DNA of 64,000 bases from Methanococcoides sp. (lineage in GTDB: Archaea; Halobacteriota; Methanosarcinia; Methanosarcinales; Methanosarcinaceae): assembly GCA_021108275.1 (NCBI GenBank), contig JAIORD010000041.1:1-64000 (forward strand), read 5' to 3'. Below the pieces are notes generated by a model. That model worked only from the letters and a program-made list of their open reading frames with translations. It was not told the origin of the DNA and did not search any database. The translations under genes and the position numbers were made by a program. Shown one piece after another: positions 1 through 64,000 of this stretch (position 1 is its first letter; each line of letters opens with the position of its first letter).

Positions 1-190
1 CATTTTCTAATGCAATGGTAGCGGTTTTATTGATGTTCTCAATTTTACCTTCATGGTCCACAAGGATCATGATCAAAGGAATATCATCAAATATTGATTT
101 TAAGATATCCAGAGTTATAATCGATCCATCCAGAGATCTATAAGATCCTTCGGTAGCCAGATCATTCAGAATATTCTCGTTTTCAATCAT
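1..190 (-). CDS. PAS-domain signalling protein, N-terminal fragment
   Basis: The frame opens at ATG 190 and runs off the left edge, so only about 63 residues are visible. After a short leader the protein reads DDIPLIMILVDHEGKIENIN, the typical start of a PAS sensor domain (a hydrophobic strand followed by D-x-x-G-x-I-x-x-x-N). Histidine kinases and multi-PAS regulators of Methanosarcinaceae commonly begin this way, but the output domain lies outside the window. A purine-rich GGGGCAAACTAAG stretch precedes the ATG. The function beyond sensing or signalling cannot be assigned. Confidence 0.6.
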   Translation of the reverse strand, partial: MIENENILNDLATEGSYRSLDGSIITLDILKSIFDDIPLIMILVDHEGKIENINKTATIALEN

Positions 191-579
191 CTTAGTTTGC
201 CCCTGGAATCCCCATGTACAATATTAAATATATCTATATATACTTCTCCATTATTTATAGTATTATGAAATAAAAATAGATATATTATATAAAGCAAATG
301 TAAGAGATGGAAGGGGCTTTTCAAGGTCATAGCTATAACGACCTCTGCTGAAGCTGTAATGTGAAGAGCACTAAATATCAATATAGTAGTCTTATTTTTT
401 TATATTCACTTTAATAAAAATTCTTACCTTTTGCGAACATCAATACATTTTCTAATATATTTATAATTCTAATATATTTATAATTCTAATATATTTCATA
501 AAATGATCTACGAAACATTAATGTATGGCTTATGTTAACATGTGACATAATCAAATGTACATTAAAAATGGTGATAATT
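191..579. other. AT-rich intergenic region, no gene seen
   Basis: No convincing coding frame is present. The stretch is very AT-rich. It separates the leftward PAS gene from the rightward symporter pair and must hold both promoters. A short tandem repeat lies at 451-496. TATA-like strings occur throughout, so I cannot choose a single promoter. Confidence 0.5.
451..496. repeat. 17-bp tandem repeat, 2.7 copies
   Basis: The unit tctaatatatttataat starts at 451, 468 and 485; the third copy diverges after 12 bases. It lies about 85 bp upstream of the symporter accessory gene. It could be replication slippage in AT-rich DNA or a repeated promoter element. Confidence 0.8.
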
Positions 580-699
580 ATGTTAGGAATAGATGACCCT
601 TATATCTGGATGGCTTATGTGCTTTGCATCATAAGTGCCCTGGGTTGTATAATATATGGTTTATTGAACTGGAATGAAGAAGAGCAGGAGGAACTTTAA
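580..699 (+). CDS. 39-residue membrane protein, symporter small accessory subunit
   Basis: ATG 580 is preceded by GGTGAT at 570-575, and the TAA stop (697-699) overlaps the symporter ATG at 699, so the two genes should be translationally coupled. The product has one hydrophobic helix (residues about 9-29) between a short polar N-terminus and a very acidic C-terminal tail (NEEEQEEL after the final tryptophan-containing turn). Small single-helix partners encoded directly before SSS or NSS transporters are known, for example MetS with MetP, and are needed for transport in the cases studied. I infer the same role here from position and topology. The substrate is unknown. Confidence 0.75.
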   Translation: MLGIDDPYIWMAYVLCIISALGCIIYGLLNWNEEEQEEL

Positions 700-2285
700 T
701 GGCAGTTAGCACACCCTTGCTTGGAGTGATCGTACTTATTTATCTTATGATAATCTTTTACCTTGGATTACTTGGATACAAAAAAACGAAAGAAATAGAC
801 GACTACATGGTAGCCGGAAGAAGTATTCATCCCTACATTCTTGCCCTTTCCTATGGTGCGACCTTTATTAGTACCTCTGCGATAATTGGTTTTGGCGGAG
901 CTGCTGGAGCTTTGGGGATGGGACTTCTCTGGCTGGCAGTGATGAACATCGTCGTAGGTATATTCATTGCTTTTGTTGTATTCGGAAAACGCACAAGGCG
1001 TATGGGTGCCCGCCTTAATGCCGTAACATTTCCGGAGTTTTTAGGCAAACGTTTCCAGTCGCGATTCATACAGGGATTCTCAGGAGCTATCATTGGCATC
1101 TTCATGCCCCTTTATGCAGGTATTGTCCTGATAGGCGGAGCACGTTTTCTTGAGACCACGCTTGGGGTCAATTATGATATTGCAGTACTCATACTGGCGA
1201 TCATAGTAGCTGCTTATGTCATTACCGGCGGGCTGATCGCTGTTATGTACACCGATGCATTGCAGGGCGCTTTTATGTTCATTGGAATGATCGTACTTCT
1301 TGCACTTACATACATCAAGCTTGGTGGTGTAACGGCAGCACACGAAGCACTTTCAGGTATGACAGGACTTGTACCGGAGTCACTTGTTGCCGGAGGACAT
1401 TTGGGCTGGACAACCATGCCAGCGTTCGGATCACCGATCTGGTGGACATTGGTATCCACACTTGTCCTTGGTGTGGGCATAGGGGTTCTTGCACAGCCAC
1501 AGCTTGCCGTCAGATACATGACCGTTGAGAATGACAGGGCACTAAGCCGTGCCGTACTTGTAGGTGGACCTTTCATACTGATGATGACTGGAGTGGCCTT
1601 TACGGTGGGTGCACTTTCAAACGTATATTTCCAGAAAACACAGGGAATTATTGCAGTTGTAGCCGGTAAGGGAAATACTGACCTTATAATTCCAGAGTAC
1701 ATCAACAGTGCTATGCCAGAGCTGTTTGTGGTACTGTTCATGCTGACACTTCTTGCAGCTGCAATGTCAACATTGAGCTCACAGTTCCATACAATGGGAA
1801 CAGCCATCGGACATGACTTCTATCGTGAATTTATCAAGAAAGGAGATGTCGGGCAGACAGTGAACATAACAAGGCTTGGGATCGCTTTGACCATTATTAC
1901 AAGTGTGATCCTTGCATATATACTGCCCATAAGCATCATCGCAAGGGCAACTGCTATTTTCTTCGGTCTCTGTGCAGCGGCTTTCCTTCCCATGTACGTA
2001 GGTGCATTATTCTGGAAGAGGATGACAAGAGAAGGTGCGATCGCGAGTCTTCTGGTGGGTACAGCAGGAAGTTTGTTCTGGTTGACATTCATACATTCAA
2101 AGGAAGCAGTACCTCTTGGCATATGCAAAGCCCTTTTTGGAGTTGATACCTTGCTCACAGGAACATGGACAGTTGTCGACCCCATAATTGTGGCAACTCC
2201 AATTGCAATGATCGTTGCCGTTGGTGTAAGCCTTGTTACAACACCACCATCAGCTGAGCATCTTAAAGACTGTTATGGGAAATGA
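699..2285 (+). CDS. Sodium:solute symporter (SSS family)
   Basis: The 528-residue polytopic membrane protein has about 13 hydrophobic helices, as expected for the SSS family (LeuT-fold). The N-terminus carries the family signature around DDYMVAGRSIHPYILALS and the SYGATFISTSAIIGFGGAAG helix, where the broken helix lines the substrate and sodium path. A ribosome site (aggaggaac) lies inside the preceding gene. The substrate cannot be read from sequence; in methanogens such carriers import compatible solutes, amino acids or organic acids. The length is normal and there is no sign of damage. It forms a two-gene unit with the 39-residue upstream protein and ends at a hairpin terminator. Confidence 0.85.
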   Translation: MAVSTPLLGVIVLIYLMIIFYLGLLGYKKTKEIDDYMVAGRSIHPYILALSYGATFISTSAIIGFGGAAGALGMGLLWLAVMNIVVGIFIAFVVFGKRTRRMGARLNAVTFPEFLGKRFQSRFIQGFSGAIIGIFMPLYAGIVLIGGARFLETTLGVNYDIAVLILAIIVAAYVITGGLIAVMYTDALQGAFMFIGMIVLLALTYIKLGGVTAAHEALSGMTGLVPESLVAGGHLGWTTMPAFGSPIWWTLVSTLVLGVGIGVLAQPQLAVRYMTVENDRALSRAVLVGGPFILMMTGVAFTVGALSNVYFQKTQGIIAVVAGKGNTDLIIPEYINSAMPELFVVLFMLTLLAAAMSTLSSQFHTMGTAIGHDFYREFIKKGDVGQTVNITRLGIALTIITSVILAYILPISIIARATAIFFGLCAAAFLPMYVGALFWKRMTREGAIASLLVGTAGSLFWLTFIHSKEAVPLGICKALFGVDTLLTGTWTVVDPIIVATPIAMIVAVGVSLVTTPPSAEHLKDCYGK

Positions 2286-2301
2286 ACTTTGAAGAATTCT
2301 T

Positions 2302-2330
2302 AGTGGATGGTGTCATCCACTTCTTTTTTT
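2302..2330 (+). terminator. Hairpin terminator of the symporter operon
   Basis: The arms agtggatg (2302-2309) and catccact (2314-2321) close a 4-nt loop and are followed by a T-rich run to 2330. It lies 17 bp after the symporter stop codon. Confidence 0.7.
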
Positions 2331-2382
2331 GTTTATAATTGGAAGTTTTGTAAGGGATAGCTCCATTAATATGATTTTAAGA

Positions 2383-2523
2383 TCAGATCCATCCGAATAA
2401 GAAACATTCAAGAAACCAAAAAAGCAAAGCTATTGTCAATATGAGAAATATCTGCCAGACCTCAACCTTCAAGGATATCTGATTGCCCCCGCTAAATATG
2501 GTTTTGTTACTATAACAGGATTC
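2383..2523 (-). pseudogene. Possible C-terminal relic of a membrane-anchored protein
   Basis: An open frame on the minus strand between stops has no start codon. Its last 35 residues are one strong hydrophobic helix with the pattern L-K-V-E-V-W-Q-I-F-L-I-L followed by L-F-W-F-L-E-C and a stop. That resembles the C-terminal anchor of VWA/BatA-like membrane proteins (E-hW-x-hhLhhAhhhhhhE). The rest of such a gene is absent between here and the asd start. I interpret it as a decayed gene end; it could also be chance. The remainder of the 2331-2725 spacer holds only AT-rich DNA and the asd promoter. Confidence 0.3.
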
Positions 2524-2725
2524 TCATTGCCGAATCCTACTTATGAATTTAATGCTTATGAAGATCAACCAAGATATTATAAGATATTTTATATTATCAT
2601 AAATGAAAATGTTGTGAAAAACCTTTGTTGATGATAGAGTGTTTTAGCATTGGGACTTGAATTGTCGATAGGTTTTTTAAGAATTGGGATTCTATGAACT
2701 TCCAGCAACTAAGGGATGAACTAAA

Positions 2726-3718
2726 ATGAGTTACAAAGTAGGTATTATGGGTGCTACTGGTGCAGTAGGCAGGGAAATCATAGAAGTACTACACGATAGG
2801 AACTTTCCTGTGGAAGAACTAAGGCTTTTTGCATCAGAGAGAAGTGCAGGCAAGATAATAGATACTCCTTTTGGAGCTATTACTATTGAAAATGCTGATA
2901 TGGCAGATTATTCACAACTGAATATTGCATTTTTTGCGATAAGTGGTGACTGGAGCAAGGAAAATGCAGATAAGGCAACAAGTGCCGGCTGCTATGTTAT
3001 CGATAACAGCAGTGCTTTCAGATACGATGATGAGGTTCCGTTGGTGGTACCCGAGATAAATGCCAATGCGATCGGAGATTCTAAGCTTATTGCCAACCCG
3101 AACTGCACAACTGCCATTGCAGCGATCCCCTTATACGCACTTCATAAGGAATATGGGTTGAAGAAGGTCATCATCAGCACTTATCAGGCTACCAGCGGGG
3201 CTGGAGCAGCCGGCATGAGCGAATTGACCGAAGAAACGAAGAACTATCTTGAAGGTAAAGAGGTTAAGAACAAGGTCTTTACATATCCTATCGCTTTCAA
3301 TACGATACCCCATATTGACAGTTTCCAGGAAAACGATTATACCCGTGAGGAAATGAAGGTAGTCTGGGAGACAAGGAAGATATTCTCTGAGCCAGATATC
3401 TCCATCAGCTGTACCTGTGTAAGGATACCGACCATGAGAGTGCATGGTGAGAGCATTGTCATAGAGACAGAAAGAACGATCGATCCGGTTGATGCAAAGA
3501 AATTATTAGGAAAGGTCGAAGGTATTGAATTAAAGGATGATATTGAGAACAATATCTATCCAATGCCATTGAACGCTACTAAAAAGTATGATGTGGAAGT
3601 TGGCAGAATAAGACAGAACCTTGTATTTGGAGACCATGGCCTTGAGTTCTTTGTCTGCGGTGACCAGATCCTTAAGGGAGCAGCCTTGAATGCTGTTCAA
3701 ATTGCTGAAAAGCTCTAA
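2726..3718 (+). CDS. asd: Aspartate-semialdehyde dehydrogenase
   Basis: This enzyme makes L-aspartate 4-semialdehyde from aspartyl phosphate with NADPH, the branch-point step to lysine, threonine and methionine. The 330 residues show the N-terminal Rossmann motif GATGAVG (residues 9-15) and the active-site segment ANPNCTT with the catalytic Cys at residue 127. A later H-G-E-S segment (around residue 240) fits the family's catalytic histidine region. The length matches the shorter bacterial/archaeal form. It stands alone between a spacer with a TATA-like element near 2590 and a terminator hairpin at 3741. Confidence 0.93.
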   Translation: MSYKVGIMGATGAVGREIIEVLHDRNFPVEELRLFASERSAGKIIDTPFGAITIENADMADYSQLNIAFFAISGDWSKENADKATSAGCYVIDNSSAFRYDDEVPLVVPEINANAIGDSKLIANPNCTTAIAAIPLYALHKEYGLKKVIISTYQATSGAGAAGMSELTEETKNYLEGKEVKNKVFTYPIAFNTIPHIDSFQENDYTREEMKVVWETRKIFSEPDISISCTCVRIPTMRVHGESIVIETERTIDPVDAKKLLGKVEGIELKDDIENNIYPMPLNATKKYDVEVGRIRQNLVFGDHGLEFFVCGDQILKGAALNAVQIAEKL

Positions 3719-4389
3719 TATAAAAATACTAATTATATAAAAATGGTCGAAGGTCGTCTGTGACTTTCATCCATTTACTTTTTTATATTTAAGCCAACTA
3801 CTTCTCAGTATTGACATTGCAATGATATATGATCGAGAGGCAAAAGTCATATGACGAAGTTCTAGAGGGGATAGATAGATTATTTCATAATTGAAATTTT
3901 GACTTTTGCCTATGTTCAGTTTGTTTACATGGAATATAAATGTATTCTTGATGAGCATTTTATTATAATCCTACAAAACCTTAATATCGAAGCCCCCAAC
4001 ATTTTAGAAATATGTTGAAAATGTTGAATAATATTAGCATAGTAGGTGCGCACATTGTCGCATATCTGGAAATAATATTAAGAAAATGTAGATGAATATA
4101 AAAAATATATAATTAAAAATATGCTAATGATACGCCCTCTTTTAATTTATTGACTAAATTGGATAAATATTATTTAATAAAAAAATAAATAATTATATAT
4201 TAACATAAAATATTAGGCAATTTTAAACACAATGTTTGAGATGTCCTCGCAATTTATAATAAAGCTTATATATATCATTGTGCATCCATTCCAAAATCAT
4301 AGCTATATGGTGTGATACATAAGGATTTAAATATAATAATCGCATATCTTAAATTGGGTACTTAATGTACTTTATATATAATTGGTACG
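3719..4389. other. 670-bp AT-rich intergenic region
   Basis: Apart from the asd terminator at 3741-3788 I see no convincing gene. A 63-residue minus-strand frame (3767-3958) and a 27-residue frame at 4012-4095 lack ribosome sites and family features. The right end carries TATA-like elements (4326-4340 and 4371-4380) for the regulator that follows. The length is unusual for this compact genome, so an unannotated RNA is possible. Confidence 0.4.
3741..3788 (+). terminator. Terminator after asd
   Basis: The outer arms aaatgg (3741-3746) and ccattt (3771-3776) enclose an inner stem gaaggtc/gactttc with one G-T pair. A T-rich stretch follows to 3788. It sits 22 bp after the asd stop codon. Confidence 0.55.
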
Positions 4390-4398
4390 GTGATGGAC

Positions 4399-4773
4399 AT
4401 GATTAGCACTGGTGGAAAGCTATTAGATGACTCTAGCGAAGAGATTATCGATTCGTTGAAGAGTTTGGGAATGACACGCAACCTTGCGACTACTGTAGCC
4501 TATCTTTCAAATGTGAGCGAATCCTCATCTCAAGAAATAGAGATGAAGACTGGACTCCGTCAACCGGAAGTTAGTGTTGCAATGAGGTCAATGCGCGAGC
4601 ACGATTGGATTTCGGTCCATAATGAAAAGGTTACAGGTAAAGGTAGACCTACGAAGATCTACACTTTGAAAACGCCTTTCAATGATATTGTAAAACATTA
4701 TGAGGCAAAGATCCGAGAAGAGAACGATGCAAGAATGCGTATAATAGATAAATTAAAGGATCTTGCAAAATAA
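4399..4773 (+). CDS. Winged-helix transcriptional regulator
   Basis: The 124-residue protein has a winged helix-turn-helix domain (residues about 25-95). One helix pair contains S-S-Q-E-I-E-M-K-T-G-L-R-Q-P-E-V-S, and a wing with K-G-R-P-T-K-I-Y follows. The C-terminus is charged and probably coiled. The family resembles archaeal TrmB/MarR-like regulators; the precise family is not recognised. ATG 4399 is chosen because GGTGAT (4389-4394) lies just upstream; an in-frame GTG at 4390 and ATG at 4393 are alternatives. A TATA-like element at 4371 is so close that the transcript could be nearly leaderless. It is monocistronic and its target is unknown. Confidence 0.7.
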   Translation: MISTGGKLLDDSSEEIIDSLKSLGMTRNLATTVAYLSNVSESSSQEIEMKTGLRQPEVSVAMRSMREHDWISVHNEKVTGKGRPTKIYTLKTPFNDIVKHYEAKIREENDARMRIIDKLKDLAK

Positions 4774-4851
4774 AGGATATCCAATATAAGGATATCCAAC
4801 TTTTATTTAAATCATTACTTTTTGGCTAGATCGTATTGATCAGCTTTGTTT

Positions 4852-5064
4852 TTAACCGCCGGATATCGCTTTTAAGATGGTGACTGTACCTTCGACAACT
4901 ATATCGTCGATAGGAACAGCTTTTCCATCATTTAATAAAATAACAAGTTCCTGATTGATATCCATAATATTCAGAAGGTCCTCATACGTAGAATCATCAG
5001 GAACGTTTATTATCTGTCCATCCGGGTTATCAGGAAAGATCTTGACTTTAATTGTTGTGCTCAA
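4852..5064 (-). CDS. Ubiquitin-like small modifier / sulfur carrier (ThiS/MoaD/SAMP-like)
   Basis: The 70-residue protein has beta-grasp character and ends in K-A-I-S-G-G, the C-terminal diglycine that ThiS, MoaD and archaeal SAMP proteins need for adenylation. The start is probably TTG 5064, which overlaps the TGA of the upstream 41-residue gene, so the two are translationally coupled. No E1-like or MoeB gene is next to it. It may serve as a sulfur carrier for thiamine, molybdopterin or tRNA thiolation, or as a protein modifier. The sequence alone cannot separate these. Confidence 0.75.
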   Translation of the reverse strand: MSTTIKVKIFPDNPDGQIINVPDDSTYEDLLNIMDINQELVILLNDGKAVPIDDIVVEGTVTILKAISGG

Positions 5065-5186
5065 TCTAGTACTTCACCACCCTCTCCCTTGAGATCGTCG
5101 AGGTTTTCGTGTATCAATTTATCATCCAAAAGCTCAACCTTTTTTACGCCTTTACGTTCAGAATCACGTTTGTTAAATTTAGACAT
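5061..5186 (-). CDS. 41-residue charged protein coupled to the ubiquitin-like gene
   Basis: ATG 5186 is preceded by a good ribosome site (GAGGTGAAAGGT on the minus strand). The stop TGA (5061-5063) overlaps the start of the ThiS/MoaD-like gene. The product is highly charged: a basic N-terminal half rich in K and R, and an acidic C-terminal half with E-N-L-D-D-L-K-G-E-G-G. It has no transmembrane segment or known motif. The tight coupling suggests it acts with the modifier, for instance as a partner, regulator or target. I do not recognise the family. Confidence 0.6.
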   Translation of the reverse strand: MSKFNKRDSERKGVKKVELLDDKLIHENLDDLKGEGGEVLD

Positions 5187-5327
5187 ACCTTTCACCTCAG
5201 TAAATAAGTTGTATCGTATAGTAATTAATCTTTTCTAACCCACTAACCCATCGAACTACTTTTTGTACTAATTAAAATGGGACACTTGCAAGTAATCTTT
5301 AAGTTATATTAGACCCGAACTGACAAT

Positions 5328-5981
5328 ATGTTCAACACATTGATCTTCGACGCAGATGGCGTCCTTGTGAACTCTATGCCATTTCATGCTGATGCATGGA
5401 TACAGACCTTCTCTGAAGTTGGCATCGATGTGGTCAGGCAGGAGATCTATGATATAGAAGGTTCAAACTTCGTAGGAGTTATCGAGCTTATTTTTAAAAA
5501 AGCAGGAAGAGAAACAAGTCCTGAACTGATAGAAAAATTACGTATGAGAAAACGTGAACTTTTCTTCCGATATGAAAAGGTAACTGCTTTCGAGGGCATG
5601 TATGATTTCCTAAAAGAAAAAAAGGACAAGTGCAATTTGGCTGTTGTTTCAGGTTCAGACCGACCTATAATCGATAAAATGTTCAATAAGCTCTATCCTG
5701 ACATATTCGACCTGCTTATCACAGGCGCTGACGTCACCCATGGAAAGCCTCACCCTGAACCTTATCTTAAGGCTGTGGAAAATTTTGGTGTAGAAAAAGA
5801 GAAATGTCTTGTTATCGAGAATGCGCCACTGGGAGTAGAATCTGCAAAGAACGCAGGCCTTTATTGCGTTGCTGTATCAACCCACGTTGACCCGAAAAAA
5901 CTTGAAAAGGCAGATAAGGTCTTTAATGATCACAGTGAACTTCTGGAATTCATGGGAGAGCTGGATCTCAAAAAAGAATGA
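5328..5981 (+). CDS. HAD-superfamily hydrolase (beta-phosphoglucomutase-like)
   Basis: The 217-residue protein has the three core HAD motifs: DADGVLVNS at the N-terminus (motif I, nucleophile and acid/base aspartates), V-V-S-G-S-D (motif II) and, after a lysine in H-G-K-P-H-P-E-P (motif III), the V-I-E-N-A-P-L-G segment (motif IV). The helical cap between motifs I and II is of the phosphoglucomutase/phosphoglycolate phosphatase subtype. It probably dephosphorylates a small sugar phosphate or damaged metabolite; the substrate is not predictable. It is a single gene convergent with aCPSF1; a 7-bp hairpin (5986-6004) lies between the two stops. Confidence 0.85.
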   Translation: MFNTLIFDADGVLVNSMPFHADAWIQTFSEVGIDVVRQEIYDIEGSNFVGVIELIFKKAGRETSPELIEKLRMRKRELFFRYEKVTAFEGMYDFLKEKKDKCNLAVVSGSDRPIIDKMFNKLYPDIFDLLITGADVTHGKPHPEPYLKAVENFGVEKEKCLVIENAPLGVESAKNAGLYCVAVSTHVDPKKLEKADKVFNDHSELLEFMGELDLKKE

Positions 5982-5996
5982 AAGATGGTGTGGATA

Positions 5997-7907
5997 TCAC
6001 ACCAGCCTTATAGTTTCAAGGTTTGTAAGTGCCCGGGTCTCCAGACGATATTTTTTATGCAATGAACTTGCAAGATCGATGCATGAGCGTTCATCACCAT
6101 GCTCAGTGAAAACACGTTCTGGTTGTGGTTTCATCTTCTTGAAGTATTCCATTAACTGTTTTCTGTCCGAGTGCCCGGAGAAACCATCAACTACCTCAAC
6201 GCCCATATTCATCTTTACAACCTCAGTTCCGTTCTTGGATGAAACCGGGATCTCTTTCCAGCCTTTCTGGATACGTCTTCCAAGGGTACCATCTGCCTGA
6301 TAACCGACAAAAACAAGCGTGTTGTTAGGGTCAGGTGCAAAGGCCTTGAAATACTCCATAACAGGTCCTGCGTTCATCATACCGGAGGTAGAGAGGATAA
6401 CGCATGGATGCGGGTCTTCTATGATCTTCTTTCTAAGCTCGTTCGAATCTACCGGTTTGAAGCATTCTGCAAGGAACGGGTTCTGGCCTTTCTGGAATAT
6501 GAGCTTCCTGAGGTTATTGTTCAAATATTCCGGATATGTCGCATGGATGGCTGTTGCTTCCCAGATCATACCATCGAGATATACAGGAACATCATCGATT
6601 ATCCCTCTCCTGATCGCATCTTCAAGAACTATCATAACTTCTTGGCTTCTTCCAACAGCAAAAGCAGGGATAAGCACGATACCTTTGTTATCCAGGGTAC
6701 TCTTTATGATCTGCTGAAGGTTCTTCTCGGCTTCTTTTAGTGATGGCTGTACTGCCGAGGAAGCACCGTATGTGGACTCAGTTATTACGGTTTCGACACG
6801 CGGGAACTTGTTCACGGCAGGATCGAAAAGCCTGGTAGGGCCATATTTGTAATCACCAGTGACAACTACGTTATGTAATCCGTCACCGATATGGAAATGT
6901 GATATTGCGGAACCGATGATGTGTCCTGCATTATGGAATGTCAGCTTGACATCAGGCGCAATATCTGTAACTTCTTCAAAATCAAGTGCAATAGTATGTT
7001 TGAGTGCATCACGCACATTTGTGGATTCGTACGGAGGCTTCTTACCCTCCTTTGCAGCAACATCGATGAAATCAAGCTGCAAAAGTGTCATGATGTCCCT
7101 TGTAGGGGATGTACAATAGATAGGACCTTCATATCCGTATTTGTAAAGCAGCGGAACAAGTCCCTGATGGTCAAGGTGTGCATGTGTAAGCACAACAGCA
7201 TCTATCTGGTTAAGTGGCTGGACTTCCGGCAGATAGAGGTATGGTGTCATATTATCATCAGAACCGACGTTCACACCACAATCGATCATTATCTTGGATT
7301 CAGGTGTTGATAATAGGAAACAACTTCTACCAACCTCTTTACATCCACCAAGGGAGGTCACCCTGACCCAATGGTCCTTGGAAGTACATTCTCTGTGAAT
7401 GTTACGGCCTACAGACTTGAGTATTTCCTTCCTATCCTTATGATTGGTACGCATGAACTCTCTGATGTTCTTCACGGTCCTTGATTTAATTGGAGGTGTA
7501 CGAACCACTTTAGGGGTCCAACCGATCTTTTTCGTGATCTCACGGAGAGTCTCACCATGCTTACCTATTACCAAACCCGGTTTTTCCGCTTCGATAACAA
7601 CTTCCCCTACATCAGGATCAAAATGGAAATTTGATAGAACAGCATCTTTTGGAACGGTATCCTTTATTTTCCCAATAGCTTCTTCGGGAGATACCAATAC
7701 TTTAGGATCAGGACGAACAACGATCCTTGTACGTAGGGTTTTCGCGAGAGTCCTCACGATCTGGCCATTGTCTGCAAAGCTCTTTGGATCCTCAGTATAA
7801 ACAACGAGTTGCGGTCCTTCAAATTCAACACTGGTTATAGTTGTGTTGTCCGGGACCTTTTCTTCAATTTTCTTTTTCAGATCCGCTAATACGTCTTCTA
7901 TTGCCAT
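5997..7907 (-). CDS. fttA: aCPSF1/FttA beta-CASP ribonuclease, archaeal transcription terminator
   Basis: The 636-residue protein has tandem N-terminal KH domains (residues 1 to about 140, with VIGKHGETL near 110) and a metallo-beta-lactamase core with the zinc motif HAHLDHQG (near 241). The beta-CASP insert and C-terminal motifs include F-S-G-H-S-D and the late T-E-H-G-D. The family is the archaeal homologue of the CPSF73 cleavage factor; it cleaves nascent RNA after U-rich tracts and terminates transcription. It lies 101 bp downstream of psmB on the same strand and is probably co-transcribed with it. The length is normal and all metal ligands I looked for are present. Confidence 0.95.
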
Positions 7908-8008
7908 TAAACAGCCTTCCTATTTCAAAAAAGTTAAAAAAATATTATAGTATATTAAAAAAATGTGTGAATTGGACCATAATCCGAAAGAGAATGGTCC
8001 TTTTAAGA

Positions 8009-8641
8009 TCAGTTCAATAGTTCACGCTTTTTCATAACCTCTTCAGGGTCCAGTCTTTCATACTTGTCCTTTGTGATCACAACAACATCAATGTTTTCGC
8101 CTGATGCTGAATCTCTCTTCATAGCATTGTGAAGAGCACGGATAGCAAGATCAACACCTTCCACTACGGTCATATCCTCAGTGTAACGGTCTTCAAGAAC
8201 ACCGTAAGCCATTGGAGAACCGGAACCTGTTGAAACTGCCCTTGTCTCCTCGATATTGCCTCCGAGAGCATCGAGAGAATAGATAGCAGGACCGTTCTTA
8301 TCAACGCCGCCAATAAGCAACTGGACCATAAGTGGATAATATCTCTGACCGCTAAGCATATTCGAAAGAAGGGTGGTAATGCCTTTGATAGTTACTGATT
8401 CCTGCCTGCGCATCTTAAAAAGCTTGGATTCCACACTTATAATACGTACAATCTGCTGTGCATCACCTACAGAACCCGCAGTTGTCATTCCAACCAGATC
8501 ATCGATTTGATAGATCTTCTTTGCGGTCTTACTTGCAATAAAGTGACCCATGGTTGCCCTCTGTTCAGTAGCAAGAACTACACCATCTGTGCAGACTATA
8601 CCTACAGTAGTTGTACCTTTTAAATGCTTATCATTATCCAT
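8009..8641 (-). CDS. psmB: Proteasome beta subunit
   Basis: The 210-residue precursor of the catalytic 20S subunit has a short propeptide (MDNDKHLKG) followed by TTTVGIV. Autocleavage would expose Thr10 as the N-terminal nucleophile. The downstream G-S-G-S-P and the helix with D-R-Y-T-E-D fit the family. With alpha rings it forms the proteolytic core that works with PAN or Cdc48 ATPases. A ribosome site GAGGT lies 8 nt upstream of ATG 8641. aCPSF1 follows on the same strand. The alpha subunit is not in this window. Confidence 0.95.
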
Positions 8642-8723
8642 TAATTATACCTCATAGCAAAAAACGAGAAAATCAATAGGTAAAAATGTGTTTTGCTTCC
8701 CGCAATACAAACCCTCTTTAGGT

Positions 8724-8738
8724 TTTTTATTATATAAC
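8724..8738 (-). promoter_or_regulatory. TATA box of the psmB-aCPSF1 unit
   Basis: Read on the minus strand the element is GTTATATAATAAAAA. Its centre lies about 90 bp upstream of the psmB ATG. Transcription would start near 8706 and give a leader of roughly 65 nt. Confidence 0.5.
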
Positions 8739-8771
8739 TGTTTCCATCCATATACACAGTACTACATAAGA

Positions 8772-9278
8772 TCAATAAGAACCAAGCTCATCAGCAAGAG
8801 TCTGCACCCTTTGGATAGCTTCCTCGCCTATACCCCTGTCGCGCATTCGCTGAATACATCTTTCAAGCGAGACACGCTCATCACCCATTACAAGATTATC
8901 CGCATGGGCTACGATCTTCTCTTCGGTGCTTATTGGAAGATGATCAACTTCAGGAAGGCCCATAGCTTTTGCTTCCTCAGAAGTTATGCCTGCACCGATA
9001 TGATTTCTTATGATATAGATAATATGAGGGTCAAGACCAAGCTCTTCCCCAATTGAAGCACCTTCAATAGCATGCCTTATGTCATGTGTGCGTGACCTTC
9101 CGAGATCATGCAGAAGAGCACCCACTTCAACAAGCTAGACATCGACCTTATGCCCTTTTTTCTGAAGATCGTGTGCAATGTTTACAGCGATCTCTGATAC
9201 GACCTGACAGTGCCGAATAACGTTGTCTGCACAACCTTCATCTTTAAGCAGTTTTAGTGCATCGGAAGCTGATAGCAT
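8772..9278 (-). CDS. HD-domain phosphohydrolase interrupted by an in-frame amber codon
   Basis: The frame starts at ATG 9278, two bases after the tfe stop, and would encode 168 residues, but codon 48 is TAG (9135-9137). Upstream of it lie 47 sensible residues with the first HD-family histidine (I-R-H-C, residue 23). Downstream the frame continues V-E-V-G-A-L-L-H-D-L-G-R-S, the HD metal-binding core, and then the rest of the domain to TGA. A start at the internal GTG 9125 would lose the first histidine. The genome encodes pyrrolysine proteins (mtmB), so the TAG may be read as Pyl. Alternatives are a recent nonsense mutation from GAG or AAG, or a sequencing error. The family looks like the TIGR00295-type archaeal HD proteins. 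Confidence 0.75.
9135..9137 (-). other. In-frame TAG (possible pyrrolysine codon) in the HD gene
   Basis: The TAG lies between V-D-V and L-V-E-V in a region that is otherwise uninterrupted on both sides. One base change would make it GAG (Glu) or AAG (Lys). The organism must have amber-suppressing tRNA-Pyl to use its mtmB genes. Confidence 0.85.
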
Positions 9279-9280
9279 CT

Positions 9281-9778
9281 TTAGCTGCTCGCTTCAAGCG
9301 CATCGAGCCTAACACGCAGCTTTTTAACCGTCTTCGAATTGTCTTCGAACATCATGTCCTCACCGCAAACCGGACACATGAACTCACACTTGCTGGCTTC
9401 TTTGAACTCGAACCTTACACAACCTTCCGGACATGTGTAGAATACACTATCGACCTCAAAATTATATCTCATTTCAAGGTTCTTGACAATCCTTTTCTGT
9501 TCCTTCACCAGATGTGATTCAATATCACTAAGATCCAACTGCCAGAGGTAAGTAAGCCATCCACTACTGGAATCTCTTTCCCTCCTGCAAACGGCAAGCT
9601 TGTTCTCGTTCATAATGAAAAGGGTCCTTCTGACGATATTGAGCATTACACCAGAGGCTTCAGCGATCTGTTCATCGGTGACCTCACCTTCCGGCATATT
9701 CTCTATCATCTCTATCCCCTCTTCACCTATCAATTGCATTAGATAGCCCCGGACGACTGGATCATTTGAATCTGTCAC
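9281..9778 (-). CDS. tfe: Transcription initiation factor TFE, alpha subunit
   Basis: This homologue of eukaryotic TFIIE-alpha stabilises the open promoter complex with TBP, TFB and RNA polymerase. The N-terminal extended winged helix contains M-P-E-G-E-V-T-D-E-Q-I-A. The C-terminal zinc ribbon has C-P-E-G-C and C-P-V-C cysteine pairs. I place the start at GTG 9778 (165 residues), because GGTGAT lies 4 nt upstream; an in-frame GTG at 9787 overlaps that site and is less likely. The HD gene with the amber codon follows after 2 bp, so the two form an operon. Confidence 0.93.
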   Translation of the reverse strand: MTDSNDPVVRGYLMQLIGEEGIEMIENMPEGEVTDEQIAEASGVMLNIVRRTLFIMNENKLAVCRRERDSSSGWLTYLWQLDLSDIESHLVKEQKRIVKNLEMRYNFEVDSVFYTCPEGCVRFEFKEASKCEFMCPVCGEDMMFEDNSKTVKKLRVRLDALEASS

Positions 9779-9998
9779 TAATATCACCTTGTAAATAAGA
9801 TAGCATGAATAGATAAATATGTTAAGATTAGGTTTCTTAGGTATTTTGTTATTTATAGCTAATCCACGAAAACACAGATAAATGTTTTTTTAGCCAATTT
9901 TCGTATTTAAATATTATCTGGCAGCTTCGTAATAGAATCCAACTTTATTTAATTTATAGTCTGATCATTTGCCATTAAAGCTCGATAGCATAAGCAGT

Positions 9999-11144
9999 TC
10001 ACTTAAATATGTCCTTTAAAATACTACGCATTTCGAGTGTATTTCCCATGACATCTTCACGCGTACCACCACTGCAAAGAATGGAGGTCAGAGGATCATC
10101 AGGGAGGGCATCATAGCCCGCATTGGGAATATCAGCAATAGACATGCACTTTATCTTTTCACATATCGGCTCATTGATGCTAACTGTACTATCAGCATAC
10201 ATGACCGCCCTTATTGCATATTTTAGAATATCAGGCGTACCTGTGGGAAGGATGCCATCGAAGGACTTGACATGCATATCAAAAAGATTAATACCGGTCG
10301 CCATTTCTACTGAATCAAGACTTCCCTGGAACCTTGCGTTCAGCTCTATCACGAAAGGACCTTTATCCGTCAGCAAGAAATCAACCCCGTTCGACCCAAC
10401 AAGTCCAAAGTTCTCTGCAAGCTTTTCCGAGATCTCATACATCTGAACTGTATAAGGTGTCCTGTAAGGAGTGATATTACCACAATATGAGAACGGCAGA
10501 TTGGAAAGCCAGGGTACGCCTATTAGCTGCTCATTGGCTGCAACGGGGACTGCGTTAGTCCCATTGGCAATAAGCGAAACACTTGCAGGAAATCCGGAAA
10601 GGAATTCCTGTACCATAATATCAGCAAGTTCTAATGTGGGATCCAGAAGAGGTAATTCTTCAAGAGCTGTGTTCAATTCCGATTCGTTCTGAACTACCCT
10701 ATTCAACCTTCCCCCACCTGCACATTTTGGCTTGACCATTAGAGGATATCCAATATCTTCCGCTTCATCGACAATACCGGAGACCGGATGCGGTATCCCC
10801 ATATACTCAATCTCTTTTGCAAAGGAAGATTTGTCAGATACCTGTTTCATAACAGCAGGAGCATTGTTCAATATCCTGCAGGAAAGACCGGAAAGGTCAA
10901 GTTCTTCAAAACCTGACCCCAGAACAATAGCATCAGGAAAGGCATCGAAACTATCGATAAGTTCGATAATGACCTTCCTATCGATATTTTTTATGTCGAT
11001 ACCCTCACATGTTAGAAGTGCTCTGGAATCGACTGTATTCTCCTGAAGGTCCTTATCACAGAATGCATCGATGGCATAGACATTATAGCCTGCCTTGGAT
11101 GCTGAACAAGCAATATTTCGGCTGCTATATCCGATAATAAGCAC
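9999..11144 (-). CDS. ATP-grasp family ligase (archaeal carboligase-like)
   Basis: The 381-residue protein starts with a Rossmann-like pre-ATP-grasp domain (LIIGYSSRN). A central ATP-grasp fold follows, with Y-P-L-M-V-K-P-K-C-A-G-G-G-R (ATP-binding lysine and glycine-rich loop, near residue 155) and F-V-I-E-L-N-A-R-F-Q-G-S (metal-binding Glu/Asn near 260). Such enzymes join a carboxylate to an amine or thiol using ATP; the substrate is unknown. It starts 23 bp after the NMD3 stop codon and is probably in the same transcript. It resembles the COG2232-type group, which is an inference from memory. Confidence 0.8.
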   Translation of the reverse strand: MLIIGYSSRNIACSASKAGYNVYAIDAFCDKDLQENTVDSRALLTCEGIDIKNIDRKVIIELIDSFDAFPDAIVLGSGFEELDLSGLSCRILNNAPAVMKQVSDKSSFAKEIEYMGIPHPVSGIVDEAEDIGYPLMVKPKCAGGGRLNRVVQNESELNTALEELPLLDPTLELADIMVQEFLSGFPASVSLIANGTNAVPVAANEQLIGVPWLSNLPFSYCGNITPYRTPYTVQMYEISEKLAENFGLVGSNGVDFLLTDKGPFVIELNARFQGSLDSVEMATGINLFDMHVKSFDGILPTGTPDILKYAIRAVMYADSTVSINEPICEKIKCMSIADIPNAGYDALPDDPLTSILCSGGTREDVMGNTLEMRSILKDIFK

Positions 11145-11167
11145 ATTCTCCAGAAACGGACACCACC

Positions 11168-12229
11168 TTAGAGTTTATGTTCGCTATCCTCAGGCAATGC
11201 GAAAAGCCCTTGCTCAGTGCTTATTACAGGAATCTCACTGCCTGCGGAAGATGAAAAGAACATTGGTTTTTTCAATGTGACCGTCAGATATGTAGTTGGG
11301 TCAAGTACCATAATATCATCACCCTCCACAGCTACAAGGACCGCAGCCATCGCATCTTTACGGTTAGCGATAAGTTTAGCCCCTTTCAGACCACTCGTTT
11401 CGATCAGGAATCGCGAACCTGTTGACAGAGAGATACCCTTGGTATTCTTACCAGAGTTCTTGATCTCTATAACATCACCCTTAAAGAGGATGATATCGCC
11501 AGACATAAATTCCGGCAGCCTCATCGCATAGGTCATTCTGTATATGTCCTTGCCTTCCTTGTGAGTATGCAGAGTAGCTGATTCTGTAAAACTGCCACCA
11601 AGCTCATTGGAGATATTCTTGCATATATGCCTGCATGCGTTAGAAGAACCAAGATAGAGATCAGCTCCATCCTTTGAATCGCTACTGTTGGTTATAAAAG
11701 CAAGCCTGTCCCCCTTCTTCCATAACCTGTCCACCATATCTGCACAGATTATCTTGCAGGAATCTATCTCTTCTGCAGTTGGGAGTCTGTTGGTCGCCCT
11801 GATCTGTAAAATACCTTCAAAATACCCGCCTGCCATGCGACTACATCGGTCACATGCTCCACGTATCACACGCACTTCGGCCCTAAGGTCCTGATGGAGT
11901 GATTCACCTTCCACCATGGCATCGACCTCTACCCTTACCTTGTAAAAATGAGGGGTCATCTGGTGGGGGTTGACATATATCTCGACATCATTAGCTTCGT
12001 TGTGTATCAAAAGTGCATCTTCCACAGTCCTGATAACTATCTCATCCAGGTCACCCTCATCCCTCCATTTGTTCCTGTCGAATCGTGCGCCACATTTTGC
12101 ACAGATATTTGCATGAAGAACAAGTGGAAGCTCAGCTAAAGTAAATGTTTTTAAAAAGCATTCCCTACAAGTGTTCTTGTAGAGTTTTTCCGTTTTCGCC
12201 CCACATTTTGGGCATAAGATATGACTCAT
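11168..12229 (-). CDS. NMD3-family ribosome-associated protein
   Basis: The 353-residue protein opens with zinc-binding cysteine pairs (CPKCG, C-R-E-C, then I-C-A-K-C-G), as in the archaeal relatives of eukaryotic Nmd3, the large ribosomal subunit export adaptor. The middle contains further C-D-R-C and a long beta-rich region. In archaea the function is presumed to lie in large-subunit biogenesis or quality control. ATG 12229 is preferred over the adjacent in-frame TTG at 12232. The ATP-grasp gene follows on the same strand. Confidence 0.85.
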   Translation of the reverse strand: MSHILCPKCGAKTEKLYKNTCRECFLKTFTLAELPLVLHANICAKCGARFDRNKWRDEGDLDEIVIRTVEDALLIHNEANDVEIYVNPHQMTPHFYKVRVEVDAMVEGESLHQDLRAEVRVIRGACDRCSRMAGGYFEGILQIRATNRLPTAEEIDSCKIICADMVDRLWKKGDRLAFITNSSDSKDGADLYLGSSNACRHICKNISNELGGSFTESATLHTHKEGKDIYRMTYAMRLPEFMSGDIILFKGDVIEIKNSGKNTKGISLSTGSRFLIETSGLKGAKLIANRKDAMAAVLVAVEGDDIMVLDPTTYLTVTLKKPMFFSSSAGSEIPVISTEQGLFALPEDSEHKL

Positions 12230-12354
12230 CAAAGGTCTGAATGGTCAGTAGTTGGATATTAGTCTTTTGTACACTAAGTGCTCGTAGGTCAGGTGCATCA
12301 ACTTGAGATATTACTTTAAAAAAAGAATTTGGATATTAAATATAACATCCATAC

Positions 12355-13581
12355 TTACCTTTTGAATTTTGTTAATCCAGAGAACTTCTGCTTTAACTTC
12401 TGTGTGAACAATGGTCGCAAGTTCCAGAGAAGCTTCTTGTTCGCCTTGAAAAGTGCTGTTATGAAATCTATCAGGTCCATCTCCTTGAAATCGACGTCCT
12501 TTATAGACCCTGCAAGTGAATCAAGGTCTTCATCCGACAGACTGAAAAAAGTCTCCTTTACGATAAGATTATTGGCAATTTCATTGCCGAACGAACCACG
12601 CCAGCGTCTCTCGTATTCCTGAAGCATTTTTTCAGACACATCGTTCTGAGCAATAGCCTCAGCTGCAACCTCACCGGCATACAACCCAGCATCCATTGCA
12701 TTGCTAATCCCGCCACCGGTAAAAGGATCAGATTGCCTTGCAGCATCCCCGACAAGCATCAGACCATTTGCAATGGTCTTTTCGATAGGACCACTCGCAG
12801 GAACTGCACCCGCCACGTGCTCAAGGATAGAACCGTTCGGATAGTTCGTCTCAACGAACTTGGTCAGGTATTCGATGGGCTTCTTTTCACCGGCACGACT
12901 GCCGAGCATGCCAATACCCACATTTGCCATATTATCTCCTTTCGGAAACAGCCAGACATATCCACCAGGTGCCACTTTGTTGCCCATGTAAAAATGGCAG
13001 GAACTTTGGTCGATGTCAATTCCACTCACAAGGAACTGAGCACATGTTTCGATCTGAGATGGTTTTAGTGACGTGTCAATACCTGCCCATCTACCAACCT
13101 TGGATTCCACACCATCTGCACCGATGACAAGCTTAGAACGAATTGAATAATTCTTGCCAAGATGCATCATCTCAACACCACAAACAGTTTCGCCCTCGAT
13201 GATAAGACCGGTAACCCTTGCCTTTACCATGATATCCACACCGGCTTCACCACTAAGCTCCACAAGAGTACGGTCAAATATCTTCCGGTCCAGGACATAA
13301 CCAACCTCAGATCCAGCATTCTCCTCAGCCATTGTTAGGGTTGTACCGTTCGGCGAAATTATCTTGGCAGCACTAACTTCGCCACGAAGCCACTTCTCAT
13401 CCGGTTCAATGTGCTGTCTCAACCTTTTTTTACCAACACCTTCAGCACATCTTACAGGTTCCCCTATCTCTTGGCGTTTCTCGAGCATAAGGACAGAGAG
13501 TCCTTTTTTAGCAGCGGTTGTCGCTGCGATCGAACCTGCGGGGCCAGCACCTACAACTATTAGATCATATTGGTCTTTCAT
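12355..13581 (-). CDS. Geranylgeranyl reductase (archaeal lipid saturation)
   Basis: This FAD-dependent reductase hydrogenates the geranylgeranyl chains of archaeol phospholipids. The N-terminus has the dinucleotide-binding motif VVGAGPAGS and the E-K-R[13 protein letters not shown] segment diagnostic of the GGR family (Cys near residue 44). A second FAD motif, G-L-M-L-V-G-D-A-A, is near residue 270. The length, 408 residues, is typical. ATG 13581 and TTG/ATG 13584 are adjacent alternatives. It is a stand-alone gene; no terminator or partner is evident. Confidence 0.93.
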
Positions 13582-13820
13582 CATTCATCCCTAAAAAGGT
13601 CAATTAATTGAACAAGCTTCGATAAGATAGGTCCTGCTCCTATATTTAAACCGAATAAAGCTCACAGGCGGTGATACAAACAGTTATTTTATTTAAGAAT
13701 ATTGTACACATATCGTTATGTTACGCACAGGTTTTAAAATAAAATAAAATGAGCTTTGGGTATCCTTAAAACATCGTAACTATTTAATCTTTTATCTACA
13801 AACATAACAGAGTTTGTTAG

Positions 13821-13905
13821 TTAGGAGTTGCTCATCCAAATTGAATGAGTCGGATTAAAAATCCTATTTCGAAGGAATTCGTGGGTTCAAATCCCTCCCC
13901 CTGCA
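13821..13905 (+). pseudogene. Degenerate tRNA-Leu-like sequence
   Basis: The 85 bp have the length and order of a class II tRNA-Leu. The D stem ctcat/atgag is intact and the sequence ggattaaaaatcc occupies the anticodon arm. A variable arm follows (ttcgaaggaattcg), then ttcaaat in the T loop and an acceptor 3' half cccctgc plus discriminator A. The acceptor 5' half (ttaggag) mispairs at two positions, the T stem has a mismatch, the anticodon stem has one, and the loop centre reads AAA rather than a leucine anticodon. I read it as a decayed tRNA gene, possibly left by integration or duplication. A functional tRNA is unlikely. Confidence 0.6.
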
Positions 13906-14288
13906 TAAATTGATGGGGATATATACAAAGAAAAATATGGCAACGTGGTTGTGCAAATATTATACACGACCACAATTAAAACATCTGAAAATAAACCGAA
14001 TTCTTGAAAATTATTGTTTGCCCTATCAAATCATAATATGTTAAAATGAATTATTGGTTCTGAACAATTGTCAAAATATCATAGTGATAGAGCATTAATC
14101 GTGTCAGCTCCCTTTTAGCTAAAGGTCTAAAATGAGCAATTTTTTCTTAGTTTTCAAGGTATTATTAAATTAGTAATTATATATTTTTATTTTGTGGTTC
14201 TAAAAAGCCTTATTTTAATAATCCATCAACATTATTTTCCCGGTAACAATATAAAATAGCATCTGCGGCTTAGCATGTATATACTTGA

Positions 14289-14304
14289 CATGCATAAAGC
14301 CTAA
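14289..14304. repeat. 16-bp direct repeat, left copy
   Basis: The sequence catgcataaagcctaa matches 15361-15376 (catgcataaagtctaa) at 15 of 16 positions. Together the two copies frame the HD gene and the cas1-like relic. It could be a remnant target-site duplication, though promoter-like composition makes chance possible. Confidence 0.4.
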
Positions 14305-14330
14305 TACTCAACAAAACATTTAGTCATTAA

Positions 14331-15119
14331 ATGAAAGAAAAGGAGTTTTTGAGTTTCAGGGACTGGTTTCACCGCTACGTCAGCTCTTTCTACACAGATG
14401 ACGATTTTATCCAGCAAAACGTCATGCTCAAGGAAGGACATAGTATCAGGGTATGTGATAATGCCTCTCTCATCACAAAAGCTGAAAAACTGGCTGTTGA
14501 TGACTTTTATCTTGCAAAGACCATTGCTCTTTTTCACGACATTGGTCGTTTTGAGCAAATTAATAGGTACAGGACCTTCAGGGACACGGACTCGGAAAAC
14601 CATGCTCTTCTGGGAGTAAATATCTTAAAAACAGAAGGAGTACTTTCAGGTCTGAAAGATGAAGAACAGAAAACAATCCTTACGGCAATCGGAAACCACA
14701 ATGTGCACTTTTTGCCGTCTCTTTCTGACAGAAGAACTCTCCTTCACTCCAAAATCATAAGGGATGCAGATAAACTGGATATCTATAAGGTTCTAACAGA
14801 TTATTTTATCATAAAAGCAGACTCCCCAAATCCGGCACTGGATCAGGGACTGCCTGATACATCAGAATATTCCCGTGATCTTGTACAGGATATATTGAAT
14901 AACCGGGTTGCAAGTATAAAAAATGTTAAGACCTGCAATGATATGAACCTTACCCGTCTGGCGTGGATTTTTGATATGAATTTTATTGAAACCATAAGGC
15001 TTGTCCGGAAAAGGGATTACATCGGAAAGATAATGGATGCTCTGCCACAAAACTGTGAAATTGCCGAGCTCCGTATTTATCTGGAAAAGTATATGGATAC
15101 GATTCTGGAAGGAAGCTAA
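14331..15119 (+). CDS. HD-domain metal-dependent phosphohydrolase
   Basis: The 262-residue protein has the HD signature: E-G-H-S-I-R-V (first histidine near residue 38), L-F-H-D-I-G-R (HD pair near 69), N-H-A-L-L-G-V and a later I-R-D-A-D-K-L-D metal ligand. The fold is that of nucleotide or signalling-nucleotide phosphohydrolases; the substrate is not known. It lies in an AT-rich scar between a tRNA relic and a cas1-like relic, and near-identical 16-bp sequences flank it (14289 and 15361). It may therefore be acquired DNA. A TATA-like gtatatac precedes it at 14276-14283. Confidence 0.75.
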   Translation: MKEKEFLSFRDWFHRYVSSFYTDDDFIQQNVMLKEGHSIRVCDNASLITKAEKLAVDDFYLAKTIALFHDIGRFEQINRYRTFRDTDSENHALLGVNILKTEGVLSGLKDEEQKTILTAIGNHNVHFLPSLSDRRTLLHSKIIRDADKLDIYKVLTDYFIIKADSPNPALDQGLPDTSEYSRDLVQDILNNRVASIKNVKTCNDMNLTRLAWIFDMNFIETIRLVRKRDYIGKIMDALPQNCEIAELRIYLEKYMDTILEGS

Positions 15120-15146
15120 AACTATACCAGGCCATTTAAAGAACAT

Positions 15147-15329
15147 AGCATTCAAACTAAATGGCTTATCACTCTTGGTATTCTGCTTCATATAATACAA
15201 AGTACCCTTAGGGAAACCCATCTTCTTCCTCAACAGATCAGTATCATCTCTTTCAACCATATAAACAGGATTTACAAACTCAATCGTTTTTCTCTTTCCA
15301 ACAAGATGATGGCTTAATTCCCTTGCCTT
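15147..15329 (-). pseudogene. Probable cas1 C-terminal relic
   Basis: A minus-strand open stretch reads A-R-E-L-S-H-H-L-V-G-K-R-K-T, then V-E-R-D-D-T-D-L-L-R-K-K, then M-G-F-P-K-G-T-L-Y-Y-M-K-Q-N and K-P-F-S-L-N. From memory this matches the C-terminal part of type I-B Cas1 of methanogens, where a similar G-F-S-K-G-T-L-H-Y-M-K-Q-N-A-K motif occurs. About ten residues usually found between the R-K and the G-F are missing. No start, catalytic domain or other cas gene is present. I consider it a decayed fragment, and the family assignment is moderate only. Confidence 0.45.
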
Positions 15330-15360
15330 GAGTATCAGAACTATTTTTAAGAATATTGGG

Positions 15361-15376
15361 CATGCATAAAGTCTAA
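15361..15376. repeat. 16-bp direct repeat, right copy
   Basis: The partner of 14289-14304, with one mismatch. It lies just upstream of the cas1-like relic on the minus strand. Confidence 0.4.
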
Positions 15377-15577
15377 AACGCAGCAACAGATCAATGATGA
15401 ATAAGATGACTATCGCAATGTCAGTACATGTTATCTTTTAAGATAATACATATGATTCTAAAACGCATGCTTATATACTTTGTACTATTTGAGTAATGCA
15501 AATAGCTGATGCAGCTTGTGAATTGGTAAATAGATGATAAAATATAATTTATTATCTATTTTCTTGGTGTGGTATAA

Positions 15578-15799
15578 ATGAGTTATAGAAGACATAGAGA
15601 ATTCCCTATTTCAGCACGTAGGGATATAAATTATCTGAAGCTTGAGACGAAACTCTATCGCTATAACACTAACGAAATTGTAAAAGCAGAACGAGCAATG
15701 CGTACAACAACTTCGTTCTTTTTTAGACCACCTACCATTGTTAATTCATCTCTCTTTTTTTCGCAATTTAAGACAATTAAAGTTTATACAAGACAATGA
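15578..15799 (+). CDS. Small hypothetical protein, possibly truncated
   Basis: ATG 15578 follows a ttggtgtggtataa stretch and opens a 73-residue frame. The first 42 residues are basic and look like coding sequence (many R, K and Y; R-R-D-I-N-Y-L-K-L-E-T-K). The remainder is low-complexity, rich in F, S and T, as expected for read-through into non-coding DNA. No family is recognised. It may be a short real gene or the 5' stub of a broken one. It lies directly before the large CobN-like gene, which has its own TATA-like element around 15781. Confidence 0.35.
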   Translation: MSYRRHREFPISARRDINYLKLETKLYRYNTNEIVKAERAMRTTTSFFFRPPTIVNSSLFFSQFKTIKVYTRQ

Positions 15800-15822
15800 A
15801 AACGAACTAGTGTGGTGTAGTC

Positions 15823-18800
15823 ATGAAAAATAAAGATACGATCTGTAAAAAAATTAAATTTATATTACCAGCATTGCTGCTTTTGATATTCCTTTGTGCA
15901 ATTCCTGGAGCAGCTGCTTCTTCTTATGAACTTGTTGCGAATACGACGAGTGATGAAAATGGAGATTTCATTTTTGAAGACGTTCCGAATGGAGATTATT
16001 CAATTGCTTCTATGAACTACCTCTATTCGGCAATGGCGAAACACGATATGTGGTTCTGTAATACAAGCAACGTAAATATTGAAGGATCAAATATTGTTAT
16101 CGATCCAATAATAAATAGACTTGATACTTCAGTAGAGGTTGATCAAGTATTAGGAATGCTTCAAAAAAAGAAGATATCAGGTGTCACCCTTAAAAAAGGA
16201 AGAAAAACCAATACCCCGATCAATGATACGACCCTTATTCTAATTTCAGACACAGGAGAACTTGTTGCAAACACAACAAGTGATCAAAACGGTAGTTTTT
16301 ATTTTACTGATATCCCAAATGGGAATTATAATATTGCTACCCTCAACTTCCTTTATTCATCAATGAGCGAAAAGAACATATGGTACACTAATACAACCTC
16401 CATAGAACTTACAAGCTCTGATATTATCGTTGATCCTATAATCAGCAGTAAAGATAAAACAGTAAATGTTGATACAGTTCTTGGACTTCTTGATAGAAGT
16501 GAAATATCAGGTACTACACTCAAGAAAGGAAGAAAGACCAATACTCTGATCAATGATACTACCCTTGTTCTTGTTTCGGATACGGGTGAATTTGTTGCAA
16601 ACACTACCAGTGACCAAAACGGTAGCTTTTATTTTACCGACATCCAAAATGGAAATTATAATATTGCTTCCCTCAACTTCCTTTATTCTTCAATGAGTGG
16701 GGAAAATGTGTGGTACACAAATACAAGCAATATAAATGTATCAGGTTCAAATATCAGCATAAACCCCATCATTAGCAGCAGGGACAAAACAGTAGATGTT
16801 GATGCAGTTCTTGGATTTTTTGACAGGAGCGAGATATCAGGAATTACTCTTCAAAAAGGAAGAAGATCAAATACTCCTGTAAATGACACAATTGTTGTCC
16901 TGTTAAAAGAGAAAATGGGTTTGCCAGTACCAACTGCTAATTTTTCGATAAACAATGCATCTGGCAATTGTCCGTTGACAGTTGAATTTAATGACCTGTC
17001 TGAAAATGCAACATCATGGTACTGGGATTTTGGTGACGGCTCCTATTCAACAGACCAAAACCCAATACATGTCTATGACAGTGTTGGATCTTTTAGTGTA
17101 AAACTTACTGCAAGTAATACCCAAAACAGTGAGGTAGAGAGGAAGATCGATCTTGTGACCAGTTATTTGCCAGTGGAAAATAAAACAAAAAAGATGTTAT
17201 TCCTTGTTCTTGGTGCTGAAGAAACATACATGACAAAGCAAGCTGTCAAAGATATGGGAATGGAAGACCAGATCGATGTTTACGGTAGTTACCGCGAGAA
17301 CAGAGTGGAAATATTCTACTCTCCATTTGAAGAAAACATCAGCATGGAACAATACAATGTTGTTTTCGTTAGCTGGAAAGGTGGAATGAGTTTCTTAGGT
17401 GCAAACCTCAAACCTCAGATCTGGGGAATGATCAATGAGACCAAACCGGGAACATTCGTATATGACCAGAACTTTGACCTTGACGAACTCAGCAATATTG
17501 AATACATCAACCATACAGAACATCCATATCTTGAAGATTACTGGATGGAACAATATGACAATAACATCATTCGTTTGATAACATATCTATCAGTAGTTGA
17601 TCTCTCATCTCCTTTCTCGGACTACGCAGGGACCATCAGGATAGAAGAACCATCGATAACACCAACCAATGGTATTGTTCACCCCGATGCAGGTTATGAA
17701 ATATTCAATGATCTTACTTCATATCTTGAATGGTATTCAGATAATGATGGAAAACACCATGTTTATAATCCTGAAAACTATACTGTCGGCATAACTTTCT
17801 TTGAGGGACATGATGGTGATCTGTGTGACGGCGTTACCGAAGCACTCATCAATGAACTTGAATCAAGAGGAATTAATGTAATACCAACATTCCGCCCAGC
17901 CGTCATTTACGAGCTGGATGATGCTGAACTCTACTTCAAAGTAGATAAAGAATGGAAAGCTGATGCATTCATTGATGTTGGAATGGGTGTTTCAAGTATG
18001 TCCTCTTTCGTATGGCAGAACGAAGCACTTCAGGAAATGGGAGTACCTGTGATTAATGGTATCCAATATCAGGGCACTATCGAAGAATGGGAGAATTCTG
18101 TAAGTGGCCAAGATGGAAGATTCCAATATCAGATCCCTATCATGGAGATCGGTGGTGAGATTGAGTCCATTGTAATCGGAGGAAAAGAATATGATGAAGA
18201 TATGGAAGCCTGGACTTTCCAACCGATCGATTATCAAATGAAATGGATGGTAGACCGTACAGTTGGCTGGATCGATCTTCAACACATCAAGAACAAAGAC
18301 AAGAGAGTTGCCATAATTTATTACAACCATGGTAAACAGGGTGCTATGGTAGCTGCAAATCTTGATGTCGCACCAAGCATACCTAACATGCTGACTGCAA
18401 TGAAAGGGGACGGCTATGATCTGGACGAAAAAGACATCAATCGGTCAGAATTTATTGAACTCGTACTTCAACAGGGCAGAAATGTCGGAGTTTGGGCTCC
18501 TGGTGAATTAAACTACATGGTCGAGAACTATGATGTTGAACTTTTACCTGTGGAAACATATCTTGAATGGTTCGAAGATATAGAACCTGCTGCACGCCAG
18601 AGTGTAATTGACACATGGGGTGAAGCTCCTGGGAAGGGTATGGTCTACGAGAACGAATCAGGTAAATACTTTGTATTCCCGAAGATCGAAGTTGGAAACG
18701 TGCTCATTGCACCACAACCTCCAAGAGGTCTTACGATCAACGATACAATGCTCTATCACGACCAGTCAGTTCCACCATCACACAATTACATTGCATTCTA

Positions 18801-21800
18801 TCTTTGGTTGAACAAAGAACAAAATGAAGGTGGTTTTGATACAGATGCAGTTGTCCATTTTGGAAGACACGGTTCAGAGGAATGGCTACAAGGTAAAGGA
18901 GTAGGACTATCTGTAAAAGAATGCTGGCCAGCCCTTCTTATACAGGACATGCCAGTAGTTTACCTATATGATGTTGGTGGGGTCGGCGAAGGTATTACCG
19001 CAAAGAGAAGAGGTAATGCAGTAATGGTGGACCATCTTACTGCACCGGTAATTAATTCCGGATTGTACGGAAACTTAACACAGCTTCACGATGCAATGCA
19101 TAATTATGAAGAAGCAGAAGGTTCTCTAAAGCAGGAATACAGAAGATCCATAATTAACTATTACGAGGATCTTGATCTTGAACATGAACTTGGAAATTCA
19201 TCAGATGATCTTTTTGCAATGGAAAATGAAACGTTCGAGAATTTCGTATTACATGGACCTGTTCATGATTATCTGCATGAGATAGCATCTTCATACATGC
19301 CTTACGGACTTCACATACTTGGCGAAGACATGAGTGAGCAAGGACTTACTGCAATGGTCAAGTCAATGCTCGGAAATGACTTTAAAAAGCATGTTAATGC
19401 AACCGGTCTCTGTGAAGATCCTGATATGTTGAGCCCTGCTCATTCCCCTAATGTTCTGGATGAACTCTTGACAGAGGTGTTGATCAATGGAACTGAACCA
19501 ATGGAAGTTGTTATCGATCAATTTAATATAGACTACACATTTGGACAGTATTACACTACTGTTCTTTCCAACACCTCAGGATCTTATGATGCTGAATTTG
19601 TGAAAGATGGAAAATATACAGTCTATGCGTTCAAAGAAGTTTCAGATGGATGGATCACAGGAAAAGATCATACGACTATCGTAAATGGAGAAACTGTTGA
19701 TAATATTAGTATCGCACTTTCAAAGAATATAAGTGGAAAATCTAATATTGAACTCGAATATGTTCTTAACATGCTTAATGATGTGCCAACAATTGGAATT
19801 GGGACTGGAGTGATAAGTGGACAAACCTGTTATCCGGGAATGGATGGTTCCCTTAAAGCCAGATCAAATTCAAAAGTTGTATTACAAAAGGATGGAAAAG
19901 CCATAGATATGTATGTAACTAGCACTGATGCAAACTATACTTTTTCAGATATACCTGATGGTGAATATGTGATATCATCTATCTATCAAAGTACGATCAG
20001 TGGAAGCTGGTATTTTGATGATAAGAATGTAGAGATATCAAATAATGGATCAGAGTATGTCAAACTAGAAATGGAAAAAGACAATGCTAATGCTCAAATG
20101 CTTAGATCATTACTTGGTGAAGTTTCTGGTACAACAATACTTAATGGAACATCGATCACAGAAGATGGATGTAGTGTTATAATTATAACACGCCTTAATG
20201 GTGCTCAATTAACTGTTGCTAACGATCTCTATGCTGCATTGGACTATTCTAATGCATTAAAGGAGTGTAAAGATGCTGAGATAAATGGTATGATAGATGC
20301 ACTTAATGGTAAATACATTCCACCGGCATTAGGTGACGATCCTACAAGAAGTCCTGATGAAGTATTACCTACAGGAAAGAACTTCTACGCATTCAACCCG
20401 AATATTGTCCCTACAAAAGAATCATGGGAAGTAGGAAAGCAACTTGTTGATGAATTCCTGGATGAATGGAAGGAAGCTCATGATGGACAATATCCTGAAA
20501 AGGTAGGATTTGTGCTTTGGTCTTCTGAATCCATGAGACATAAAGGAGTCATGGAAGCTGAGATCATGTACCTTTTGGGCGTGGAACCTGATTACAGTTC
20601 ATCCGGTAAGGTCGAGGGAGTAAAGCTCATTCCTGAAGATGAACTTGGAAGACCCAGGATCGATGTTCTGGTTACTATGACAGGTGTATACCGTGATAAC
20701 TGGAAGTGGCAGGTTCAGCTTATGGACAGAGCAGTAAGACTTGCAGCAGATGCTGAAAGCGGTGATCATCCAAATTACGTGAAAGACCATTCAGATACAA
20801 TATATGATGCTCTGATGGAGACTGGAAATTACGGTGAATCTGAAGCCAGAGGGCTTTCAATGTGCAGGTTGTTTGGACCGGATGATGGAAGTTGGGGTAT
20901 CGGTGGCCTGACCAATTCGGTTGATGCAAGTGGTACCTGGACAGAGGAGGAAAAACTTGCGAACCTATACATCAATTCTATGAGCTATGCATATGGTGAT
21001 AAGATATGGGCCTTCAAGGATACAGAGGTCTTCAAACAGGCACTTGCAGATACTGATGCTGTGTTGTTCAGCAGAAGTGGTAATTCCGGTCGTGGAAGTA
21101 GCAGTGTGGTATTTGACCATACCTACGAGTTCTTCGGAGGTTTTGGAATGGCAGTAAGGAATGTGTCCGGTGATACTCCGGATATGTTCATTGTGAACCT
21201 GAAAGATCCGGCTCAGGCTATGACGGAAACCCTCGGTGCTTTCCTTTCAAGGGACCTGCGTTCAACGTACTGGAATCCAACTTGGATCGAAGGTATGATG
21301 AATCATGGATATGTCGGAGCCAGTGAAATTGATCGGATGCTGGAAGATTTCTGGGGCCTTAATGTAATGCTGCCAGATGAAATAAATGATGATATGTGGA
21401 ACGAGTTCTATAATATTTACGAAAATGATAAGTATGAACTTGGAATGGATGAATGGTTCCAATCTGAGAACAGCTGGGCAAAGCAATCAATGGAAGCAAG
21501 AATGCTTGAAGCTATTCGCAAAGGATATTGGGATGCACCGGATGAAGTTCTGAAAACACTTGCTCAAAAGTATCAGGAGTCAGTTGTTGAAAATGGTGTT
21601 TCATGCTGTCATCACACCTGTGGAAATCCACTTTTGCATGAGTATGTTAGCGGACTTGCTTCCGTTACAGGATATACGGATGTTGTTGATGCTGCTACAA
21701 AAACGACTGCCCTTTCCGAAGTAACTGAAAAAAGATCAAAATCAGGAAGTGGAACGAAAACTGAAGCGAAGATTGTGGACACAAGCACCGGAAACCAGAC

Positions 21801-22023
21801 ACATTCAATGGATGGAGGTGTCGGTTCTGATATGGCAAATGATCCAACTGCAAAGCAATCAGAAGATGATAATTATGTTGAAGGTTACGAGATGGTAAAA
21901 GAGAAAAATATTGATACTGAATCGTCCTCAAGCGGATTCTCAGGAGCTGATATGCTGGGAACAGCCATTGTATTCCTTGCAGTGGGAATCATATTATATG
22001 GATTCCGCAGACGAGGGTTCTGA
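15823..22023 (+). CDS. Giant secreted, membrane-anchored CobN-like (chelatase-family) protein
   Basis: The 2066 residues begin with a signal peptide (residues 1-31, hydrophobic core L-L-L-L-I-F-L-C-A). Three to four 110-residue carboxypeptidase-regulatory-like repeats follow to about 360, then a PKD domain (about 369-450, with W-Y-W-D-F-G-D-G). CobN/ChlH-type chelatase sequence starts near 458, including the conserved H-F-G-R-H-G-S-E-E-W-L (1012-1022). At about 1235-1465 more beta-rich repeat modules interrupt it. Chelatase sequence resumes at N-G-K-Y-I-P-P-A and runs to about 1950; a helix at the C-terminus (G-T-A-I-V-F-L-A-V-G) precedes R-R-R-G-F. Family members insert cobalt or magnesium in the cytoplasm with AAA+ partners; this one should face outside and has none nearby. 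Tetrapyrrole binding or dechelation at the surface is a plausible inference. TATA-like gtttataca lies near 15781. Confidence 0.85.
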   Translation: MKNKDTICKKIKFILPALLLLIFLCAIPGAAASSYELVANTTSDENGDFIFEDVPNGDYSIASMNYLYSAMAKHDMWFCNTSNVNIEGSNIVIDPIINRLDTSVEVDQVLGMLQKKKISGVTLKKGRKTNTPINDTTLILISDTGELVANTTSDQNGSFYFTDIPNGNYNIATLNFLYSSMSEKNIWYTNTTSIELTSSDIIVDPIISSKDKTVNVDTVLGLLDRSEISGTTLKKGRKTNTLINDTTLVLVSDTGEFVANTTSDQNGSFYFTDIQNGNYNIASLNFLYSSMSGENVWYTNTSNINVSGSNISINPIISSRDKTVDVDAVLGFFDRSEISGITLQKGRRSNTPVNDTIVVLLKEKMGLPVPTANFSINNASGNCPLTVEFNDLSENATSWYWDFGDGSYSTDQNPIHVYDSVGSFSVKLTASNTQNSEVERKIDLVTSYLPVENKTKKMLFLVLGAEETYMTKQAVKDMGMEDQIDVYGSYRENRVEIFYSPFEENISMEQYNVVFVSWKGGMSFLGANLKPQIWGMINETKPGTFVYDQNFDLDELSNIEYINHTEHPYLEDYWMEQYDNNIIRLITYLSVVDLSSPFSDYAGTIRIEEPSITPTNGIVHPDAGYEIFNDLTSYLEWYSDNDGKHHVYNPENYTVGITFFEGHDGDLCDGVTEALINELESRGINVIPTFRPAVIYELDDAELYFKVDKEWKADAFIDVGMGVSSMSSFVWQNEALQEMGVPVINGIQYQGTIEEWENSVSGQDGRFQYQIPIMEIGGEIESIVIGGKEYDEDMEAWTFQPIDYQMKWMVDRTVGWIDLQHIKNKDKRVAIIYYNHGKQGAMVAANLDVAPSIPNMLTAMKGDGYDLDEKDINRSEFIELVLQQGRNVGVWAPGELNYMVENYDVELLPVETYLEWFEDIEPAARQSVIDTWGEAPGKGMVYENESGKYFVFPKIEVGNVLIAPQPPRGLTINDTMLYHDQSVPPSHNYIAFYLWLNKEQNEGGFDTDAVVHFGRHGSEEWLQGKGVGLSVKECWPALLIQDMPVVYLYDVGGVGEGITAKRRGNAVMVDHLTAPVINSGLYGNLTQLHDAMHNYEEAEGSLKQEYRRSIINYYEDLDLEHELGNSSDDLFAMENETFENFVLHGPVHDYLHEIASSYMPYGLHILGEDMSEQGLTAMVKSMLGNDFKKHVNATGLCEDPDMLSPAHSPNVLDELLTEVLINGTEPMEVVIDQFNIDYTFGQYYTTVLSNTSGSYDAEFVKDGKYTVYAFKEVSDGWITGKDHTTIVNGETVDNISIALSKNISGKSNIELEYVLNMLNDVPTIGIGTGVISGQTCYPGMDGSLKARSNSKVVLQKDGKAIDMYVTSTDANYTFSDIPDGEYVISSIYQSTISGSWYFDDKNVEISNNGSEYVKLEMEKDNANAQMLRSLLGEVSGTTILNGTSITEDGCSVIIITRLNGAQLTVANDLYAALDYSNALKECKDAEINGMIDALNGKYIPPALGDDPTRSPDEVLPTGKNFYAFNPNIVPTKESWEVGKQLVDEFLDEWKEAHDGQYPEKVGFVLWSSESMRHKGVMEAEIMYLLGVEPDYSSSGKVEGVKLIPEDELGRPRIDVLVTMTGVYRDNWKWQVQLMDRAVRLAADAESGDHPNYVKDHSDTIYDALMETGNYGESEARGLSMCRLFGPDDGSWGIGGLTNSVDASGTWTEEEKLANLYINSMSYAYGDKIWAFKDTEVFKQALADTDAVLFSRSGNSGRGSSSVVFDHTYEFFGGFGMAVRNVSGDTPDMFIVNLKDPAQAMTETLGAFLSRDLRSTYWNPTWIEGMMNHGYVGASEIDRMLEDFWGLNVMLPDEINDDMWNEFYNIYENDKYELGMDEWFQSENSWAKQSMEARMLEAIRKGYWDAPDEVLKTLAQKYQESVVENGVSCCHHTCGNPLLHEYVSGLASVTGYTDVVDAATKTTALSEVTEKRSKSGSGTKTEAKIVDTSTGNQTHSMDGGVGSDMANDPTAKQSEDDNYVEGYEMVKEKNIDTESSSSGFSGADMLGTAIVFLAVGIILYGFRRRGF
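15922..16920 (+). repeat. Coding repeat, 330-bp (110-residue) period
   Basis: The motif ending in K-G-R-(K/R)-(T/S)-N-T starts at 16181, 16511 and 16841, exactly 330 bp apart. Each unit also carries V-A-N-T-T-S-D and N-G-x-Y-x-I-A. The first unit is incomplete because it follows the signal peptide directly. The close similarity of units 2 and 3 suggests recent internal duplication. Confidence 0.85.
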
Positions 22024-22037
22024 AAATAAGACCAACA

Positions 22038-22072
22038 TGGCATCCCTAAATGGATGCCAAATTCTTTTTTTA
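22038..22072 (+). terminator. Terminator of the CobN-like gene
   Basis: A perfect 8-bp stem tggcatcc (22038-22045) / ggatgcca (22052-22059) with a 6-nt loop is followed by a T run to 22071. It sits 14 bp after the stop codon and abuts the stop of the convergent hydrolase gene. Confidence 0.85.
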
Positions 22073-23014
22073 TTCGAATATCAGTTCAAGTCCTTCTTCA
22101 AGATATGGATGCATCAGACCAGTATAGCCGTGAGTCGTGCTATCAATGGCTGCAAATGACTTTGGGTCTTCTGCTTTTTCAAATGTGATCTGTGCAGAAT
22201 CATAGGGAATCACACTGTCATTGATCGAATGCAGCATCACAAAAGGACGGGGCGATACCTCCACAAGATAATTGTCAGGGTCTATGGACCTGAAGAATTT
22301 GTAAGCTAATTTGTCTGTGATCTGAGCAGGATCGATTGCAGAAGAATCGTATCCACAGGTGCTTATAACAACAACTCCGGAAAGGGAATCATCAAGTGCT
22401 GTTGTGATAATGGCAGGTCTGCCTCCATTGCTTGAACCCAGCATTGCCACCTTTGATGCATCTATCTCCGGCTGGACACCCAGTACATCAGAAGCTTTCA
22501 GGGCATCATAGATCATTAGATACTGAACCGGTTCAACTCCTGTTTTGAACATTTCAACATCCGACTCAAGGTCAATTGCCCCAAGATCCCTCTGGTCAAT
22601 GATGATCGAAGCATAGCCCATGTCAGCGAGTATTACCGAAAGACCATATTCGTTCTCTTTTGTGACACCAGCGCCCGGCAGGACCACTATAGCCGGAATC
22701 TGAGAATCGGTTGTCGTTCTTGGAATTGTCAAAAGTGAAGGAACGGTTCTGCTCCTGCTCGTATATTCGATTGTACTGACAGTGTAGTTCGAATTAGAGT
22801 CATCGACATCAATAACTGAATATTGGATATCATCACGTTCTGGATACGAAAGCAAGCCATCTTCAGTAACTGACCACTTATCGTCCTGGTTAAACAGTAT
22901 CCCGAAAAGACCTGAGAGGATTAAAAGGATACCAATGACCAGAACGAGGTTATTGCTCTTCAGGAGCCTTTTCATTTTTAAAGCGTCCTTATTCTTCGAT
23001 CTGTTCTTAGCCAT
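22070..23014 (-). CDS. Alpha/beta hydrolase, membrane-anchored
   Basis: The 314-residue protein has a basic N-terminus, one transmembrane helix (residues about 24-44, L-V-L-V-I-G-I-L-L-I-L) and an extracytoplasmic alpha/beta-hydrolase domain. The oxyanion/G-A-G-V loop precedes the nucleophile elbow G-S-S-N-G-G (Ser near residue 198). Late aspartate (N-D-S-V-I-P) and histidine (T-T-H-G-Y) positions complete a likely triad. The dienelactone-hydrolase/acyl-esterase type is probable; the substrate is unknown. It is convergent with the CobN-like gene and lies downstream of the cdh operon, but the hairpin at 23037-23070 separates it. Confidence 0.8.
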   Translation of the reverse strand: MAKNRSKNKDALKMKRLLKSNNLVLVIGILLILSGLFGILFNQDDKWSVTEDGLLSYPERDDIQYSVIDVDDSNSNYTVSTIEYTSRSRTVPSLLTIPRTTTDSQIPAIVVLPGAGVTKENEYGLSVILADMGYASIIIDQRDLGAIDLESDVEMFKTGVEPVQYLMIYDALKASDVLGVQPEIDASKVAMLGSSNGGRPAIITTALDDSLSGVVVISTCGYDSSAIDPAQITDKLAYKFFRSIDPDNYLVEVSPRPFVMLHSINDSVIPYDSAQITFEKAEDPKSFAAIDSTTHGYTGLMHPYLEEGLELIFE

Positions 23015-23036
23015 AGCTAGGGGAACAATGGTGAAA

Positions 23037-23070
23037 TAAAAAAAGATTTCCGTGTCACGGATGACACGGA
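23037..23070 (-). terminator. Terminator of the cdh operon
   Basis: On the minus strand a 9-bp stem tccgtgtca/tgacacgga with a 4-nt loop (23049-23070) is followed by a T run (23037-23047). It starts 15 bp after the cdhE stop codon. Confidence 0.8.
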
Positions 23071-23084
23071 GGATATAGATCTAA

Positions 23085-24491
23085 TTATTTCTGTGGTGGC
23101 CAGTTCTGTTCCATCCAGCCAGGCAACCTGCCTGAATCTGCCGGACCGATCATTACTCCTGCACCGGTCTCGTCTTCCACATCGCCCTGCAGACGTGCTG
23201 CAAGTCCTGGAAGCACAATGACCTTGTGAGTAAGCTTGCCCATGTCAAAGCCTGCATCATCAAGTCCTTTCTTGATCTTTGCGGCTGTGAGCTGTCCTCC
23301 TGCCACAGCAGCCTCTACACCGATACCATCAGTGTCGATAGCTGTGAGGTAACAGTCCACACCATTAGATGAAAGGTCACTCTCAACTGTGTAATATGTG
23401 AGTGCGAAGTTGGTGGTCACAAGCAATGGTGAATCTGCTGTTGGTGAACCTATCTCATAGACTGCAGGATCGACCGTAACAGGCTTCCTTGGGTCAGTGT
23501 ACATAGTATCACGTATATGCAACTGTGGCATCAGTGCGTAAGGCTCGATGCTGTGCATTATCATGATATCACCGTACTTGACAGTGAATATAGAAGCTAC
23601 AACGGTTTCCCAGTATGATGCGCTTACCTCGTCATCATGTGCCATCCAAGCTGTGAACGGAACTGCCATGATCGGGAATGCGATATCACGGTCACCATTG
23701 ATGCCTGCTCTTCTGATCTTCAGGAAATTGTTGAGGGTCGTCTTAAGGCCTTTTCCTGTCGGGAATGTTCCCGGATCGAGTACAACATCTTCAATGCCAT
23801 TATCTGCGAAGGTCTTTGCCATTGACTTGAGAAGATCAAGGTCATTTGGTGCAAAGACAGTTACAGGGACATTGAACTCCTGTGCCAGAGCTGCGACTTC
23901 CTGCCAGTTATCCTTGTTCGCTGCATAAAGGAGTGGTCTCTTTTCAGCTGCGACCTCAAGTCCTGCCCTCAGTACAGCAGGTTCGAAAGAGCAGAGTACC
24001 ATTGGGAAGTCAGTGGTCTCCATTACCTTCTTTACGGTCGCTGCGAACTTTTCAGGGTCATTTGATACACTGCGGACAGCAATCATGTCAAGGGTGAGGT
24101 AATCACCGACATAAAACTTCTTGAAGTCCTGTATCTTGTTCACTCTCTCGACAAGGTCAGCCTCTTCCATGGTGTCCCAGACATCATAGGCAAGAGCTGT
24201 CTTGTTGAAGAAAGTAAGCTTATGACGGTGCAATACATCGTCTCCTCCGATACTGATAGCGTTATCTCCGACACCGATGACAACTTCCCTTATCTCAGGA
24301 GCAAGGAGAGTTACAAGTTCATCATATTTCTTCTTGTATTTTTTTTCCTCAATAAGAGGGATACAATCAGTTGCCTGTAGTGATCTGTCGATAAGGTGGG
24401 AAGCAAATGCCATACAGGATGTTTCACCACATTCACCACAGTTAGTTCCAGGAAGGAACTTGTATGCTTCGAGGGGGCTGTTTATTTTCAT
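23085..24491 (-). CDS. cdhE: Acetyl-CoA decarbonylase/synthase gamma subunit (corrinoid Fe-S protein, large)
   Basis: The 468-residue subunit carries the corrinoid and the [4Fe-4S] cluster that pass a methyl group between tetrahydrosarcinapterin and the acetyl-CoA synthase A-cluster. The N-terminus shows the cluster ligands G-T-N-C-G-E-C-G-E-T-S-C (cysteines near 18-26), followed by a TIM-barrel and a C-terminal corrinoid-binding part (P-G-L-A-A-R-L-Q-G). It is the last gene of the cdh operon, with 3 bp between it and cdhD. The length is typical of Methanosarcina CdhE. Confidence 0.95.
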   Translation of the reverse strand: MKINSPLEAYKFLPGTNCGECGETSCMAFASHLIDRSLQATDCIPLIEEKKYKKKYDELVTLLAPEIREVVIGVGDNAISIGGDDVLHRHKLTFFNKTALAYDVWDTMEEADLVERVNKIQDFKKFYVGDYLTLDMIAVRSVSNDPEKFAATVKKVMETTDFPMVLCSFEPAVLRAGLEVAAEKRPLLYAANKDNWQEVAALAQEFNVPVTVFAPNDLDLLKSMAKTFADNGIEDVVLDPGTFPTGKGLKTTLNNFLKIRRAGINGDRDIAFPIMAVPFTAWMAHDDEVSASYWETVVASIFTVKYGDIMIMHSIEPYALMPQLHIRDTMYTDPRKPVTVDPAVYEIGSPTADSPLLVTTNFALTYYTVESDLSSNGVDCYLTAIDTDGIGVEAAVAGGQLTAAKIKKGLDDAGFDMGKLTHKVIVLPGLAARLQGDVEDETGAGVMIGPADSGRLPGWMEQNWPPQK

Positions 24492-24494
24492 TTA

Positions 24495-25814
24495 TCACAC
24501 CTCCGCTCCGATCCACTTAGTGATATCGATCTCTTCAGCCTCAATTGAGCCATAGAGTGTTTGTGTTATTTCCTTGAGCACCTGAACTGATGTTGGGTGC
24601 ATCATCATGAACATATCGTTACCTGCAAGTGAGAGGGTCAGACCTGTGACTATCTCCCAGATAGGACCTCTGTACTCACGTGGACCCCAGTCGGAATCCT
24701 GTTTAAGTGGAGATTCCTTCATCCATGACTCACGTGCACCCCATGCATTGGTCGTACCGGAGGACATTGGGAATGTAAGTTCATCATCGCCCATAAGACC
24801 TGCAAGTCGAATACGTTCCATATTAGTGTATGCGTAATCAAGACCATAACCAAGCGCTGCTGTGGTCGGGTCCATGACAATGCTATCCCTTGGGACATTA
24901 CACTGTTTCATGAGCTTTCTGTTAAGTTCCTTTTGTGCATTGATCTCAAGCTGAGTCCATGAAAGTACTGCATGACCGTGGTCAGTAGCAGCTTTTGCAA
25001 CTCTTTCATAATCAAGGTTCAGACTTGCAGATGCTAAGAGAACACGTTCTCCTTCTGCAACTTCGGCCGCCTTTTCGAGAACTTCAGGATCTTTCTTTGG
25101 ATTACCTGAACCACCAATTACAATAGGTACTTTTACTGCCTGAAGAACATCCTCTACGACCTTTGCAGCTTCCCTTGCTGGAGTATCGTCAATAAGAGGA
25201 TCAGTTGAGATCAGGTGTATAGTTACCATATCTGCATTGAAGTCCTTTACAACCTTCTTTGCCCAGTCAGCTGGATCATTGATGACATCACCATAGTTCT
25301 CTTTGACGGATTTTGCCATACTTATTGGCATGTCAAAAACATCCATTGTAACATAATTACGGTGTGGCATTTCTGCATCAAAGTAATATGGGAGTGCATT
25401 TTCTCCACCGAGAGTGACAGTGTTCTTACGGGAACCACCATCTGCTGATGTTGCACCAAGGGTAACTTCCTGAATAGGTGTTGCCCACTCGCTCATCTTT
25501 GAGACATCGAACTTTGCAGGAAGGAGTTCTGGTATCCTAGATGCACCTGCAACAGGTGCCTGCTGTGGAACTCCGCCCATTGATGCTGCGAAAAGTTGGT
25601 CAACGGGGTATCCTAACATTCGTGCAATATTAGCAACATGCATTGATATCTGAGCAGCTTCGTGCCCAAGTGCGTAGGCCATTGCAGGATTTAATCCGCC
25701 GCCTCCGGAAATATCGAGCTCGATGTCACCTTCAATTGTCACTCCTTCGAGTGACTGGACATCGAGGTCTTTAAGAATATCAGTAAGACCTGATAATTTC
25801 ATCTTGTTTGACAT
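24495..25814 (-). CDS. cdhD: Acetyl-CoA decarbonylase/synthase delta subunit (corrinoid protein, small)
   Basis: The 439-residue TIM-barrel partner of CdhE binds and presents the corrinoid. Recognisable family features are the [15 protein letters not shown] near the N-terminus and the [13 protein letters not shown] segment (near residue 318). A proline/alanine-containing linker around residues 85-100 joins the N-terminal helical part to the barrel. It lies between the CooC-like ATPase gene and cdhE in the standard order. Confidence 0.95.
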
Positions 25815-25853
25815 ATGAATTCACCATTTTACTTTGTGAAATAATGACAGTAA

Positions 25854-26606
25854 TTACAGACCGAGTTTCTTTGCTATTTTGTCAACTTCCTGAACAGCTA
25901 CAGAATCATCAGGAAGGTCGAAAAGAGGAATCCCTTTAAGGTCCCTTTCCGCAATAACGCTGTCAACAGGAACCGTTCCAATAAGTTCAAGGTTCAGTTC
26001 ATCTGCTGTTCTTTCGATCTCAGTCCTATTTGTATCTGTGACCTTGTTCGCAACAACAACTATGTTCTTGACATTGGTATCGAGTTCTTCAGTAAGGTCC
26101 CTTATACGTTCTGCTGTGCGCAATCCGCGTCTTGAACCGTCTGTAACTACAATAAGGTCATCGACGTCACGGATCATCTTACGGCTAAAGTGCTCAAGTC
26201 CGGCTTCAGTGTCAATGATGACTACATCGTAGTTCTTGACAAACCTATCCAGGATCCCACGAAGCAGATTGTTCACATAGCAGTAGCAACCGGATCCTTC
26301 CGGACGACCCATTACAATAAGGTCGTACTTTGGCATCTCTTCCAGAATTTCATATATCTTGGATTCTAAAATGGATTCCTTGTTGATGTCAGGAGGGAGA
26401 TTGTCCCTCTCGTCCTGCATGAACTGTTTCATGTCACCGACAGTCTTCGCTACCTCGCATCCAAGCGTCTCCGGCAGATTTGTATCCGGGTCGGCATCAA
26501 TGGCAAGGACGACCTTGTTAGTTTTTGTAAGATGGCGGATGAGAAGAGTGGTTATAGCAGTCTTCCCGGTTCCACCCTTACCTGTTATTGCGATAACTTT
26601 TGTCAC
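25854..26606 (-). CDS. cooC: CooC/AcsF-type nickel-insertion ATPase
   Basis: The 250-residue MinD-like P-loop ATPase has the deviant Walker A motif GKGGTGKTA near residue 10. It has the Walker A' D-A-D-P-D-T-N and the C-Y-C-Y-V-N-N motif (cysteines near 107-109), which corresponds to the CxC metal-binding site of CooC dimers. These proteins load nickel into carbon monoxide dehydrogenase or acetyl-CoA synthase. Its place between cdhC and cdhD fits maturation of the A- or C-cluster. The start lies 12 bp from the cdhC stop. Confidence 0.9.
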   Translation of the reverse strand: MTKVIAITGKGGTGKTAITTLLIRHLTKTNKVVLAIDADPDTNLPETLGCEVAKTVGDMKQFMQDERDNLPPDINKESILESKIYEILEEMPKYDLIVMGRPEGSGCYCYVNNLLRGILDRFVKNYDVVIIDTEAGLEHFSRKMIRDVDDLIVVTDGSRRGLRTAERIRDLTEELDTNVKNIVVVANKVTDTNRTEIERTADELNLELIGTVPVDSVIAERDLKGIPLFDLPDDSVAVQEVDKIAKKLGL

Positions 26607-26618
26607 AGAAAACCTCGC

Positions 26619-28028
26619 TTACTCCTTTTTCTGGATGATCACTTTCTCAATGCTTACTTTTGCATTCTTGAGAATGATCTTAATGCCACCAGTATCGGAT
26701 GAAGCTGGCATCATCATTGGCATACCCTGCATTGGCATTCCCTGCATCATTGGAGGTGCCGCAAACGCTGGTGTCTCCTGGACTTCCTCTTCAGCTTCAG
26801 GCTCTTCCTCAGCTTCCACTTCCCATCTCTGAACAATAGGATGGTCCTTCTCGGTAAGGAAGTTCTTGAGAGAATCAAGGTCTGCAGCATCTTCTTCGGT
26901 TGCAACCTTTTCTGCGATATCAGCTGGAATATCAGCCAATACCCGGTCTTTCAGATGCTTTGGCATCCATACGACACGGTCCCAGCCACCATCGGACTGG
27001 ATGAACTTTGGAGATCTGAAATAATTGATACCAATACCAAGGAAACCAACTACCTGCTTTCCGCCACCAGTCTGACCTGCCATTGTAGAGAATGGAAGAC
27101 CGTTCGGTGCAACGCCTGCATAATCCCTGTCAACCCATCCAATACCATCGACTTCCGGTATGTAGAAACCTACTACCTCGAAACAGCCACATGATGTGTG
27201 TGGGTAATCAAAGAAAGAGTGAAGATTGATGCGATCATATTCACCGCTTGAAAGTGATTTTGCAAGATCGTTAACACCGGAATACTCACCAGCTACTGTA
27301 TCGATCGTATCACCTTTAGGAATAGCGAACTGTGGGCCTTCAGGATCTACCTTTGCAGCTGCACGACCATCGAACCAGTTGATAGCACCACAGAGTGATA
27401 TCCTGTCGGGGGTTATTACACAAACGTTAGAAGGAGCAAATGACTGACAGAGGGTACATCCGTAGAAGGTGTCAACATCCTCGTCATGGAGGTCACGTGT
27501 CCTGTCATCCCTTGACTTGTAGATGGCCTTTACATTGTCCATCTCTTTCTCGATCTCAGCGAGATCTGTTATGTAGACAGCTTCGACCTTCTCTATGAAT
27601 GGAAGCTCGTTCTTGAACAGCATCATAACGGCCTGGGCGATTGGCTCAAAGGAAGTAAGACCTTTTGCCACAGCATCCTTGCTTACACGGATCCATACAT
27701 CATAGCGCTGGTTCAAATGCATTAAACCCTGGATGTAGTTCTGGAAATCGTGGTTCCTACGTTCTACAATTGACTCAAGATCCTCTTCCACAAGTTCTCC
27801 TGCGATCTTGTAGATCATTGCGAATGGATGTCTTGAACCTTCTTCCATTTCAGAAAGATCGGGACCGATAAGTGTGAACTTACCGTCCTCGATCTCGTCC
27901 ATTGGAGTAGCTCTTACAAGCTCATAACCTTTAGATTTCGGTCCTGAGAGCTCAACGTGCATGCCGTCTTTCCTAATCCTCTCCCCTTCGAACATCGGTG
28001 AGATCTCGAAAGGATATTCGTCTGCCAT
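26619..28028 (-). CDS. cdhC: Acetyl-CoA synthase, beta subunit (A-cluster)
   Basis: The 469-residue subunit condenses the methyl group, CO and CoA at the nickel-iron A-cluster. The ligand region reads F-Y-G-C-T-L-C-Q-S-F-A-P and S-L-C-G-A-I-N-W (cysteines near 190-230). A further cluster region, T-S-C-G-C-F-E, is near 278. After residue 400 there is a low-complexity acidic linker (E-A-E-E-E-P-E), then methionine/proline repeats (M-Q-G-M-P-M), and finally a short beta-rich tail of the type that anchors CdhC in archaeal complexes. It is the third gene of the operon. Confidence 0.95.
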   Translation of the reverse strand: MADEYPFEISPMFEGERIRKDGMHVELSGPKSKGYELVRATPMDEIEDGKFTLIGPDLSEMEEGSRHPFAMIYKIAGELVEEDLESIVERRNHDFQNYIQGLMHLNQRYDVWIRVSKDAVAKGLTSFEPIAQAVMMLFKNELPFIEKVEAVYITDLAEIEKEMDNVKAIYKSRDDRTRDLHDEDVDTFYGCTLCQSFAPSNVCVITPDRISLCGAINWFDGRAAAKVDPEGPQFAIPKGDTIDTVAGEYSGVNDLAKSLSSGEYDRINLHSFFDYPHTSCGCFEVVGFYIPEVDGIGWVDRDYAGVAPNGLPFSTMAGQTGGGKQVVGFLGIGINYFRSPKFIQSDGGWDRVVWMPKHLKDRVLADIPADIAEKVATEEDAADLDSLKNFLTEKDHPIVQRWEVEAEEEPEAEEEVQETPAFAAPPMMQGMPMQGMPMMMPASSDTGGIKIILKNAKVSIEKVIIQKKE

Positions 28029-28076
28029 ATTTTGTCCTCCGTAATATAATCTAAGTATTCGTGATAATGTATCAAA

Positions 28077-28592
28077 TCATAAGTTCTCGATCAGTTCATC
28101 CAGCGCTTCAATATGTACAGCAGGAGTTATGTTCCCAAAGGACATAGTAGCGTTCTGTATATACTCTCTTTCGATTGCTATCGACTTAATTTTTGAAAAG
28201 CTTTTCAGGCCGGAAAGTACCTGGTCGATATAGTATTTAAAATGCCCCAGTACGACAATAGTATCATACTGGCCATTACCATCAAGACCGGTCCAGTTAG
28301 GATCGCAAAGATAGGTTGCCAATGCATGGACATTTATGTATTTTGCATTAATGCCCTGATCGACAAGACCACTCATAGAGTGACCGGTAGCAGCTACCGG
28401 CAGATCTGCTTTCTTTGCGATCTCGATGGAACGCTTCAACAATTCTTCATCCTTGAGTATCTGTGATCCCACGATGAACAAAGGACGCTTTGCCTTTGAT
28501 ATCATCTTTCCGGCAACATCTGGCTGCACTGCCTTTGAGCTCTTGCAACCGTATGTGCAGTGTATCTGAGTATTCTTAATAACGTCAACCAT
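28077..28592 (-). CDS. cdhB: CO dehydrogenase epsilon subunit
   Basis: The 171-residue protein has a Rossmann-like TPP-binding-family fold ([11 protein letters not shown]), as in CdhB, which partners CdhA in the alpha2-epsilon2 CO dehydrogenase and is thought to assist electron transfer to FAD or ferredoxin. It is 2 bp downstream of cdhA and 48 bp before cdhC. The length is normal. Confidence 0.93.
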
Positions 28593-28594
28593 GA

Positions 28595-31009
28595 TTAAGC
28601 CTCCTTACAAAGTCTCTTGAGATTTGTTGGCTGTGCTGAAACATCGGATTTCATTGCTGGTCCTGAAAGGATCTTCTTTCTCTTCCAGTCGATCTCCCAA
28701 CCATGCTCCTTCTCCAGTATCTTAAGCAGTTTCTCACGCTTTGCAAGAGGAAGATCGGTTTCTGTCCTAACGAACTTGTGCCAGTCCTCTGGCATGATGC
28801 CAAGATATTTCTGGCTGAGCTCTATGTAATGCGTCAGCTTGATCATCCTGCCCATGTTGTTGTCACTTGGACGGATACAGCTCTTTGCAAGCATAGGCAT
28901 CATTTCCTCAACTGTCTCTGCAGTTGTGAGCAGATAGTCTGGAGCTGCAGGGATCTGCATCTCACTGCCATTTCTTGCATCGTAAACCTTCCACTTCTCT
29001 TCCTCATATGGCTTTGCAATAAGTGCCCTGCGGTACTTTGAGCCATGCGGACCGAGAATGACTGGAATACCAAGCCTTGAGCAGCCTGTTCCGATGGATG
29101 CTGCCTTCTGGGAATATGCACCCCATGCAACACCAACAGCACCAACACGATTGAGTGTGTAGTCTGCGATCTCTTCGTAGTTTCCGGAGATGTTCTTCTG
29201 TGCAAAGATGGATGCGACCTTGATCACCGCACCTGTAATATGTGCGTTAGAGACACATGACCCTGTGTTGAGCAGGCCTCCACTCTTGAACCTTGAAGGA
29301 TACTTCTCATAAAGGGTCATTCCGTCTTCGCCCTTGTACATACCAAGGTCCATTGCAGAACAACCTGAGACCACAACAATGTAACTCCTTCTGAGCATCT
29401 CATCTGCGATCGTGAAAAGGTCTTTCGTACCATCCGGATAGTTAGAACATCCGACCAGTGCAACAATACCCGGAGTTGTTCCGAGAACGAGGTTGACACC
29501 TTCTTCCCTGATCTCTGGGTCACTGATAGGCCCCCTACCGACACGAACCTTCCCAACTTCTTCGCTTATAACACGCTGTGAGGACTTTTCGATAACATTG
29601 ACGATATCGATATCCTTTGGACATGCATATTCGCAACGACCACATGCGATACATTTGTCATGTAGCAGCTCGAAATTCGAGAGGTCACCTTCGCTCAGAG
29701 CGGTCATTGCCTCGCTGATAGGCAGGCTATTAGGACATGCAACTTCACATTTAAGACAGTGAACACAACTGTCTGCAAGCTCCTTGAGCTCTTCATCCGT
29801 TGGAAGTCTCTTGATGCCCTTCTGCTTCCTGATCTCGGACATCATCATGGTAAGACGAGGTGCAAGTTCTCCAAGCTTCTCGTAATCGAACATCAAAGCG
29901 CCTTTTTCCTTTCCGGTTGTAAGGTCTTCGAGGATGTCCTCAATACTATCATTGGAACGGTCCTTAAGTCCATACATGACCTTATCGTTGGTCGTGATGA
30001 CCGGTATCATGAGCTTACTTGCCTCTTTGAGGACATCGGCCCTTATACACTGTTCATCGACAATGATAACATCAGGGATACCTGATCGGATGGTCTTAAG
30101 TTCTTTTGCAAGGGTACCAACGACCTTTGCTCTTGGAAGGGTTCTGTCGCCGGTCTTGTAACGGGTCATATCAAGAGCGGTACAGCAAAGCCCACCAAGC
30201 TCGATCTTATCGTTAAGACCCTTGTCTTCCATATAATCGATGATATCAGTGACTGCTGCAACATTGTGCCCGATGACTATCAGAGTAGGCTTTGAAGAAT
30301 CCAGACATCCCATACCAATGTCTGCAAGGGGTGCCTCTTCATCTGATTTAGGGAAGTCGAGACAGGATATCTGTGCAATATCTGAGATCTCCATACCAAC
30401 ATGATCGATCATACCGCCATGAAGTGCTTTCGACTCAAAGTCAATTGCTGCTCCTTCCTGGCCCACATGGACAGCTGCAAGCAACTGTGTGATCTGTTCT
30501 TCTACATAGCTGAGAACAGAATCAAGATCGCCAAGTGTCTTCGGACTGACACCTGTGACAAGCTGGACATTTGGAGCTATGATATTAGTAGCACCAACAT
30601 CGAGGGGATGATCTTTACCATACAGGCCGATCAAATGGTGAAGAAGATGTCTTCCATGTCCTGAATGCGCTGCTGCTCCTGTGATCACACGTAGCATGAA
30701 CTCACGTGCATTATGACCTTCCAGGTTGATACCACATGCACCCTCTTTGTTACCGCTAAGGTCACATGGTCCAAAGGTACAGTAACAACACTGGTCACAC
30801 ATTGGAGTATAGACCGGATTGTATCTGTCAAGGATATTATGATCCCAATCTCTTAGTGATGAAACTCCGGGCTTGACCGTTGGCCCCATCTCAACATCAA
30901 TTTCATCTGCTTCTTTTTCAATAGCACCTACAATGTTATTGATAGTGATCTGAACATTTTCAAGGTCGCTGATAGCCATTGAAAATTTACCTGTAGTTAG
31001 CTCACTCAT
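28595..31009 (-). CDS. cdhA: CO dehydrogenase alpha subunit (C-cluster)
   Basis: The catalytic nickel-iron CO dehydrogenase has 804 residues from ATG 31009. I chose this start because GGAGG lies about 10 nt upstream; an in-frame ATG at 31105 would add 32 untypical residues. Motifs include [12 protein letters not shown] (B/D-cluster cysteines) and two ferredoxin-type cluster motifs, [12 protein letters not shown] and [12 protein letters not shown], typical of archaeal CdhA. C-terminal C-cluster cysteines include G-S-C-V-S-N-A. It is the first gene of a six-gene operon for CO/acetyl-CoA metabolism, needed here for carbon assimilation and possibly acetate use. Confidence 0.95.
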
Positions 31010-31154
31010 ATTTTTATGGCCTCCTGAATCGAACTTCTCATATTTAGACTGTAATATTAAGCTATTTACCGAGACATTACGAATTGAATAAAACATTATA
31101 ATCATATGGCAGTCTTTGGACTGTTGGATGTAATATGCAAAACCAATATATAAA
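31010..31154 (-). promoter_or_regulatory. cdh operon promoter and leader
   Basis: A TATA box (TTTATATAT on the minus strand, 31146-31154) predicts a transcription start near 31122 and a leader of about 110 nt before cdhA. Long leaders are known for Methanosarcina cdh operons. The rest of the spacer to the rhomboid gene is AT-rich with no gene. Confidence 0.5.
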
Positions 31155-31401
31155 CATTTTGGCTATTTGTCATGATTATACCAGACAAATTATTTGGTTT
31201 GTTTACGCCGTTAAACAAATAGAAGGAACAAATAATTTCATGTTGGGTATAAATCCATGAGCATGATCCGATTATAGAAATATTGGAATGTAGAAGTATA
31301 GCATTATAGAAGCATCAGTAAATAATTGTTGGAAATCATTTTATCAGATAGCAGATATTAACTTAATGAATACACTCCAATATAGTGTTTGGGAGGATAA
31401 C

Positions 31402-32280
31402 TTGGACAATAAATGCTGGATATGTGGCAAACAGGAATCTACAATGTTCACCTGCCGCTTTTGTGGAAAGACATACTGTTCCGACCACCGACTTCCTGAA
31501 AGACATGCATGTACAGGACTTGACAGGGATAATGGACAATATAAGGAATATTCTGATAATAATTACCGCAGTGGCCACGGAAGCTCAGGGCAAACATCCG
31601 ATACTAATATGAATGAACTCGTAAAGAACATGATGAAAGAAGCGGCAAAGACCGCAGCAAAAGGTGCTGCATCACAAGCCGCCCGCAAAACACGTTCATC
31701 AATAAAGACAAGCCCTTCAATGGCTATTATCTTCATTTGCATCATTTCATTCTTTCTGGAAGCCATACCGGGCTACGCAGCGGCGTTCCAGTTAATTCCG
31801 GGCCTGATGCTCGCAAGACCATGGACACTTATCACACACATGTTCCTCCATGCCAGTTTCGGACACCTGTTCTTCAATATGCTGGTTTTGTTCTTCTTTG
31901 GCAGGGAACTTGAAAAACGCATAGGAAAAGACCTTTTCATATATGTTTACTTTATATCAGGAATAGTTGCAGCACTTGGATATTCCATAACCAGTACAGC
32001 CGGTTACCCGATCGTAGGAGCTAGCGGCGCGATCATGGGAGTCTTTGCAGCACTAACAATACTAGCACCTGAGATGGAAGTATATGTATATTTCATTCCG
32101 ATGAAAATAAAATATGCACTCGTACTGTTCGTGCTTCTTGACTTTATGTTGTTGAATGCAAACGATATGGTGGCCCACACAGCCCACCTTAGTGGAGTCC
32201 TGGTAGGAGTTTTCATGGGTTACAGGCTCAAAAAAACGATTGAACAACGCAATCGGAATTACTACAGTTTCCGAAGGTGA
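31402..32280 (+). CDS. Rhomboid intramembrane protease with N-terminal AN1-type zinc finger
   Basis: The first 45 residues contain zinc-finger ligands C-W-I-C, C-R-F-C, Y-C-S-D-H and H-A-C, the AN1 pattern. A hydrophilic linker with alanine/lysine repeats follows, then six helices of a rhomboid protease. The catalytic serine is in G-A-S-G-A (about residue 208) and the histidine in A-H-L-S-G. Rhomboids cleave transmembrane helices within the bilayer; the AN1 finger may bind substrate or ubiquitin-like proteins. TTG 31402 is preferred because gggagg (31391-31396) sits 5 nt upstream; ATG 31366 is the alternative. The next gene overlaps by 4 bp. Confidence 0.85.
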   Translation: MDNKCWICGKQESTMFTCRFCGKTYCSDHRLPERHACTGLDRDNGQYKEYSDNNYRSGHGSSGQTSDTNMNELVKNMMKEAAKTAAKGAASQAARKTRSSIKTSPSMAIIFICIISFFLEAIPGYAAAFQLIPGLMLARPWTLITHMFLHASFGHLFFNMLVLFFFGRELEKRIGKDLFIYVYFISGIVAALGYSITSTAGYPIVGASGAIMGVFAALTILAPEMEVYVYFIPMKIKYALVLFVLLDFMLLNANDMVAHTAHLSGVLVGVFMGYRLKKTIEQRNRNYYSFRR

Positions 32281-32699
32281 TCTGCCTGAAAGATAAAAGG
32301 TCCCGTCTTGCAAATTACCGTCCACGACCTGAAACCGGGGAAGAGATACCGATACAGTTCATAGAGATGGAAGAAAAGATTGCAGGATGGGCACCTGAAC
32401 TGAAAAGGACCATATATCTGGACAAGGCATCAGAATATGATCCTGAAAATTTCAAACGGGTCCGAGAAGTATTCCTCCTTAAAGTCTATAATTGGTTCCT
32501 TGACGGGATCAGTGTTATTGAACTAAAACCGGAGGAGAGGATTCAATTTGAAGATATCCTGAATGACCATCTCCTTTACGGCGGAGAGGTTCGTTACACA
32601 CGTAAGAAACAGGGTAAAAAAATACATAATTGTTTTTTGCTTGCAGAGGTTCCGATAACGGTCCGTGCTAAAAGGATCGCTATGGCAGATATCCTTTAA
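32277..32699 (+). CDS. Conserved-looking hypothetical protein, coupled to the rhomboid gene
   Basis: GTG 32277 overlaps the rhomboid stop (GTGA), so translation is coupled. The 140-residue product is soluble and charged: an N-terminal basic segment (R-L-A-N-Y-R-P-R-P-E-T-G), a central helical part with D-P-E-N-F-K-R-V, and a basic C-terminal part. I do not recognise a domain. The coupling suggests a role with the protease, for example as a substrate or adaptor, but nothing in the sequence proves it. Confidence 0.7.
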   Translation: MICLKDKRSRLANYRPRPETGEEIPIQFIEMEEKIAGWAPELKRTIYLDKASEYDPENFKRVREVFLLKVYNWFLDGISVIELKPEERIQFEDILNDHLLYGGEVRYTRKKQGKKIHNCFLLAEVPITVRAKRIAMADIL

Positions 32700-32900
32700 A
32701 AATAAGCAGAAAGAATATATATAGTATACCCTCATTTCTTTATTCAGAAGTAACTCAGGGGAGTGAACATCGAATTACATCCTATCATATAGAATTATTA
32801 AAAATGATCCGATTAGATTAGTATTTATATATTTAAAGAACAAATATAATCGATTGGATGTGGATTTATATCATTATTCTAAGAAACGACCGAGGGAAAC

Positions 32901-33458
32901 ATGCAGAACGTTAAAACCGGATTTAGTTCCATTGTAAAATATCTTAGTACAAAGAAGGAAACCGGCAGAAGGAGCATTGGTCTTTTGGTCGATGGTCCGA
33001 ATGTATTACGAAAGGAATTCAACGTCAACCTTGAAGAGATACGTGATGTATTAAAAGAATACGGCAACGTGAAGATCGGGAGAGTATTCCTGAACCAGTA
33101 TGCTTCAGATAAACTTGTAGAAGCTATTGAGAACAATGGATTCGAGCCCATCATTTGCTCCAGTGATGTCGATGTGCGTCTTGCAGTAGAAGGGATGGAG
33201 CTTGTCTACAACCCAACGATCGATACAATCGCGCTTGTAACAAGGGATGCTGATTTTAAGCCTCTTCTGAACAAAGCCAACGAGCATGGAAAAGAGACCA
33301 TATTATTTGGTGTTGAGCCCGGATTCTCAACAGCACTTAGAAATTCAGCAGATTATGTAGTCATACTTGACAACAACCAGATGAACTACTATGAAGAAGA
33401 AGTAGCTGAAAAAAAAAGAATACAAAAAGCTTCTTTAAACGTTCATAAACTAAGCTGA
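32901..33458 (+). CDS. NYN/PIN-like domain protein (LabA/DUF88 type)
   Basis: The 185-residue protein has the NYN signature: L-L-V-D-G-P-N-V-L near residue 30, S-S-D-V-D-V-R-L-A-V near 95, and V-T-R-D-A-D-F-K-P-L near 118, supplying the metal-binding aspartates of this PIN-like nuclease fold. The C-terminus is short and basic. Such proteins are predicted RNases or RNA-binding regulators; the archaeal version is close to the TIGR00288 family. It is monocistronic, with TATA-like elements around 32825. Confidence 0.85.
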   Translation: MQNVKTGFSSIVKYLSTKKETGRRSIGLLVDGPNVLRKEFNVNLEEIRDVLKEYGNVKIGRVFLNQYASDKLVEAIENNGFEPIICSSDVDVRLAVEGMELVYNPTIDTIALVTRDADFKPLLNKANEHGKETILFGVEPGFSTALRNSADYVVILDNNQMNYYEEEVAEKKRIQKASLNVHKLS

Positions 33459-33532
33459 GAATTCTGCATGATGGCATGCAGATCTCGTTTTATATCAGTA
33501 TTATTTAATATCATATGATCCTTGCCTGAACA

Positions 33533-34702
33533 TTAATGTGAACGCACATTGCGGATCATTTCTTCGAGCCTTTCTCTCGAAAGACCTTTTTTCACCTCAG
33601 TACAGTTCTTTACCTTGGATATCAATGCGCATAGCTCGTCTTGATCAAGCTCATAACCAAGGTTATTTACAATGCCTTTCAAAGCTTTTTTGCCAGTATG
33701 CTTTCCAACAATGAGGTTACGCTTCCCACCGACCATTTCAGGAGTGAAAAGCTCATAGGTCCTGGGCTCTTCAAGAATTGCCATTACATGGATACCAGAT
33801 TCATGCGTGAAAGCATGCTTCCCAACAACTGCTTTATTGACAGCTGTGGGAAGACCTGAATATTTTTCAAGTTTCCTGGAAATACTGTTCAATTTGGTCG
33901 TATCATATGTTTCGATACCATGCTGCACCCTCAATGCCACCAGCAGTTCCTCAAGAGATGCATTACCTGCACGCTCGCCGATGCCATTAATAGTTGTATG
34001 CAATTGTTTTGCACCAGCTTCAGCAGCAACCAGGGTATTTGCGGTCGCCATCCCAAGATCGTCGTGGCAGTGAATACAGATGGGCGTATGAACGACTTTC
34101 TTGACCTCACTAACAAGGTAGTGTGTTGTAGCAGGGCTCAATATACCAATGGTATCAGCAATGCTCACATAGTCCACATGATAATCTTCTGCTGCCAGAA
34201 AGGCTCTCTTGAGGGTCTCAATGTTCGTCCTTGTAGCATCCTCAGCAGCAAACCTTACCTTGAGACCGTGGTCCTTTGCATGTTCGATGGCACCCATCGC
34301 GCAACTGAAAACATCAGCACAGCTTTTGTGGTATTTGAACTTTAAATGAAGGTCTGACATAGCAATGAATATGCTGACAATATCAACATCACAATCGATA
34401 GCTGCATCGATATCATCTATGACAGAGCGTGCAAGGCAGCAGATGTTGGCATCAAGACCCAAATTGCTGATCTCCTTGACAATATCTTTCTCCGAAGTCG
34501 AGACTACTGGAAAACCAGCTTCAATGACCTCAACGCCGATCGAATCAAGTTCAAGGGCAAGGTCGATCTTTTCATCTCTTGTAAAAGCAACACCAGGAGT
34601 TTGTTCGCCATCCCTTAATGTAACATCACATATCTCGATATCAAGAGGACTCTGATCAATGAAGTTCATTAGTTCATTTTTAGAATAATCAGTATTTGCC
34701 AT
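33533..34702 (-). CDS. aksA: Homocitrate synthase-family enzyme, likely AksA
   Basis: This acyl-CoA condensing enzyme of the isopropylmalate/homocitrate synthase family has 389 residues from ATG 34702. The barrel motifs are D-V-T-L-R-D-G-E-Q-T-P-G, H-C-H-D-D-L-G-M-A-T-A-N and G-I-G-E-R-A-G-N. It lacks the C-terminal leucine-sensing domain of LeuA and CimA, so the homo(2,3)citrate synthase of coenzyme B side-chain synthesis (AksA) is the best fit. An in-frame ATG at 34774 abuts nadK and is less likely. It may share a transcript with nadK and the IMPase upstream. Confidence 0.8.
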   Translation of the reverse strand: MANTDYSKNELMNFIDQSPLDIEICDVTLRDGEQTPGVAFTRDEKIDLALELDSIGVEVIEAGFPVVSTSEKDIVKEISNLGLDANICCLARSVIDDIDAAIDCDVDIVSIFIAMSDLHLKFKYHKSCADVFSCAMGAIEHAKDHGLKVRFAAEDATRTNIETLKRAFLAAEDYHVDYVSIADTIGILSPATTHYLVSEVKKVVHTPICIHCHDDLGMATANTLVAAEAGAKQLHTTINGIGERAGNASLEELLVALRVQHGIETYDTTKLNSISRKLEKYSGLPTAVNKAVVGKHAFTHESGIHVMAILEEPRTYELFTPEMVGGKRNLIVGKHTGKKALKGIVNNLGYELDQDELCALISKVKNCTEVKKGLSRERLEEMIRNVRSH

Positions 34703-34774
34703 AATGTTGATTCCCGTTCGAGTGTTTGAAAGGACACTATATAAATATGTAGGTTTTGTCTCCAATATATCCAA

Positions 34775-35611
34775 TTATCTAAGCTTGTTCTGTACCCTTT
34801 CATAGAATCCGCTGGCAGATATCTCCACAAATCTGGCAGGCATGTCTGACATTGTCAGTGTTACTACATCATTTTTCTGAATTGTGTGCGTATACTGCCC
34901 ATCGACAACAAGTGCAGCTTTCTTCTCCGGAACGATCATCTCTACTTTGATAATACTGCTTGCAGGAACTACCCAGGGCCTTGCTGATAATTTAAATGGT
35001 GCAAGCGGGACGATCAATGTTGCGTTCACTGCAGGATCTATCAGAGGACCACCTGCGCTCATAGCATAAGCAGTGGAGCCGGTAGGAGTTGCGATAACAA
35101 CACCATCTGCACGCATCTCTTCTGCTTTTTGATCATCTATGGTTATTCTAAAAGTCAGTATCTTTGCAGGTCTTGCGGTCGTTAGCACAACCTCATTGGT
35201 CGCAGCAGGAATGGCTTCCCCATTGAGATCAATAGCCAACCTTGAACGTTCGGAATATTTGAAACCTTCAAGGACTTCCTCAATGGTACTTATCGCTTCG
35301 GACGGATTGACCTCCACAAGAAAACCCACCGTACCCATATTAATTCCAAGTATCGGAAGAGGGTCCTCCATACGGGCAATATTTCGAAGAACAGTACCAT
35401 CCCCGCCAACGGAGATAAGTAGCTCAACACCATTTTGCCTCATCAGCTCAACAGGTATTATCTCCACGCCTTCAAGCTTTAAAGGGAGGGCTGTATTGGG
35501 TGATAATGCTATTTCCACTTTCGAACTGAAATTATCAACTATATTATTGACCATATCAAGTGCATCTGCGTGGTCACATCTTGATACTATCCCGATCTTC
35601 TTGATAGTCAT
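34775..35611 (-). CDS. nadK: NAD kinase
   Basis: The 278-residue enzyme phosphorylates NAD to NADP. The diagnostic motifs are G-G-D-G-T-V-L-R (near residue 67) and T-P-T-G-S-T-A-Y-A-M-S-A-G-G-P (near 175). It starts 4 bp downstream of an inositol-monophosphatase-family gene. In Methanocaldococcus the two domains are fused (MJ0917) and the IMPase half removes phosphate from NADP. The pair here may balance NAD and NADP in the same way. Confidence 0.93.
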   Translation of the reverse strand: MTIKKIGIVSRCDHADALDMVNNIVDNFSSKVEIALSPNTALPLKLEGVEIIPVELMRQNGVELLISVGGDGTVLRNIARMEDPLPILGINMGTVGFLVEVNPSEAISTIEEVLEGFKYSERSRLAIDLNGEAIPAATNEVVLTTARPAKILTFRITIDDQKAEEMRADGVVIATPTGSTAYAMSAGGPLIDPAVNATLIVPLAPFKLSARPWVVPASSIIKVEMIVPEKKAALVVDGQYTHTIQKNDVVTLTMSDMPARFVEISASGFYERVQNKLR

Positions 35612-35615
35612 CTAT

Positions 35616-36416
35616 TCACCTCTTCACAAGCTTTAATATGTCTGAATGAGCACAGCCGTTCGATGCTATCATATATACAGGGTTTATCACACTATCTTTC
35701 AATTTGAGGGCATTTCCATCCCCATCAGTGACGATACCACCCGATTCTTCTATTATCAACTTACCAGCTGCAACATCAACAAGACGAAGAGAACCACGGA
35801 CATCCACAAAAGCATCCAGCCTTCCAGATGCCACATAGCATAATTCCAGTGAAACGCTGCCAAATATCCTGATCCTCCGAACGTTCTTACACAGATCCAC
35901 CGTTCGCTCCACATTTTTGCGATACCCATAGAGGCTTACACAGAAATCATTTAAAGAAGAACATTTGGAATGAGAGATCCTTTTATCATTGAAATATGCA
36001 CCTTCTCCAGATTCCGCATAGAACGTATCTCCGTTCGCAAGATTTCTCACATATCCGAAATAGGTGGAAGATAGGTCCGGATCGCCGATGGCAATGGAAA
36101 TACCATAAACAGGTATATCGTTGGCAACATTGTACGTTCCGTCAAGCGGGTCCAGTACTATGGTGAACTCCGGATTATCACCGAACACAACCTCACCCAG
36201 CTCTTCGCTCAATAAACGGATCGAACGGCCATCGGCCTTTAAAATTTCAATAATGGCTTTCTCAGAAACATCATCTATCAGTTTAGTGTCGGTCCCATCA
36301 GCTCCGACATATACAGTCCTGAATGCTTCTTCAGTGCCCACAAGGTCGGAAATTGCATTTGATGCAGACTCCGCAAGAAGATCACAGAATTCCAGCATTT
36401 TTTGAGAAACAGACAT
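35616..36416 (-). CDS. Inositol-monophosphatase/FBPase-family phosphatase
   Basis: The 266-residue Mg-dependent phosphatase has the metal-binding E-E-L-G-E (near residue 70) and D-P-L-D-G-T-Y-N (near 90). The late G-S-V-S-L-E-L-C-Y-V-A-S-G segment carries the family's final metal-site region, ending in D-A-F-V-D. Archaeal members act on inositol-1-phosphate, fructose-1,6-bisphosphate and sometimes NADP. The adjacency to nadK (4 bp) favours NADP phosphatase activity, as in the fused MJ0917, but this is inference. Confidence 0.85.
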   Translation of the reverse strand: MSVSQKMLEFCDLLAESASNAISDLVGTEEAFRTVYVGADGTDTKLIDDVSEKAIIEILKADGRSIRLLSEELGEVVFGDNPEFTIVLDPLDGTYNVANDIPVYGISIAIGDPDLSSTYFGYVRNLANGDTFYAESGEGAYFNDKRISHSKCSSLNDFCVSLYGYRKNVERTVDLCKNVRRIRIFGSVSLELCYVASGRLDAFVDVRGSLRLVDVAAGKLIIEESGGIVTDGDGNALKLKDSVINPVYMIASNGCAHSDILKLVKR

Positions 36417-36437
36417 GATAAAAAGAAAATTAGGGCA

Positions 36438-37445
36438 TCAGATGCCCATTGTTTTATTTGTTATCTCTATGGACCTTGATGCATCGGATTCGAGTTCCAT
36501 CATTGCACGAATTGCATCGACATTCTCAGGAATTACATCTGATTCCTGGTGGATCGCCTGGAAGAAATAAAGTTCTCCCTCATACATTGTTATGGATTCA
36601 TTCCAGATGCAGTTCTCCCACATATCACCCCTTGGCCTGCCAAGGTCCTTTGCGAGCTCCATTATCTCTGCTGTGGATGTGATGCCCTGCCCCACGAACC
36701 TTACACGGCTCTGTTCTGCAAGGACACTCTCAACATCTTCAGCAGTGCATTCCTTTTCAAGCTCAAGGTTAACAGTATGCAGGTGCATGAGTGTTGTAGG
36801 AAGTTTTACAGCAGTAGTTGCAATATCTATGTTCGGAATAACGGTCTTTACATCAGGACCATGGTGGGATGGAAGCTTGATGGGGTTTGGAACGATCGCA
36901 TTGATAGGACCGGTCTTAATATCCCCTGGATCAGCAGCCCTTCTAAGAAGGGTCACGCGTGCTTTTTTGACCCCAAATTCCTTGTCGAGTGGTGATAAGA
37001 CACGGCAAAGGCCAGTGGTATTACAGGAAACTACCCTGACAAAGTCCTTTCCAAAAGCTTCATCATAGTTGGTCTCGGCATTGAATGAACAACCTGTAAG
37101 CGCATGGGATTCGCCACCCTGCCAAATGGCCTTGATGCCTGCCTTCTCATAAAGATCTTTGTTAGTAGCACCGACCTTCCCAGGAGTACAGTCAACTACG
37201 ACATCCGCTGCCTCGATCATTTCCTCGACAGTGCCAGAGACCTCGATGCCTCCTTTTTCCATAGCTTCTACCCGGTCTGCAAGGGTATAGATATTGAATC
37301 CTTTATCCTTTGCCATTACGGTCTCAAAGTTAGGACGGGTCTTTGCAACACCGATGAGCTCCATATCATCCTGAAGTGCTACAGCATCTGCTACTCTTTT
37401 CCCTATAGTTCCATATCCGTTTATTGCAACTTTAACCTTTGTCAT
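36438..37445 (-). CDS. gap: Glyceraldehyde-3-phosphate dehydrogenase (archaeal type II)
   Basis: The 335-residue enzyme has an N-terminal NAD(P)-binding motif N-G-Y-G-T-I-G-K-R. The active-site segment V-S-C-N-T-T-G-L-C-R holds the catalytic cysteine near residue 140. The following H-H-G-P-D and the overall length match archaeal phosphorylating GAPDH. It works in gluconeogenesis/glycolysis. A 21-bp gap separates it from the phosphatase gene on the same strand, so co-transcription is possible. Confidence 0.93.
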   Translation of the reverse strand: MTKVKVAINGYGTIGKRVADAVALQDDMELIGVAKTRPNFETVMAKDKGFNIYTLADRVEAMEKGGIEVSGTVEEMIEAADVVVDCTPGKVGATNKDLYEKAGIKAIWQGGESHALTGCSFNAETNYDEAFGKDFVRVVSCNTTGLCRVLSPLDKEFGVKKARVTLLRRAADPGDIKTGPINAIVPNPIKLPSHHGPDVKTVIPNIDIATTAVKLPTTLMHLHTVNLELEKECTAEDVESVLAEQSRVRFVGQGITSTAEIMELAKDLGRPRGDMWENCIWNESITMYEGELYFFQAIHQESDVIPENVDAIRAMMELESDASRSIEITNKTMGI

Positions 37446-37588
37446 TTAATGCACCTTCCATCCTGGATTTGACAAATAAGTATTGTATAAAATATTGTAA
37501 TGATAAACATCTGTAATGCTGAATCATGATCACATATATGGCAGGAAGTAATCCTGTAGACCACTTGTGATAGGTATGTCCTGTTAAT

Positions 37589-37777
37589 TCAGTTTCCAAT
37601 AATTATAGTTTCCCCTTTTGAGAAGTCGATCTCTTTTATAGTACCAAAGATTATCGTCTTTTCCCCGAATATACCAGTCAGTTCGATGGAATCTCCATCG
37701 ACCAACATTTTTGTGACGGACTCCATCACCAGTTCCTTTTCATCGCCTTTTATTACGATCACATTAAGTTCGCACAT
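37589..37777 (-). CDS. CooT-like small nickel-binding protein
   Basis: The 62-residue protein begins M-C-E-L-N-V-I-V and is made of short beta strands with E-L-T-G-I-F-G-E-K and I-K-E-I-D-F. The N-terminal Met-Cys and the small barrel are characteristic of CooT, which binds nickel for CO dehydrogenase maturation. A cdh operon and its CooC-type ATPase are in the same window, 7 kb away. It is monocistronic. Other members of this RNA-binding/CooT-like family have no known function, so nickel binding is inferred. Confidence 0.7.
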   Translation of the reverse strand: MCELNVIVIKGDEKELVMESVTKMLVDGDSIELTGIFGEKTIIFGTIKEIDFSKGETIIIGN

Positions 37778-37906
37778 ATATACACCTGTTTTTATGGCAT
37801 TCTGTTTTATGAAATACCCTTTAGGGGAATTCTATCCAACCCAAACTTGCCCTAAATACTTTTACTATGTTCTTATAATAGATAACTACTTTCACATCAA
37901 ATTAGT

Positions 37907-38782
37907 TCATCTGACAAGCTGAGCTACGGAATAACCCATTTCAAGGCCCATGTCCTCGGCAACCGCTTCACATTTTGTACGGAGGAGGTATGCTATAGGA
38001 CCAAATGACCTTTCGGACATTGTTTCATAGTTAGCCATTCCTTTGCTTATGATAAGACTTGCATCCTCAAGGGCTTCAATGAACTCCGGTGGTGCTTCAT
38101 CAAAACTTACACCTACTGCATTACAACCGGTGGTCAGGACACGGTCTACTTTCTTATCAAGCTCGTATTTTCTTACATCATCCATGGTCACATCTGTAAG
38201 CATAGGAGCACCCCTTACTACGAGAGTGATCTTACCGCCGACCTTTCGGATAATATCTAAGACCAGTGTATCGAGGATTATCTCCCCGCAGTTGTCTACG
38301 ACATAGACGACGTTATCAAGCAGATCGAACATCTCAGGAGTATCATCCACATCAAGTCCTTTACGGAATATATCTGCAAAGGTCCTGTCAAAGACATCCT
38401 CCCCCACATCGAACCCCATTATACCGAAATCGAAGAAATTGCCTATTACGGATGCAAGCACTCCCCTTCTGAACATCTCCAGGTCAGAAGGCTCGCCTTC
38501 ATGAACAAGAGAATGAGCATAAGGGTAGACCTTTTCAGCTATCTCATTGCTTAATATCTTAAGATTGAGATAAGGATCATCATCATTGAGCACTTCATAT
38601 GCTTTCCTGTGGATGGCTGTCGAGACCACACCTGCCGGAACACCGGGGGCGTAAGTATCTTTAAGAACATCGATACCCGCAAGCATTGTCTTGTGAATAA
38701 GTTCATCATCGTTCGTGGAAAGTTTTGCTTCGTAGTGAACTCTCGAAAGAAGGCAATATGTACATCTAGCATCCATTTTCAT
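37907..38782 (-). CDS. DUF89-family metal-dependent phosphatase
   Basis: The 291-residue protein has an N-terminal cysteine pair (C-T-Y-C) and the DUF89 core motif V-V-D-N-C-G-E-I near residue 167, with downstream V-R-G-A-P and K-G-M-A-N-Y-E segments. DUF89 proteins are damage-control phosphatases that hydrolyse harmful or over-oxidised sugar phosphates and related metabolites, with Mn, Co or Ni. The archaeal subgroup has the N-terminal cysteine pair. The substrate is unknown. No operon partner is seen. Confidence 0.85.
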   Translation of the reverse strand: MKMDARCTYCLLSRVHYEAKLSTNDDELIHKTMLAGIDVLKDTYAPGVPAGVVSTAIHRKAYEVLNDDDPYLNLKILSNEIAEKVYPYAHSLVHEGEPSDLEMFRRGVLASVIGNFFDFGIMGFDVGEDVFDRTFADIFRKGLDVDDTPEMFDLLDNVVYVVDNCGEIILDTLVLDIIRKVGGKITLVVRGAPMLTDVTMDDVRKYELDKKVDRVLTTGCNAVGVSFDEAPPEFIEALEDASLIISKGMANYETMSERSFGPIAYLLRTKCEAVAEDMGLEMGYSVAQLVR

Positions 38783-39134
38783 TGTTTTGATCCTTCTAAT
38801 TATAGTGACCGTATGGCCATTGGAACTGACCAGGGATCAGATTGTCATACCAAACAGACACACCATAAATAAATCTAACGAAATGTGCCCTATGTGCCCC
38901 AACTTTATTAGAAAAGCACCATTTATTCGGTAAATTAGATTCAAGGTACAGTAAGCAATGTCTAAAAATTTATTGAAAAATTTACCTTAAAGGAAAATAA
39001 AAATGAGGATGAATAGGGAGGTTTGCCTCTTCCGTTACCTAGTAGATAAGCATTTCGTATAATAAAGCCATTACATTGCATTAAGTACGCAAAATGACCG
39101 AAAATATACATTTCGAACCAAACTAAATAGCCTT
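38783..39134. other. AT-rich intergenic region, no gene seen
   Basis: The spacer lies between two leftward genes. The left end carries the DUF89 promoter. A 19-residue frame at 39003 has no family features. Small palindromic AT-rich pieces (around 38970-38990) occur. I see no RNA gene. Confidence 0.4.
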
Positions 39135-39545
39135 TTAATCCAGTCCCTTCATAATAACTCTTACTTGTTTTAGGGAATATTCGACGCCAAATTTCTCTTT
39201 GATCAGCTCTTTGACACGTACAGTCTTCCAGTCCCCTTGCATCCTTAGATAGAACTTGAGATCACTCTTCTGATCATCGGTCAACTTGGAAGGACGACCG
39301 CCTGCATAACGCGGTAACAGACCGGAATAACCATCACGATTCCACCTTTTTTGCCATACGTATGCAACCCTTTTGGTCACCCCTACCTTCCTTGCAGCTT
39401 CTTCGACAGAATCGCCATTATACCTGTACCGGACAAAATATAGTCGATCAAGTATCTTAATAAGGATCTCGATATACCGAATTCTTTTATTTAGTTCTTC
39501 GTAAGTCAACTTTTTTTGAATAGGATACATTTCTGTTTTTACCAT
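39135..39545 (-). CDS. IS630-type helix-turn-helix protein (N-terminal transposase part)
   Basis: From ATG 39545 the product has about 136 residues. It resembles the N-terminal DNA-binding part of IS630/Tc1 transposases: a helix-turn-helix (S-V-E-E-A-A-R-K-V-G-V-T-K-R-V-A-Y-V-W-Q), a linker G-G-R-P-S-K-L-T, and a second winged helix ending V-R-V-I-M-K-G-L-D. The DDE catalytic half is absent, and no inverted repeats or second frame are visible nearby. It may be a broken element, or a domesticated DNA-binding protein. It is divergent from mtmC by about 160 bp. Confidence 0.7.
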   Translation of the reverse strand: MVKTEMYPIQKKLTYEELNKRIRYIEILIKILDRLYFVRYRYNGDSVEEAARKVGVTKRVAYVWQKRWNRDGYSGLLPRYAGGRPSKLTDDQKSDLKFYLRMQGDWKTVRVKELIKEKFGVEYSLKQVRVIMKGLD

Positions 39546-39598
39546 GGCAGCCGTCAATGATTTAAAAGTATAAATAGTTTAGTTCTTTTCTGCAAATG

Positions 39599-39706
39599 CT
39601 TATATACGAGTATCCTCAAGGAATATTTGCAATTAAGCAGGACAAACGACCGGTTGAATAAATTATTCGAGCGGGCTGCAAGATTGATATATTAAAGGTG
39701 ATGAAA
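39599..39706 (+). promoter_or_regulatory. mtmC1 promoter and leader
   Basis: TATA-like cttatata (39599-39606) predicts a start near 39628 and a leader of about 80 nt. A second TATA-like element (aagtataaatag) lies near 39567. The ribosome site is AAAGGTG at 39694-39700. This leader shares no clear similarity with that of the second copy. Confidence 0.5.
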
Positions 39707-40360
39707 ATGGGAAATCAAGAAATTTTCGACAAACTCAAAAACGCAATAGTGAACCAGGATATCAACGGCTGCCCTGTAATAACACAGGAAGCTCTTGATG
39801 CAGGAATTACTGCTTTCGACATTATCAACGAAGCACTTGCACCAGGAATGAAGATCGTGGGCGACAACTTCGAAGCAGCAACTATCTACCTTCCACAGAT
39901 CATGATGTCTGCAAAGGCAATGAAGGCTGCAATGGAGATCCTTGAGCCAATTCTCGCAGAAGAGAAAGGCGACGAAGAGGGCGTAGGCATGGCAGTAACT
40001 TTCGTACAGGAAGGAGATATTCACGATATCGGTCACCGTCTTGTTACAACAATGCTCGGTGCAAACGGATTTGAGATCCTTGACCTTGGAACAGATATTC
40101 CAAACGAGGATGTAGTAGAAGCAATTGCAAAGAACAAGGGTAAGAAAATGCTCCTTGTCGGTTCCGCACTTATGACAACCTCAATGCTTGGCCAGAAAGA
40201 TGTAGTAAGGTTACTCGAAGAAGAGAACCTCAGAGATTCTGTAAAGATCATGTTCGGTGGCGCACCAGTAACAGATGCATGGATCGCAGAATGTGGCGCA
40301 GACGGCACAGCCGAAAATGCAGCAGAAGCAGCAAGAGTAGCACTTGAACTTATGGCATGA
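39707..40360 (+). CDS. mtmC: Monomethylamine corrinoid protein, copy 1
   Basis: The 217-residue corrinoid carrier accepts the methyl group from monomethylamine via MtmB and passes it to MtbA and then coenzyme M. An N-terminal helical cap domain (residues 1-85) precedes the B12-binding domain. There, the D-I-H-D-I-G motif (104-109) supplies the lower axial histidine 106, and later G-S-A-L-M-T-T-S completes the site. ATG 39707 follows AAAGGTG; GTG 39698 overlaps that site. mtmB1 starts 15 bp downstream. The first 50 codons differ slightly from copy 2; the rest is the same. Confidence 0.95.
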   Translation: MGNQEIFDKLKNAIVNQDINGCPVITQEALDAGITAFDIINEALAPGMKIVGDNFEAATIYLPQIMMSAKAMKAAMEILEPILAEEKGDEEGVGMAVTFVQEGDIHDIGHRLVTTMLGANGFEILDLGTDIPNEDVVEAIAKNKGKKMLLVGSALMTTSMLGQKDVVRLLEEENLRDSVKIMFGGAPVTDAWIAECGADGTAENAAEAARVALELMA

Positions 40361-41745
40361 GCAGGAGATATTAAAATGACATTTACAAAATCAGTTACCT
40401 GCTTTGACTTCTACGACCGAGCACAGAAAGGCGAGAAATGTACCCAGGATGACTGGGATCTGATGACCATTCCAATGAAGGCAATGGAACTCAAGAATAA
40501 ATACAACCTTGACTTTGGTACCGAGACCGTTCCAACCGACAAGGATCAGATGGAGAGACTCTTCAAGGCAGGTATCGAAATGCTCCTTGACTGTGGTATC
40601 TACTGCACAGACACAAAGAGGATCGTCAAATACACAGAGGACGAGATCTGGGACGCTATCAACAACCCAATGCCAGCATTCCAGCTCGGTACCGGCAGAG
40701 ATTCAGTACAGATGAAGAAGAGGACAATAGGCGACAAGAGAAAGCCTATAGTACAGGGCGGTCCAACCGGCTCACCTATCTCAGAAGATATGTTCATGCC
40801 AATTCACATGAGCTATGCACTCGAGAAAGAAGTTGACACAATTGTTAATGGTGTCATGATGACGATCCGTGGTAAGCCACCTATACCAGGCAGCCCATAC
40901 GAGATCCTCGCAGCAAAGTCCGAAACAAGGCTCATCAAGAACGCAGCAGCAATGGCTGGCAGACCTGGTATGGCCGTTTAGGGACCTGAGACTTCCCTGT
41001 CCGCACAGGGAAACATCGCTTCCGACTGTGTCGGTGGCCAGGTAACAAGTGACAGCCACGAAGTATCACAGCTCAACGAGCTTAAGATTGACCTCGATGC
41101 AATCGCAGTTATCGCACACTACAAGGGTAACAGCGACATCATCATGGACGAACAGATGCCTATCTTCGGCGGATACGCTGGTGGTATTGAGGAAACAACC
41201 ATTGTAGATGTTGCAAGTAGCATTAACTCCATGGTAATGAGCAGTGCAAGCTGGCACCTTGATGGTCCTGTCCACATCAGATGGGGATCCACCAACACCA
41301 GAGAAACCCTCCAGATCGCTGGATGGGCATGTGCAACTATCAGTGAGTTCACAGACCTTATGACAGGTAACCAGTACTATCCATGTGCAGGTCCATGTAC
41401 CGAAATGTGCCTCCTCGAAGCAGCAGCACAGTCCGTAACTGACACAGCATCCGGCCGTGAGATCCTCTCAGGTGTCGCAGCAGCAAAGGGTGTCATCACT
41501 GACAAGACAACCGGTATGGAAGCAAGGATGATGGGAGAAGTCGCACGTGCAACAGCAGGCATGGACATCGACTCCGTGAACGCTGTTATCAACAACATCG
41601 TCAGCTCCTACGAAGGCAACTACGCAAACGCTCCTGAAGGTAAGAGATTCCAGGACTGTTACGATGTTGCAACCGTTACACCAACCGACGAGTACGTAAA
41701 AGTATACGAAGGCGCAAGAAGGAAACTCGAAGAATTCGGTCTTAC
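39860..41745 (+). repeat. 1886-bp near-perfect direct repeat, copy 1
   Basis: On reading, this tract is identical to 49427-51312 (offset 9567 bp). It covers most of mtmC and almost all of mtmB. The first differences on each side are 39859 (G versus A) and 41746 (C versus A). Upstream codons of mtmC and all flanking DNA differ, which points to gene conversion within the coding tract. Confidence 0.9.
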
Positions 41746-41752
41746 CTTCTAA
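40376..41752 (+). CDS. mtmB: Monomethylamine methyltransferase with pyrrolysine, copy 1
   Basis: The 458-residue TIM-barrel enzyme demethylates monomethylamine and methylates MtmC. The frame has an internal TAG at 40979-40981 (codon 202) after A-G-R-P-G-M-A-V and before G-P-E-T-S-L-S-A-Q-G, exactly the known MtmB pyrrolysine position. Downstream sequence continues without a stop to TAA at 41750. Read conventionally it would end after 201 residues, so a genome annotation may show two pieces. mtmC lies 15 bp upstream. A terminator follows at 41778. Confidence 0.97.
40979..40981 (+). other. Pyrrolysine codon (TAG) of mtmB1
   Basis: Codon 202 of MtmB. It is read as pyrrolysine by tRNA-Pyl and PylRS in Methanosarcinaceae. 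The pyl genes are not in this window. Confidence 0.97.
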
Positions 41753-41777
41753 GATCAAAACATTACATAATATCTTT

Positions 41778-41812
41778 TGCCAGCATGTGTGCTGGCATTC
41801 TTTTCTTTTTTG
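41778..41812 (+). terminator. Terminator after mtmB1
   Basis: The perfect 8-bp stem tgccagca (41778-41785) / tgctggca (41790-41797) has a 4-nt loop and is followed by a T-rich run. The corresponding hairpin after mtmB2 has a different sequence. Confidence 0.85.
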
Positions 41813-42320
41813 CTTATTTTATCACATAGGTACCACATAAAACACCTATATATTACTGCAAGGATTTCCTAAGGTCTTCAATTCCTACAAAAATTTCACT
41901 CAGTCCATGATCATTACAAGTATACATTGCATCAGATCCTGTTACAAGCAGCTCATTAGCACTAACAATGGCCATACAAAGCCCACATATGGCCTACAAA
42001 GGCTAACAAACAATCCAAGGGCATGCAAGCATACACATAGGTCACAAATACTGTGAAGACCCAACGGATCTTACACACAGGAATATCTTTTTTAAGCGAT
42101 TCTATGCAGTCCAGCATATCGAGTGGATGTTAAGAGTAAGTATTTCAAAATAGCATATCATAAATTATAAATGTAATCAATTTGAGTGAACCTTCCCATC
42201 CTTATTTTTTAAAATAAAATTCTAAATATTCTTTTAAAATATTTTAATATCCATTTTTGAATAGAAAATCTTATATTGTAGTGTACCAGAAAGACATTTC
42301 CTTCTATATGTAGACCAAAA

Positions 42321-42415
42321 AATATAAATAATACAATGTAATATGTGGCACAAAATCCCTTGAAAAGTGGCAACTCATATCTAAAAGTTGCCACTTGCAA
42401 GGTAAAGTGGTAACT
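42321..42415 (+). promoter_or_regulatory. Promoter with operator-like GTGGCAACT repeats, permease module 1
   Basis: TATA-like aatataaata (42321-42330) predicts a start near 42352. Directly downstream are a perfect 11-bp inverted repeat, aagtggcaact (42365-42375) and agttgccactt (42386-42396), and a third degenerate half-site aagtggtaact (42404-42414). Protein binding or an RNA hairpin in the leader could regulate the module. The second module lacks this motif. Confidence 0.6.
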
Positions 42416-42442
42416 TACCTCTTAAGGAAAAGGTGCACGAAC

Positions 42443-42538
42443 ATGGATATATGGACTATAATAAATGGAATCATCTATTTGACCTGTTTTGTTTTGATAG
42501 GTTGGATGTTGTTAGATGCCAGTAAAGTCTCAAAATAA
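42443..42538 (+). CDS. 31-residue membrane microprotein of permease module 1
   Basis: ATG 42443 opens a 31-residue frame with a single hydrophobic helix (residues about 4-25) and a conserved end L-L-D-A-S-K-V-S. The second module encodes a 32-residue relative in the same place (51454) that differs at only seven or eight positions, although the spacers differ completely. Conservation at protein level and fixed position show that it is a real gene. It lies 23 bp before the permease gene. By analogy with small subunits of SSS/NSS transporters I infer a role as a permease subunit. It is too short for standard gene calling. Confidence 0.8.
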   Translation: MDIWTIINGIIYLTCFVLIGWMLLDASKVSK

Positions 42539-42561
42539 TTGTGGTTTTTAAGGAGAGTTAA

Positions 42562-43938
42562 ATGTCTGGAAATACAAATTCGGAACATGCCGGTGTCGTA
42601 AAGACACTCCGACCCTATCACGTATGGGCGCTTGGTGTCGGTATTGTTCTGGTAGGCGAATACATGGGTTGGAACTTCACAGTTGCAAAAGGTGGAATAC
42701 TTGGTTCACTCTTTGCACTGCTGGTTGCCGGCACCATGTTTGTAATGGTTTCATTGTGTGCCAGTGAACTAGGATCATCAACTAAACTTGCAGGCGGACC
42801 TTATGATTGGGCAAGATTATTCGTAGGACCTGGTGCAGCTGCACTTGTGGGTCTTGCAGTATACATGGAATTCATTGCCCTGGAATCTGCTGACGCTATT
42901 GTCGTTGCATCCATCACAAATTCGATCTTCCCGGAAATACAAACGTTCCCGGTTACATTGCTAATTATCGCATTCTTAACATTTATGAACTATCGTGGAG
43001 TTGTGGCTGCCCTTAACCTTAATTTTGCACTCACGTTCACTGCACTGATAGCTATTATTGTTTTCTTCTTCGCCAACATTACCGGATTTGCCGGCACATG
43101 GCATCCAGAATATCTCATATCAGGAGCTATGCCTAACGGTTTTATCGGTATTTTTGCGGCTCTGCAATTTGGACCTTGGTTCTACCTTGGTATCGAAGGA
43201 GCAGCAATGTGTGCAGAAGAATGTAAACATCCAACAAGAGCAGTTCCTCTTGGTCAGCAAGCAGGTATGATAACCCTTCTTCTCGGCTCAGGTATGACCC
43301 TCTACATATGTTCAGGTCTGATCCCAGCCGCAGAACTCGGTACTTCAGTATACCCACTCTTTGAAGCAGCAACAGCAACAGGTTCAAAATACCTTATTGC
43401 AGCTCTCGGGATCGGTACACTTTTCACCTGTCTTGCAAGCGCAAACGGTACAGTTTGTGACGCATCACGGTCATGGTTTGCCCTTTCAAGGGATAAATTT
43501 CTGACAAACTGGTTCGCTGACGTGCATCCACGTTACAGCACCCCATACAGGGCAGTCATTTTTACAATGCCTATAGCAATCGCATTTGCATTTAGTGGTT
43601 TCCTCGATCAGGTCATCACCTTTTCAATCATATCAGGTTTGATCTGTTATGTAATGATACCATTTTCCCTGATCCGCTTTAGGAAGTTATTCCCGGAGCA
43701 CAGCCAGAAGGTCCGCCCGTTTGTGGGCCCTATGCAGCCAACACTTGCATACATTACGATTTTCCTTGCCATTGTGATCATGTCTACCCTTAACTGGGGA
43801 TACGGTTTCAACCTTATATTCGGACTCTTGTTCTACGTGATAGCATACTTCTACTTCTCGTGGAGATACAAGAGCATTGAGATCAATCACGATTGGGGAG
43901 AGGACCTCGGATGGCCTGAGCCCTCACACAGGAGATAA
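42562..43938 (+). CDS. APC-superfamily permease, probable monomethylamine transporter, copy 1
   Basis: The 458-residue permease has about 12 transmembrane helices. The first helix region G-V-G-I-V-L-V-G-E-Y-M-G-W-N and the S-S-T-K-L-A-G-G-P-Y-D-W-A-R segment fit the ethanolamine/amino-acid permease group of the APC superfamily. Permeases of this type lie next to mtm genes in other Methanosarcinaceae (MtmP), and I infer monomethylamine uptake. It ends in a hydrophilic D-W-G-E-D-L-G-W-P-E-P tail. It is part of a four-gene module and is closely similar to the copy at 51572. Confidence 0.85.
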   Translation: MSGNTNSEHAGVVKTLRPYHVWALGVGIVLVGEYMGWNFTVAKGGILGSLFALLVAGTMFVMVSLCASELGSSTKLAGGPYDWARLFVGPGAAALVGLAVYMEFIALESADAIVVASITNSIFPEIQTFPVTLLIIAFLTFMNYRGVVAALNLNFALTFTALIAIIVFFFANITGFAGTWHPEYLISGAMPNGFIGIFAALQFGPWFYLGIEGAAMCAEECKHPTRAVPLGQQAGMITLLLGSGMTLYICSGLIPAAELGTSVYPLFEAATATGSKYLIAALGIGTLFTCLASANGTVCDASRSWFALSRDKFLTNWFADVHPRYSTPYRAVIFTMPIAIAFAFSGFLDQVITFSIISGLICYVMIPFSLIRFRKLFPEHSQKVRPFVGPMQPTLAYITIFLAIVIMSTLNWGYGFNLIFGLLFYVIAYFYFSWRYKSIEINHDWGEDLGWPEPSHRR

Positions 43939-43951
43939 TGGAGGAACAAAA

Positions 43952-44215
43952 ATGGTAAATAAGACAAAATATCACAACGACCTCAAAAAGGATGCAGGCA
44001 TTATTGTTCTTGTGTTAGGACTATTGTTCTTCTCAGAAACATTTGTCTTTTACAGGATAATGTCAACTCTGTGGGATGCAGTGCCTGAAGTTCGTATCAT
44101 CTTTCCGGTCTACCTCTTGTTCTTGGTGCTCCTGCTCGGGATCGAGACAATAGGTTGCATCACTGTGTACAAATCCATAAAGGAACACATGTACGACTTT
44201 AACTATTACGACTAA
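43952..44215 (+). CDS. 87-residue two-helix membrane protein of permease module 1
   Basis: ATG 43952 follows ggagga at 43940-43945. The product has two hydrophobic helices (about 14-36 and 50-73), an N-terminal charged segment and a C-terminal tail K-S-I-K-E-H-M-Y-D-F. The second helix carries L-L-L-G-I-E-T-I-G-C. The relative at 52959 in module 2 keeps these motifs. No known family is recognised; DUF485/YjcH-type partners of SSS carriers are a functional but not sequence parallel. It is probably a subunit of the permease complex. Confidence 0.85.
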   Translation: MVNKTKYHNDLKKDAGIIVLVLGLLFFSETFVFYRIMSTLWDAVPEVRIIFPVYLLFLVLLLGIETIGCITVYKSIKEHMYDFNYYD

Positions 44216-44227
44216 GGAGATGGAAAT

Positions 44228-44461
44228 ATGGCAAAATCTGAAGTAAAAAGTAGTCTGGTCATGCAGATCGCAGATATCCTGTTCATCTTCGTTGTCGCAG
44301 GTATTTGTGTAATAGCTCCCGTAATTATACTTGGAGGAGGAGCTGATACCGGGCCCATGGTGTTCGAATGGGATCCAGTACAATATTTTGGATTGCTGGC
44401 AGTGATCCTTGTATTCTTTGCTGTGATCCTGCGCCACTCTCTTAAGAACTATATCTATTAA
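44228..44461 (+). CDS. 77-residue two-helix membrane protein of permease module 1
   Basis: ATG 44228 follows aaggagatgg. Two helices are predicted (about 12-35 and 51-70). The loop and second helix contain W-D-P-V-Q-Y-F-G-L-L-A, which is unchanged in the module 2 relative at 53242. The C-terminus is short and basic/aromatic. It lies 12 bp after the preceding gene, and a terminator follows. The function is unknown; its constant place after the permease argues for a structural or regulatory subunit. Confidence 0.85.
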   Translation: MAKSEVKSSLVMQIADILFIFVVAGICVIAPVIILGGGADTGPMVFEWDPVQYFGLLAVILVFFAVILRHSLKNYIY

Positions 44462-44474
44462 ATTGACTCCAATT

Positions 44475-44517
44475 GGTTGTGGTTCAATTACCACAACTTC
44501 TTCTTTTTATTTTTTTA
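44475..44517 (+). terminator. Terminator of permease module 1
   Basis: The 7-bp stem gttgtgg (44476-44482) / ccacaac (44491-44497) has an 8-nt loop and is followed by a T-rich stretch. Confidence 0.7.
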
Positions 44518-44674
44518 CTGCCATTTGAACTTAACTTCCATAAGATTTTTCTACTGGAGTTCAGTACATTTTCAATAAAAAATAGAAACCTTCATATCTA
44601 ACAAACAATCATTATACCGTTACAAATAAAAGCTGAAATAGGTCATCAGCAGTATTTTGGGGTAAAGGGGTATA

Positions 44675-45460
44675 ATGAATTCTTCATTGACAGATAATAT
44701 ATGGCTTTCTGAGAAAAGGACAAACCTGCTTTTGTTACTTATGGAAGGACCAAGAGACATAGAACAGATCAAGGTCTCACTTAATGTGACATCTCGTGGA
44801 ATGATGCCACAGATAAAAAAGCTGAAAGAAAAATGTCTCATCGTTGAAGAAGATGAAACTTATAGACTTTCTAATACTGGCAGACTCATAGTCAGAAACA
44901 TGCTCCCTTTGATCAACACACTGCGAATGATAAACGAGAATCGAAGTTACTGGGAACAGCATGATATTAACATACTCCCTCCACATCTTTTTAAAGGACT
45001 TCACAACCTTGGCAATTACCTCCTTCTTGAACCTGATCTGAACTATACTTTTGAGATACCAAAAGAATTCACTGAGAACTTATTGAGATCAAAGGAAATA
45101 ATGTCCATCATCTCATTTTTCCGCCCTGAATATCCAAAGTTCTATTCCCAACTTGCAGAAAAAGCAGACAGTCTCACACTCTTACTTTCAAGATCAGTAT
45201 TTAAAAGAATGGAGAAGAATTGTGCTTCAGAACTGGAATTCCTACTTTCGTCAGAGAGCACAAGATTGTATCTCTATGAAGGCGAAGGGAGACCACCAGC
45301 CATCGATGTCTCTGACTGGTTCATGTATGTCAGCTTTTTCAATGAACAGGGACGCTATGATCACAGAGATATAATGAGCTTCGATGAAACCGCTTTGAAA
45401 TGGGGAAAAGAGCTTTTCCAGTATTATTGTGACCGATCAACAGAGATAACAGAGATATAA
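44675..45460 (+). CDS. FilR1-family methanogenesis regulator, copy 1
   Basis: The 261-residue protein has an N-terminal winged helix (residues about 10-80; I-E-Q-I-K-V-S-L-N-V-T-S-R-G-M-M-P-Q-I-K-K-L-K as recognition region). The FilR1/DUF1724 domain (about 110-255) contains P-x-L-F-K-G-L-H-N-L-G-N and ends in a W-G-K-E-L-F-Q-Y-Y helix. This is the Msr type that controls methyltransferase genes in Methanosarcina. A paralogue follows 15 bp later. The position between two mtm loci suggests that it regulates them, possibly by sensing the methylamine supply. Confidence 0.85.
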   Translation: MNSSLTDNIWLSEKRTNLLLLLMEGPRDIEQIKVSLNVTSRGMMPQIKKLKEKCLIVEEDETYRLSNTGRLIVRNMLPLINTLRMINENRSYWEQHDINILPPHLFKGLHNLGNYLLLEPDLNYTFEIPKEFTENLLRSKEIMSIISFFRPEYPKFYSQLAEKADSLTLLLSRSVFKRMEKNCASELEFLLSSESTRLYLYEGEGRPPAIDVSDWFMYVSFFNEQGRYDHRDIMSFDETALKWGKELFQYYCDRSTEITEI

Positions 45461-45475
45461 AGGAGAATATTCAAG

Positions 45476-46255
45476 ATGCCAATGGAACTTATTGAAACTA
45501 TTTTTCTCTCAGAAAAAAGAGAAAATCTTCTCCTTATGCTACTTAATAATCCTGCTGACATCAAAACTATAGATTCTACCCTTGAAGTCACCTCTTCATC
45601 CATACTCCCCCAAATAAAAAAACTGAGGGAAGTCGGTTTTATAGATAAGAATGAGAACGGAGCATATGAATTGACCAGTATAGGAAGGCTGGTTGTAGAG
45701 AACATGAAACCCCTCTCAAGCATGCTTAAAGTCTTTGATGTGGCCTGTGAATACTGGGATGAAAGAGACCTGACCACAATTCCAGATGAGCTTCTTGACA
45801 ACATTGGAAGCCTTGGAAATATTCAATTAATAGTACCTGACCTGGATCACATGTATGAACTTCAGGATGACTTCCTGAATAACATGCAAATATCAAACAA
45901 AGTATCATCCGTGCTCTCTCTTTACCATCCGGATAACCTTGACCTTTTCAATAAATTGGACACAGCCGGAGTCAATATAGAGATCATACTTACAGAATCC
46001 GTACTTGAAAGAATGCTGAGCGATTCCGAAAAGGAGATGGAAGCGTTCCTTAGTTCAAAGAACACTATAATTCTTGTTTGTGATAATACAATAAAACCAC
46101 CTCCATTCAGTGTCACTGATACTTTTATATACATGAGCCTTTTCAATATTCAAGGTAGATATGATCATCACGATATCATGAGCTTTGAAGCAAGTGCATT
46201 AGAATGGGGAGAAATGTTGTTCGAGCACTATAAGGGCCTAGCCACACCCTATTGA
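45476..46255 (+). CDS. FilR1-family methanogenesis regulator, copy 2
   Basis: The 259-residue paralogue of the preceding gene has the same architecture: a winged helix with S-I-L-P-Q-I-K-K-L-R, then the FilR1 domain ending W-G-E-M-L-F-E-H-Y. The ribosome site is aaaggagaat before ATG 45476. The N-terminal L-S-E-K-R-E-N-L-L-L-M-L-L is shared with copy 1, but the overall identity is moderate, so the two probably respond to different signals or form a heteromer. Msr proteins of Methanosarcina also occur as activator and repressor pairs. Confidence 0.85.
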   Translation: MPMELIETIFLSEKRENLLLMLLNNPADIKTIDSTLEVTSSSILPQIKKLREVGFIDKNENGAYELTSIGRLVVENMKPLSSMLKVFDVACEYWDERDLTTIPDELLDNIGSLGNIQLIVPDLDHMYELQDDFLNNMQISNKVSSVLSLYHPDNLDLFNKLDTAGVNIEIILTESVLERMLSDSEKEMEAFLSSKNTIILVCDNTIKPPPFSVTDTFIYMSLFNIQGRYDHHDIMSFEASALEWGEMLFEHYKGLATPY

Positions 46256-46294
46256 ATAAATTTATGTGAATATCACAACGGAAGTGAAACGATA

Positions 46295-48478
46295 ATGAGA
46301 TGGAAAGATGTATCATTAAAAGTAAAACTTGTACTATATATTGTAACAGGGGTCTTTCTGATATTATCCGCTTCTACCTCTATTGTCATCACCACAGTCA
46401 CAGAACAGGAAGAACAACTCGCATATCATGATTCCATCCAAAACGCAAAAAGTTTCGCAAATGGCTACAATGCTGATATGAAAGCGAATATGGCAGTTGC
46501 ACATACCCTTGCAGCACTTCTGGCAAAATATGATAATGCTGACCGTGATGAAATAAATGCCATGCTGGAAGAACTATTACTGGAGAATCCAGAACTTCTT
46601 GCCGTATATGTTGCTTTCGAACCAAACGCTTTTGACGGCCGGGATTCTGAGTTCGTCAATGCTGATGCAACTCACGATGAAACCGGTCGTTTCATTCCTT
46701 ACTGGAACAAGATTGGCGGCGAGATGTTCGTAGAGCCACTTGTAGATTATGATACCCTCGATTATTATCAGCTTACAAAAGAACAGGAACAGGATATCAT
46801 CACAGAACCCTACCTCTACCAGGGCGCTCTTATCGTAAGTTATGATGCACCCATTGTCAGAGATGGAGAGTTCATAGGCATCGGTGGGGTCGATGTAGAG
46901 CTAAACTATGTCGATGAGACCGTAAGTAGCGTAAAAGCATTTGATACGGGTTATCTGTTCATGGTAAGCAATACCGGAGTGTTACTATCCCATCCAACGA
47001 GAAAGGACTGGATCGGCCTAAGATCAATGGCAGATTTTGATATCCCGATGATAGAAAAAGCTACCAAAGACATCAATAATGGTATTGGAGGACACATCGA
47101 TACCATCGATCCGGTGACCGGAAAAGAAGTGGTAATGTTCTACGAACCCATAGAGACAGGTAAATTCGCTATTGTACTAGTTGTTCCTACCGAAGAGATG
47201 TTAGCCGGAGTGGAATCATTGCGCTCCACTCTGATTACAATCTACACATTCTCCATCATATTCATGGGCGCCATGGCATACTTAATAGCAGTTTCATTTA
47301 CAGACAGGATCAACGAGATTGTTATTGATTTTAAGAAGATATCAGGAGCTGCGATAAAAGGGGACCTCGATGCCAGGGCTAATACTGATGTAGAGATCGA
47401 CTTTAAGCTCATACCCAAAGGTATGAATGAAATAATGGATGCTTTAACTGCCCATTCCAAAGAATTACAAAACTCATATGAATTGATACGAAAAATGGAA
47501 TCAGCCGTGAACAGCAGTAAAGTTGTGGTATTCTGGTGGAAGTTCGAGCATGAATACCCTGTTGAATTCGTTTCAGATAATGTTGGTCAATTCGGTTATT
47601 CATTGGAAGAGTTCTTATCAGGAAATCTTTTGTATGGCGACATAATTTACAAAGATGACCTGGATAGTGTCTGGTCCGAACTGAATAAATGTGCAGATGA
47701 AGGTCACGATCATTTCCACAAAGACTATCGTATAGTCACCAAAAGCGGAGAAATACGCTGGGTGCATGAAGATACGTTCATACAACGCGATGATGAAGGG
47801 AAGATCGCATACTTCCAGGGAACGATACTTGATATTACCGAGCGTGTCAAAGCAGAGAAAGCACTGAAGGAAATGGATGAGATAAGAACGAAAGAGATAC
47901 ATCATCGTATCAAGAACAATCTTCAGGTCGTTTCTGGAATGCTGTATCTGGAATCACTTAACTTCCGTTATCAGGAAGTAATAGATGCATTCAGGGACAG
48001 CGAGAACCGCGTACGTTCGATAGCACTTATACATGAGAAGCTCTACCAGTCAAAGGACCTTGTCAGCCTTGATCTTGCTGACTACCTCAGGGACCTTACA
48101 GACCATCTTTTCCACTCCTATAGAGTAGGGGAAGAAAATGTAAAACTTATTCTCAATGTCGATGATGTGTTCCTTGGAATGGATACTGCCGTACCTCTTG
48201 GGATCATCATAAACGAACTTACATCCAATGCACTCCAACATGCTTTTGAAGATGGAATAAAAGGCGAGATAGATATCGATTTTTTCAAAAGGGATGAGAT
48301 ATTTGAACTTACCATTAGCAATACAGGCAAACATTTCCCGGAAGATATTGATTTTAAGAATACTGAATCCCTTGGATTACAGCTTGTGACGAATCTCGTT
48401 TCCCAGATAGAAGGAGAAGTGGAGCTTGATACTACCGACAGGACTACATTTAGAATAACTTTCCGTGATGGTAAATAA
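46295..48478 (+). CDS. Membrane histidine kinase: dCache-HAMP-PAS-HisKA_2-HATPase
   Basis: The 727-residue sensor has a first helix at residues about 11-34 and a large extracytoplasmic dCache domain (about 40-300, with V-A-F-E-P-N-A-F-D-G-R and G-V-D-V-E-L). A second helix lies at about 308-330, followed by HAMP, a PAS/PAC domain (415-520) and HisKA_2 with K-E-I-H-H-R-I-K-N-N-L-Q-V-V (phospho-His near 534). The HATPase domain is C-terminal (N-E-L-T-S-N-A). dCache domains bind small ligands, including amines. It is followed 12 bp later by a receiver-only response regulator and lies just upstream of mtmC2. Confidence 0.92.
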   Translation: MRWKDVSLKVKLVLYIVTGVFLILSASTSIVITTVTEQEEQLAYHDSIQNAKSFANGYNADMKANMAVAHTLAALLAKYDNADRDEINAMLEELLLENPELLAVYVAFEPNAFDGRDSEFVNADATHDETGRFIPYWNKIGGEMFVEPLVDYDTLDYYQLTKEQEQDIITEPYLYQGALIVSYDAPIVRDGEFIGIGGVDVELNYVDETVSSVKAFDTGYLFMVSNTGVLLSHPTRKDWIGLRSMADFDIPMIEKATKDINNGIGGHIDTIDPVTGKEVVMFYEPIETGKFAIVLVVPTEEMLAGVESLRSTLITIYTFSIIFMGAMAYLIAVSFTDRINEIVIDFKKISGAAIKGDLDARANTDVEIDFKLIPKGMNEIMDALTAHSKELQNSYELIRKMESAVNSSKVVVFWWKFEHEYPVEFVSDNVGQFGYSLEEFLSGNLLYGDIIYKDDLDSVWSELNKCADEGHDHFHKDYRIVTKSGEIRWVHEDTFIQRDDEGKIAYFQGTILDITERVKAEKALKEMDEIRTKEIHHRIKNNLQVVSGMLYLESLNFRYQEVIDAFRDSENRVRSIALIHEKLYQSKDLVSLDLADYLRDLTDHLFHSYRVGEENVKLILNVDDVFLGMDTAVPLGIIINELTSNALQHAFEDGIKGEIDIDFFKRDEIFELTISNTGKHFPEDIDFKNTESLGLQLVTNLVSQIEGEVELDTTDRTTFRITFRDGK

Positions 48479-48490
48479 CAAGGTGTTACT

Positions 48491-48895
48491 ATGAAAAATA
48501 TCAGGATATTAGTAGTTGAAGATGAAGCGATCGTAGCAATGGTGATAAAAAAGAGATTGATGGACCTTGGTTATGTTGTCTCAGGAGTTGCAGCTACCGG
48601 AGCAGATGCCATCAATAAAGTAGAAGGAACCTTTCCGGACCTTGTGCTTATGGATATTATGCTGAAAGGAGATATGGATGGTATCGAAGCTGCTGAGGAG
48701 ATACGTAAGAGGTTTTCGATCCCCGTAATATATCTTACAGCACACTCCGATGAAAATACCCTCGAAAGAGCTAAACTTACCGAACCTTATGGATACATCC
48801 TGAAACCATTTACAGAAAGAGACTTAAGTAGCAATATTGAGATCGCCATCCATAAACACCGGCGTGAAATGGAAAATGATAAAGCTGAAAAATGA
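48491..48895 (+). CDS. Receiver-only response regulator
   Basis: The 134-residue CheY-like receiver has acidic residues V-E-D-E-A near the N-terminus, the phospho-acceptor aspartate in L-V-L-M-D-I-M-L (near 56), and the K in I-L-K-P-F (near 106). It has no output domain. It lies 12 bp after the histidine kinase and must be its partner. Output could be by protein interaction, for example with the FilR1 regulators or another kinase. Confidence 0.92.
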
Positions 48896-49273
48896 TAAAA
48901 AGAGAACTATTTTATCATTTCTTCTCATTTTAATTCTCTTCATTTAAGGTACAGTAGTAGCCTCACTGGTATCCTCCATCTTTTAGATTCAACGTTTCAA
49001 TGCCATTGTCGATTTTTAAGACATTGTCGTTTTTTATCCATCCTGTCAATTGTAGCTAAATGATAAAATTTACAGTTTTATTCAAACATATACACCCATA
49101 TCAATTTGTTTAGTTATTACAAGTTCAAACGGCATGGGCAGATTTTAATATAGTTTACAAAAACGATATCGGCTAGGTTATATGTTTTTGGAACTGATGT
49201 TAATTTACTGATGCCTACTCTAAATTGGCATTGAACAGACAATATTGCGTAATACAAAAAAGGTGAAATAGAA
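48896..49273 (+). promoter_or_regulatory. mtmC2 promoter region and leader
   Basis: The 378-bp spacer holds no gene. TATA-like ttttaatatag (49143-49153) predicts a start near 49173 and a leader of about 100 nt. The ribosome site is aaaaaggtgaaa (49257-49268). The sequence is unrelated to the promoter region of mtmC1, so the two copies are probably expressed under different conditions. Confidence 0.5.
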
Positions 49274-49927
49274 ATGGGAAATCAAGAACTTTTTGACAAG
49301 CTGAAAAATGCAATAGTGAACCAGGATATCAACGGCTGCCCTGTAATAACACAGGAAGCACTTGATGCAGGAATTACTGCTTTCGATATTATCAACGAAG
49401 CACTTGCACCAGGAATGAAGGTCGTAGGCGACAACTTCGAAGCAGCAACTATCTACCTTCCACAGATCATGATGTCTGCAAAGGCAATGAAGGCTGCAAT
49501 GGAGATCCTTGAGCCAATTCTCGCAGAAGAGAAAGGCGACGAAGAGGGCGTAGGCATGGCAGTAACTTTCGTACAGGAAGGAGATATTCACGATATCGGT
49601 CACCGTCTTGTTACAACAATGCTCGGTGCAAACGGATTTGAGATCCTTGACCTTGGAACAGATATTCCAAACGAGGATGTAGTAGAAGCAATTGCAAAGA
49701 ACAAGGGTAAGAAAATGCTCCTTGTCGGTTCCGCACTTATGACAACCTCAATGCTTGGCCAGAAAGATGTAGTAAGGTTACTCGAAGAAGAGAACCTCAG
49801 AGATTCTGTAAAGATCATGTTCGGTGGCGCACCAGTAACAGATGCATGGATCGCAGAATGTGGCGCAGACGGCACAGCCGAAAATGCAGCAGAAGCAGCA
49901 AGAGTAGCACTTGAACTTATGGCATGA
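49274..49927 (+). CDS. mtmC: Monomethylamine corrinoid protein, copy 2
   Basis: The 217-residue product is nearly identical to copy 1. Differences are confined to the first 50 codons (E-L-F versus E-I-F near the start, V50 versus I50, and silent changes). D-I-H-D-I-G with the cobalt-binding histidine is at 104-109. The gene starts at ATG 49274 with GGTGAAA 6 nt upstream. mtmB2 follows after 15 bp, as in copy 1. Confidence 0.95.
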   Translation: MGNQELFDKLKNAIVNQDINGCPVITQEALDAGITAFDIINEALAPGMKVVGDNFEAATIYLPQIMMSAKAMKAAMEILEPILAEEKGDEEGVGMAVTFVQEGDIHDIGHRLVTTMLGANGFEILDLGTDIPNEDVVEAIAKNKGKKMLLVGSALMTTSMLGQKDVVRLLEEENLRDSVKIMFGGAPVTDAWIAECGADGTAENAAEAARVALELMA

Positions 49928-51312
49928 GCAGGAGATATTAAAATGACATTTACAAAATCAGTTACCTGCTTTGACTTCTACGACCGAGCACAGAAAGGCG
50001 AGAAATGTACCCAGGATGACTGGGATCTGATGACCATTCCAATGAAGGCAATGGAACTCAAGAATAAATACAACCTTGACTTTGGTACCGAGACCGTTCC
50101 AACCGACAAGGATCAGATGGAGAGACTCTTCAAGGCAGGTATCGAAATGCTCCTTGACTGTGGTATCTACTGCACAGACACAAAGAGGATCGTCAAATAC
50201 ACAGAGGACGAGATCTGGGACGCTATCAACAACCCAATGCCAGCATTCCAGCTCGGTACCGGCAGAGATTCAGTACAGATGAAGAAGAGGACAATAGGCG
50301 ACAAGAGAAAGCCTATAGTACAGGGCGGTCCAACCGGCTCACCTATCTCAGAAGATATGTTCATGCCAATTCACATGAGCTATGCACTCGAGAAAGAAGT
50401 TGACACAATTGTTAATGGTGTCATGATGACGATCCGTGGTAAGCCACCTATACCAGGCAGCCCATACGAGATCCTCGCAGCAAAGTCCGAAACAAGGCTC
50501 ATCAAGAACGCAGCAGCAATGGCTGGCAGACCTGGTATGGCCGTTTAGGGACCTGAGACTTCCCTGTCCGCACAGGGAAACATCGCTTCCGACTGTGTCG
50601 GTGGCCAGGTAACAAGTGACAGCCACGAAGTATCACAGCTCAACGAGCTTAAGATTGACCTCGATGCAATCGCAGTTATCGCACACTACAAGGGTAACAG
50701 CGACATCATCATGGACGAACAGATGCCTATCTTCGGCGGATACGCTGGTGGTATTGAGGAAACAACCATTGTAGATGTTGCAAGTAGCATTAACTCCATG
50801 GTAATGAGCAGTGCAAGCTGGCACCTTGATGGTCCTGTCCACATCAGATGGGGATCCACCAACACCAGAGAAACCCTCCAGATCGCTGGATGGGCATGTG
50901 CAACTATCAGTGAGTTCACAGACCTTATGACAGGTAACCAGTACTATCCATGTGCAGGTCCATGTACCGAAATGTGCCTCCTCGAAGCAGCAGCACAGTC
51001 CGTAACTGACACAGCATCCGGCCGTGAGATCCTCTCAGGTGTCGCAGCAGCAAAGGGTGTCATCACTGACAAGACAACCGGTATGGAAGCAAGGATGATG
51101 GGAGAAGTCGCACGTGCAACAGCAGGCATGGACATCGACTCCGTGAACGCTGTTATCAACAACATCGTCAGCTCCTACGAAGGCAACTACGCAAACGCTC
51201 CTGAAGGTAAGAGATTCCAGGACTGTTACGATGTTGCAACCGTTACACCAACCGACGAGTACGTAAAAGTATACGAAGGCGCAAGAAGGAAACTCGAAGA
51301 ATTCGGTCTTAC
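49427..51312 (+). repeat. 1886-bp near-perfect direct repeat, copy 2
   Basis: This is the partner of 39860-41745. The boundaries lie inside mtmC (49426) and seven bases before the end of mtmB (51313). Direct orientation and the 9.6-kb distance mean that recombination between the copies could delete the regulators and permease module 1. Confidence 0.9.
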
Positions 51313-51319
51313 ATTCTAA
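49943..51319 (+). CDS. mtmB: Monomethylamine methyltransferase with pyrrolysine, copy 2
   Basis: The 458-residue product has the in-frame TAG at 50546-50548 (codon 202), as in copy 1. The protein appears identical to MtmB1; the only base difference I saw is silent (third base near the C-terminal T-F). It is followed by its own terminator (51345-51372) and then permease module 2. A gene caller without pyrrolysine would split it into a 201-residue piece and a downstream piece. Confidence 0.97.
50546..50548 (+). other. Pyrrolysine codon (TAG) of mtmB2
   Basis: Codon 202, in the same context as in mtmB1. Confidence 0.97.
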
Positions 51320-51344
51320 CCCTTAAATTAGCAATGACGTTTTT

Positions 51345-51372
51345 ACCAGCGAGAGATCGCTGGTTTTTTTTT
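51345..51372 (+). terminator. Terminator after mtmB2
   Basis: The perfect 8-bp stem accagcga (51345-51352) / tcgctggt (51357-51364) has a 4-nt loop and continues into a run of T to 51372. Its sequence is unrelated to the hairpin after mtmB1. Confidence 0.85.
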
Positions 51373-51380
51373 ATAACGCC

Positions 51381-51406
51381 ATTTGTCATTATTTTAATAG
51401 ACAAAT
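51381..51406 (+). promoter_or_regulatory. Promoter with flanking inverted repeat, permease module 2
   Basis: The TATA-like attttaata (51391-51399) is framed by atttgtc (51381-51387) and gacaaat (51400-51406), a perfect 7-bp inverted repeat. A regulator dimer binding there would block the TATA box. The module 1 promoter does not have this element. Confidence 0.45.
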
Positions 51407-51453
51407 CAACATCAAAATAAAAAGTCAAACAAAATGCTAAGGGGGCATTCAAA

Positions 51454-51552
51454 ATGGATATGTGGACTTTAATAAACGGGGTAATTTACCTCATATGTTT
51501 TGCCTTGATCGGCTGGATGTTGTTGGACGCAAGCAAAGTATCCAACAAGTAA
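51454..51552 (+). CDS. 32-residue membrane microprotein of permease module 2
   Basis: ATG 51454 follows aagggggc and opens a 32-residue frame with one hydrophobic helix and the C-terminal L-L-D-A-S-K-V-S-N-K. It is the counterpart of the 42443 gene: same length, same place 19 bp before the permease, most residues kept (I-G-W-M-L-L-D-A-S-K identical). Conservation between two diverged modules is the main proof that this tiny gene is real. Confidence 0.8.
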   Translation: MDMWTLINGVIYLICFALIGWMLLDASKVSNK

Positions 51553-51571
51553 TGCTACAGGAGGAGGACAA

Positions 51572-52942
51572 ATGTCAGAAAATTCAAATGAAGTCGAGCT
51601 GGTAAAGTCACTGCGTCCATATCATGTATGGGCACTTGGTGTCGGTATCGTGTTGGTCGGCGAATACATGGGTTGGAACTTCACAGTTGCAAAAGGTGGT
51701 ATACTCGGTTCACTCTTTGCACTACTGGTTGCAGGTACCATGTATGTAATGGTGTCACTGTGTGCCAGTGAACTAGGTTCATCCACTAAACTTGCCGGTG
51801 GACCATACGATTGGGCCAGATTATTCGTCGGACCCGGTGCGGCGGCCATTGTTGGTCTTGCTGTTTATATGGAATATATTGCCCTGGAAGCTGCGGACGC
51901 TATTGTTGTAGCATCTATCGCGCAATCGATCTTCCCGGATATACAAACGTTCCCGGTAACTTTGCTTGTTATCGCGGCTTTGACATTTATGAACTATCGT
52001 GGAGTTGTAGCAGCACTTAATCTTAACTTTGCTCTTACATTCACAGCATTGATAGCAATTATAGCATTCTTCTTTATGAATATTGGTGGAATTGGCGGAA
52101 CATGGCATCCGGAATACCTTATTTCAGGAGCTATACCCAACGGATTTATCGGAGTTTTCGCCGCATTGCAGTTTGGACCATGGTTCTACCTTGGTATCGA
52201 AGGAGCAGCAATGTGTGCAGAGGAATGTAAACACCCAACAAGAGCTATTCCTCTTGGACAACAGGCAGGTATGATCACCCTTCTCCTCGGAGCAGGTATG
52301 ACACTCTACATCTGTTCAGGTCTCATTCCAACCGCAGAACTCGGTGTTTCAGTATATCCACTCTTTGAAGCAGCAAATCAGAGCGGTGTTAAATTCCTGG
52401 TTGCATTCCTTGCAGTAGGTACTCTATTCACCTGTCTTGCAAGTGCCAACGGTACTGTCTGTGATTCATCAAGGTCCTGGTTTGCTCTGTCAAGAGATCA
52501 TTTCCTGACCAACTGGTTCGCTGCAGTACACACAAAATACAGCACACCATACAGGGCGGTCATTTTCACAATGCCAATTGCTGTTGCCTTTGCATACAGT
52601 GGATTCCTGGATCAGGTCATTACTTTCTCCATCACATCAGGACTGGTATGTTACGTGATGATCCCATTCTCCCTGATACGCTTCAGGAAGATGTTCCCGG
52701 AACACACACAAAAAGTACGTCCATTTGTCGGACCACTGCAGCCTTATCTGGCATACTTCACAATATTCCTGGCAATCGTGATCATGTCTACACTTAACTG
52801 GGGATACAGCTACAACCTTATCTTCGGACTTGTCTTCTATATAGTAGCCTACTTCTACTTCTCATGGAGATACAGGAGCATAGACGCAAAACACGACTGG
52901 GGAGAAGACCTTGGATGGCCTGAACCTGCACATAAGAGGTGA
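51572..52942 (+). CDS. APC-superfamily permease, probable monomethylamine transporter, copy 2
   Basis: The 456-residue protein has about 12 helices and is close to the copy at 42562. The N-terminal K-S-L-R-P-Y-H-V-W-A-L-G-V-G-I-V-L-V-G and the S-S-T-K-L-A-G-G-P-Y-D-W motifs are shared, while several loops and the S-V-Y-P-L-F-E-A-A-N-Q-S-G-V-K region differ. The ribosome site is aggaggac before ATG 51572. Unlike mtmCB, this gene has not been homogenised with its paralogue, which may mean different affinity or substrate. Uptake of monomethylamine is inferred from position. Confidence 0.85.
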   Translation: MSENSNEVELVKSLRPYHVWALGVGIVLVGEYMGWNFTVAKGGILGSLFALLVAGTMYVMVSLCASELGSSTKLAGGPYDWARLFVGPGAAAIVGLAVYMEYIALEAADAIVVASIAQSIFPDIQTFPVTLLVIAALTFMNYRGVVAALNLNFALTFTALIAIIAFFFMNIGGIGGTWHPEYLISGAIPNGFIGVFAALQFGPWFYLGIEGAAMCAEECKHPTRAIPLGQQAGMITLLLGAGMTLYICSGLIPTAELGVSVYPLFEAANQSGVKFLVAFLAVGTLFTCLASANGTVCDSSRSWFALSRDHFLTNWFAAVHTKYSTPYRAVIFTMPIAVAFAYSGFLDQVITFSITSGLVCYVMIPFSLIRFRKMFPEHTQKVRPFVGPLQPYLAYFTIFLAIVIMSTLNWGYSYNLIFGLVFYIVAYFYFSWRYRSIDAKHDWGEDLGWPEPAHKR

Positions 52943-52958
52943 ACAGGAGGAATATATC

Positions 52959-53228
52959 ATGGCAGATGAAGCATTATACAATAACAAGCTGAAACAGGAT
53001 GCAGGAGTAATTCTCCTGGTCCTAGGATTGCTGTATTTCTCTGAGACGTTTATCGTCTATAGGATAGTCTCCACAATATGGAGATCCGGAGAAGTACCCG
53101 AGATCACTACAATACTCCCATTCTACATTATATTCATAGTACTCTTGCTTGGGATAGAAACGATCGGATGTATCAGAGTGTACAAGTCCATCAAGGAACA
53201 CATGTACGACTTTAAGTATTACGACTGA
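52959..53228 (+). CDS. 89-residue two-helix membrane protein of permease module 2
   Basis: ATG 52959 follows aggaggaa. Two helices and the C-terminal K-E-H-M-Y-D-F-K-Y-Y-D match the 87-residue relative at 43952; the loop between the helices is two residues longer (W-R-S-G-E-V-P-E). The L-L-L-G-I-E-T-I-G-C helix is identical. It lies 16 bp after the permease stop. Confidence 0.85.
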   Translation: MADEALYNNKLKQDAGVILLVLGLLYFSETFIVYRIVSTIWRSGEVPEITTILPFYIIFIVLLLGIETIGCIRVYKSIKEHMYDFKYYD

Positions 53229-53241
53229 AGGAGGAAAAGAC

Positions 53242-53490
53242 ATGCCAAGCGAAATGAAGACAGAAAGAAGCATGTTCATGACGATATTCGATATCCTGTT
53301 CATATTCATACTGGCAGGTATCTGTATCGTAGTCCCGGTGATCATTCAGGGAACGGTCCTTGTGGGATGGGAAGGAACAGGAACCATGCAATTCGTCTGG
53401 GATCCAGTACAGTATTTTGGATTGCTGGCAATAATTATTGCATTCTTCTTTGTGGTACTCTACCACTCGGTCAAGAATTACAGGTTCTGA
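53242..53490 (+). CDS. 82-residue two-helix membrane protein of permease module 2
   Basis: ATG 53242 follows aaggaggaaaa. The N-terminus is longer and more charged than in the 77-residue relative at 44228, but F-D-I-L-F-I-F-I-L-A-G-I-C and W-D-P-V-Q-Y-F-G-L-L-A are kept. The loop differs (G-T-V-L-V-G-W-E-G-T-G). It ends the module; a long hairpin follows at 53502. Confidence 0.85.
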   Translation: MPSEMKTERSMFMTIFDILFIFILAGICIVVPVIIQGTVLVGWEGTGTMQFVWDPVQYFGLLAIIIAFFFVVLYHSVKNYRF

Positions 53491-53501
53491 ACATGTGAGA
53501 A

Positions 53502-53529
53502 AGGTTGTCAGTATTTTTGCTGACAACCT
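53502..53529 (+). terminator. Hairpin after permease module 2
   Basis: The perfect 10-bp stem aggttgtcag (53502-53511) / ctgacaacct (53520-53529) has an 8-nt loop, but only a weak T-rich tail follows. It lies directly upstream of the next gene's promoter, so it could also be an operator. Confidence 0.6.
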
Positions 53530-53576
53530 ATATATTTTCAAATATCATATATAACAATGAAGTAATGGGTGATCTT

Positions 53577-54050
53577 ATGAGTGAACAAGTAATCAACCGA
53601 CTTAAAGACCCGGAAAACATCACAGAAACAGAACAGAAACATGTACCTGTTATCGAAGCTGATGAAGTGATGACCGCAAAAGGTTCATTCGAAGTTACTG
53701 TAAAGGTGGGGGAATTACCACACGTTATGCAGGACGAACACTATATAGAGTGGATCGAACTCTCGCTCGGGGATATGAAGATCGGCAGGGTGGAATTATC
53801 ACCTTCCGATGAGAAGGCTGAAGCAACATTTACTGTTGAACCTACAGAAGAAATTGTGGGTATCCATGCCTATCAGGTATGCAACATTCGTGGTGTAAAT
53901 GTTTGTGGAAAATGTGGCAGCAAATCTGTTGTAATGAAGTTGGATGCGGTGATAAGCTGCAACGTTCATGGGTTGTGGGAGTCAAAGAAGGAAGTCACGA
54001 TCATGTCAAGTCATGAGGGTGAAGGAAAATCCTGTTCTTGGGAAAAATGA
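53577..54050 (+). CDS. Methanoferrodoxin, superoxide reductase with Fe-S cluster
   Basis: The 157-residue protein has the mononuclear iron centre of superoxide reductase: histidines in K-H-V-P-V-I, L-P-H-V-M and D-E-H-Y-I, plus the Cys and His of S-C-N-V-H-G-L-W. Extra cysteines (Q-V-C-N, V-C-G-K-C-G and the terminal K-S-C-S-W-E-K) provide four further ligands. This matches methanoferrodoxin of Methanosarcina mazei, a superoxide reductase class with a [4Fe-4S] cluster. It detoxifies superoxide to hydrogen peroxide. ATG 53577 is chosen because GGTGATC lies just upstream. Confidence 0.9.
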   Translation: MSEQVINRLKDPENITETEQKHVPVIEADEVMTAKGSFEVTVKVGELPHVMQDEHYIEWIELSLGDMKIGRVELSPSDEKAEATFTVEPTEEIVGIHAYQVCNIRGVNVCGKCGSKSVVMKLDAVISCNVHGLWESKKEVTIMSSHEGEGKSCSWEK

Positions 54051-54169
54051 TCGTTTAAAGTTTTGATGTATGGGGGTACGTCATAACTACCAAACCCGGA
54101 GTTGATACTCCGGATCATTTTCTTTTTTGCAATGAATTTACAATTTACAATCAGTTCAACTGTGGTAGT

Positions 54170-54574
54170 ATGAAAGAAAAGAGCATCCTGATAGTCGAAG
54201 ATGAAATGATAGTCGCCATGATGATCAAGCTGAAACTTCTTGAAATGGGATACAAGGTAGCAGGACATGCAGTATCATCGGAACAAGCATTAATGATGAT
54301 CAATGAAAATATTCCAGATCTTATTATAATGGATATTTTTATCAAAGGAAACCTTGATGGTATCGAGACAGCATTAGAAATAGAAAATAGATGCTCAGTT
54401 CCAATCATTTTCTTAACAGGGGATTCATCAAATGAAACAACTACAAGGGCGTCCTTTGCAAACCCTGTAGGTTATTTACAGAAACCTTTTATGGATGAAG
54501 AATTAGAATATGTAATTGAATCTGCTATGCACAAGCATATTGCCCAGACAAGAGAAGTTTCTATTGCAAATTGA
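54170..54574 (+). CDS. Receiver-only response regulator
   Basis: The 134-residue CheY-like receiver has acidic V-E-D-E-M, phospho-acceptor aspartate in L-I-I-M-D-I-F-I and lysine in L-Q-K-P-F. It resembles the receiver at 48491 in size and architecture. No kinase gene is adjacent, so the partner is unknown. A C-terminal H-K-H-I-A-Q helix end is typical for Methanosarcina stand-alone receivers. Confidence 0.9.
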   Translation: MKEKSILIVEDEMIVAMMIKLKLLEMGYKVAGHAVSSEQALMMINENIPDLIIMDIFIKGNLDGIETALEIENRCSVPIIFLTGDSSNETTTRASFANPVGYLQKPFMDEELEYVIESAMHKHIAQTREVSIAN

Positions 54575-54671
54575 TCAGAACATAATGGTTTTAGTAATAG
54601 CATAACATTGCTTGTACTATTTATAATATTTTTTATATAAAATGGTTCAAATTCTCCGCAGGATATGGAAC

Positions 54672-55196
54672 ATGAAACTTGATCACGAACAGGGAAGATA
54701 CATCATATTAGGAAGTATAGATGGGATACTTGCGGTGCTTGGTGTTGTCATCGGAACTTCCCATGTTGTGGAAGATCCATCGATTATTATCAATGCTGCT
54801 CTTGGTGGTGCCGTTGCCCTTGCATTGACTAACGGTATCGGCTCATACCTTGCTGAAAGTGCGGTAGAGTACGGCAATCTTGCAGAACTGGAAAAACCCC
54901 TTCTACGAAGCCTTGAATCCACAACCCTCGAACGTGATACAAAGAAAAAGATATGGAATGATTCCATTACACACGGCGGATCAAGCCTTATTGGCTCCCT
55001 CATACCGATAATGCCCTTCGTACTATTTGATACGCTGTCACTTGAGATAGCGATCATACTCAGCATATCTGTTCTTGCAATACTTGGAGTATATTCAGGT
55101 AAGCTCGCTAAACAAAGTCTCATAAAACATGCCGTGAGAATGGTAGGGCTGGGAATATTGATCGTCCTGGCTGTTACTTCATTAGGCCTTCAATGA
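54672..55196 (+). CDS. VIT1/CCC1-family membrane protein
   Basis: The 174-residue protein has five hydrophobic helices. D-G-I-L-A-V-L-G-V-V-I-G-T near the start and the G-G-A-V-A-L-A-L-T-N-G-I-G-S-Y-L-A-E-S helix fit the VIT1/CCC1 (iron/manganese) transporter family; the cytoplasmic loop (E-K-P-L-L-R-S-L-E) is short. It may move iron or manganese, which would suit its place beside a superoxide reductase, but this is inference. ATG 54672 is preferred; ATG 54642 would add ten residues. Confidence 0.7.
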   Translation: MKLDHEQGRYIILGSIDGILAVLGVVIGTSHVVEDPSIIINAALGGAVALALTNGIGSYLAESAVEYGNLAELEKPLLRSLESTTLERDTKKKIWNDSITHGGSSLIGSLIPIMPFVLFDTLSLEIAIILSISVLAILGVYSGKLAKQSLIKHAVRMVGLGILIVLAVTSLGLQ

Positions 55197-55268
55197 TAGA
55201 ATTGTGGGGATCGTATCAGTGACAATGGCTTAAATGATCAAAGACATAATATCAAAAGGTGAAAGAAC

Positions 55269-55709
55269 ATGGAAGAAATCGCTTATAAGAACATTCTGGT
55301 TCCCATTGATGAAAAGCAGCTTTCAAAAAGGGTCATCGATCACGCACTACATATCGCGGATAAAGAATCAGGCAAGTTGATCATTGTCTATGTGGAAAGG
55401 AAAAAAACTCTGGAATGCATCTTTCCAAAAGAACTGGCTGAAAAGATGATGGCGATCGTAAAGGAGAATATTGAAGCCAACATGAACTATGCTCTTGAAA
55501 ATGCAGACAAAACAGGAGTAGAGATCGAAAAGATAATACTTGACAATGATGACATTGCCAAGGACCTTATCAGAATCGCCGAAGAAAAGAATGTGAACCT
55601 GACAATAATGGGTTCCGAATCTTTGAGGTCCGAACCCCTTGGAAGCATTACCCGATGGCTTATCGCAGCAAATATCGGACCTGTTCTCGTCATCACCGAT
55701 GAAGACTGA
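55269..55709 (+). CDS. Universal stress protein (UspA family)
   Basis: The 146-residue alpha/beta protein has the USP start N-I-L-V-P-I-D-E and the ATP-binding-type end M-G-S-E-S-L-R-S-E-P-L-G-S-I-T-R-W-L-I. The ATP site is thus at least partly kept. The ribosome site aaaggtgaaag precedes ATG 55269. The role in stress response is general to the family. It lies between two ion-transport genes on the same strand. Confidence 0.9.
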   Translation: MEEIAYKNILVPIDEKQLSKRVIDHALHIADKESGKLIIVYVERKKTLECIFPKELAEKMMAIVKENIEANMNYALENADKTGVEIEKIILDNDDIAKDLIRIAEEKNVNLTIMGSESLRSEPLGSITRWLIAANIGPVLVITDED

Positions 55710-55744
55710 TACACGCATTTTAAATCTAATGGGAAGCTATATGG

Positions 55745-56698
55745 GTGAACATTATGCTACCCACCCTATTGCTTTTCCTGTTAAGCCTTGTCCTGATCAC
55801 CAAAGGTGCGGACTGGTTCATTGAAGCCGCTGTGGCCATCTCCGCCAAAAGCGGCATTCCAAAGATCATAATCGGAGCCACCATAGTCAGTTTTGCTACG
55901 ACAGCACCCGAATTTACCGTTTCTGCAATGGCCGCATACCTTGGTCATACCGACCTGACGATCGGGAATGCGGTCGGTTCTGCCATCTGCAATATAGGTC
56001 TTGCACTTGGAGTGGTAATAGCAGTAAAGGCAATACCTGTGGATGGGCACTCTTTCCTTCATAAAGGTGCTATCATGCTGATAGCAGCGCTCACACTTAT
56101 AGCACTGACATTGGATAGGACATTAAGTTCTTTCGATGGCATTATATTACTGATCATATTCGTTGGTTTTCTCTACTATAACTATCGTCTGCAATCTGCC
56201 ATATTCGATGGGAATGATAAAAAAAGGGAAAAACTATCTTTAAGCGAAATAAAATCAGATATCTTCTACTTTTTACTTGGAGCAGCACTTGTAGTAATCG
56301 GAAGCCGTATACTTGTGGACACAGGCACTGAGATAGCACGATGGTTTGGCATTTCTGAAATGATAATAGGACTAACCCTTGTAGCACTTGGAACATCTCT
56401 TCCTGAGCTCATAACAGCAATTTCTGCAACCCTTAAAGGACACCAGGACCTTTCCATTGGGAATATTCTCGGTGCAAACACCATGGATATTGCACTCATA
56501 TTGGGATTCTCCTCACAGATAACAGATATTAAAATACTTGACCAATCCCTCATGTATGACTTCCCATTCATGATAGTCATCATGCTCTTGCTTATTATTT
56601 TCGGGATCACGAAAAAACGGCTTGATAGGTGGGAAGGAGTAGTTATTATGCTGGTCTATTTCGGTTATATTGCAGGTCTTTTCCTGCTCTACAACTAA
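55745..56698 (+). CDS. Calcium/sodium antiporter (CaCA family)
   Basis: The 317-residue membrane protein has two inverted-repeat halves, each with an alpha motif: G-A-T-I-V-S-F-A-T-T-A-P-E (near residue 42) and L-T-L-V-A-L-G-T-S-L-P-E-L (near 215). These acidic motifs bind Ca2+ and Na+. About ten helices are present. The start is GTG 55745. The length equals that of the archaeal exchanger family. Confidence 0.9.
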   Translation: MNIMLPTLLLFLLSLVLITKGADWFIEAAVAISAKSGIPKIIIGATIVSFATTAPEFTVSAMAAYLGHTDLTIGNAVGSAICNIGLALGVVIAVKAIPVDGHSFLHKGAIMLIAALTLIALTLDRTLSSFDGIILLIIFVGFLYYNYRLQSAIFDGNDKKREKLSLSEIKSDIFYFLLGAALVVIGSRILVDTGTEIARWFGISEMIIGLTLVALGTSLPELITAISATLKGHQDLSIGNILGANTMDIALILGFSSQITDIKILDQSLMYDFPFMIVIMLLLIIFGITKKRLDRWEGVVIMLVYFGYIAGLFLLYN

Positions 56699-56807
56699 AT
56701 ATATTTTTGATCAATTTATTCAGAGAAATAGACATATTGATTAGCATGTGCCATAAATTCCGTCAGGCTTAAATCATGTCAGACAAAATATTATTAGAGG
56801 TTTTGTT

Positions 56808-57251
56808 ATGAAAAAAATGTGGATAATGATATTTATGGTAGCGGCTCTTATCACCGCAGGATGTGTCGGAGATGACACAGAAACTACAACTTATACCGAT
56901 GATGATCTGGAAGTGACAACTAATATACCTGAAGGAGCTGAAGACCAATGGTGTCCTGTCGGCACTACCTGGGAAGCTGTGAACCCACAGACAGGTGAAT
57001 CAATGACCATGGCGATCACAGGTACTGAAACTGTTAACGATATCGAGATGTGCAAAGCTATTGTAGAGATAGAGCCTGTAGTAGATGGTGTTGCAAAAAT
57101 GGAATATTTATGGTCGGAGAATGGAGAATCAGCTATATGGACAAACTACGGTGAGTCAGGAAATGTTCATTCAAAAATAACAATTCTTGATGGAAAGATG
57201 ACCATTACTGACGAGAGCGGGGAAGTAATGGAATTTGGAACAACAGAATAA
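56808..57251 (+). CDS. Small lipoprotein of unknown function
   Basis: The 147-residue protein has a signal peptide with a lipobox (L-I-T-A-G-C-V, lipidated Cys near residue 19). An acidic, threonine-rich linker follows, then a beta-rich domain beginning D-Q-W-C-P-V-G-T-T-W. It should be anchored to the outer face of the membrane. The ribosome site is agaggttttgtt. No domain family is recognised. A promoter-like TATA element is near 56785. Confidence 0.8.
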   Translation: MKKMWIMIFMVAALITAGCVGDDTETTTYTDDDLEVTTNIPEGAEDQWCPVGTTWEAVNPQTGESMTMAITGTETVNDIEMCKAIVEIEPVVDGVAKMEYLWSENGESAIWTNYGESGNVHSKITILDGKMTITDESGEVMEFGTTE

Positions 57252-57453
57252 TTTATTGTTGATAGCATAAGCAGATGAATACTGCTTATATATTTTTTAT
57301 TTTGCTAATTATTGGTGTTTCTGGTATCAGGCCATGTCCACAACATCTTGTTAAAATATCCTTTAATTAAGGTAAAGAACTATAATAAATCACATCTTAT
57401 ACGGGACCATTCATTCTAACGAACTATCAATTCATTGAAAGAAGGATAAAAAT

Positions 57454-57732
57454 ATGACCTCAACCCGCTTCATAATCACTGTTATCGGTATCGACAAAAT
57501 AGGCATTGTTGCCAGCATTACAAAAGTTATGGCAGATTATAATGTGAATATCGTTGATATCAGCCAGACCATAATGGAAGACCTGTTTACAATGATCATG
57601 CTGGCAGGAGTGGATTCCGAGAACTTTGACCTTGCAGCATTCCAGAAAGCAATGGTTGGAAAAGGGGAAAAGCTTGGTGTTGAAGTGCGTGTACAGCACG
57701 AAGACGCTTTCCGCTTTATGCACAGAATCTAA
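57454..57732 (+). CDS. ACT-domain protein
   Basis: The 92-residue protein is a single ACT domain ([13 protein letters not shown], then [10 protein letters not shown]), of the type annotated UPF0237 that is usually paired with UPF0210. ACT domains bind amino acids or other small ligands. It ends 14 bp before ATG of the next gene and is certainly co-transcribed with it. The pair is widely conserved, but the function is unknown. Confidence 0.9.
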
Positions 57733-57746
57733 AACAGGTGATCAAG

Positions 57747-59108
57747 ATGCTTATTCATCCAGAAGAGATACTTGAGACCATCCACATGATCAAAGCTGAG
57801 AACTTTGACATAAGGACAGTTACCATGGGAATAAATCTTCGTGATTGCTGTCATAGTGACATAGATGTTCTCAATGAAAATATCTACAACAAGATAACCG
57901 GCTATGCAAAGGAACTTGTGAGGACCACAGAAGAAGTGCAGAACCTTTACGGCATCCCCATAACCAACAAACGAATTGCTGTTACTCCTATTGCCATCGT
58001 TGCCGAAAGTTGTGACACTGAGGACTATGTTTCCATAGCAAAGACCCTTGACAGAGCTGCTGATGATGTAGGTATAGATTTCATAGGAGGCTTCAGTGCC
58101 CTTGTACATAAAGGGATGACTCCTGGTGATCTGAAGCTTATCAATTCGATCCCGCAAGCTCTTGCCAATACTAAAAAAGTATGTTCATCCGTCAATGTTG
58201 CAACTACAAAGGCAGGGATAAACATGGATGCAGTGGCAATGATGGGCCATATAGTCAAAAAGACAGCGGAAGCAACTAAAGATGCTGATGGCATCGGATG
58301 TGCAAAGCTTGTTATCTTTGCAAACGCGCCTGAAGATAATCCCTTTATGGCAGGTGCATTTCATGGTATAGGAGAACCGGATTGTGTAATTAATGTCGGA
58401 GTCAGTGGTCCTGGTGTCGTAAATTCAACTGTACGCGAACTGAAAGACCCGGACCTTGGTGAGATCTCAGAAGCCATCAAGAAAACCGCTTTTAAGATAA
58501 CAAGGATGGGAGAGATGGTAGGAAGAGAAGTTTCCCGCCGGCTCAATGTAGATTTTGGAGTTCTCGACCTTTCCCTTGCACCCACCCCGGAAATAGGCGA
58601 TAGTGTTGCAGCCATCCTTGAGGCCATGGGACTCGAGACCTGTGGAACCCACGGAACAACTGCAGCTCTTGCTCTGCTTAACGATGCTGTGAAAAAAGGT
58701 GGTTCAATGGCCTCATCCTATGTGGGCGGTTTAAGTGGTGCTTTCATTCCGGTCAGCGAAGATGCAGGAATGATACGTGCGGTCGAATTGGGTGCATTGA
58801 GCCTTGAAAAGCTAGAAGCCATGACCAGCGTATGTTCCGTGGGACTGGATATGATAGCAATTCCAGGAGACACATCTGCAGCAACCATTTCAGCAATCAT
58901 TGCCGATGAAATGGCCATTGGAATGATAAACAAGAAAACAACGGCTGTACGCCTCATACCTGCCCCGGGCAAAAAGGTAGGGGACAGTGTAGAATTCGGA
59001 GGATTACTTGGAAGAGCACCGGTTATGAAAGTCTCTGAATTCAGTTCGGAAGAGTTTATAGCACGTGGTGGAAGGATACCTGCCCCTATTCAGGCACTCA
59101 CAAATTGA
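57747..59108 (+). CDS. UPF0210/DUF711 (PFL-like) family protein
   Basis: The 453-residue protein begins at ATG 57747, preceded by GGTGAT (57737-57742); a GTG at 57738 overlaps that site. The N-terminal half contains A-E-S-C-D-T-E-D-Y and the middle has G-V-S-G-P-G-V-V. The family adopts a pyruvate-formate-lyase-like barrel without the glycyl radical system. The partner ACT protein upstream may sense a ligand and regulate it. The catalytic role is not established. Confidence 0.9.
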
Positions 59109-59129
59109 AATTTGAAACCTGTATATATT

Positions 59130-59651
59130 TCAGACACTTCCGGAAGTAGAACCGTTATCAGAACATGAAACGATGATGCGGTCTATAATATCTCCTTTTT
59201 TCTCCCCTTTCTTTATTTTTATCCGAACGTCTAAATAACGCTCGTATAACTTTTTTCGCTCATGATACAGATCTTTTAGCCCCTTGTCCTTAAAACCAAC
59301 AAGTCCTCTTTTGGAAGGAGAGATACGCTTGGCGATCTGACTAAAAGACACATCCAGATAAACCATCGTGGAAATTTCCTTCAGATGTTTTATCGCTTTT
59401 TCCGAGTAGACTATACTACCGCCGGTTGCAATAACATAGTTATCCAATGCATGAAGCCCAATAACGATCTGTTCTTCAAGTTCAATGAACTCATCGTCAC
59501 CGTAAGCATCTATGAATGTTTGCAGGTCCGTACCGATCTTTCCTCGTATTAGATCGTCAATATCTATGAACTTGTGATCAAGTTTTTTTGCAAGCTGTTT
59601 TCCAATCGTGGATTTGCCTGCTCCAGACATGCCAATAAGTGTAATGTTCAT
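59130..59651 (-). CDS. Bacterial-type shikimate-kinase-like P-loop kinase
   Basis: The 173-residue NMP-kinase-fold protein has Walker A G-M-S-G-A-G-K-S-T (residues 7-15), D-I-D-D-L-I and the A-T-G-G-S region, as in bacterial AroK. In the lid it reads K-R-G-L-V-G-F in place of the usual R-P-L-L. Most archaea use an unrelated GHMP-type shikimate kinase, so this is either a replacement or a kinase for another substrate. It is convergent with the UPF0210 gene, with 21 bp between stops, and has no obvious partner. Confidence 0.75.
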   Translation of the reverse strand: MNITLIGMSGAGKSTIGKQLAKKLDHKFIDIDDLIRGKIGTDLQTFIDAYGDDEFIELEEQIVIGLHALDNYVIATGGSIVYSEKAIKHLKEISTMVYLDVSFSQIAKRISPSKRGLVGFKDKGLKDLYHERKKLYERYLDVRIKIKKGEKKGDIIDRIIVSCSDNGSTSGSV

Positions 59652-59847
59652 GCTTTTTCCTTATTCTTTCTATCCTCATTTGTCAACCTGGAATAAATAG
59701 TATAGTATGAAATAACCCGAAATAAAGGTGTTAGACGGAAGGAATAGAATAAATATAACTATAAAATTATACACACTTGTAAATAATTACGTATGTAGGG
59801 CAAATATATAAGCAATGAATGACCCATAATTATGAGGGAGGGATAAA

Positions 59848-60075
59848 ATGAGTAGATCAAAGAAAGATCTGCATACAAATTCAGCTTCAACCGATGAAGA
59901 AATGCAGAAAACACCGGTCGGTCATGCATTAAGAATGACTGCCGAGTTTAGTGTAAAAACTCCTAAAGGTACATTACAGGGGAAAGCCGGAGATTACATC
60001 ATAAAAGATAGACCAGGAATGGTATCTGTAGTTGAAAAGAATACATTCAATAAAAGATATGAGATTCTCCACTAA
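59848..60075 (+). CDS. Small conserved-looking hypothetical protein
   Basis: ATG 59848 follows a strong ribosome site (gagggaggga). The 75-residue soluble protein has a charged N-terminal tail (residues 1-20) and a small domain with K-T-P-K-G-T-L-Q-G-K-A-G-D-Y-I-I-K-D-R-P-G. That pattern resembles small PGDY-type domains of phage and archaeal proteins, but I cannot name a family. A TATA-like atatataag lies near 59805. It is monocistronic. Confidence 0.65.
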   Translation: MSRSKKDLHTNSASTDEEMQKTPVGHALRMTAEFSVKTPKGTLQGKAGDYIIKDRPGMVSVVEKNTFNKRYEILH

Positions 60076-60245
60076 CGATCTCTGGGCATCAATGAGAAAT
60101 GAATGTCCAATGTAGACATTCGTTCTTACTTCATTCTTACTAATGCAACTGTCCTACTTTATGGGAAAGCTCTTTTAAGGAGCGTTTAAAGTGATCATAT
60201 ACAGATACAAAGACGTATCTATCTTCCATTATATTATCAGCTATT

Positions 60246-61352
60246 ATGGACAATGACAGGTTCTTGATATATTCATCCGCTTTAGTCATAATGGGACTTT
60301 CAAATGCGGTCATACCTGTACTGCCAGAACTTTCTGCCAGTGGACAGATATACGGCATAAATTCCTCAAGTTTGGTATATTCTTCTTTCTTCCTCGGAGC
60401 ATTAAGTACTATGCTTCCATTTGGAATATTAAGTGATAGAACTGATACTCTGAAATTGGTTAGTCTTGGCCTCTTACTATCATTTATATCAGGGCTGTGG
60501 ATGATCTTTACGGATAACTTCATGATATTCATATTAGCACGCTTCATTGAAGGGACTGCATGTGGTGCATTCTTTCCTGCAGCATATTCAAGGCTGGCAG
60601 TTTATACAAAAAGAGCACGTTATATGGGGGAATTCAACTTTCTCATCAATGCCGGACTAGCTTCCGGTGTTGCAGTTACCGGTTATTTGGTTCACACTAA
60701 TATCAAGAACGGGATAATTCTTTTTTCTATTTTGACATTCTTAACAATCATTTTTGCAATATACCTTTTTATAGTTCCTTCAAGGACCATAGGAAAAATA
60801 GAACTTCAAAAGAAAGTAAGTAAAAGGGAACACTCAAAGTCACATATTTTCACTTCAAAGGATACCCGCGGAATATGGATAATCTCATTTATACTTGCAG
60901 GATCAAGCGGTGTCCTTGTATCCCTCTATCCTGAATATGGGATCGATACGCTCTCAAAGACAGAACTGGGCATATCGATCTCACTTCTCTATGCATCTAC
61001 AATGATCTCATCCCTTCTGGCATCTTATATGGATACCGGCTATGCAAAGCTCATTAAAAGAGGCATACTGATAGCAACCGTTGGCATAGTCGTTACAATT
61101 TATAGCTCGATGTTAGGTTTTTTCATCATTGGCACTGGCTCTGGCATGATGCTTGTAGGACTTCCAATTGCTATCGCTTCCATGAAGGTTGAGAAGGGTA
61201 TTGCGATGGGTGTCTATAATACCTGCATCTATGCAGGACTTGCACTGATGCCATTGATGGCCGGAGCACTTGCAAAGAGTATAGAGATAAAGACAATTTT
61301 TCTCATGACAGCCATTCTTTTTGGCCTCACCATTTTTCTAAAAAAGGATTGA
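60246..61352 (+). CDS. Major facilitator superfamily transporter
   Basis: The 368-residue protein has about 11 transmembrane helices. The loop G-I-L-S-D-R-T-D-T corresponds to the MFS signature between helices 2 and 3. Helices in the second half include G-T-G-S-G-M-M-L-V-G-L-P. The length is slightly short for the family, with no helix obviously missing. The substrate is unknown. A promoter-like AT-rich region precedes ATG 60246. Confidence 0.85.
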   Translation: MDNDRFLIYSSALVIMGLSNAVIPVLPELSASGQIYGINSSSLVYSSFFLGALSTMLPFGILSDRTDTLKLVSLGLLLSFISGLWMIFTDNFMIFILARFIEGTACGAFFPAAYSRLAVYTKRARYMGEFNFLINAGLASGVAVTGYLVHTNIKNGIILFSILTFLTIIFAIYLFIVPSRTIGKIELQKKVSKREHSKSHIFTSKDTRGIWIISFILAGSSGVLVSLYPEYGIDTLSKTELGISISLLYASTMISSLLASYMDTGYAKLIKRGILIATVGIVVTIYSSMLGFFIIGTGSGMMLVGLPIAIASMKVEKGIAMGVYNTCIYAGLALMPLMAGALAKSIEIKTIFLMTAILFGLTIFLKKD

Positions 61353-61503
61353 ACTTATCAGAATATAACATTATATATAGTAACATATTTATTTAAGTAA
61401 TAACAATTTAAAGATGAAATCTCCTTAGGCCAGTATTAAAGAGGGGGAAACAAAGGGATGAAAATCGTATCAGAAATACCTTTACTTTTTAGGAGTCTAC
61501 CAT

Positions 61504-63147
61504 ATGAGTGAATTGCTTCCAAAGATACTTGTTGTCGATGATGAACCATGGAACCTTGAGCTAATGGAAGCATACCTTTCAAGTGATTATGAACTTATAA
61601 TGGCTACTAATGGTGTTGAAGCCCTTGAAAAAGTAAAGGATTTTGAGCCTGACGTGATCCTTCTCGATGTCCTAATGCCGAAAATGGACGGCTACCAAAC
61701 CTGTGAGATCCTCAAGAAAGATGACAGCACGAAATTCATCCCTGTAGTTCTTGTTACAGCATTATCTGAAAAAGAAGACAAGATAAAAGGTATTGAATCA
61801 GGAGCCGATGAGTTCCTTTCCAAACCTGTTGATATGCTGGAACTGAAGACAAGGGTACATTCTTTGTTGAAGCTGAAACAACAACAGGATATGGTACGCA
61901 AAGAAAGGGATACTGCCCAGAAATATCTCGATGTTGCAGGTGTCATGATATTAATAATCGATAATAATCAGAACATTGTCGAGATAAACAAAAAAGGGAA
62001 AACGATACTCGAATGTTCCGAAGAGGACCTGATCGGCAAAAACTATTTTGATAATTTTATCTCAGTGGAAGACAGAAAGCTCAAAATGAAATGTTTCGAA
62101 GAGTTTCAGAGCGATCTGAAAAATGATATATGCCCCGTATTCGAAATGCCCATTATTACAAAATCCGGGCAGAAAAAAGTGCTTTCATGGAATGCTATCA
62201 GGCTGAAGGATAAGATCGGGAATACAACAGGCATCCTCTGTTCTGGAGAAGATATAACCACTCGTAAGATCGCAGAAGAGGAGGTTAAAAAAGCTAATGA
62301 ACACCTTAATCTGCTTATCAGGATATCACCAATTGCAACAATTGTACTTGACAGCGAACAAAACATCGTAACGGCTAATGAGAAAGCTGCAAAACTTCTT
62401 GGGTATGCCAATGATGAGATGATCGATAATTCGATATCCACAATAACTTGCAATAATGAATTGTTCGAATTTGCTAATCAGGATAACCTTATTGTAGGAC
62501 TATCTAAAAAAGATGGGAACTGTATCGATCTTAACATAGCAACCTCTGTCATAATGGAGAACGAGAACAAGAAGGGACTTGTTGTTACGCTTCAGGATAT
62601 TTCCGAACTAAGCGGACTTTTGATTGCTCCTTCTATCGAAGAGAATAAAGAAATAAAAGATACTCCAAAACTTGAAGCAAGTTGTACCTACATACAGGAT
62701 AGTGGTGATCTGAATACTTCTTATGAAATATTCGCCACCATGGTCAAGCAAGGAAGACCTGGACTTTGCATAACAAGAGAAAATCCTGCAAAGATAAGGA
62801 GTAAGTATAATATTACAAAAACGCCCATTGTCTGGCTTACGAAGGCTAAAGGATCAGAATGTCCTTCGGTAGATCCTACAGAATTGTTCAAACTTCATCC
62901 TACAATAGATAATTTTATCAAAAAGGTAAATGACGGCATTATACTGATAGATGGTCTTGAGTATCTCATACTTGAAAATGATCTCAGGTCAGTTATTAAG
63001 TTCATGGAACAGACCAATGACTCGATAATGGCATCTGATTCCAGATTGATCCTTCAGATCGATCCTTTAATTTTCGATACAAAGGACCACCATCTTTTGA
63101 AGAGGTGGATGAGATCGCTTACAGAAGAAGACAATTATAATGAGTGA
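61504..63147 (+). CDS. Response regulator with two PAS domains and DUF835
   Basis: The 547-residue soluble signalling protein has an N-terminal receiver (residues 1-125; V-V-D-D-E, phospho-Asp in I-L-L-D-V-L-M-P near 58, K in L-S-K-P-V). PAS domain 1 lies at about 135-260, PAS 2 at about 265-370, and a C-terminal DUF835 at about 395-535 (G-L-C-I-T-R-E-N-P, W-L-T-K-A-K-G). No kinase domain is present. The next gene, a probable cheF, starts 10 bp later, so it may belong to the taxis system. Confidence 0.85.
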   Translation: MSELLPKILVVDDEPWNLELMEAYLSSDYELIMATNGVEALEKVKDFEPDVILLDVLMPKMDGYQTCEILKKDDSTKFIPVVLVTALSEKEDKIKGIESGADEFLSKPVDMLELKTRVHSLLKLKQQQDMVRKERDTAQKYLDVAGVMILIIDNNQNIVEINKKGKTILECSEEDLIGKNYFDNFISVEDRKLKMKCFEEFQSDLKNDICPVFEMPIITKSGQKKVLSWNAIRLKDKIGNTTGILCSGEDITTRKIAEEEVKKANEHLNLLIRISPIATIVLDSEQNIVTANEKAAKLLGYANDEMIDNSISTITCNNELFEFANQDNLIVGLSKKDGNCIDLNIATSVIMENENKKGLVVTLQDISELSGLLIAPSIEENKEIKDTPKLEASCTYIQDSGDLNTSYEIFATMVKQGRPGLCITRENPAKIRSKYNITKTPIVWLTKAKGSECPSVDPTELFKLHPTIDNFIKKVNDGIILIDGLEYLILENDLRSVIKFMEQTNDSIMASDSRLILQIDPLIFDTKDHHLLKRWMRSLTEEDNYNE

Positions 63148-63157
63148 GTGAAGAGAG

Positions 63158-64000
63158 ATGGAAATTAAGTTATCATACGTTATCGATCTGCAACGGATCA
63201 TGATAAATATGAGTAGTCATAGCTTGGCATGGAAAAATGCTGTTGTGGCTTTCACAGACAATGATATTTGGTTCCCTTCAGGCTCCGGTTGGAACATGAT
63301 CCCTTACAGATCGATCGAAACTGTGGACCGTGAACTATCTCCTTCCGTAAGAAATAATGTACGAGCAGATACAGGATCTAGTGCAGAGATAGCTATCGAT
63401 TATAAGAAGAATTCGGTATTTGGATCTTCCCATATTAACTATTCAATGATATTTGCAGGGAATCCTGAAGAGATAGAATATATAAGAGCTCATTTGCTTG
63501 AAAGGATCGGTTTCAGAGCAAACACGGATTTTGACGGATTGAAGGAAGAAGAAACAAGACTTTTAAGCCTTCTTACAAGAGGAACAAAGGACGTCAATAG
63601 GTATATTTCACTTGTTTCAACTGATAGGGAAGTTCTCGAGCGTGCTTTTGATACACTGAAGATACGAAAGCTTGTTGATGAAAATGCACAAATAACACAA
63701 CAGGGTCATTATTACCTTGAAAATCTCAAAGAGGATGATCCATTCGATAATGCTCTGCCATTACAATCTTTGACTTCATCGAGTGAAACACCCGACACAT
63801 TCATACCAAAGAACAATATTGTGAGATTTACTAAAAAATATGAATATTCATCAACATCAGGAACTGTTTTTCTTGAAGATCTCTGGTATTTTATCCTATC
63901 CCCTGAGATCAGGGACATCAGCATAAATAAGATCGATATTTTTGATATGGAACTCCATTTGCAGAATCTTTCAGGTGCGACCATATTGATAGAAGCAGAA
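63158..64000 (+). CDS. cheF: Probable archaeal taxis protein CheF, 5' part
   Basis: ATG 63158 follows aagagag and opens a frame that stays open to the window edge (281 codons, C-terminus missing). The N-terminal part has V-V-A-F-T-D-N-D-I-W-F-P and I-P-Y-R-S-I-E-T-V, fitting the PH-like start of archaeal CheF/DUF439 proteins. A winged-helix-like region follows (E-E-T-R-L-L-S-L-L-T-R-G). CheF links CheY and CheC to the archaellum motor switch. The assignment is by motif only; further che genes should lie downstream. Confidence 0.6.
   Translation, partial: MEIKLSYVIDLQRIMINMSSHSLAWKNAVVAFTDNDIWFPSGSGWNMIPYRSIETVDRELSPSVRNNVRADTGSSAEIAIDYKKNSVFGSSHINYSMIFAGNPEEIEYIRAHLLERIGFRANTDFDGLKEEETRLLSLLTRGTKDVNRYISLVSTDREVLERAFDTLKIRKLVDENAQITQQGHYYLENLKEDDPFDNALPLQSLTSSSETPDTFIPKNNIVRFTKKYEYSSTSGTVFLEDLWYFILSPEIRDISINKIDIFDMELHLQNLSGATILIEAE

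Follow-up and report, generated by a model that had tools for sequence, protein, structure and literature searches.

CobN and ChlH are cytosolic chelatases with AAA+ partners (CobST, ChlID), which raises the question of what a CobN-like protein with a signal peptide, repeat domains and a membrane anchor would do outside the cell of a methanogen. Such a protein is encoded in the 64,000-nucleotide stretch of DNA analysed here (the window), from Methanococcoides sp. (assembly GCA_021108275.1, contig JAIORD010000041.1, positions 1 to 64,000), and a previous sequence-only reading had proposed it as a surface receptor or dechelatase for tetrapyrroles.

Architecture and predicted topology

The gene occupies positions 15823-22023 on the + strand, from an ATG start to a TGA stop, and encodes 2066 amino acids. 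Pfam identifies the chelatase part by a match to PF02514 (CobN-Mg_chel) of 1027.8 bits that is split in two (572-1193 and about 1475-1910), with SdrD_B and CarboxypepD_reg matches at the N-terminus, a PKD domain at 368-443 and an fn3_3 match inside the chelatase part (1241-1292). The signal peptide (residues 1-33) was recognized by inspection and is helical in the model at residues 3-24; hydrophobicity places a C-terminal transmembrane segment at 2044-2061, followed by RRRGF. The signal peptide, PKD domain and anchor named in the sequence-only reading are thus borne out, and the chelatase is predicted to be extracytoplasmic and membrane-anchored. The features of the locus are as follows.

15400..15822, +, leader sequence, conserved (about 90% identity in genome G006, 93% in G002)
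15823..15921, +, signal peptide (residues 1-33), from sequence and model helix 3-24
15922..16167, +, repeat 1, start truncated (34-115), from model and repeat comparison
16168..16497, +, repeat 2, 110-residue beta-sandwich (116-225), from Pfam, DNA period and model
16498..16827, +, repeat 3, 110-residue beta-sandwich (226-335), from Pfam, DNA period and model
16828..16920, +, repeat 4 stub (336-366), from repeat comparison
16921..17160, +, PKD domain (367-446), PF18911 at E 2.4e-12 and PF00801
17170..18222, +, chelatase domains I-II, the head and neck (about 450-800), residues of HmuS haem site 1 not kept
18223..19446, +, chelatase domain III (about 801-1208), HFGRHG at 1012-1017 with His1016; Glu1056
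19447..20232, +, domain IV insert made up of beta-sandwich modules (1209-1470), from model and comparison
20233..21642, +, chelatase domains V-VI (1471-1940), from Pfam and model
21115..21141, +, catalytic motif DHTYEFFGG (1765-1773; His1766, Glu1769)
21604..21621, +, CCHHTC motif (1928-1933), kept in most archaeal secreted members
21874..21894, +, YVEGYEM box (2018-2024), putative docking site ahead of the transmembrane segment
21949..22020, +, C-terminal transmembrane anchor and RRRGF tail (2043-2066), from hydrophobicity

The N-terminal repeats, previously counted as three to four of 110 residues, comprise two complete units (116-225 and 226-335, identical at 83 of 109 positions), a first unit (34-115) that lacks its first strands, and a fourth that is a stub of 31-33 residues. 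The corresponding DNA is in tandem with a period of 330 bp, and the model of this part contains three periods of beta-sandwich plus helix, each of 110 residues. Repeat number varies between family members, and the repeat domains evolve fast. Repeat modules had also been placed inside the chelatase part, at about 1235-1465; the insert in fact spans 1209-1470, the place in domain IV that a Met-rich insertion occupies in HmuS, and only one of its modules is detectably related to the repeats. That module (about 1329-1430) resembles the N-terminal repeats with a shuffle z of about 9 and is modelled as a transthyretin/CnaB-type sandwich (Z 12), whereas the module at 1243-1301 is a beta structure with no detectable relation to them.

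Chelatase core, relatives and selection

AlphaFold models were made in two pieces. The model of residues 1-779 is weak (pLDDT 67, with the PKD domain under 50), and that of residues 780-1979 has a pLDDT of 87 and a pTM of 0.81. The chelatase core is complete in this confident model, so the sequence-only reading did not fall for want of a tetrapyrrole pocket. HmuS, previously suggested as a precedent, is both the top PDB sequence match of the protein (E 8e-149) and the top Foldseek match of the chelatase model (E 2e-68), superposing over 858 residues at 2.9 A (Z 43). The HFGxHG motif is shared with CobN and ChlH, and the fold of domains III-VI matches M. tuberculosis CobN at Z 48.9.

HmuS/BtuS is a haem dechelatase of gut Bacteroidota (PDB 9d26, 9p4s; EMBO J 2025, PMC12583661), in which mutation H538A abolishes haem turnover. 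Its catalytic residues His538/Glu577 and Asp1208-His1209/Glu1212 are present in the window protein as His1016/Glu1056 and Asp1765-His1766/Glu1769, and H538, E577, D1208, H1209, E1212 and S1014 are conserved in 18/18 archaeal members of the window clade. On this sequence and model evidence, the window protein is a class I chelatase with a complete core and catalytic set. Its His pair is of the HmuS/ChlH (porphyrin) type; Asp stands at that site in most CobN references (2/3) and in the genome's own C1 paralogues, and a secreted Asp-type group of 128 alignment rows has D at HmuS position 1209. HmuS haem site 1 (M79/H254/R256/Q299) is found in none of the 18 clade members, the columns of Met79, His254-Gly-Arg and Gln299 reading K519, G720-M-G and Y769 in the window protein, and Q1198, S1199 and W1202 are mostly altered in the clade. 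Because the haem-docking residues are absent, haem b is not an obvious ligand, and no ligand is predicted.

The window protein belongs to a large and widespread secreted CobN family; a search for relatives, as the sequence-only reading had advised, found secreted members in both archaea and bacteria. In a mixture-model tree, the secreted members including HmuS form a single clade separate from cytosolic CobN and ChlH (SH-aLRT 100); the HmuS branch is placed differently in a quick LG tree, and the mixture tree was relied on. A common origin of the window clade and HmuS that leaves out the Asp-type members is rejected (AU p 0.0015), ruling out the window protein as an HmuS orthologue. Since the window clade is not sister to HmuS, the His/His/Glu set is either parallel in origin or an old state. 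Twelve secreted chelatases that make up a sister clade have lost the catalytic HFGxHG and DH motifs but are still conserved, and they are co-encoded with active-type copies. Among the NCBIfam models, the CobN equivalog gives 1325.4 bits against a cut-off of 1619, and other CobN models are further below theirs. The C14 paralogue of the genome has an in-frame TGA and appears decayed.

The window gene is under purifying selection: comparison with the nearest orthologue gives a dN/dS of 0.15 for the whole gene and of 0.04-0.08 for the catalytic domains, which together with the intact frame excludes a pseudogene. M. burtonii has an orthologue. The gene's place in the genome is fixed, and at this place the chelatase body is exchanged between species and the signal peptide and anchor are kept; the leader that is 93% identical in G002 precedes a different chelatase body there. 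A small ORF in the leader has its frame broken by a T7/T6 indel, and a structured RNA was rejected for the leader (no Rfam match, fold z -0.29).

Proton-channel genes beside secreted chelatases

The sequence-only reading held that the protein acts outside, without ATP. The absence of ATP is probably right: a phmmer search with annotated VWA partners found an AAA-VWA partner at three loci, all with cytosolic copies only, and none at the window or beside secreted members (PF01078 was dropped as an AAA+ probe because it matches every genome and is uninformative). An alternative energy source is nonetheless likely, since the genes of relatives, many of them archaeal, stand behind those for a proton-channel motor (ExbB plus DUF2149). 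The genes DUF2162-ExbB-DUF2149 lie directly upstream of window-type genes at four loci (L041, L107, L114, L115), DUF2149 lies at the contig end beside window-type genes at L043/L110, and 61 loci whose chelatases are secreted members only carry ExbB and DUF2149. Across 60 genomes, PF02514 and DUF2149 are both present in 45 and both absent from 13, with two discordant (Fisher p 4e-11); one discordant genome, G036, has only two CobN copies, both of cytosolic length. Both families also occur in Methanosarcina acetivorans, for which a genetic system exists. ExbB-DUF2149 also occurs without a nearby chelatase at several loci (L189, L191-L193).

The Bacteroides proteins HmuU and HmuV are homologous to archaeal ExbB and DUF2149 (best E about 1e-32 and 1e-28); HmuT was considered as a counterpart of DUF2162 and has no similarity to it. 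Archaeal ExbB matches PF01618 and has the GLxGT and TT pore motifs with their pore Thr residues, and DUF2149 has an Asp at the start of its transmembrane segment (NLFD, ExbD-like) in 98% of 76 sequences. By sequence, the pair has the makings of an ExbB/ExbD-type motor, namely an ExbB family protein and a one-TM partner with an acidic residue. Archaea have no outer membrane and no TonB receptor, so any such motor would have to work on the chelatase itself or on its partner in the membrane. A G..[MI] form of the juxtamembrane box precedes the transmembrane segment in 157/159 secreted members, suggesting a possible route for proton-motor coupling; the strict VxGYEM box is absent from HmuS.

A search of the available literature turned up nothing on archaeal DUF2149/CobN operons, nor a biochemical or localisation study of any archaeal member, and the 2025 HmuS paper regards the role of the many archaeal HmuS/CobN/ChlH homologues as unclear and archaea as lacking complete hmu operons (PMC12583661). 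Methanogens, ANME and other archaea do have the ExbB-DUF2149 half of the hmu operon beside secreted chelatases, a subset of which has the full HmuS catalytic set and the conserved box. In Pseudomonas aeruginosa, PA1922-PA1925 encode a TonB receptor, a CobN-like protein, ExbD and DUF2149 in the Zur regulon (PMC4542158, PMC9431628); by the published description of PA1923, a CobN-like gene is likewise combined with a proton-channel gene and DUF2149, but under zinc regulation and with an outer-membrane receptor. In M. barkeri, the 'BtuS' proteins MSBRM_0518 and MSBRM_1640, which resemble the window protein as methanogen CobN-like chelatases by published description, are reported to change with iron/sulfur source and were proposed to take iron from haem, with no full operon reported (PMC10846266).

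Possible functions

With about an even chance, the window protein is an extracytoplasmic, HmuS-like class I dechelatase that removes metal from a tetrapyrrole other than haem b, a reading drawn from sequence, model and analogy. Outside the cell, a tetrapyrrole of porphyrin rather than corrin type would enter the cleft that separates chelatase domains III and V, where His1016 (with Glu1056) would face His1766 (with Asp1765/Glu1769), the metal being ligated and the ring protonated; the freed metal would then be taken up by the cell. The beta-sandwich repeats and PKD domain may be a spacer or binding stalk, and the inserted sandwiches would lengthen the domain IV loop. The proton-motive motor (ExbB and ExbD-like DUF2149) would stand in for the cytosolic AAA+ ATPase and may engage the VxGYEM box and C-terminal transmembrane segment, with DUF2162 as a partner membrane protein. 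No ExbB or DUF2149 gene adjoins the window gene, and this copy would borrow the genome's C1 motor set in trans.

Haem demetallation by HmuS is NADH-dependent. HmuS shares with the window protein the class I fold, signal sequence, C-terminal transmembrane segment and insertion in domain IV, but differs in its outer membrane and its HmuY/HmuR partners, which archaea would not be expected to have, in its site 1 and most propionate contacts, in having a Met-rich insert instead of a transthyretin-like beta-sandwich, and in lacking the extra N-terminal repeats and PKD domain. Together with the motor genes beside its relatives, the resemblance suggests that archaea may strip metals from tetrapyrroles outside the cell. 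If so, extracellular tetrapyrroles would be a source from which methanogens and methane oxidisers mine iron, nickel or cobalt, and chelatases could draw on a second source of energy next to ATP. It is possible, albeit doubtful, that an extracellular DUF2162-ExbB-DUF2149-CobN dechelatase system driven by a proton motor is common to archaea and several bacteria, that its motor grips the VxGYEM box and replaces the AAA+ ATPase, and that body swaps in Methanococcoides change which tetrapyrrole or metal is taken at a single locus.

Instead of a dechelatase, the protein might be a surface receptor or store that binds a tetrapyrrole or metal without turnover and passes it to a transporter. The conserved motif-less clade indicates that some members may only bind, a role as haem chaperone has been put forward for P. 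gingivalis HmuS (PMC13227078), and the repeats and PKD domain fit a receptor stalk; however, it is the catalytic residues that the window clade keeps throughout and the haem-docking residues that it does not, and the catalytic domains have the lowest dN/dS, making this reading unlikely. Chelation in the direction of insertion, such as remetallation of scavenged metal-free tetrapyrroles with nickel, cobalt, iron or zinc outside the cell, would use the same site as CobN and ChlH and would suit the zinc regulon of the P. aeruginosa operon, but is distinctly unlikely given the lack of an AAA+ partner gene beside secreted members and the removal of metal by HmuS, the closest characterised protein.

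The sequence-only reading had leaned on cobalt corrinoids, which methylotrophic methanogens need, and the C1 paralogues do keep the Asp that 2/3 CobN references have. The link is weak for the window protein because its clade shares a His/Glu pair with HmuS (ChlH has His/Asp), and HmuS and ChlH are both porphyrin enzymes; with no cobalamin genes seen adjoining the gene and a score below the CobN equivalog cut-off, a surface factor for B12 salvage or remodelling is highly unlikely. Barely credible is co-option as a structural protein of the surface or S-layer type, with the chelatase fold as a mere scaffold: the variable, fast-evolving repeats and exchangeable body would suit it, but the strong constraint and the 18/18 conservation of catalytic residues speak against it.

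Architecture and family position of the window protein

15823-22023, 2066 aa: window chelatase orf, encoding a predicted secreted CobN-like class I chelatase

The window protein consists of a signal peptide, a repeat tract, a PKD domain, a split class I chelatase, a low-complexity linker and a C-terminal transmembrane segment (TM) followed by an arginine-rich tail; the signal peptide and TM are predictions. The N-terminal repeat tract is built of 110-aa beta-sandwich units, one of them truncated, two complete and one a stub. The chelatase core (residues 780-1979) was modelled confidently (pLDDT 87, pTM 0.81) and can be overlaid on CobN of M. tuberculosis over 852 residues (Z 48.9) and on HmuS, the haem dechelatase of Bacteroidota, over 858 residues (Z 43). 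The 260-aa insert that splits the chelatase maps to the domain IV region, the site of the Met-rich insertion of HmuS, and its main module is modelled as a transthyretin/CnaB-type sandwich. The gene is under purifying selection, with the catalytic domains most constrained. In another clade (L074, L165 at 1-4740, and L179), a similarly sized insert separates the two chelatase motifs, and insertions therefore appear to have entered this loop more than once. A CCHHTC motif after domain VI (window 21604-21621), which 138 of the 177 tested family members contain and most bacterial and cytosolic members lack, is a possible metal hand-off site.

In a mixture-model tree that excluded the catalytic motifs, a single branch (support 100) separates cytosolic CobN/ChlH from 26 secreted proteins, HmuS among them. 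The window clade of archaeal His/His/Glu-type proteins, from Methanococcoides, Methanolobus, ANME-2c and ANME-1, is recovered with support 100 both here and in a quick LG tree. Its grouping with HmuS was ruled out (AU p 0.0015), which argues that the two have chemistry in common but not immediate descent.

Active site and likely ligand

HmuS is a proven haem dechelatase, whose authors noted that the role of its archaeal homologues was unknown and found no complete hmu operons among them (PMC12583661). In M. barkeri, CobN-like "BtuS" proteins vary with the source of iron, and removal of iron from haem was suggested as their role (PMC10846266). In the alignment, residues H538, E577, D1208, H1209, E1212 and S1014 (HmuS numbering) are kept in 18/18 window-clade members, and on this basis the metal-extraction machinery is predicted to be present; position 1209 is D in the Asp-type secreted group (128 rows). 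None of the same 18 members retains haem site 1 of HmuS (M79, H254, R256, Q299), and Q1198, S1199 and W1202 are mostly changed, so ring recognition is predicted to differ from that of haem b by HmuS. Comparison with the few characterised enzymes suggests a porphyrin-type ligand rather than a corrin: positions 1209/1212 are His/Asp in ChlH, and Asp occupies 1209 in two of the three CobN references.

In a 12-member secreted clade (L053, L057, L068, L087, L114, L115, L145), the catalytic HFGxHG and DH motifs have disappeared, yet the proteins are conserved and co-encoded with active-type copies; they are possible non-catalytic partner subunits.

Motor genes and proposed coupling

Cytosolic class I chelatases are served by AAA+ ATPases, and no ATP is available to secreted chelatases. 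The partners of the latter are ExbB (PF01618), which retains the pore threonines, and DUF2149, which resembles ExbD in that 98% of sequences have an Asp where the single TM begins. The homologous HmuU/HmuV of Bacteroidota are thought to power an outer-membrane receptor; because archaea have no such receptor, the chelatase or DUF2162 is the more plausible target of the archaeal motor. This is supported by a G..[MI] box, mostly VEGYEM: of the 159 secreted proteins whose end is intact, 157 have it (shuffled mean 54), and the strict form is found in 152 versus 16, counts that are not independent as the members are related. The box, at a median distance of 19 residues on the N-terminal side of the TM, stands out from a linker that otherwise varies, and its conservation extends from methanogens to planctomycetes; it would be the docking site for the motor. 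DUF2162, the third operon member (L008 988-1662 and relatives), keeps a membrane PCPxC motif in 98% of sequences, suggesting a putative function in metal or electron transfer.

The comparison covered 60 additional regions of related genomes, together with 78 named loci retrieved by a genome scan. Secreted CobN with ExbB and DUF2149 occurs in Methanosarcinales, Methanomicrobiales and ANME-1 among archaea, and in Desulfobacterota, anammox planctomycetes, Nitrospira, Sphingobacterium, Pseudoalteromonas and Bacteroides among bacteria; the contigs carrying the copies in genome G056 and a "Nanohaloarchaea" MAG may be misbinned. In P. aeruginosa, a CobN-ExbD-DUF2149 operon is zinc-regulated (PMC4542158, PMC9431628). 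Among 60 related genomes, PF02514 and DUF2149 are both present in 45, both absent from 13 and discordant in two (p 4e-11), of which one (G036) has only two CobN copies, both of cytosolic length, and the other is incomplete.

The source genome (G000, Methanococcoides) encodes four CobN-type proteins: the window copy, which no motor genes adjoin, a tandem pair on contig C1 with DUF2162, ExbB and DUF2149 upstream and an F420-type FrhB/YHS oxidoreductase downstream, and a decayed copy on contig C14. In most of the Methanococcoides genomes examined, the gene after the CobN operon encodes an F420 oxidoreductase of the FrhB/FdhB type that has a YHS domain (L007 8860-10029) and could be a source of reductant for the chelatase by analogy with NADH for HmuS. 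The C14 paralogue (L009 9584-16954), of the PKD/insert type like the window copy and with several near-identical repeats, has an in-frame TGA within the insert and only pieces of DUF2162 and DUF2149 upstream, and looks like a decaying copy. On contig C4 (L185 6461-7808), a second ExbB-DUF2149 pair lies head to head with a 163-aa CobN C-terminal remnant comprising linker, VEGYEM and TM. The reading frame of a cytosolic-type CobN (G004:C5:591339-594668) contains a TAG; its genus uses pyrrolysine, and a prediction that TAG is read through in CobN dates from 2005 (PMC1242214). Two PYLIS_1 elements with identical scores are located at window 40979-41078 and 50546-50645 (compare methylamine methyltransferase genes).

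Chelatase bodies at the window locus

The slot of the window gene, adjoining a hydrolase gene and the CODH/ACS operon, is syntenic in nine Methanococcoides genomes, four with a His/His/Glu body (window, L047, L040, L064) and five with an Asp-type body (L046, L052, L055, L062, L067). The window and L067 (genome G002) are 90% identical in DNA over 15220-16005, which runs from the leader to halfway through repeat 1, and 92% identical over 21865-24600, starting at the VEGYEM box, while the body that separates these two stretches belongs to a different paralogue (31-41% aa identity). Each of the two subgroups of the genus, assigned from the adjacent CODH/ACS gene (97% and 89% identity), contains both body types, so the exchange of bodies probably happened more than once. 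No description of this exchange, of the archaeal DUF2162-ExbB-DUF2149-CobN operon or of the VxGYEM box was found in the literature searched, a scope that took in few subscription journals. The conserved leader (window 15577-15822, also L196 and L195) contains a small orf that is open in genome G006, where it ends just inside the chelatase start, and is broken by a T-run indel in the window.

Follow-up and report, generated by a model that had tools for sequence, protein, structure and literature searches.

Methylotrophic methanogenesis and marine methylotrophs both use methylamine as a main substrate, and no validated methylamine uptake transporter in these organisms was found in the literature searched. 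The window analyzed here, a 64,000 nt stretch of DNA from Methanococcoides sp. (GCA_021108275.1 JAIORD010000041.1:1-64000), carries two copies of a gene set in which an APC permease is accompanied by three very small membrane proteins. This raises the question of whether such a permease works alone or as one subunit of a larger methylammonium transporter.

Two four-gene modules behind the mtmC-mtmB copies

The original prediction placed two four-gene modules at positions 42443-53490, each behind an mtmC-mtmB pair, and all eight genes were present there in that setting. Both modules have the layout microprotein (31/32 aa, one transmembrane (TM) helix), APC permease, 87/89-aa protein (two TM helices), and 77/82-aa protein (two TM helices), and the three small protein families are termed micro, P89, and P82, respectively. 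The features in window coordinates were:

40376-41752, + strand, mtmB1 (monomethylamine methyltransferase), context, in-frame TAG at 40979
41778-41797, + strand, terminator-like hairpin between mtmB1 and module 1
42443-42538, + strand, module 1 microprotein, 31 aa, one TM helix, predicted N-out/C-in (ORF, purifying selection, conservation, charge pattern)
42562-43938, + strand, module 1 APC permease, 458 aa, putative methylammonium permease, MtmP-like (PF00324 5.6e-36; TIGR00908 3e-63, below cut-off)
43952-44215, + strand, module 1 P87, 87 aa, two TM helices, C-terminal tail SIKEHM..F.YYD (ORF, family alignment)
44228-44461, + strand, module 1 P77, 77 aa, two TM helices (ORF, family alignment)
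44475-44498, + strand, terminator-like hairpin after module 1
49943-51319, + strand, mtmB2, context, in-frame TAG at 50546
51345-51364, + strand, terminator-like hairpin between mtmB2 and module 2
51454-51552, + strand, module 2 microprotein, 32 aa, one TM helix (ORF, alignment, own-genome search)
51572-52942, + strand, module 2 APC permease, 456 aa (PF00324 2.1e-40; 42-47% identity to permeases of methylotrophic Proteobacteria)
52959-53228, + strand, module 2 P89, 89 aa, two TM helices (ORF, family alignment, genome survey)
53242-53490, + strand, module 2 P82, 82 aa, two TM helices (ORF, family alignment, genome survey)
53502-53529, + strand, terminator-like hairpin after module 2, 12-pair stem

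The close spacing and good ribosome sites described earlier were borne out, with intergenic gaps of 12-23 nt inside the modules and a plausible ribosome site before each gene, and the motifs LLDASKVS, GIETIGC, and WDPVQYFGLLA were found in both copies. The source genome was searched for further micro copies and held these two only. Among the closest named loci, which place the DNA in Methanococcoides, M. alaskense encodes a permease with 99% identity.

The dN/dS check proposed for the two microprotein copies gave a purifying pattern, with 16.0 of 18.3 synonymous and 7.0 of 74.7 nonsynonymous sites differing. Pooled dN/dS values for orthologues of four genera were 0.05-0.15 for micro, 0.05-0.09 for the permease, 0.12-0.27 for P87/P89, and 0.07-0.24 for P77/P82. 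The low ratios among orthologues and between the two microprotein copies show that micro is a real gene and that the small frames of the modules did not arise by chance. Each module is bracketed by terminator-like hairpins (a scan of the region found 13 such sites against 7.1 expected), which suggests that its four genes are transcribed as a separate unit and not as an extension of an mtm operon. Sigma-70-type promoter matches numbered 31 compared to 32.2 expected by chance, under a model that is not applicable to archaea.

The mtmC-mtmB copies (39707-41752 and 49274-51319) were nearly identical, and both mtmB halves gave the same translation in each; the permease modules that follow had nevertheless diverged (permease dS of 0.86), which looks as if mtmCB had been homogenized by gene conversion. 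Module 1 is followed by two tandem FilR1-type regulators (44675-46255; PF08350) and then by a sensor histidine kinase plus response regulator (46295-48895), together likely a methylamine-responsive control block. A desulfoferrodoxin-like (superoxide reductase) gene (53559-54050; PF01880 1.3e-28) lies behind module 2 and is lacking behind module 1; it also follows the module in 23 of 62 related loci from several genera.

Membership of the permease in the APC superfamily (PF00324, PF13520) was indicated by matches along the whole transporter that passed the curated cut-off, the two permeases scoring 125 and 139 bits against PF00324 (cut-off 24.6). The best NCBIfam model was the ethanolamine permease TIGR00908, at 214-215 bits and thus below its cut-off of 381.75. 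The nearest solved structures by sequence were plant vacuolar CAT4, GkApcT, and the xCT/LAT light chains, with b0,+AT also matched, and a fold search with the permease part of a predicted model returned BasC, GkApcT, and LAT1 at probability 1.00. A TM1 glutamate (Glu31 in VGEYMGW), shared with ethanolamine permeases, is invariant and plausibly contacts the amine; residues K41, Y142, R143, N152, and D298 set the methylamine permease clade apart. No Pfam or NCBIfam model scored above cut-off for the small proteins of either archaea or bacteria, and PspB, PhrA, DUF6814, and DUF373 were rejected as candidate families (E 0.001-0.12, all below cut-off). Micro has an acidic N-terminus and a basic C-terminus (0 basic residues in the first six positions and a mean of 3.4 in the last eight), a charge pattern that predicts an N-out/C-in orientation.

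Distribution in archaea and Proteobacteria and shared decay

Permease and P89 occurred in the same 46 genomes of a phylum sample of 393, the other 347 having neither. Within 112 genomes of the family, the permease was found in 68, P89 in 68, P82 in 67, and micro in 68, with mismatches attributable to contig ends (G027, G095, and G101) or relics (G004 and G088). The search for the four-gene order suggested alongside the original prediction covered 62 archaeal loci from 10 genera, in which micro was present in 60, P89 in 61, and P82 in 60. The order was constant in all save contig ends (L064, L069, and L044) and decaying copies (L054 being broken), which accounted for the missing genes. Intergenic gaps across these loci were often 4-20 nt, and in Methanosarcina-type loci the start of P89 often overlaps the permease end, suggesting coupled translation. 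The C-terminal half of mtmB lies upstream of the permease in 52/62 loci, and 10/62 had no methylamine gene within the fetched flank, some of these being contig ends. Extra (second or third) whole modules not adjoining mtmB were present in some Methanosarcinaceae (L045, L048, L049, L065, and L062), indicating that the module can stand alone. Most Methanosarcina genomes had a single module, and the microprotein preceding the permease of M. mazei has a predicted length of 34 aa.

Loci in decay were informative about the dependence of the small genes on the permease. In a single-contig genome of the same genus (G017), neither micro nor the permease was left in module 1, and the remnants of P87 and P77 were interrupted by TAG and TGA, respectively. 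In a 99% complete Methanosarcina genome (G088), the permease was deleted after ~14 codons, micro carried a TGA at codon 9, and P89 and P82 were gone, with the upstream mtmB intact. A permease on contig 1 of G019 breaks at residue 422 and lacks both downstream genes, which may reflect misassembly of two near-identical modules, and the co-decay argument is therefore drawn from G017 and G088. These two decayed loci indicate that the small genes do not persist once the permease is gone. An orphan 29-aa micro with no permease in the 1.7 kb downstream, in a draft genome (G004), is weak evidence. Beside intact orthologous permeases, where absent or broken small frames would have refuted the original prediction, the small frames were intact, and they were broken or missing only where the permease was lost or broken or the contig ended.

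A search of 84,980 species genomes for permease relatives ranked 45 archaeal loci-level matches first, followed by permeases of methylotrophic Alpha-, Beta-, and Gammaproteobacteria with 42-47% identity to the archaeal proteins. Directly upstream of the permease, the 37 bacterial loci encode a two-TM protein (~100-120 aa), a second two-TM protein (~125-133 aa), and a one-TM protein (46-60 aa), i.e., the archaeal TM counts in a different gene order. P82-like and micro-like genes were present in 37/37 loci and P89-like genes in 36/37, the sole gap falling at a contig end. Archaeal and bacterial profiles matched at 95.6% (E 1e-8) for micro and 91.5% (E 9e-7) for P82, compared to 0.2-0.3% probability for mismatched pairs; the P89 match was weak at 46.9% (E 2e-4; range 16-47%), colinear over 77 columns. 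With larger alignments, scores exceeded the block-shuffled null maximum clearly for micro (37.5 vs. 21.6) and P82 (40.9 vs. 22.1) and marginally for P89 (21.6 vs. 20.9). Homology of archaeal and bacterial P89 is thus likely rather than proven by sequence, and is supported by the equal TM count and the company of the other module genes. In the permease tree, archaea and bacteria fall on opposite sides of long branches, from which the direction of transfer is not discernible.

N-methylglutamate synthase genes were found within the fetched 4 kb in 24/37 bacterial loci, and no methylamine gene was found within the fetched flank in 13/37, some being contig ends. On Paracoccus aminophilus pAMI6, the whole four-gene set adjoins mgsABC and a gmaS-type ligase; its three small genes are annotated as “hypothetical protein” and the permease is named. 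A study of Methyloversatilis universalis grown on methylamine describes 6-10-fold upregulation of N-methylglutamate pathway genes together with “co-clustered conserved proteins” (PMC5023235). P82-like and micro-like genes beside the permease on Sinorhizobium meliloti pSymB (L201) are present but unannotated. Downstream of the bacterial permease (L190:10397-11325 and other loci) are two conserved hypothetical genes of 217-250 aa and ~92 aa (PNPYLVLASAIVLPGSGQVWNREPLRGL...). Taken together, the module genes are real, are kept together, and decay together, and three- or four-way sets recur in bacteria beside methylamine genes; the module is conserved, functionally linked, and wider in distribution than first thought.

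A candidate heteromeric methylammonium permease and its alternatives

Each module probably encodes a four-subunit methylammonium permease, i.e., a heteromeric APC transporter. The 12-TM APC-fold permease would carry the substrate site and bind and move CH3NH3+, and addition of the one-TM and the two two-TM subunits would give 17 TM helices if one of each is present. In the most probable arrangement, the micro helix and both hairpins lie against the permease in the manner of MgtS on GkApcT and the 4F2hc helix on LAT1, and the small subunits may stabilize the permease, set its activity or gating, or allow its assembly. Physical contact at 1:1:1:1 stoichiometry, methylammonium as the substrate, and a need of the small subunits for transport are what we infer from the conserved gene set. 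The broader proposal, that methanogens and Proteobacteria share an ancient class of obligate 17-helix methylammonium transporter in which all three tiny subunits are needed for transport, is given about even chances. Of the obligate multi-subunit permease originally predicted, the linked and conserved set stood and was strengthened by the bacterial homologues, and “obligate” stays conjectural.

Models of the complex were built with AlphaFold on chains from loci whose neighboring genes share a frame, the stops being read as a Gly linker, solely as a modeling device that makes no claim on the genetic code. The micro-permease-P89 model of L105 was moderate (pLDDT 74.3, pTM 0.71; micro helix pLDDT ~88 and P89 hairpin confident), the permease-P89-P82 model of L096 was unusable (pLDDT 53), and no usable interface was obtained from these chains.

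The small proteins could instead be regulators or turnover factors that bind the permease transiently, with transport needing the permease only. MgtS itself also acts on MgtA as such a partner. Small proteins acting on transporters are known from M. mazei, as reported for sP36-AmtB1 (PMC10714827; PMC11456600); overexpression of the M. mazei small membrane protein sORF_05 slowed growth (PMC11456600), and initial rates of GkApcT were similar after MgtS deletion (PMC5803215). This explanation is nevertheless considered unlikely, as a strict 1:1 association of three membrane proteins with a permease, seen in two domains of life with unrelated downstream pathways and differing gene orders, goes beyond known regulators, and the small reading frames rot once the permease goes.

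A different doubt concerns the substrate, which could be another small, ethanolamine-like amine, as the best model is TIGR00908 (albeit at 215 vs. 381.75 bits) and Glu31 is common to ethanolamine permeases. Most loci nonetheless adjoin mtmB or N-methylglutamate genes, the 42-47% identity within the clade is separated by a clear gap from the 26-30% to ethanolamine permeases, a comparison of plasmid permeases placed the clade at 42-45% with none between it and the ethanolamine permeases, and K41, Y142, R143, N152, and D298 are clade-specific, making another substrate improbable. The ethanolamine permease Eat (TIGR00908) is the closest named family and shares the TM1 ...GEY.GW and ...IEG....AEE motifs. 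However, eutBC occurred in three of four Eat loci and no small-gene homologues were found at any of the four, compared to the mtmB (52/62) or mgs (24/37) neighbors of module permeases.

It is more doubtful still that the small proteins belong to a membrane complex of their own, e.g., a methyltransferase-docking scaffold or a sensor, and have only the operon in common with the permease. Such a role would fit the conserved cytosolic tails, SIKEHM..F.YYD being invariant in archaeal P89 and YxExFLTSSREGE ending the bacterial micro-like protein. These tails differ between the domains, however, as do the adjoining enzymes, MtmBC being unrelated to the N-methylglutamate pathway, and what archaea and bacteria have in common is the TM core and the permease, which points to the permease rather than the enzymes as the conserved contact. 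Finally, operon hitch-hiking of functionally independent neighbors can draw on the conservation of other genes such as the desulfoferrodoxin-like gene (23/62 loci) and is highly improbable because the three small genes, unlike that gene, are never intact without the permease and because the bacterial order is rearranged with its membership kept.

If the four-subunit reading is true, the functional unit is four genes, and functional assays or heterologous expression limited to the permease would give failed or misleading results; in addition, annotation as “hypothetical” or missed genes, as on Sinorhizobium pSymB, would hide half of the genes of the transporter.

Comparison with known systems

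No description of the four-gene set was found in the literature searched, in which most subscription papers were missing. The nearest methylamine-related case is sORF_05, a small membrane protein of the M. mazei mttP operon proposed as a possible TMA permease subunit (PMC11456600). It resembles the module proteins in being encoded with a methylamine permease but differs in its carrier, since MttP is a drug/metabolite-type (DMT) permease (PMC11708041) and the module carrier belongs to APC. Models of micro, P89, and P82 gave no match better than E 0.4 at the MttP loci L192-L196. In each mttB-mttC-mttP operon examined (L193:10743-11208, L192, and L194-L196), mttP is followed by genes for a soluble protein of 98 aa (MSGNRPIKFRILE...) and a one-TM protein of 49-63 aa (...YWANSFIPSAEIMWMVLILILAVIALWQARTFVSQF), with conservation across four genera; the one-TM protein is probably sORF_05. 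Identity of sORF_05 with the module microprotein was rejected as it sits in the mttP operon, where the probable candidate is an unrelated 49-aa protein.

MetS of MetPS and YjcH/DUF485 are small helical proteins encoded beside LeuT-type (NSS and SSS) carriers. These systems have one partner each compared to three in the module, no Pfam or NCBIfam match linked the module small proteins to MetS or DUF485, and the module carrier matched amino acid permease models only, which places it outside NSS and SSS.

The GkApcT-MgtS heterodimer (PDB 5OQT/6F34) is the best physical precedent. In it, the 31-residue single-TM MgtS sits against TM5, where it creates a sterol site and extends the duration of transport, and it has been compared to the helix that the heavy chain contributes in human heteromeric transporters (PMC5803215). 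In both systems, an APC-fold permease is accompanied by a single-TM protein of similar length (31 residues in MgtS, 31/32 in micro), and the module permease model has the same fold. However, MgtS is an Escherichia coli protein caught by chance in heterologous expression and unlinked to the GkApcT gene, and GkApcT has no two-TM partners. MgtS also lies N-in compared to the predicted N-out micro, so that the packing need not match.

The SLC7-SLC3 heteromers (e.g., LAT1-4F2hc) likewise pair an APC-fold carrier with a single-TM partner, and the module permease matched LAT1, xCT, and b0,+AT. The SLC3 heavy chain has a large ectodomain and a disulphide link to the SLC7 light chain. In contrast, the module partners are all <135 aa with no ectodomain, and Pfam scans found no glycosidase-like heavy-chain domain in them. 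The premise that APC permeases are normally single polypeptides, and with it the novelty of a multi-subunit APC carrier as such, overlooked SLC7-SLC3 and GkApcT-MgtS (PMC5803215). Given these precedents, what sets the module apart is the number of its small subunits (three), its occurrence in both archaea and bacteria, and its tie to methylamine, and it would, if the four-subunit reading is true, be the first three-partner case in the APC superfamily. Human members of this superfamily need a partner helix, and the module would then offer a compact native setting in which to study the role of that helix.
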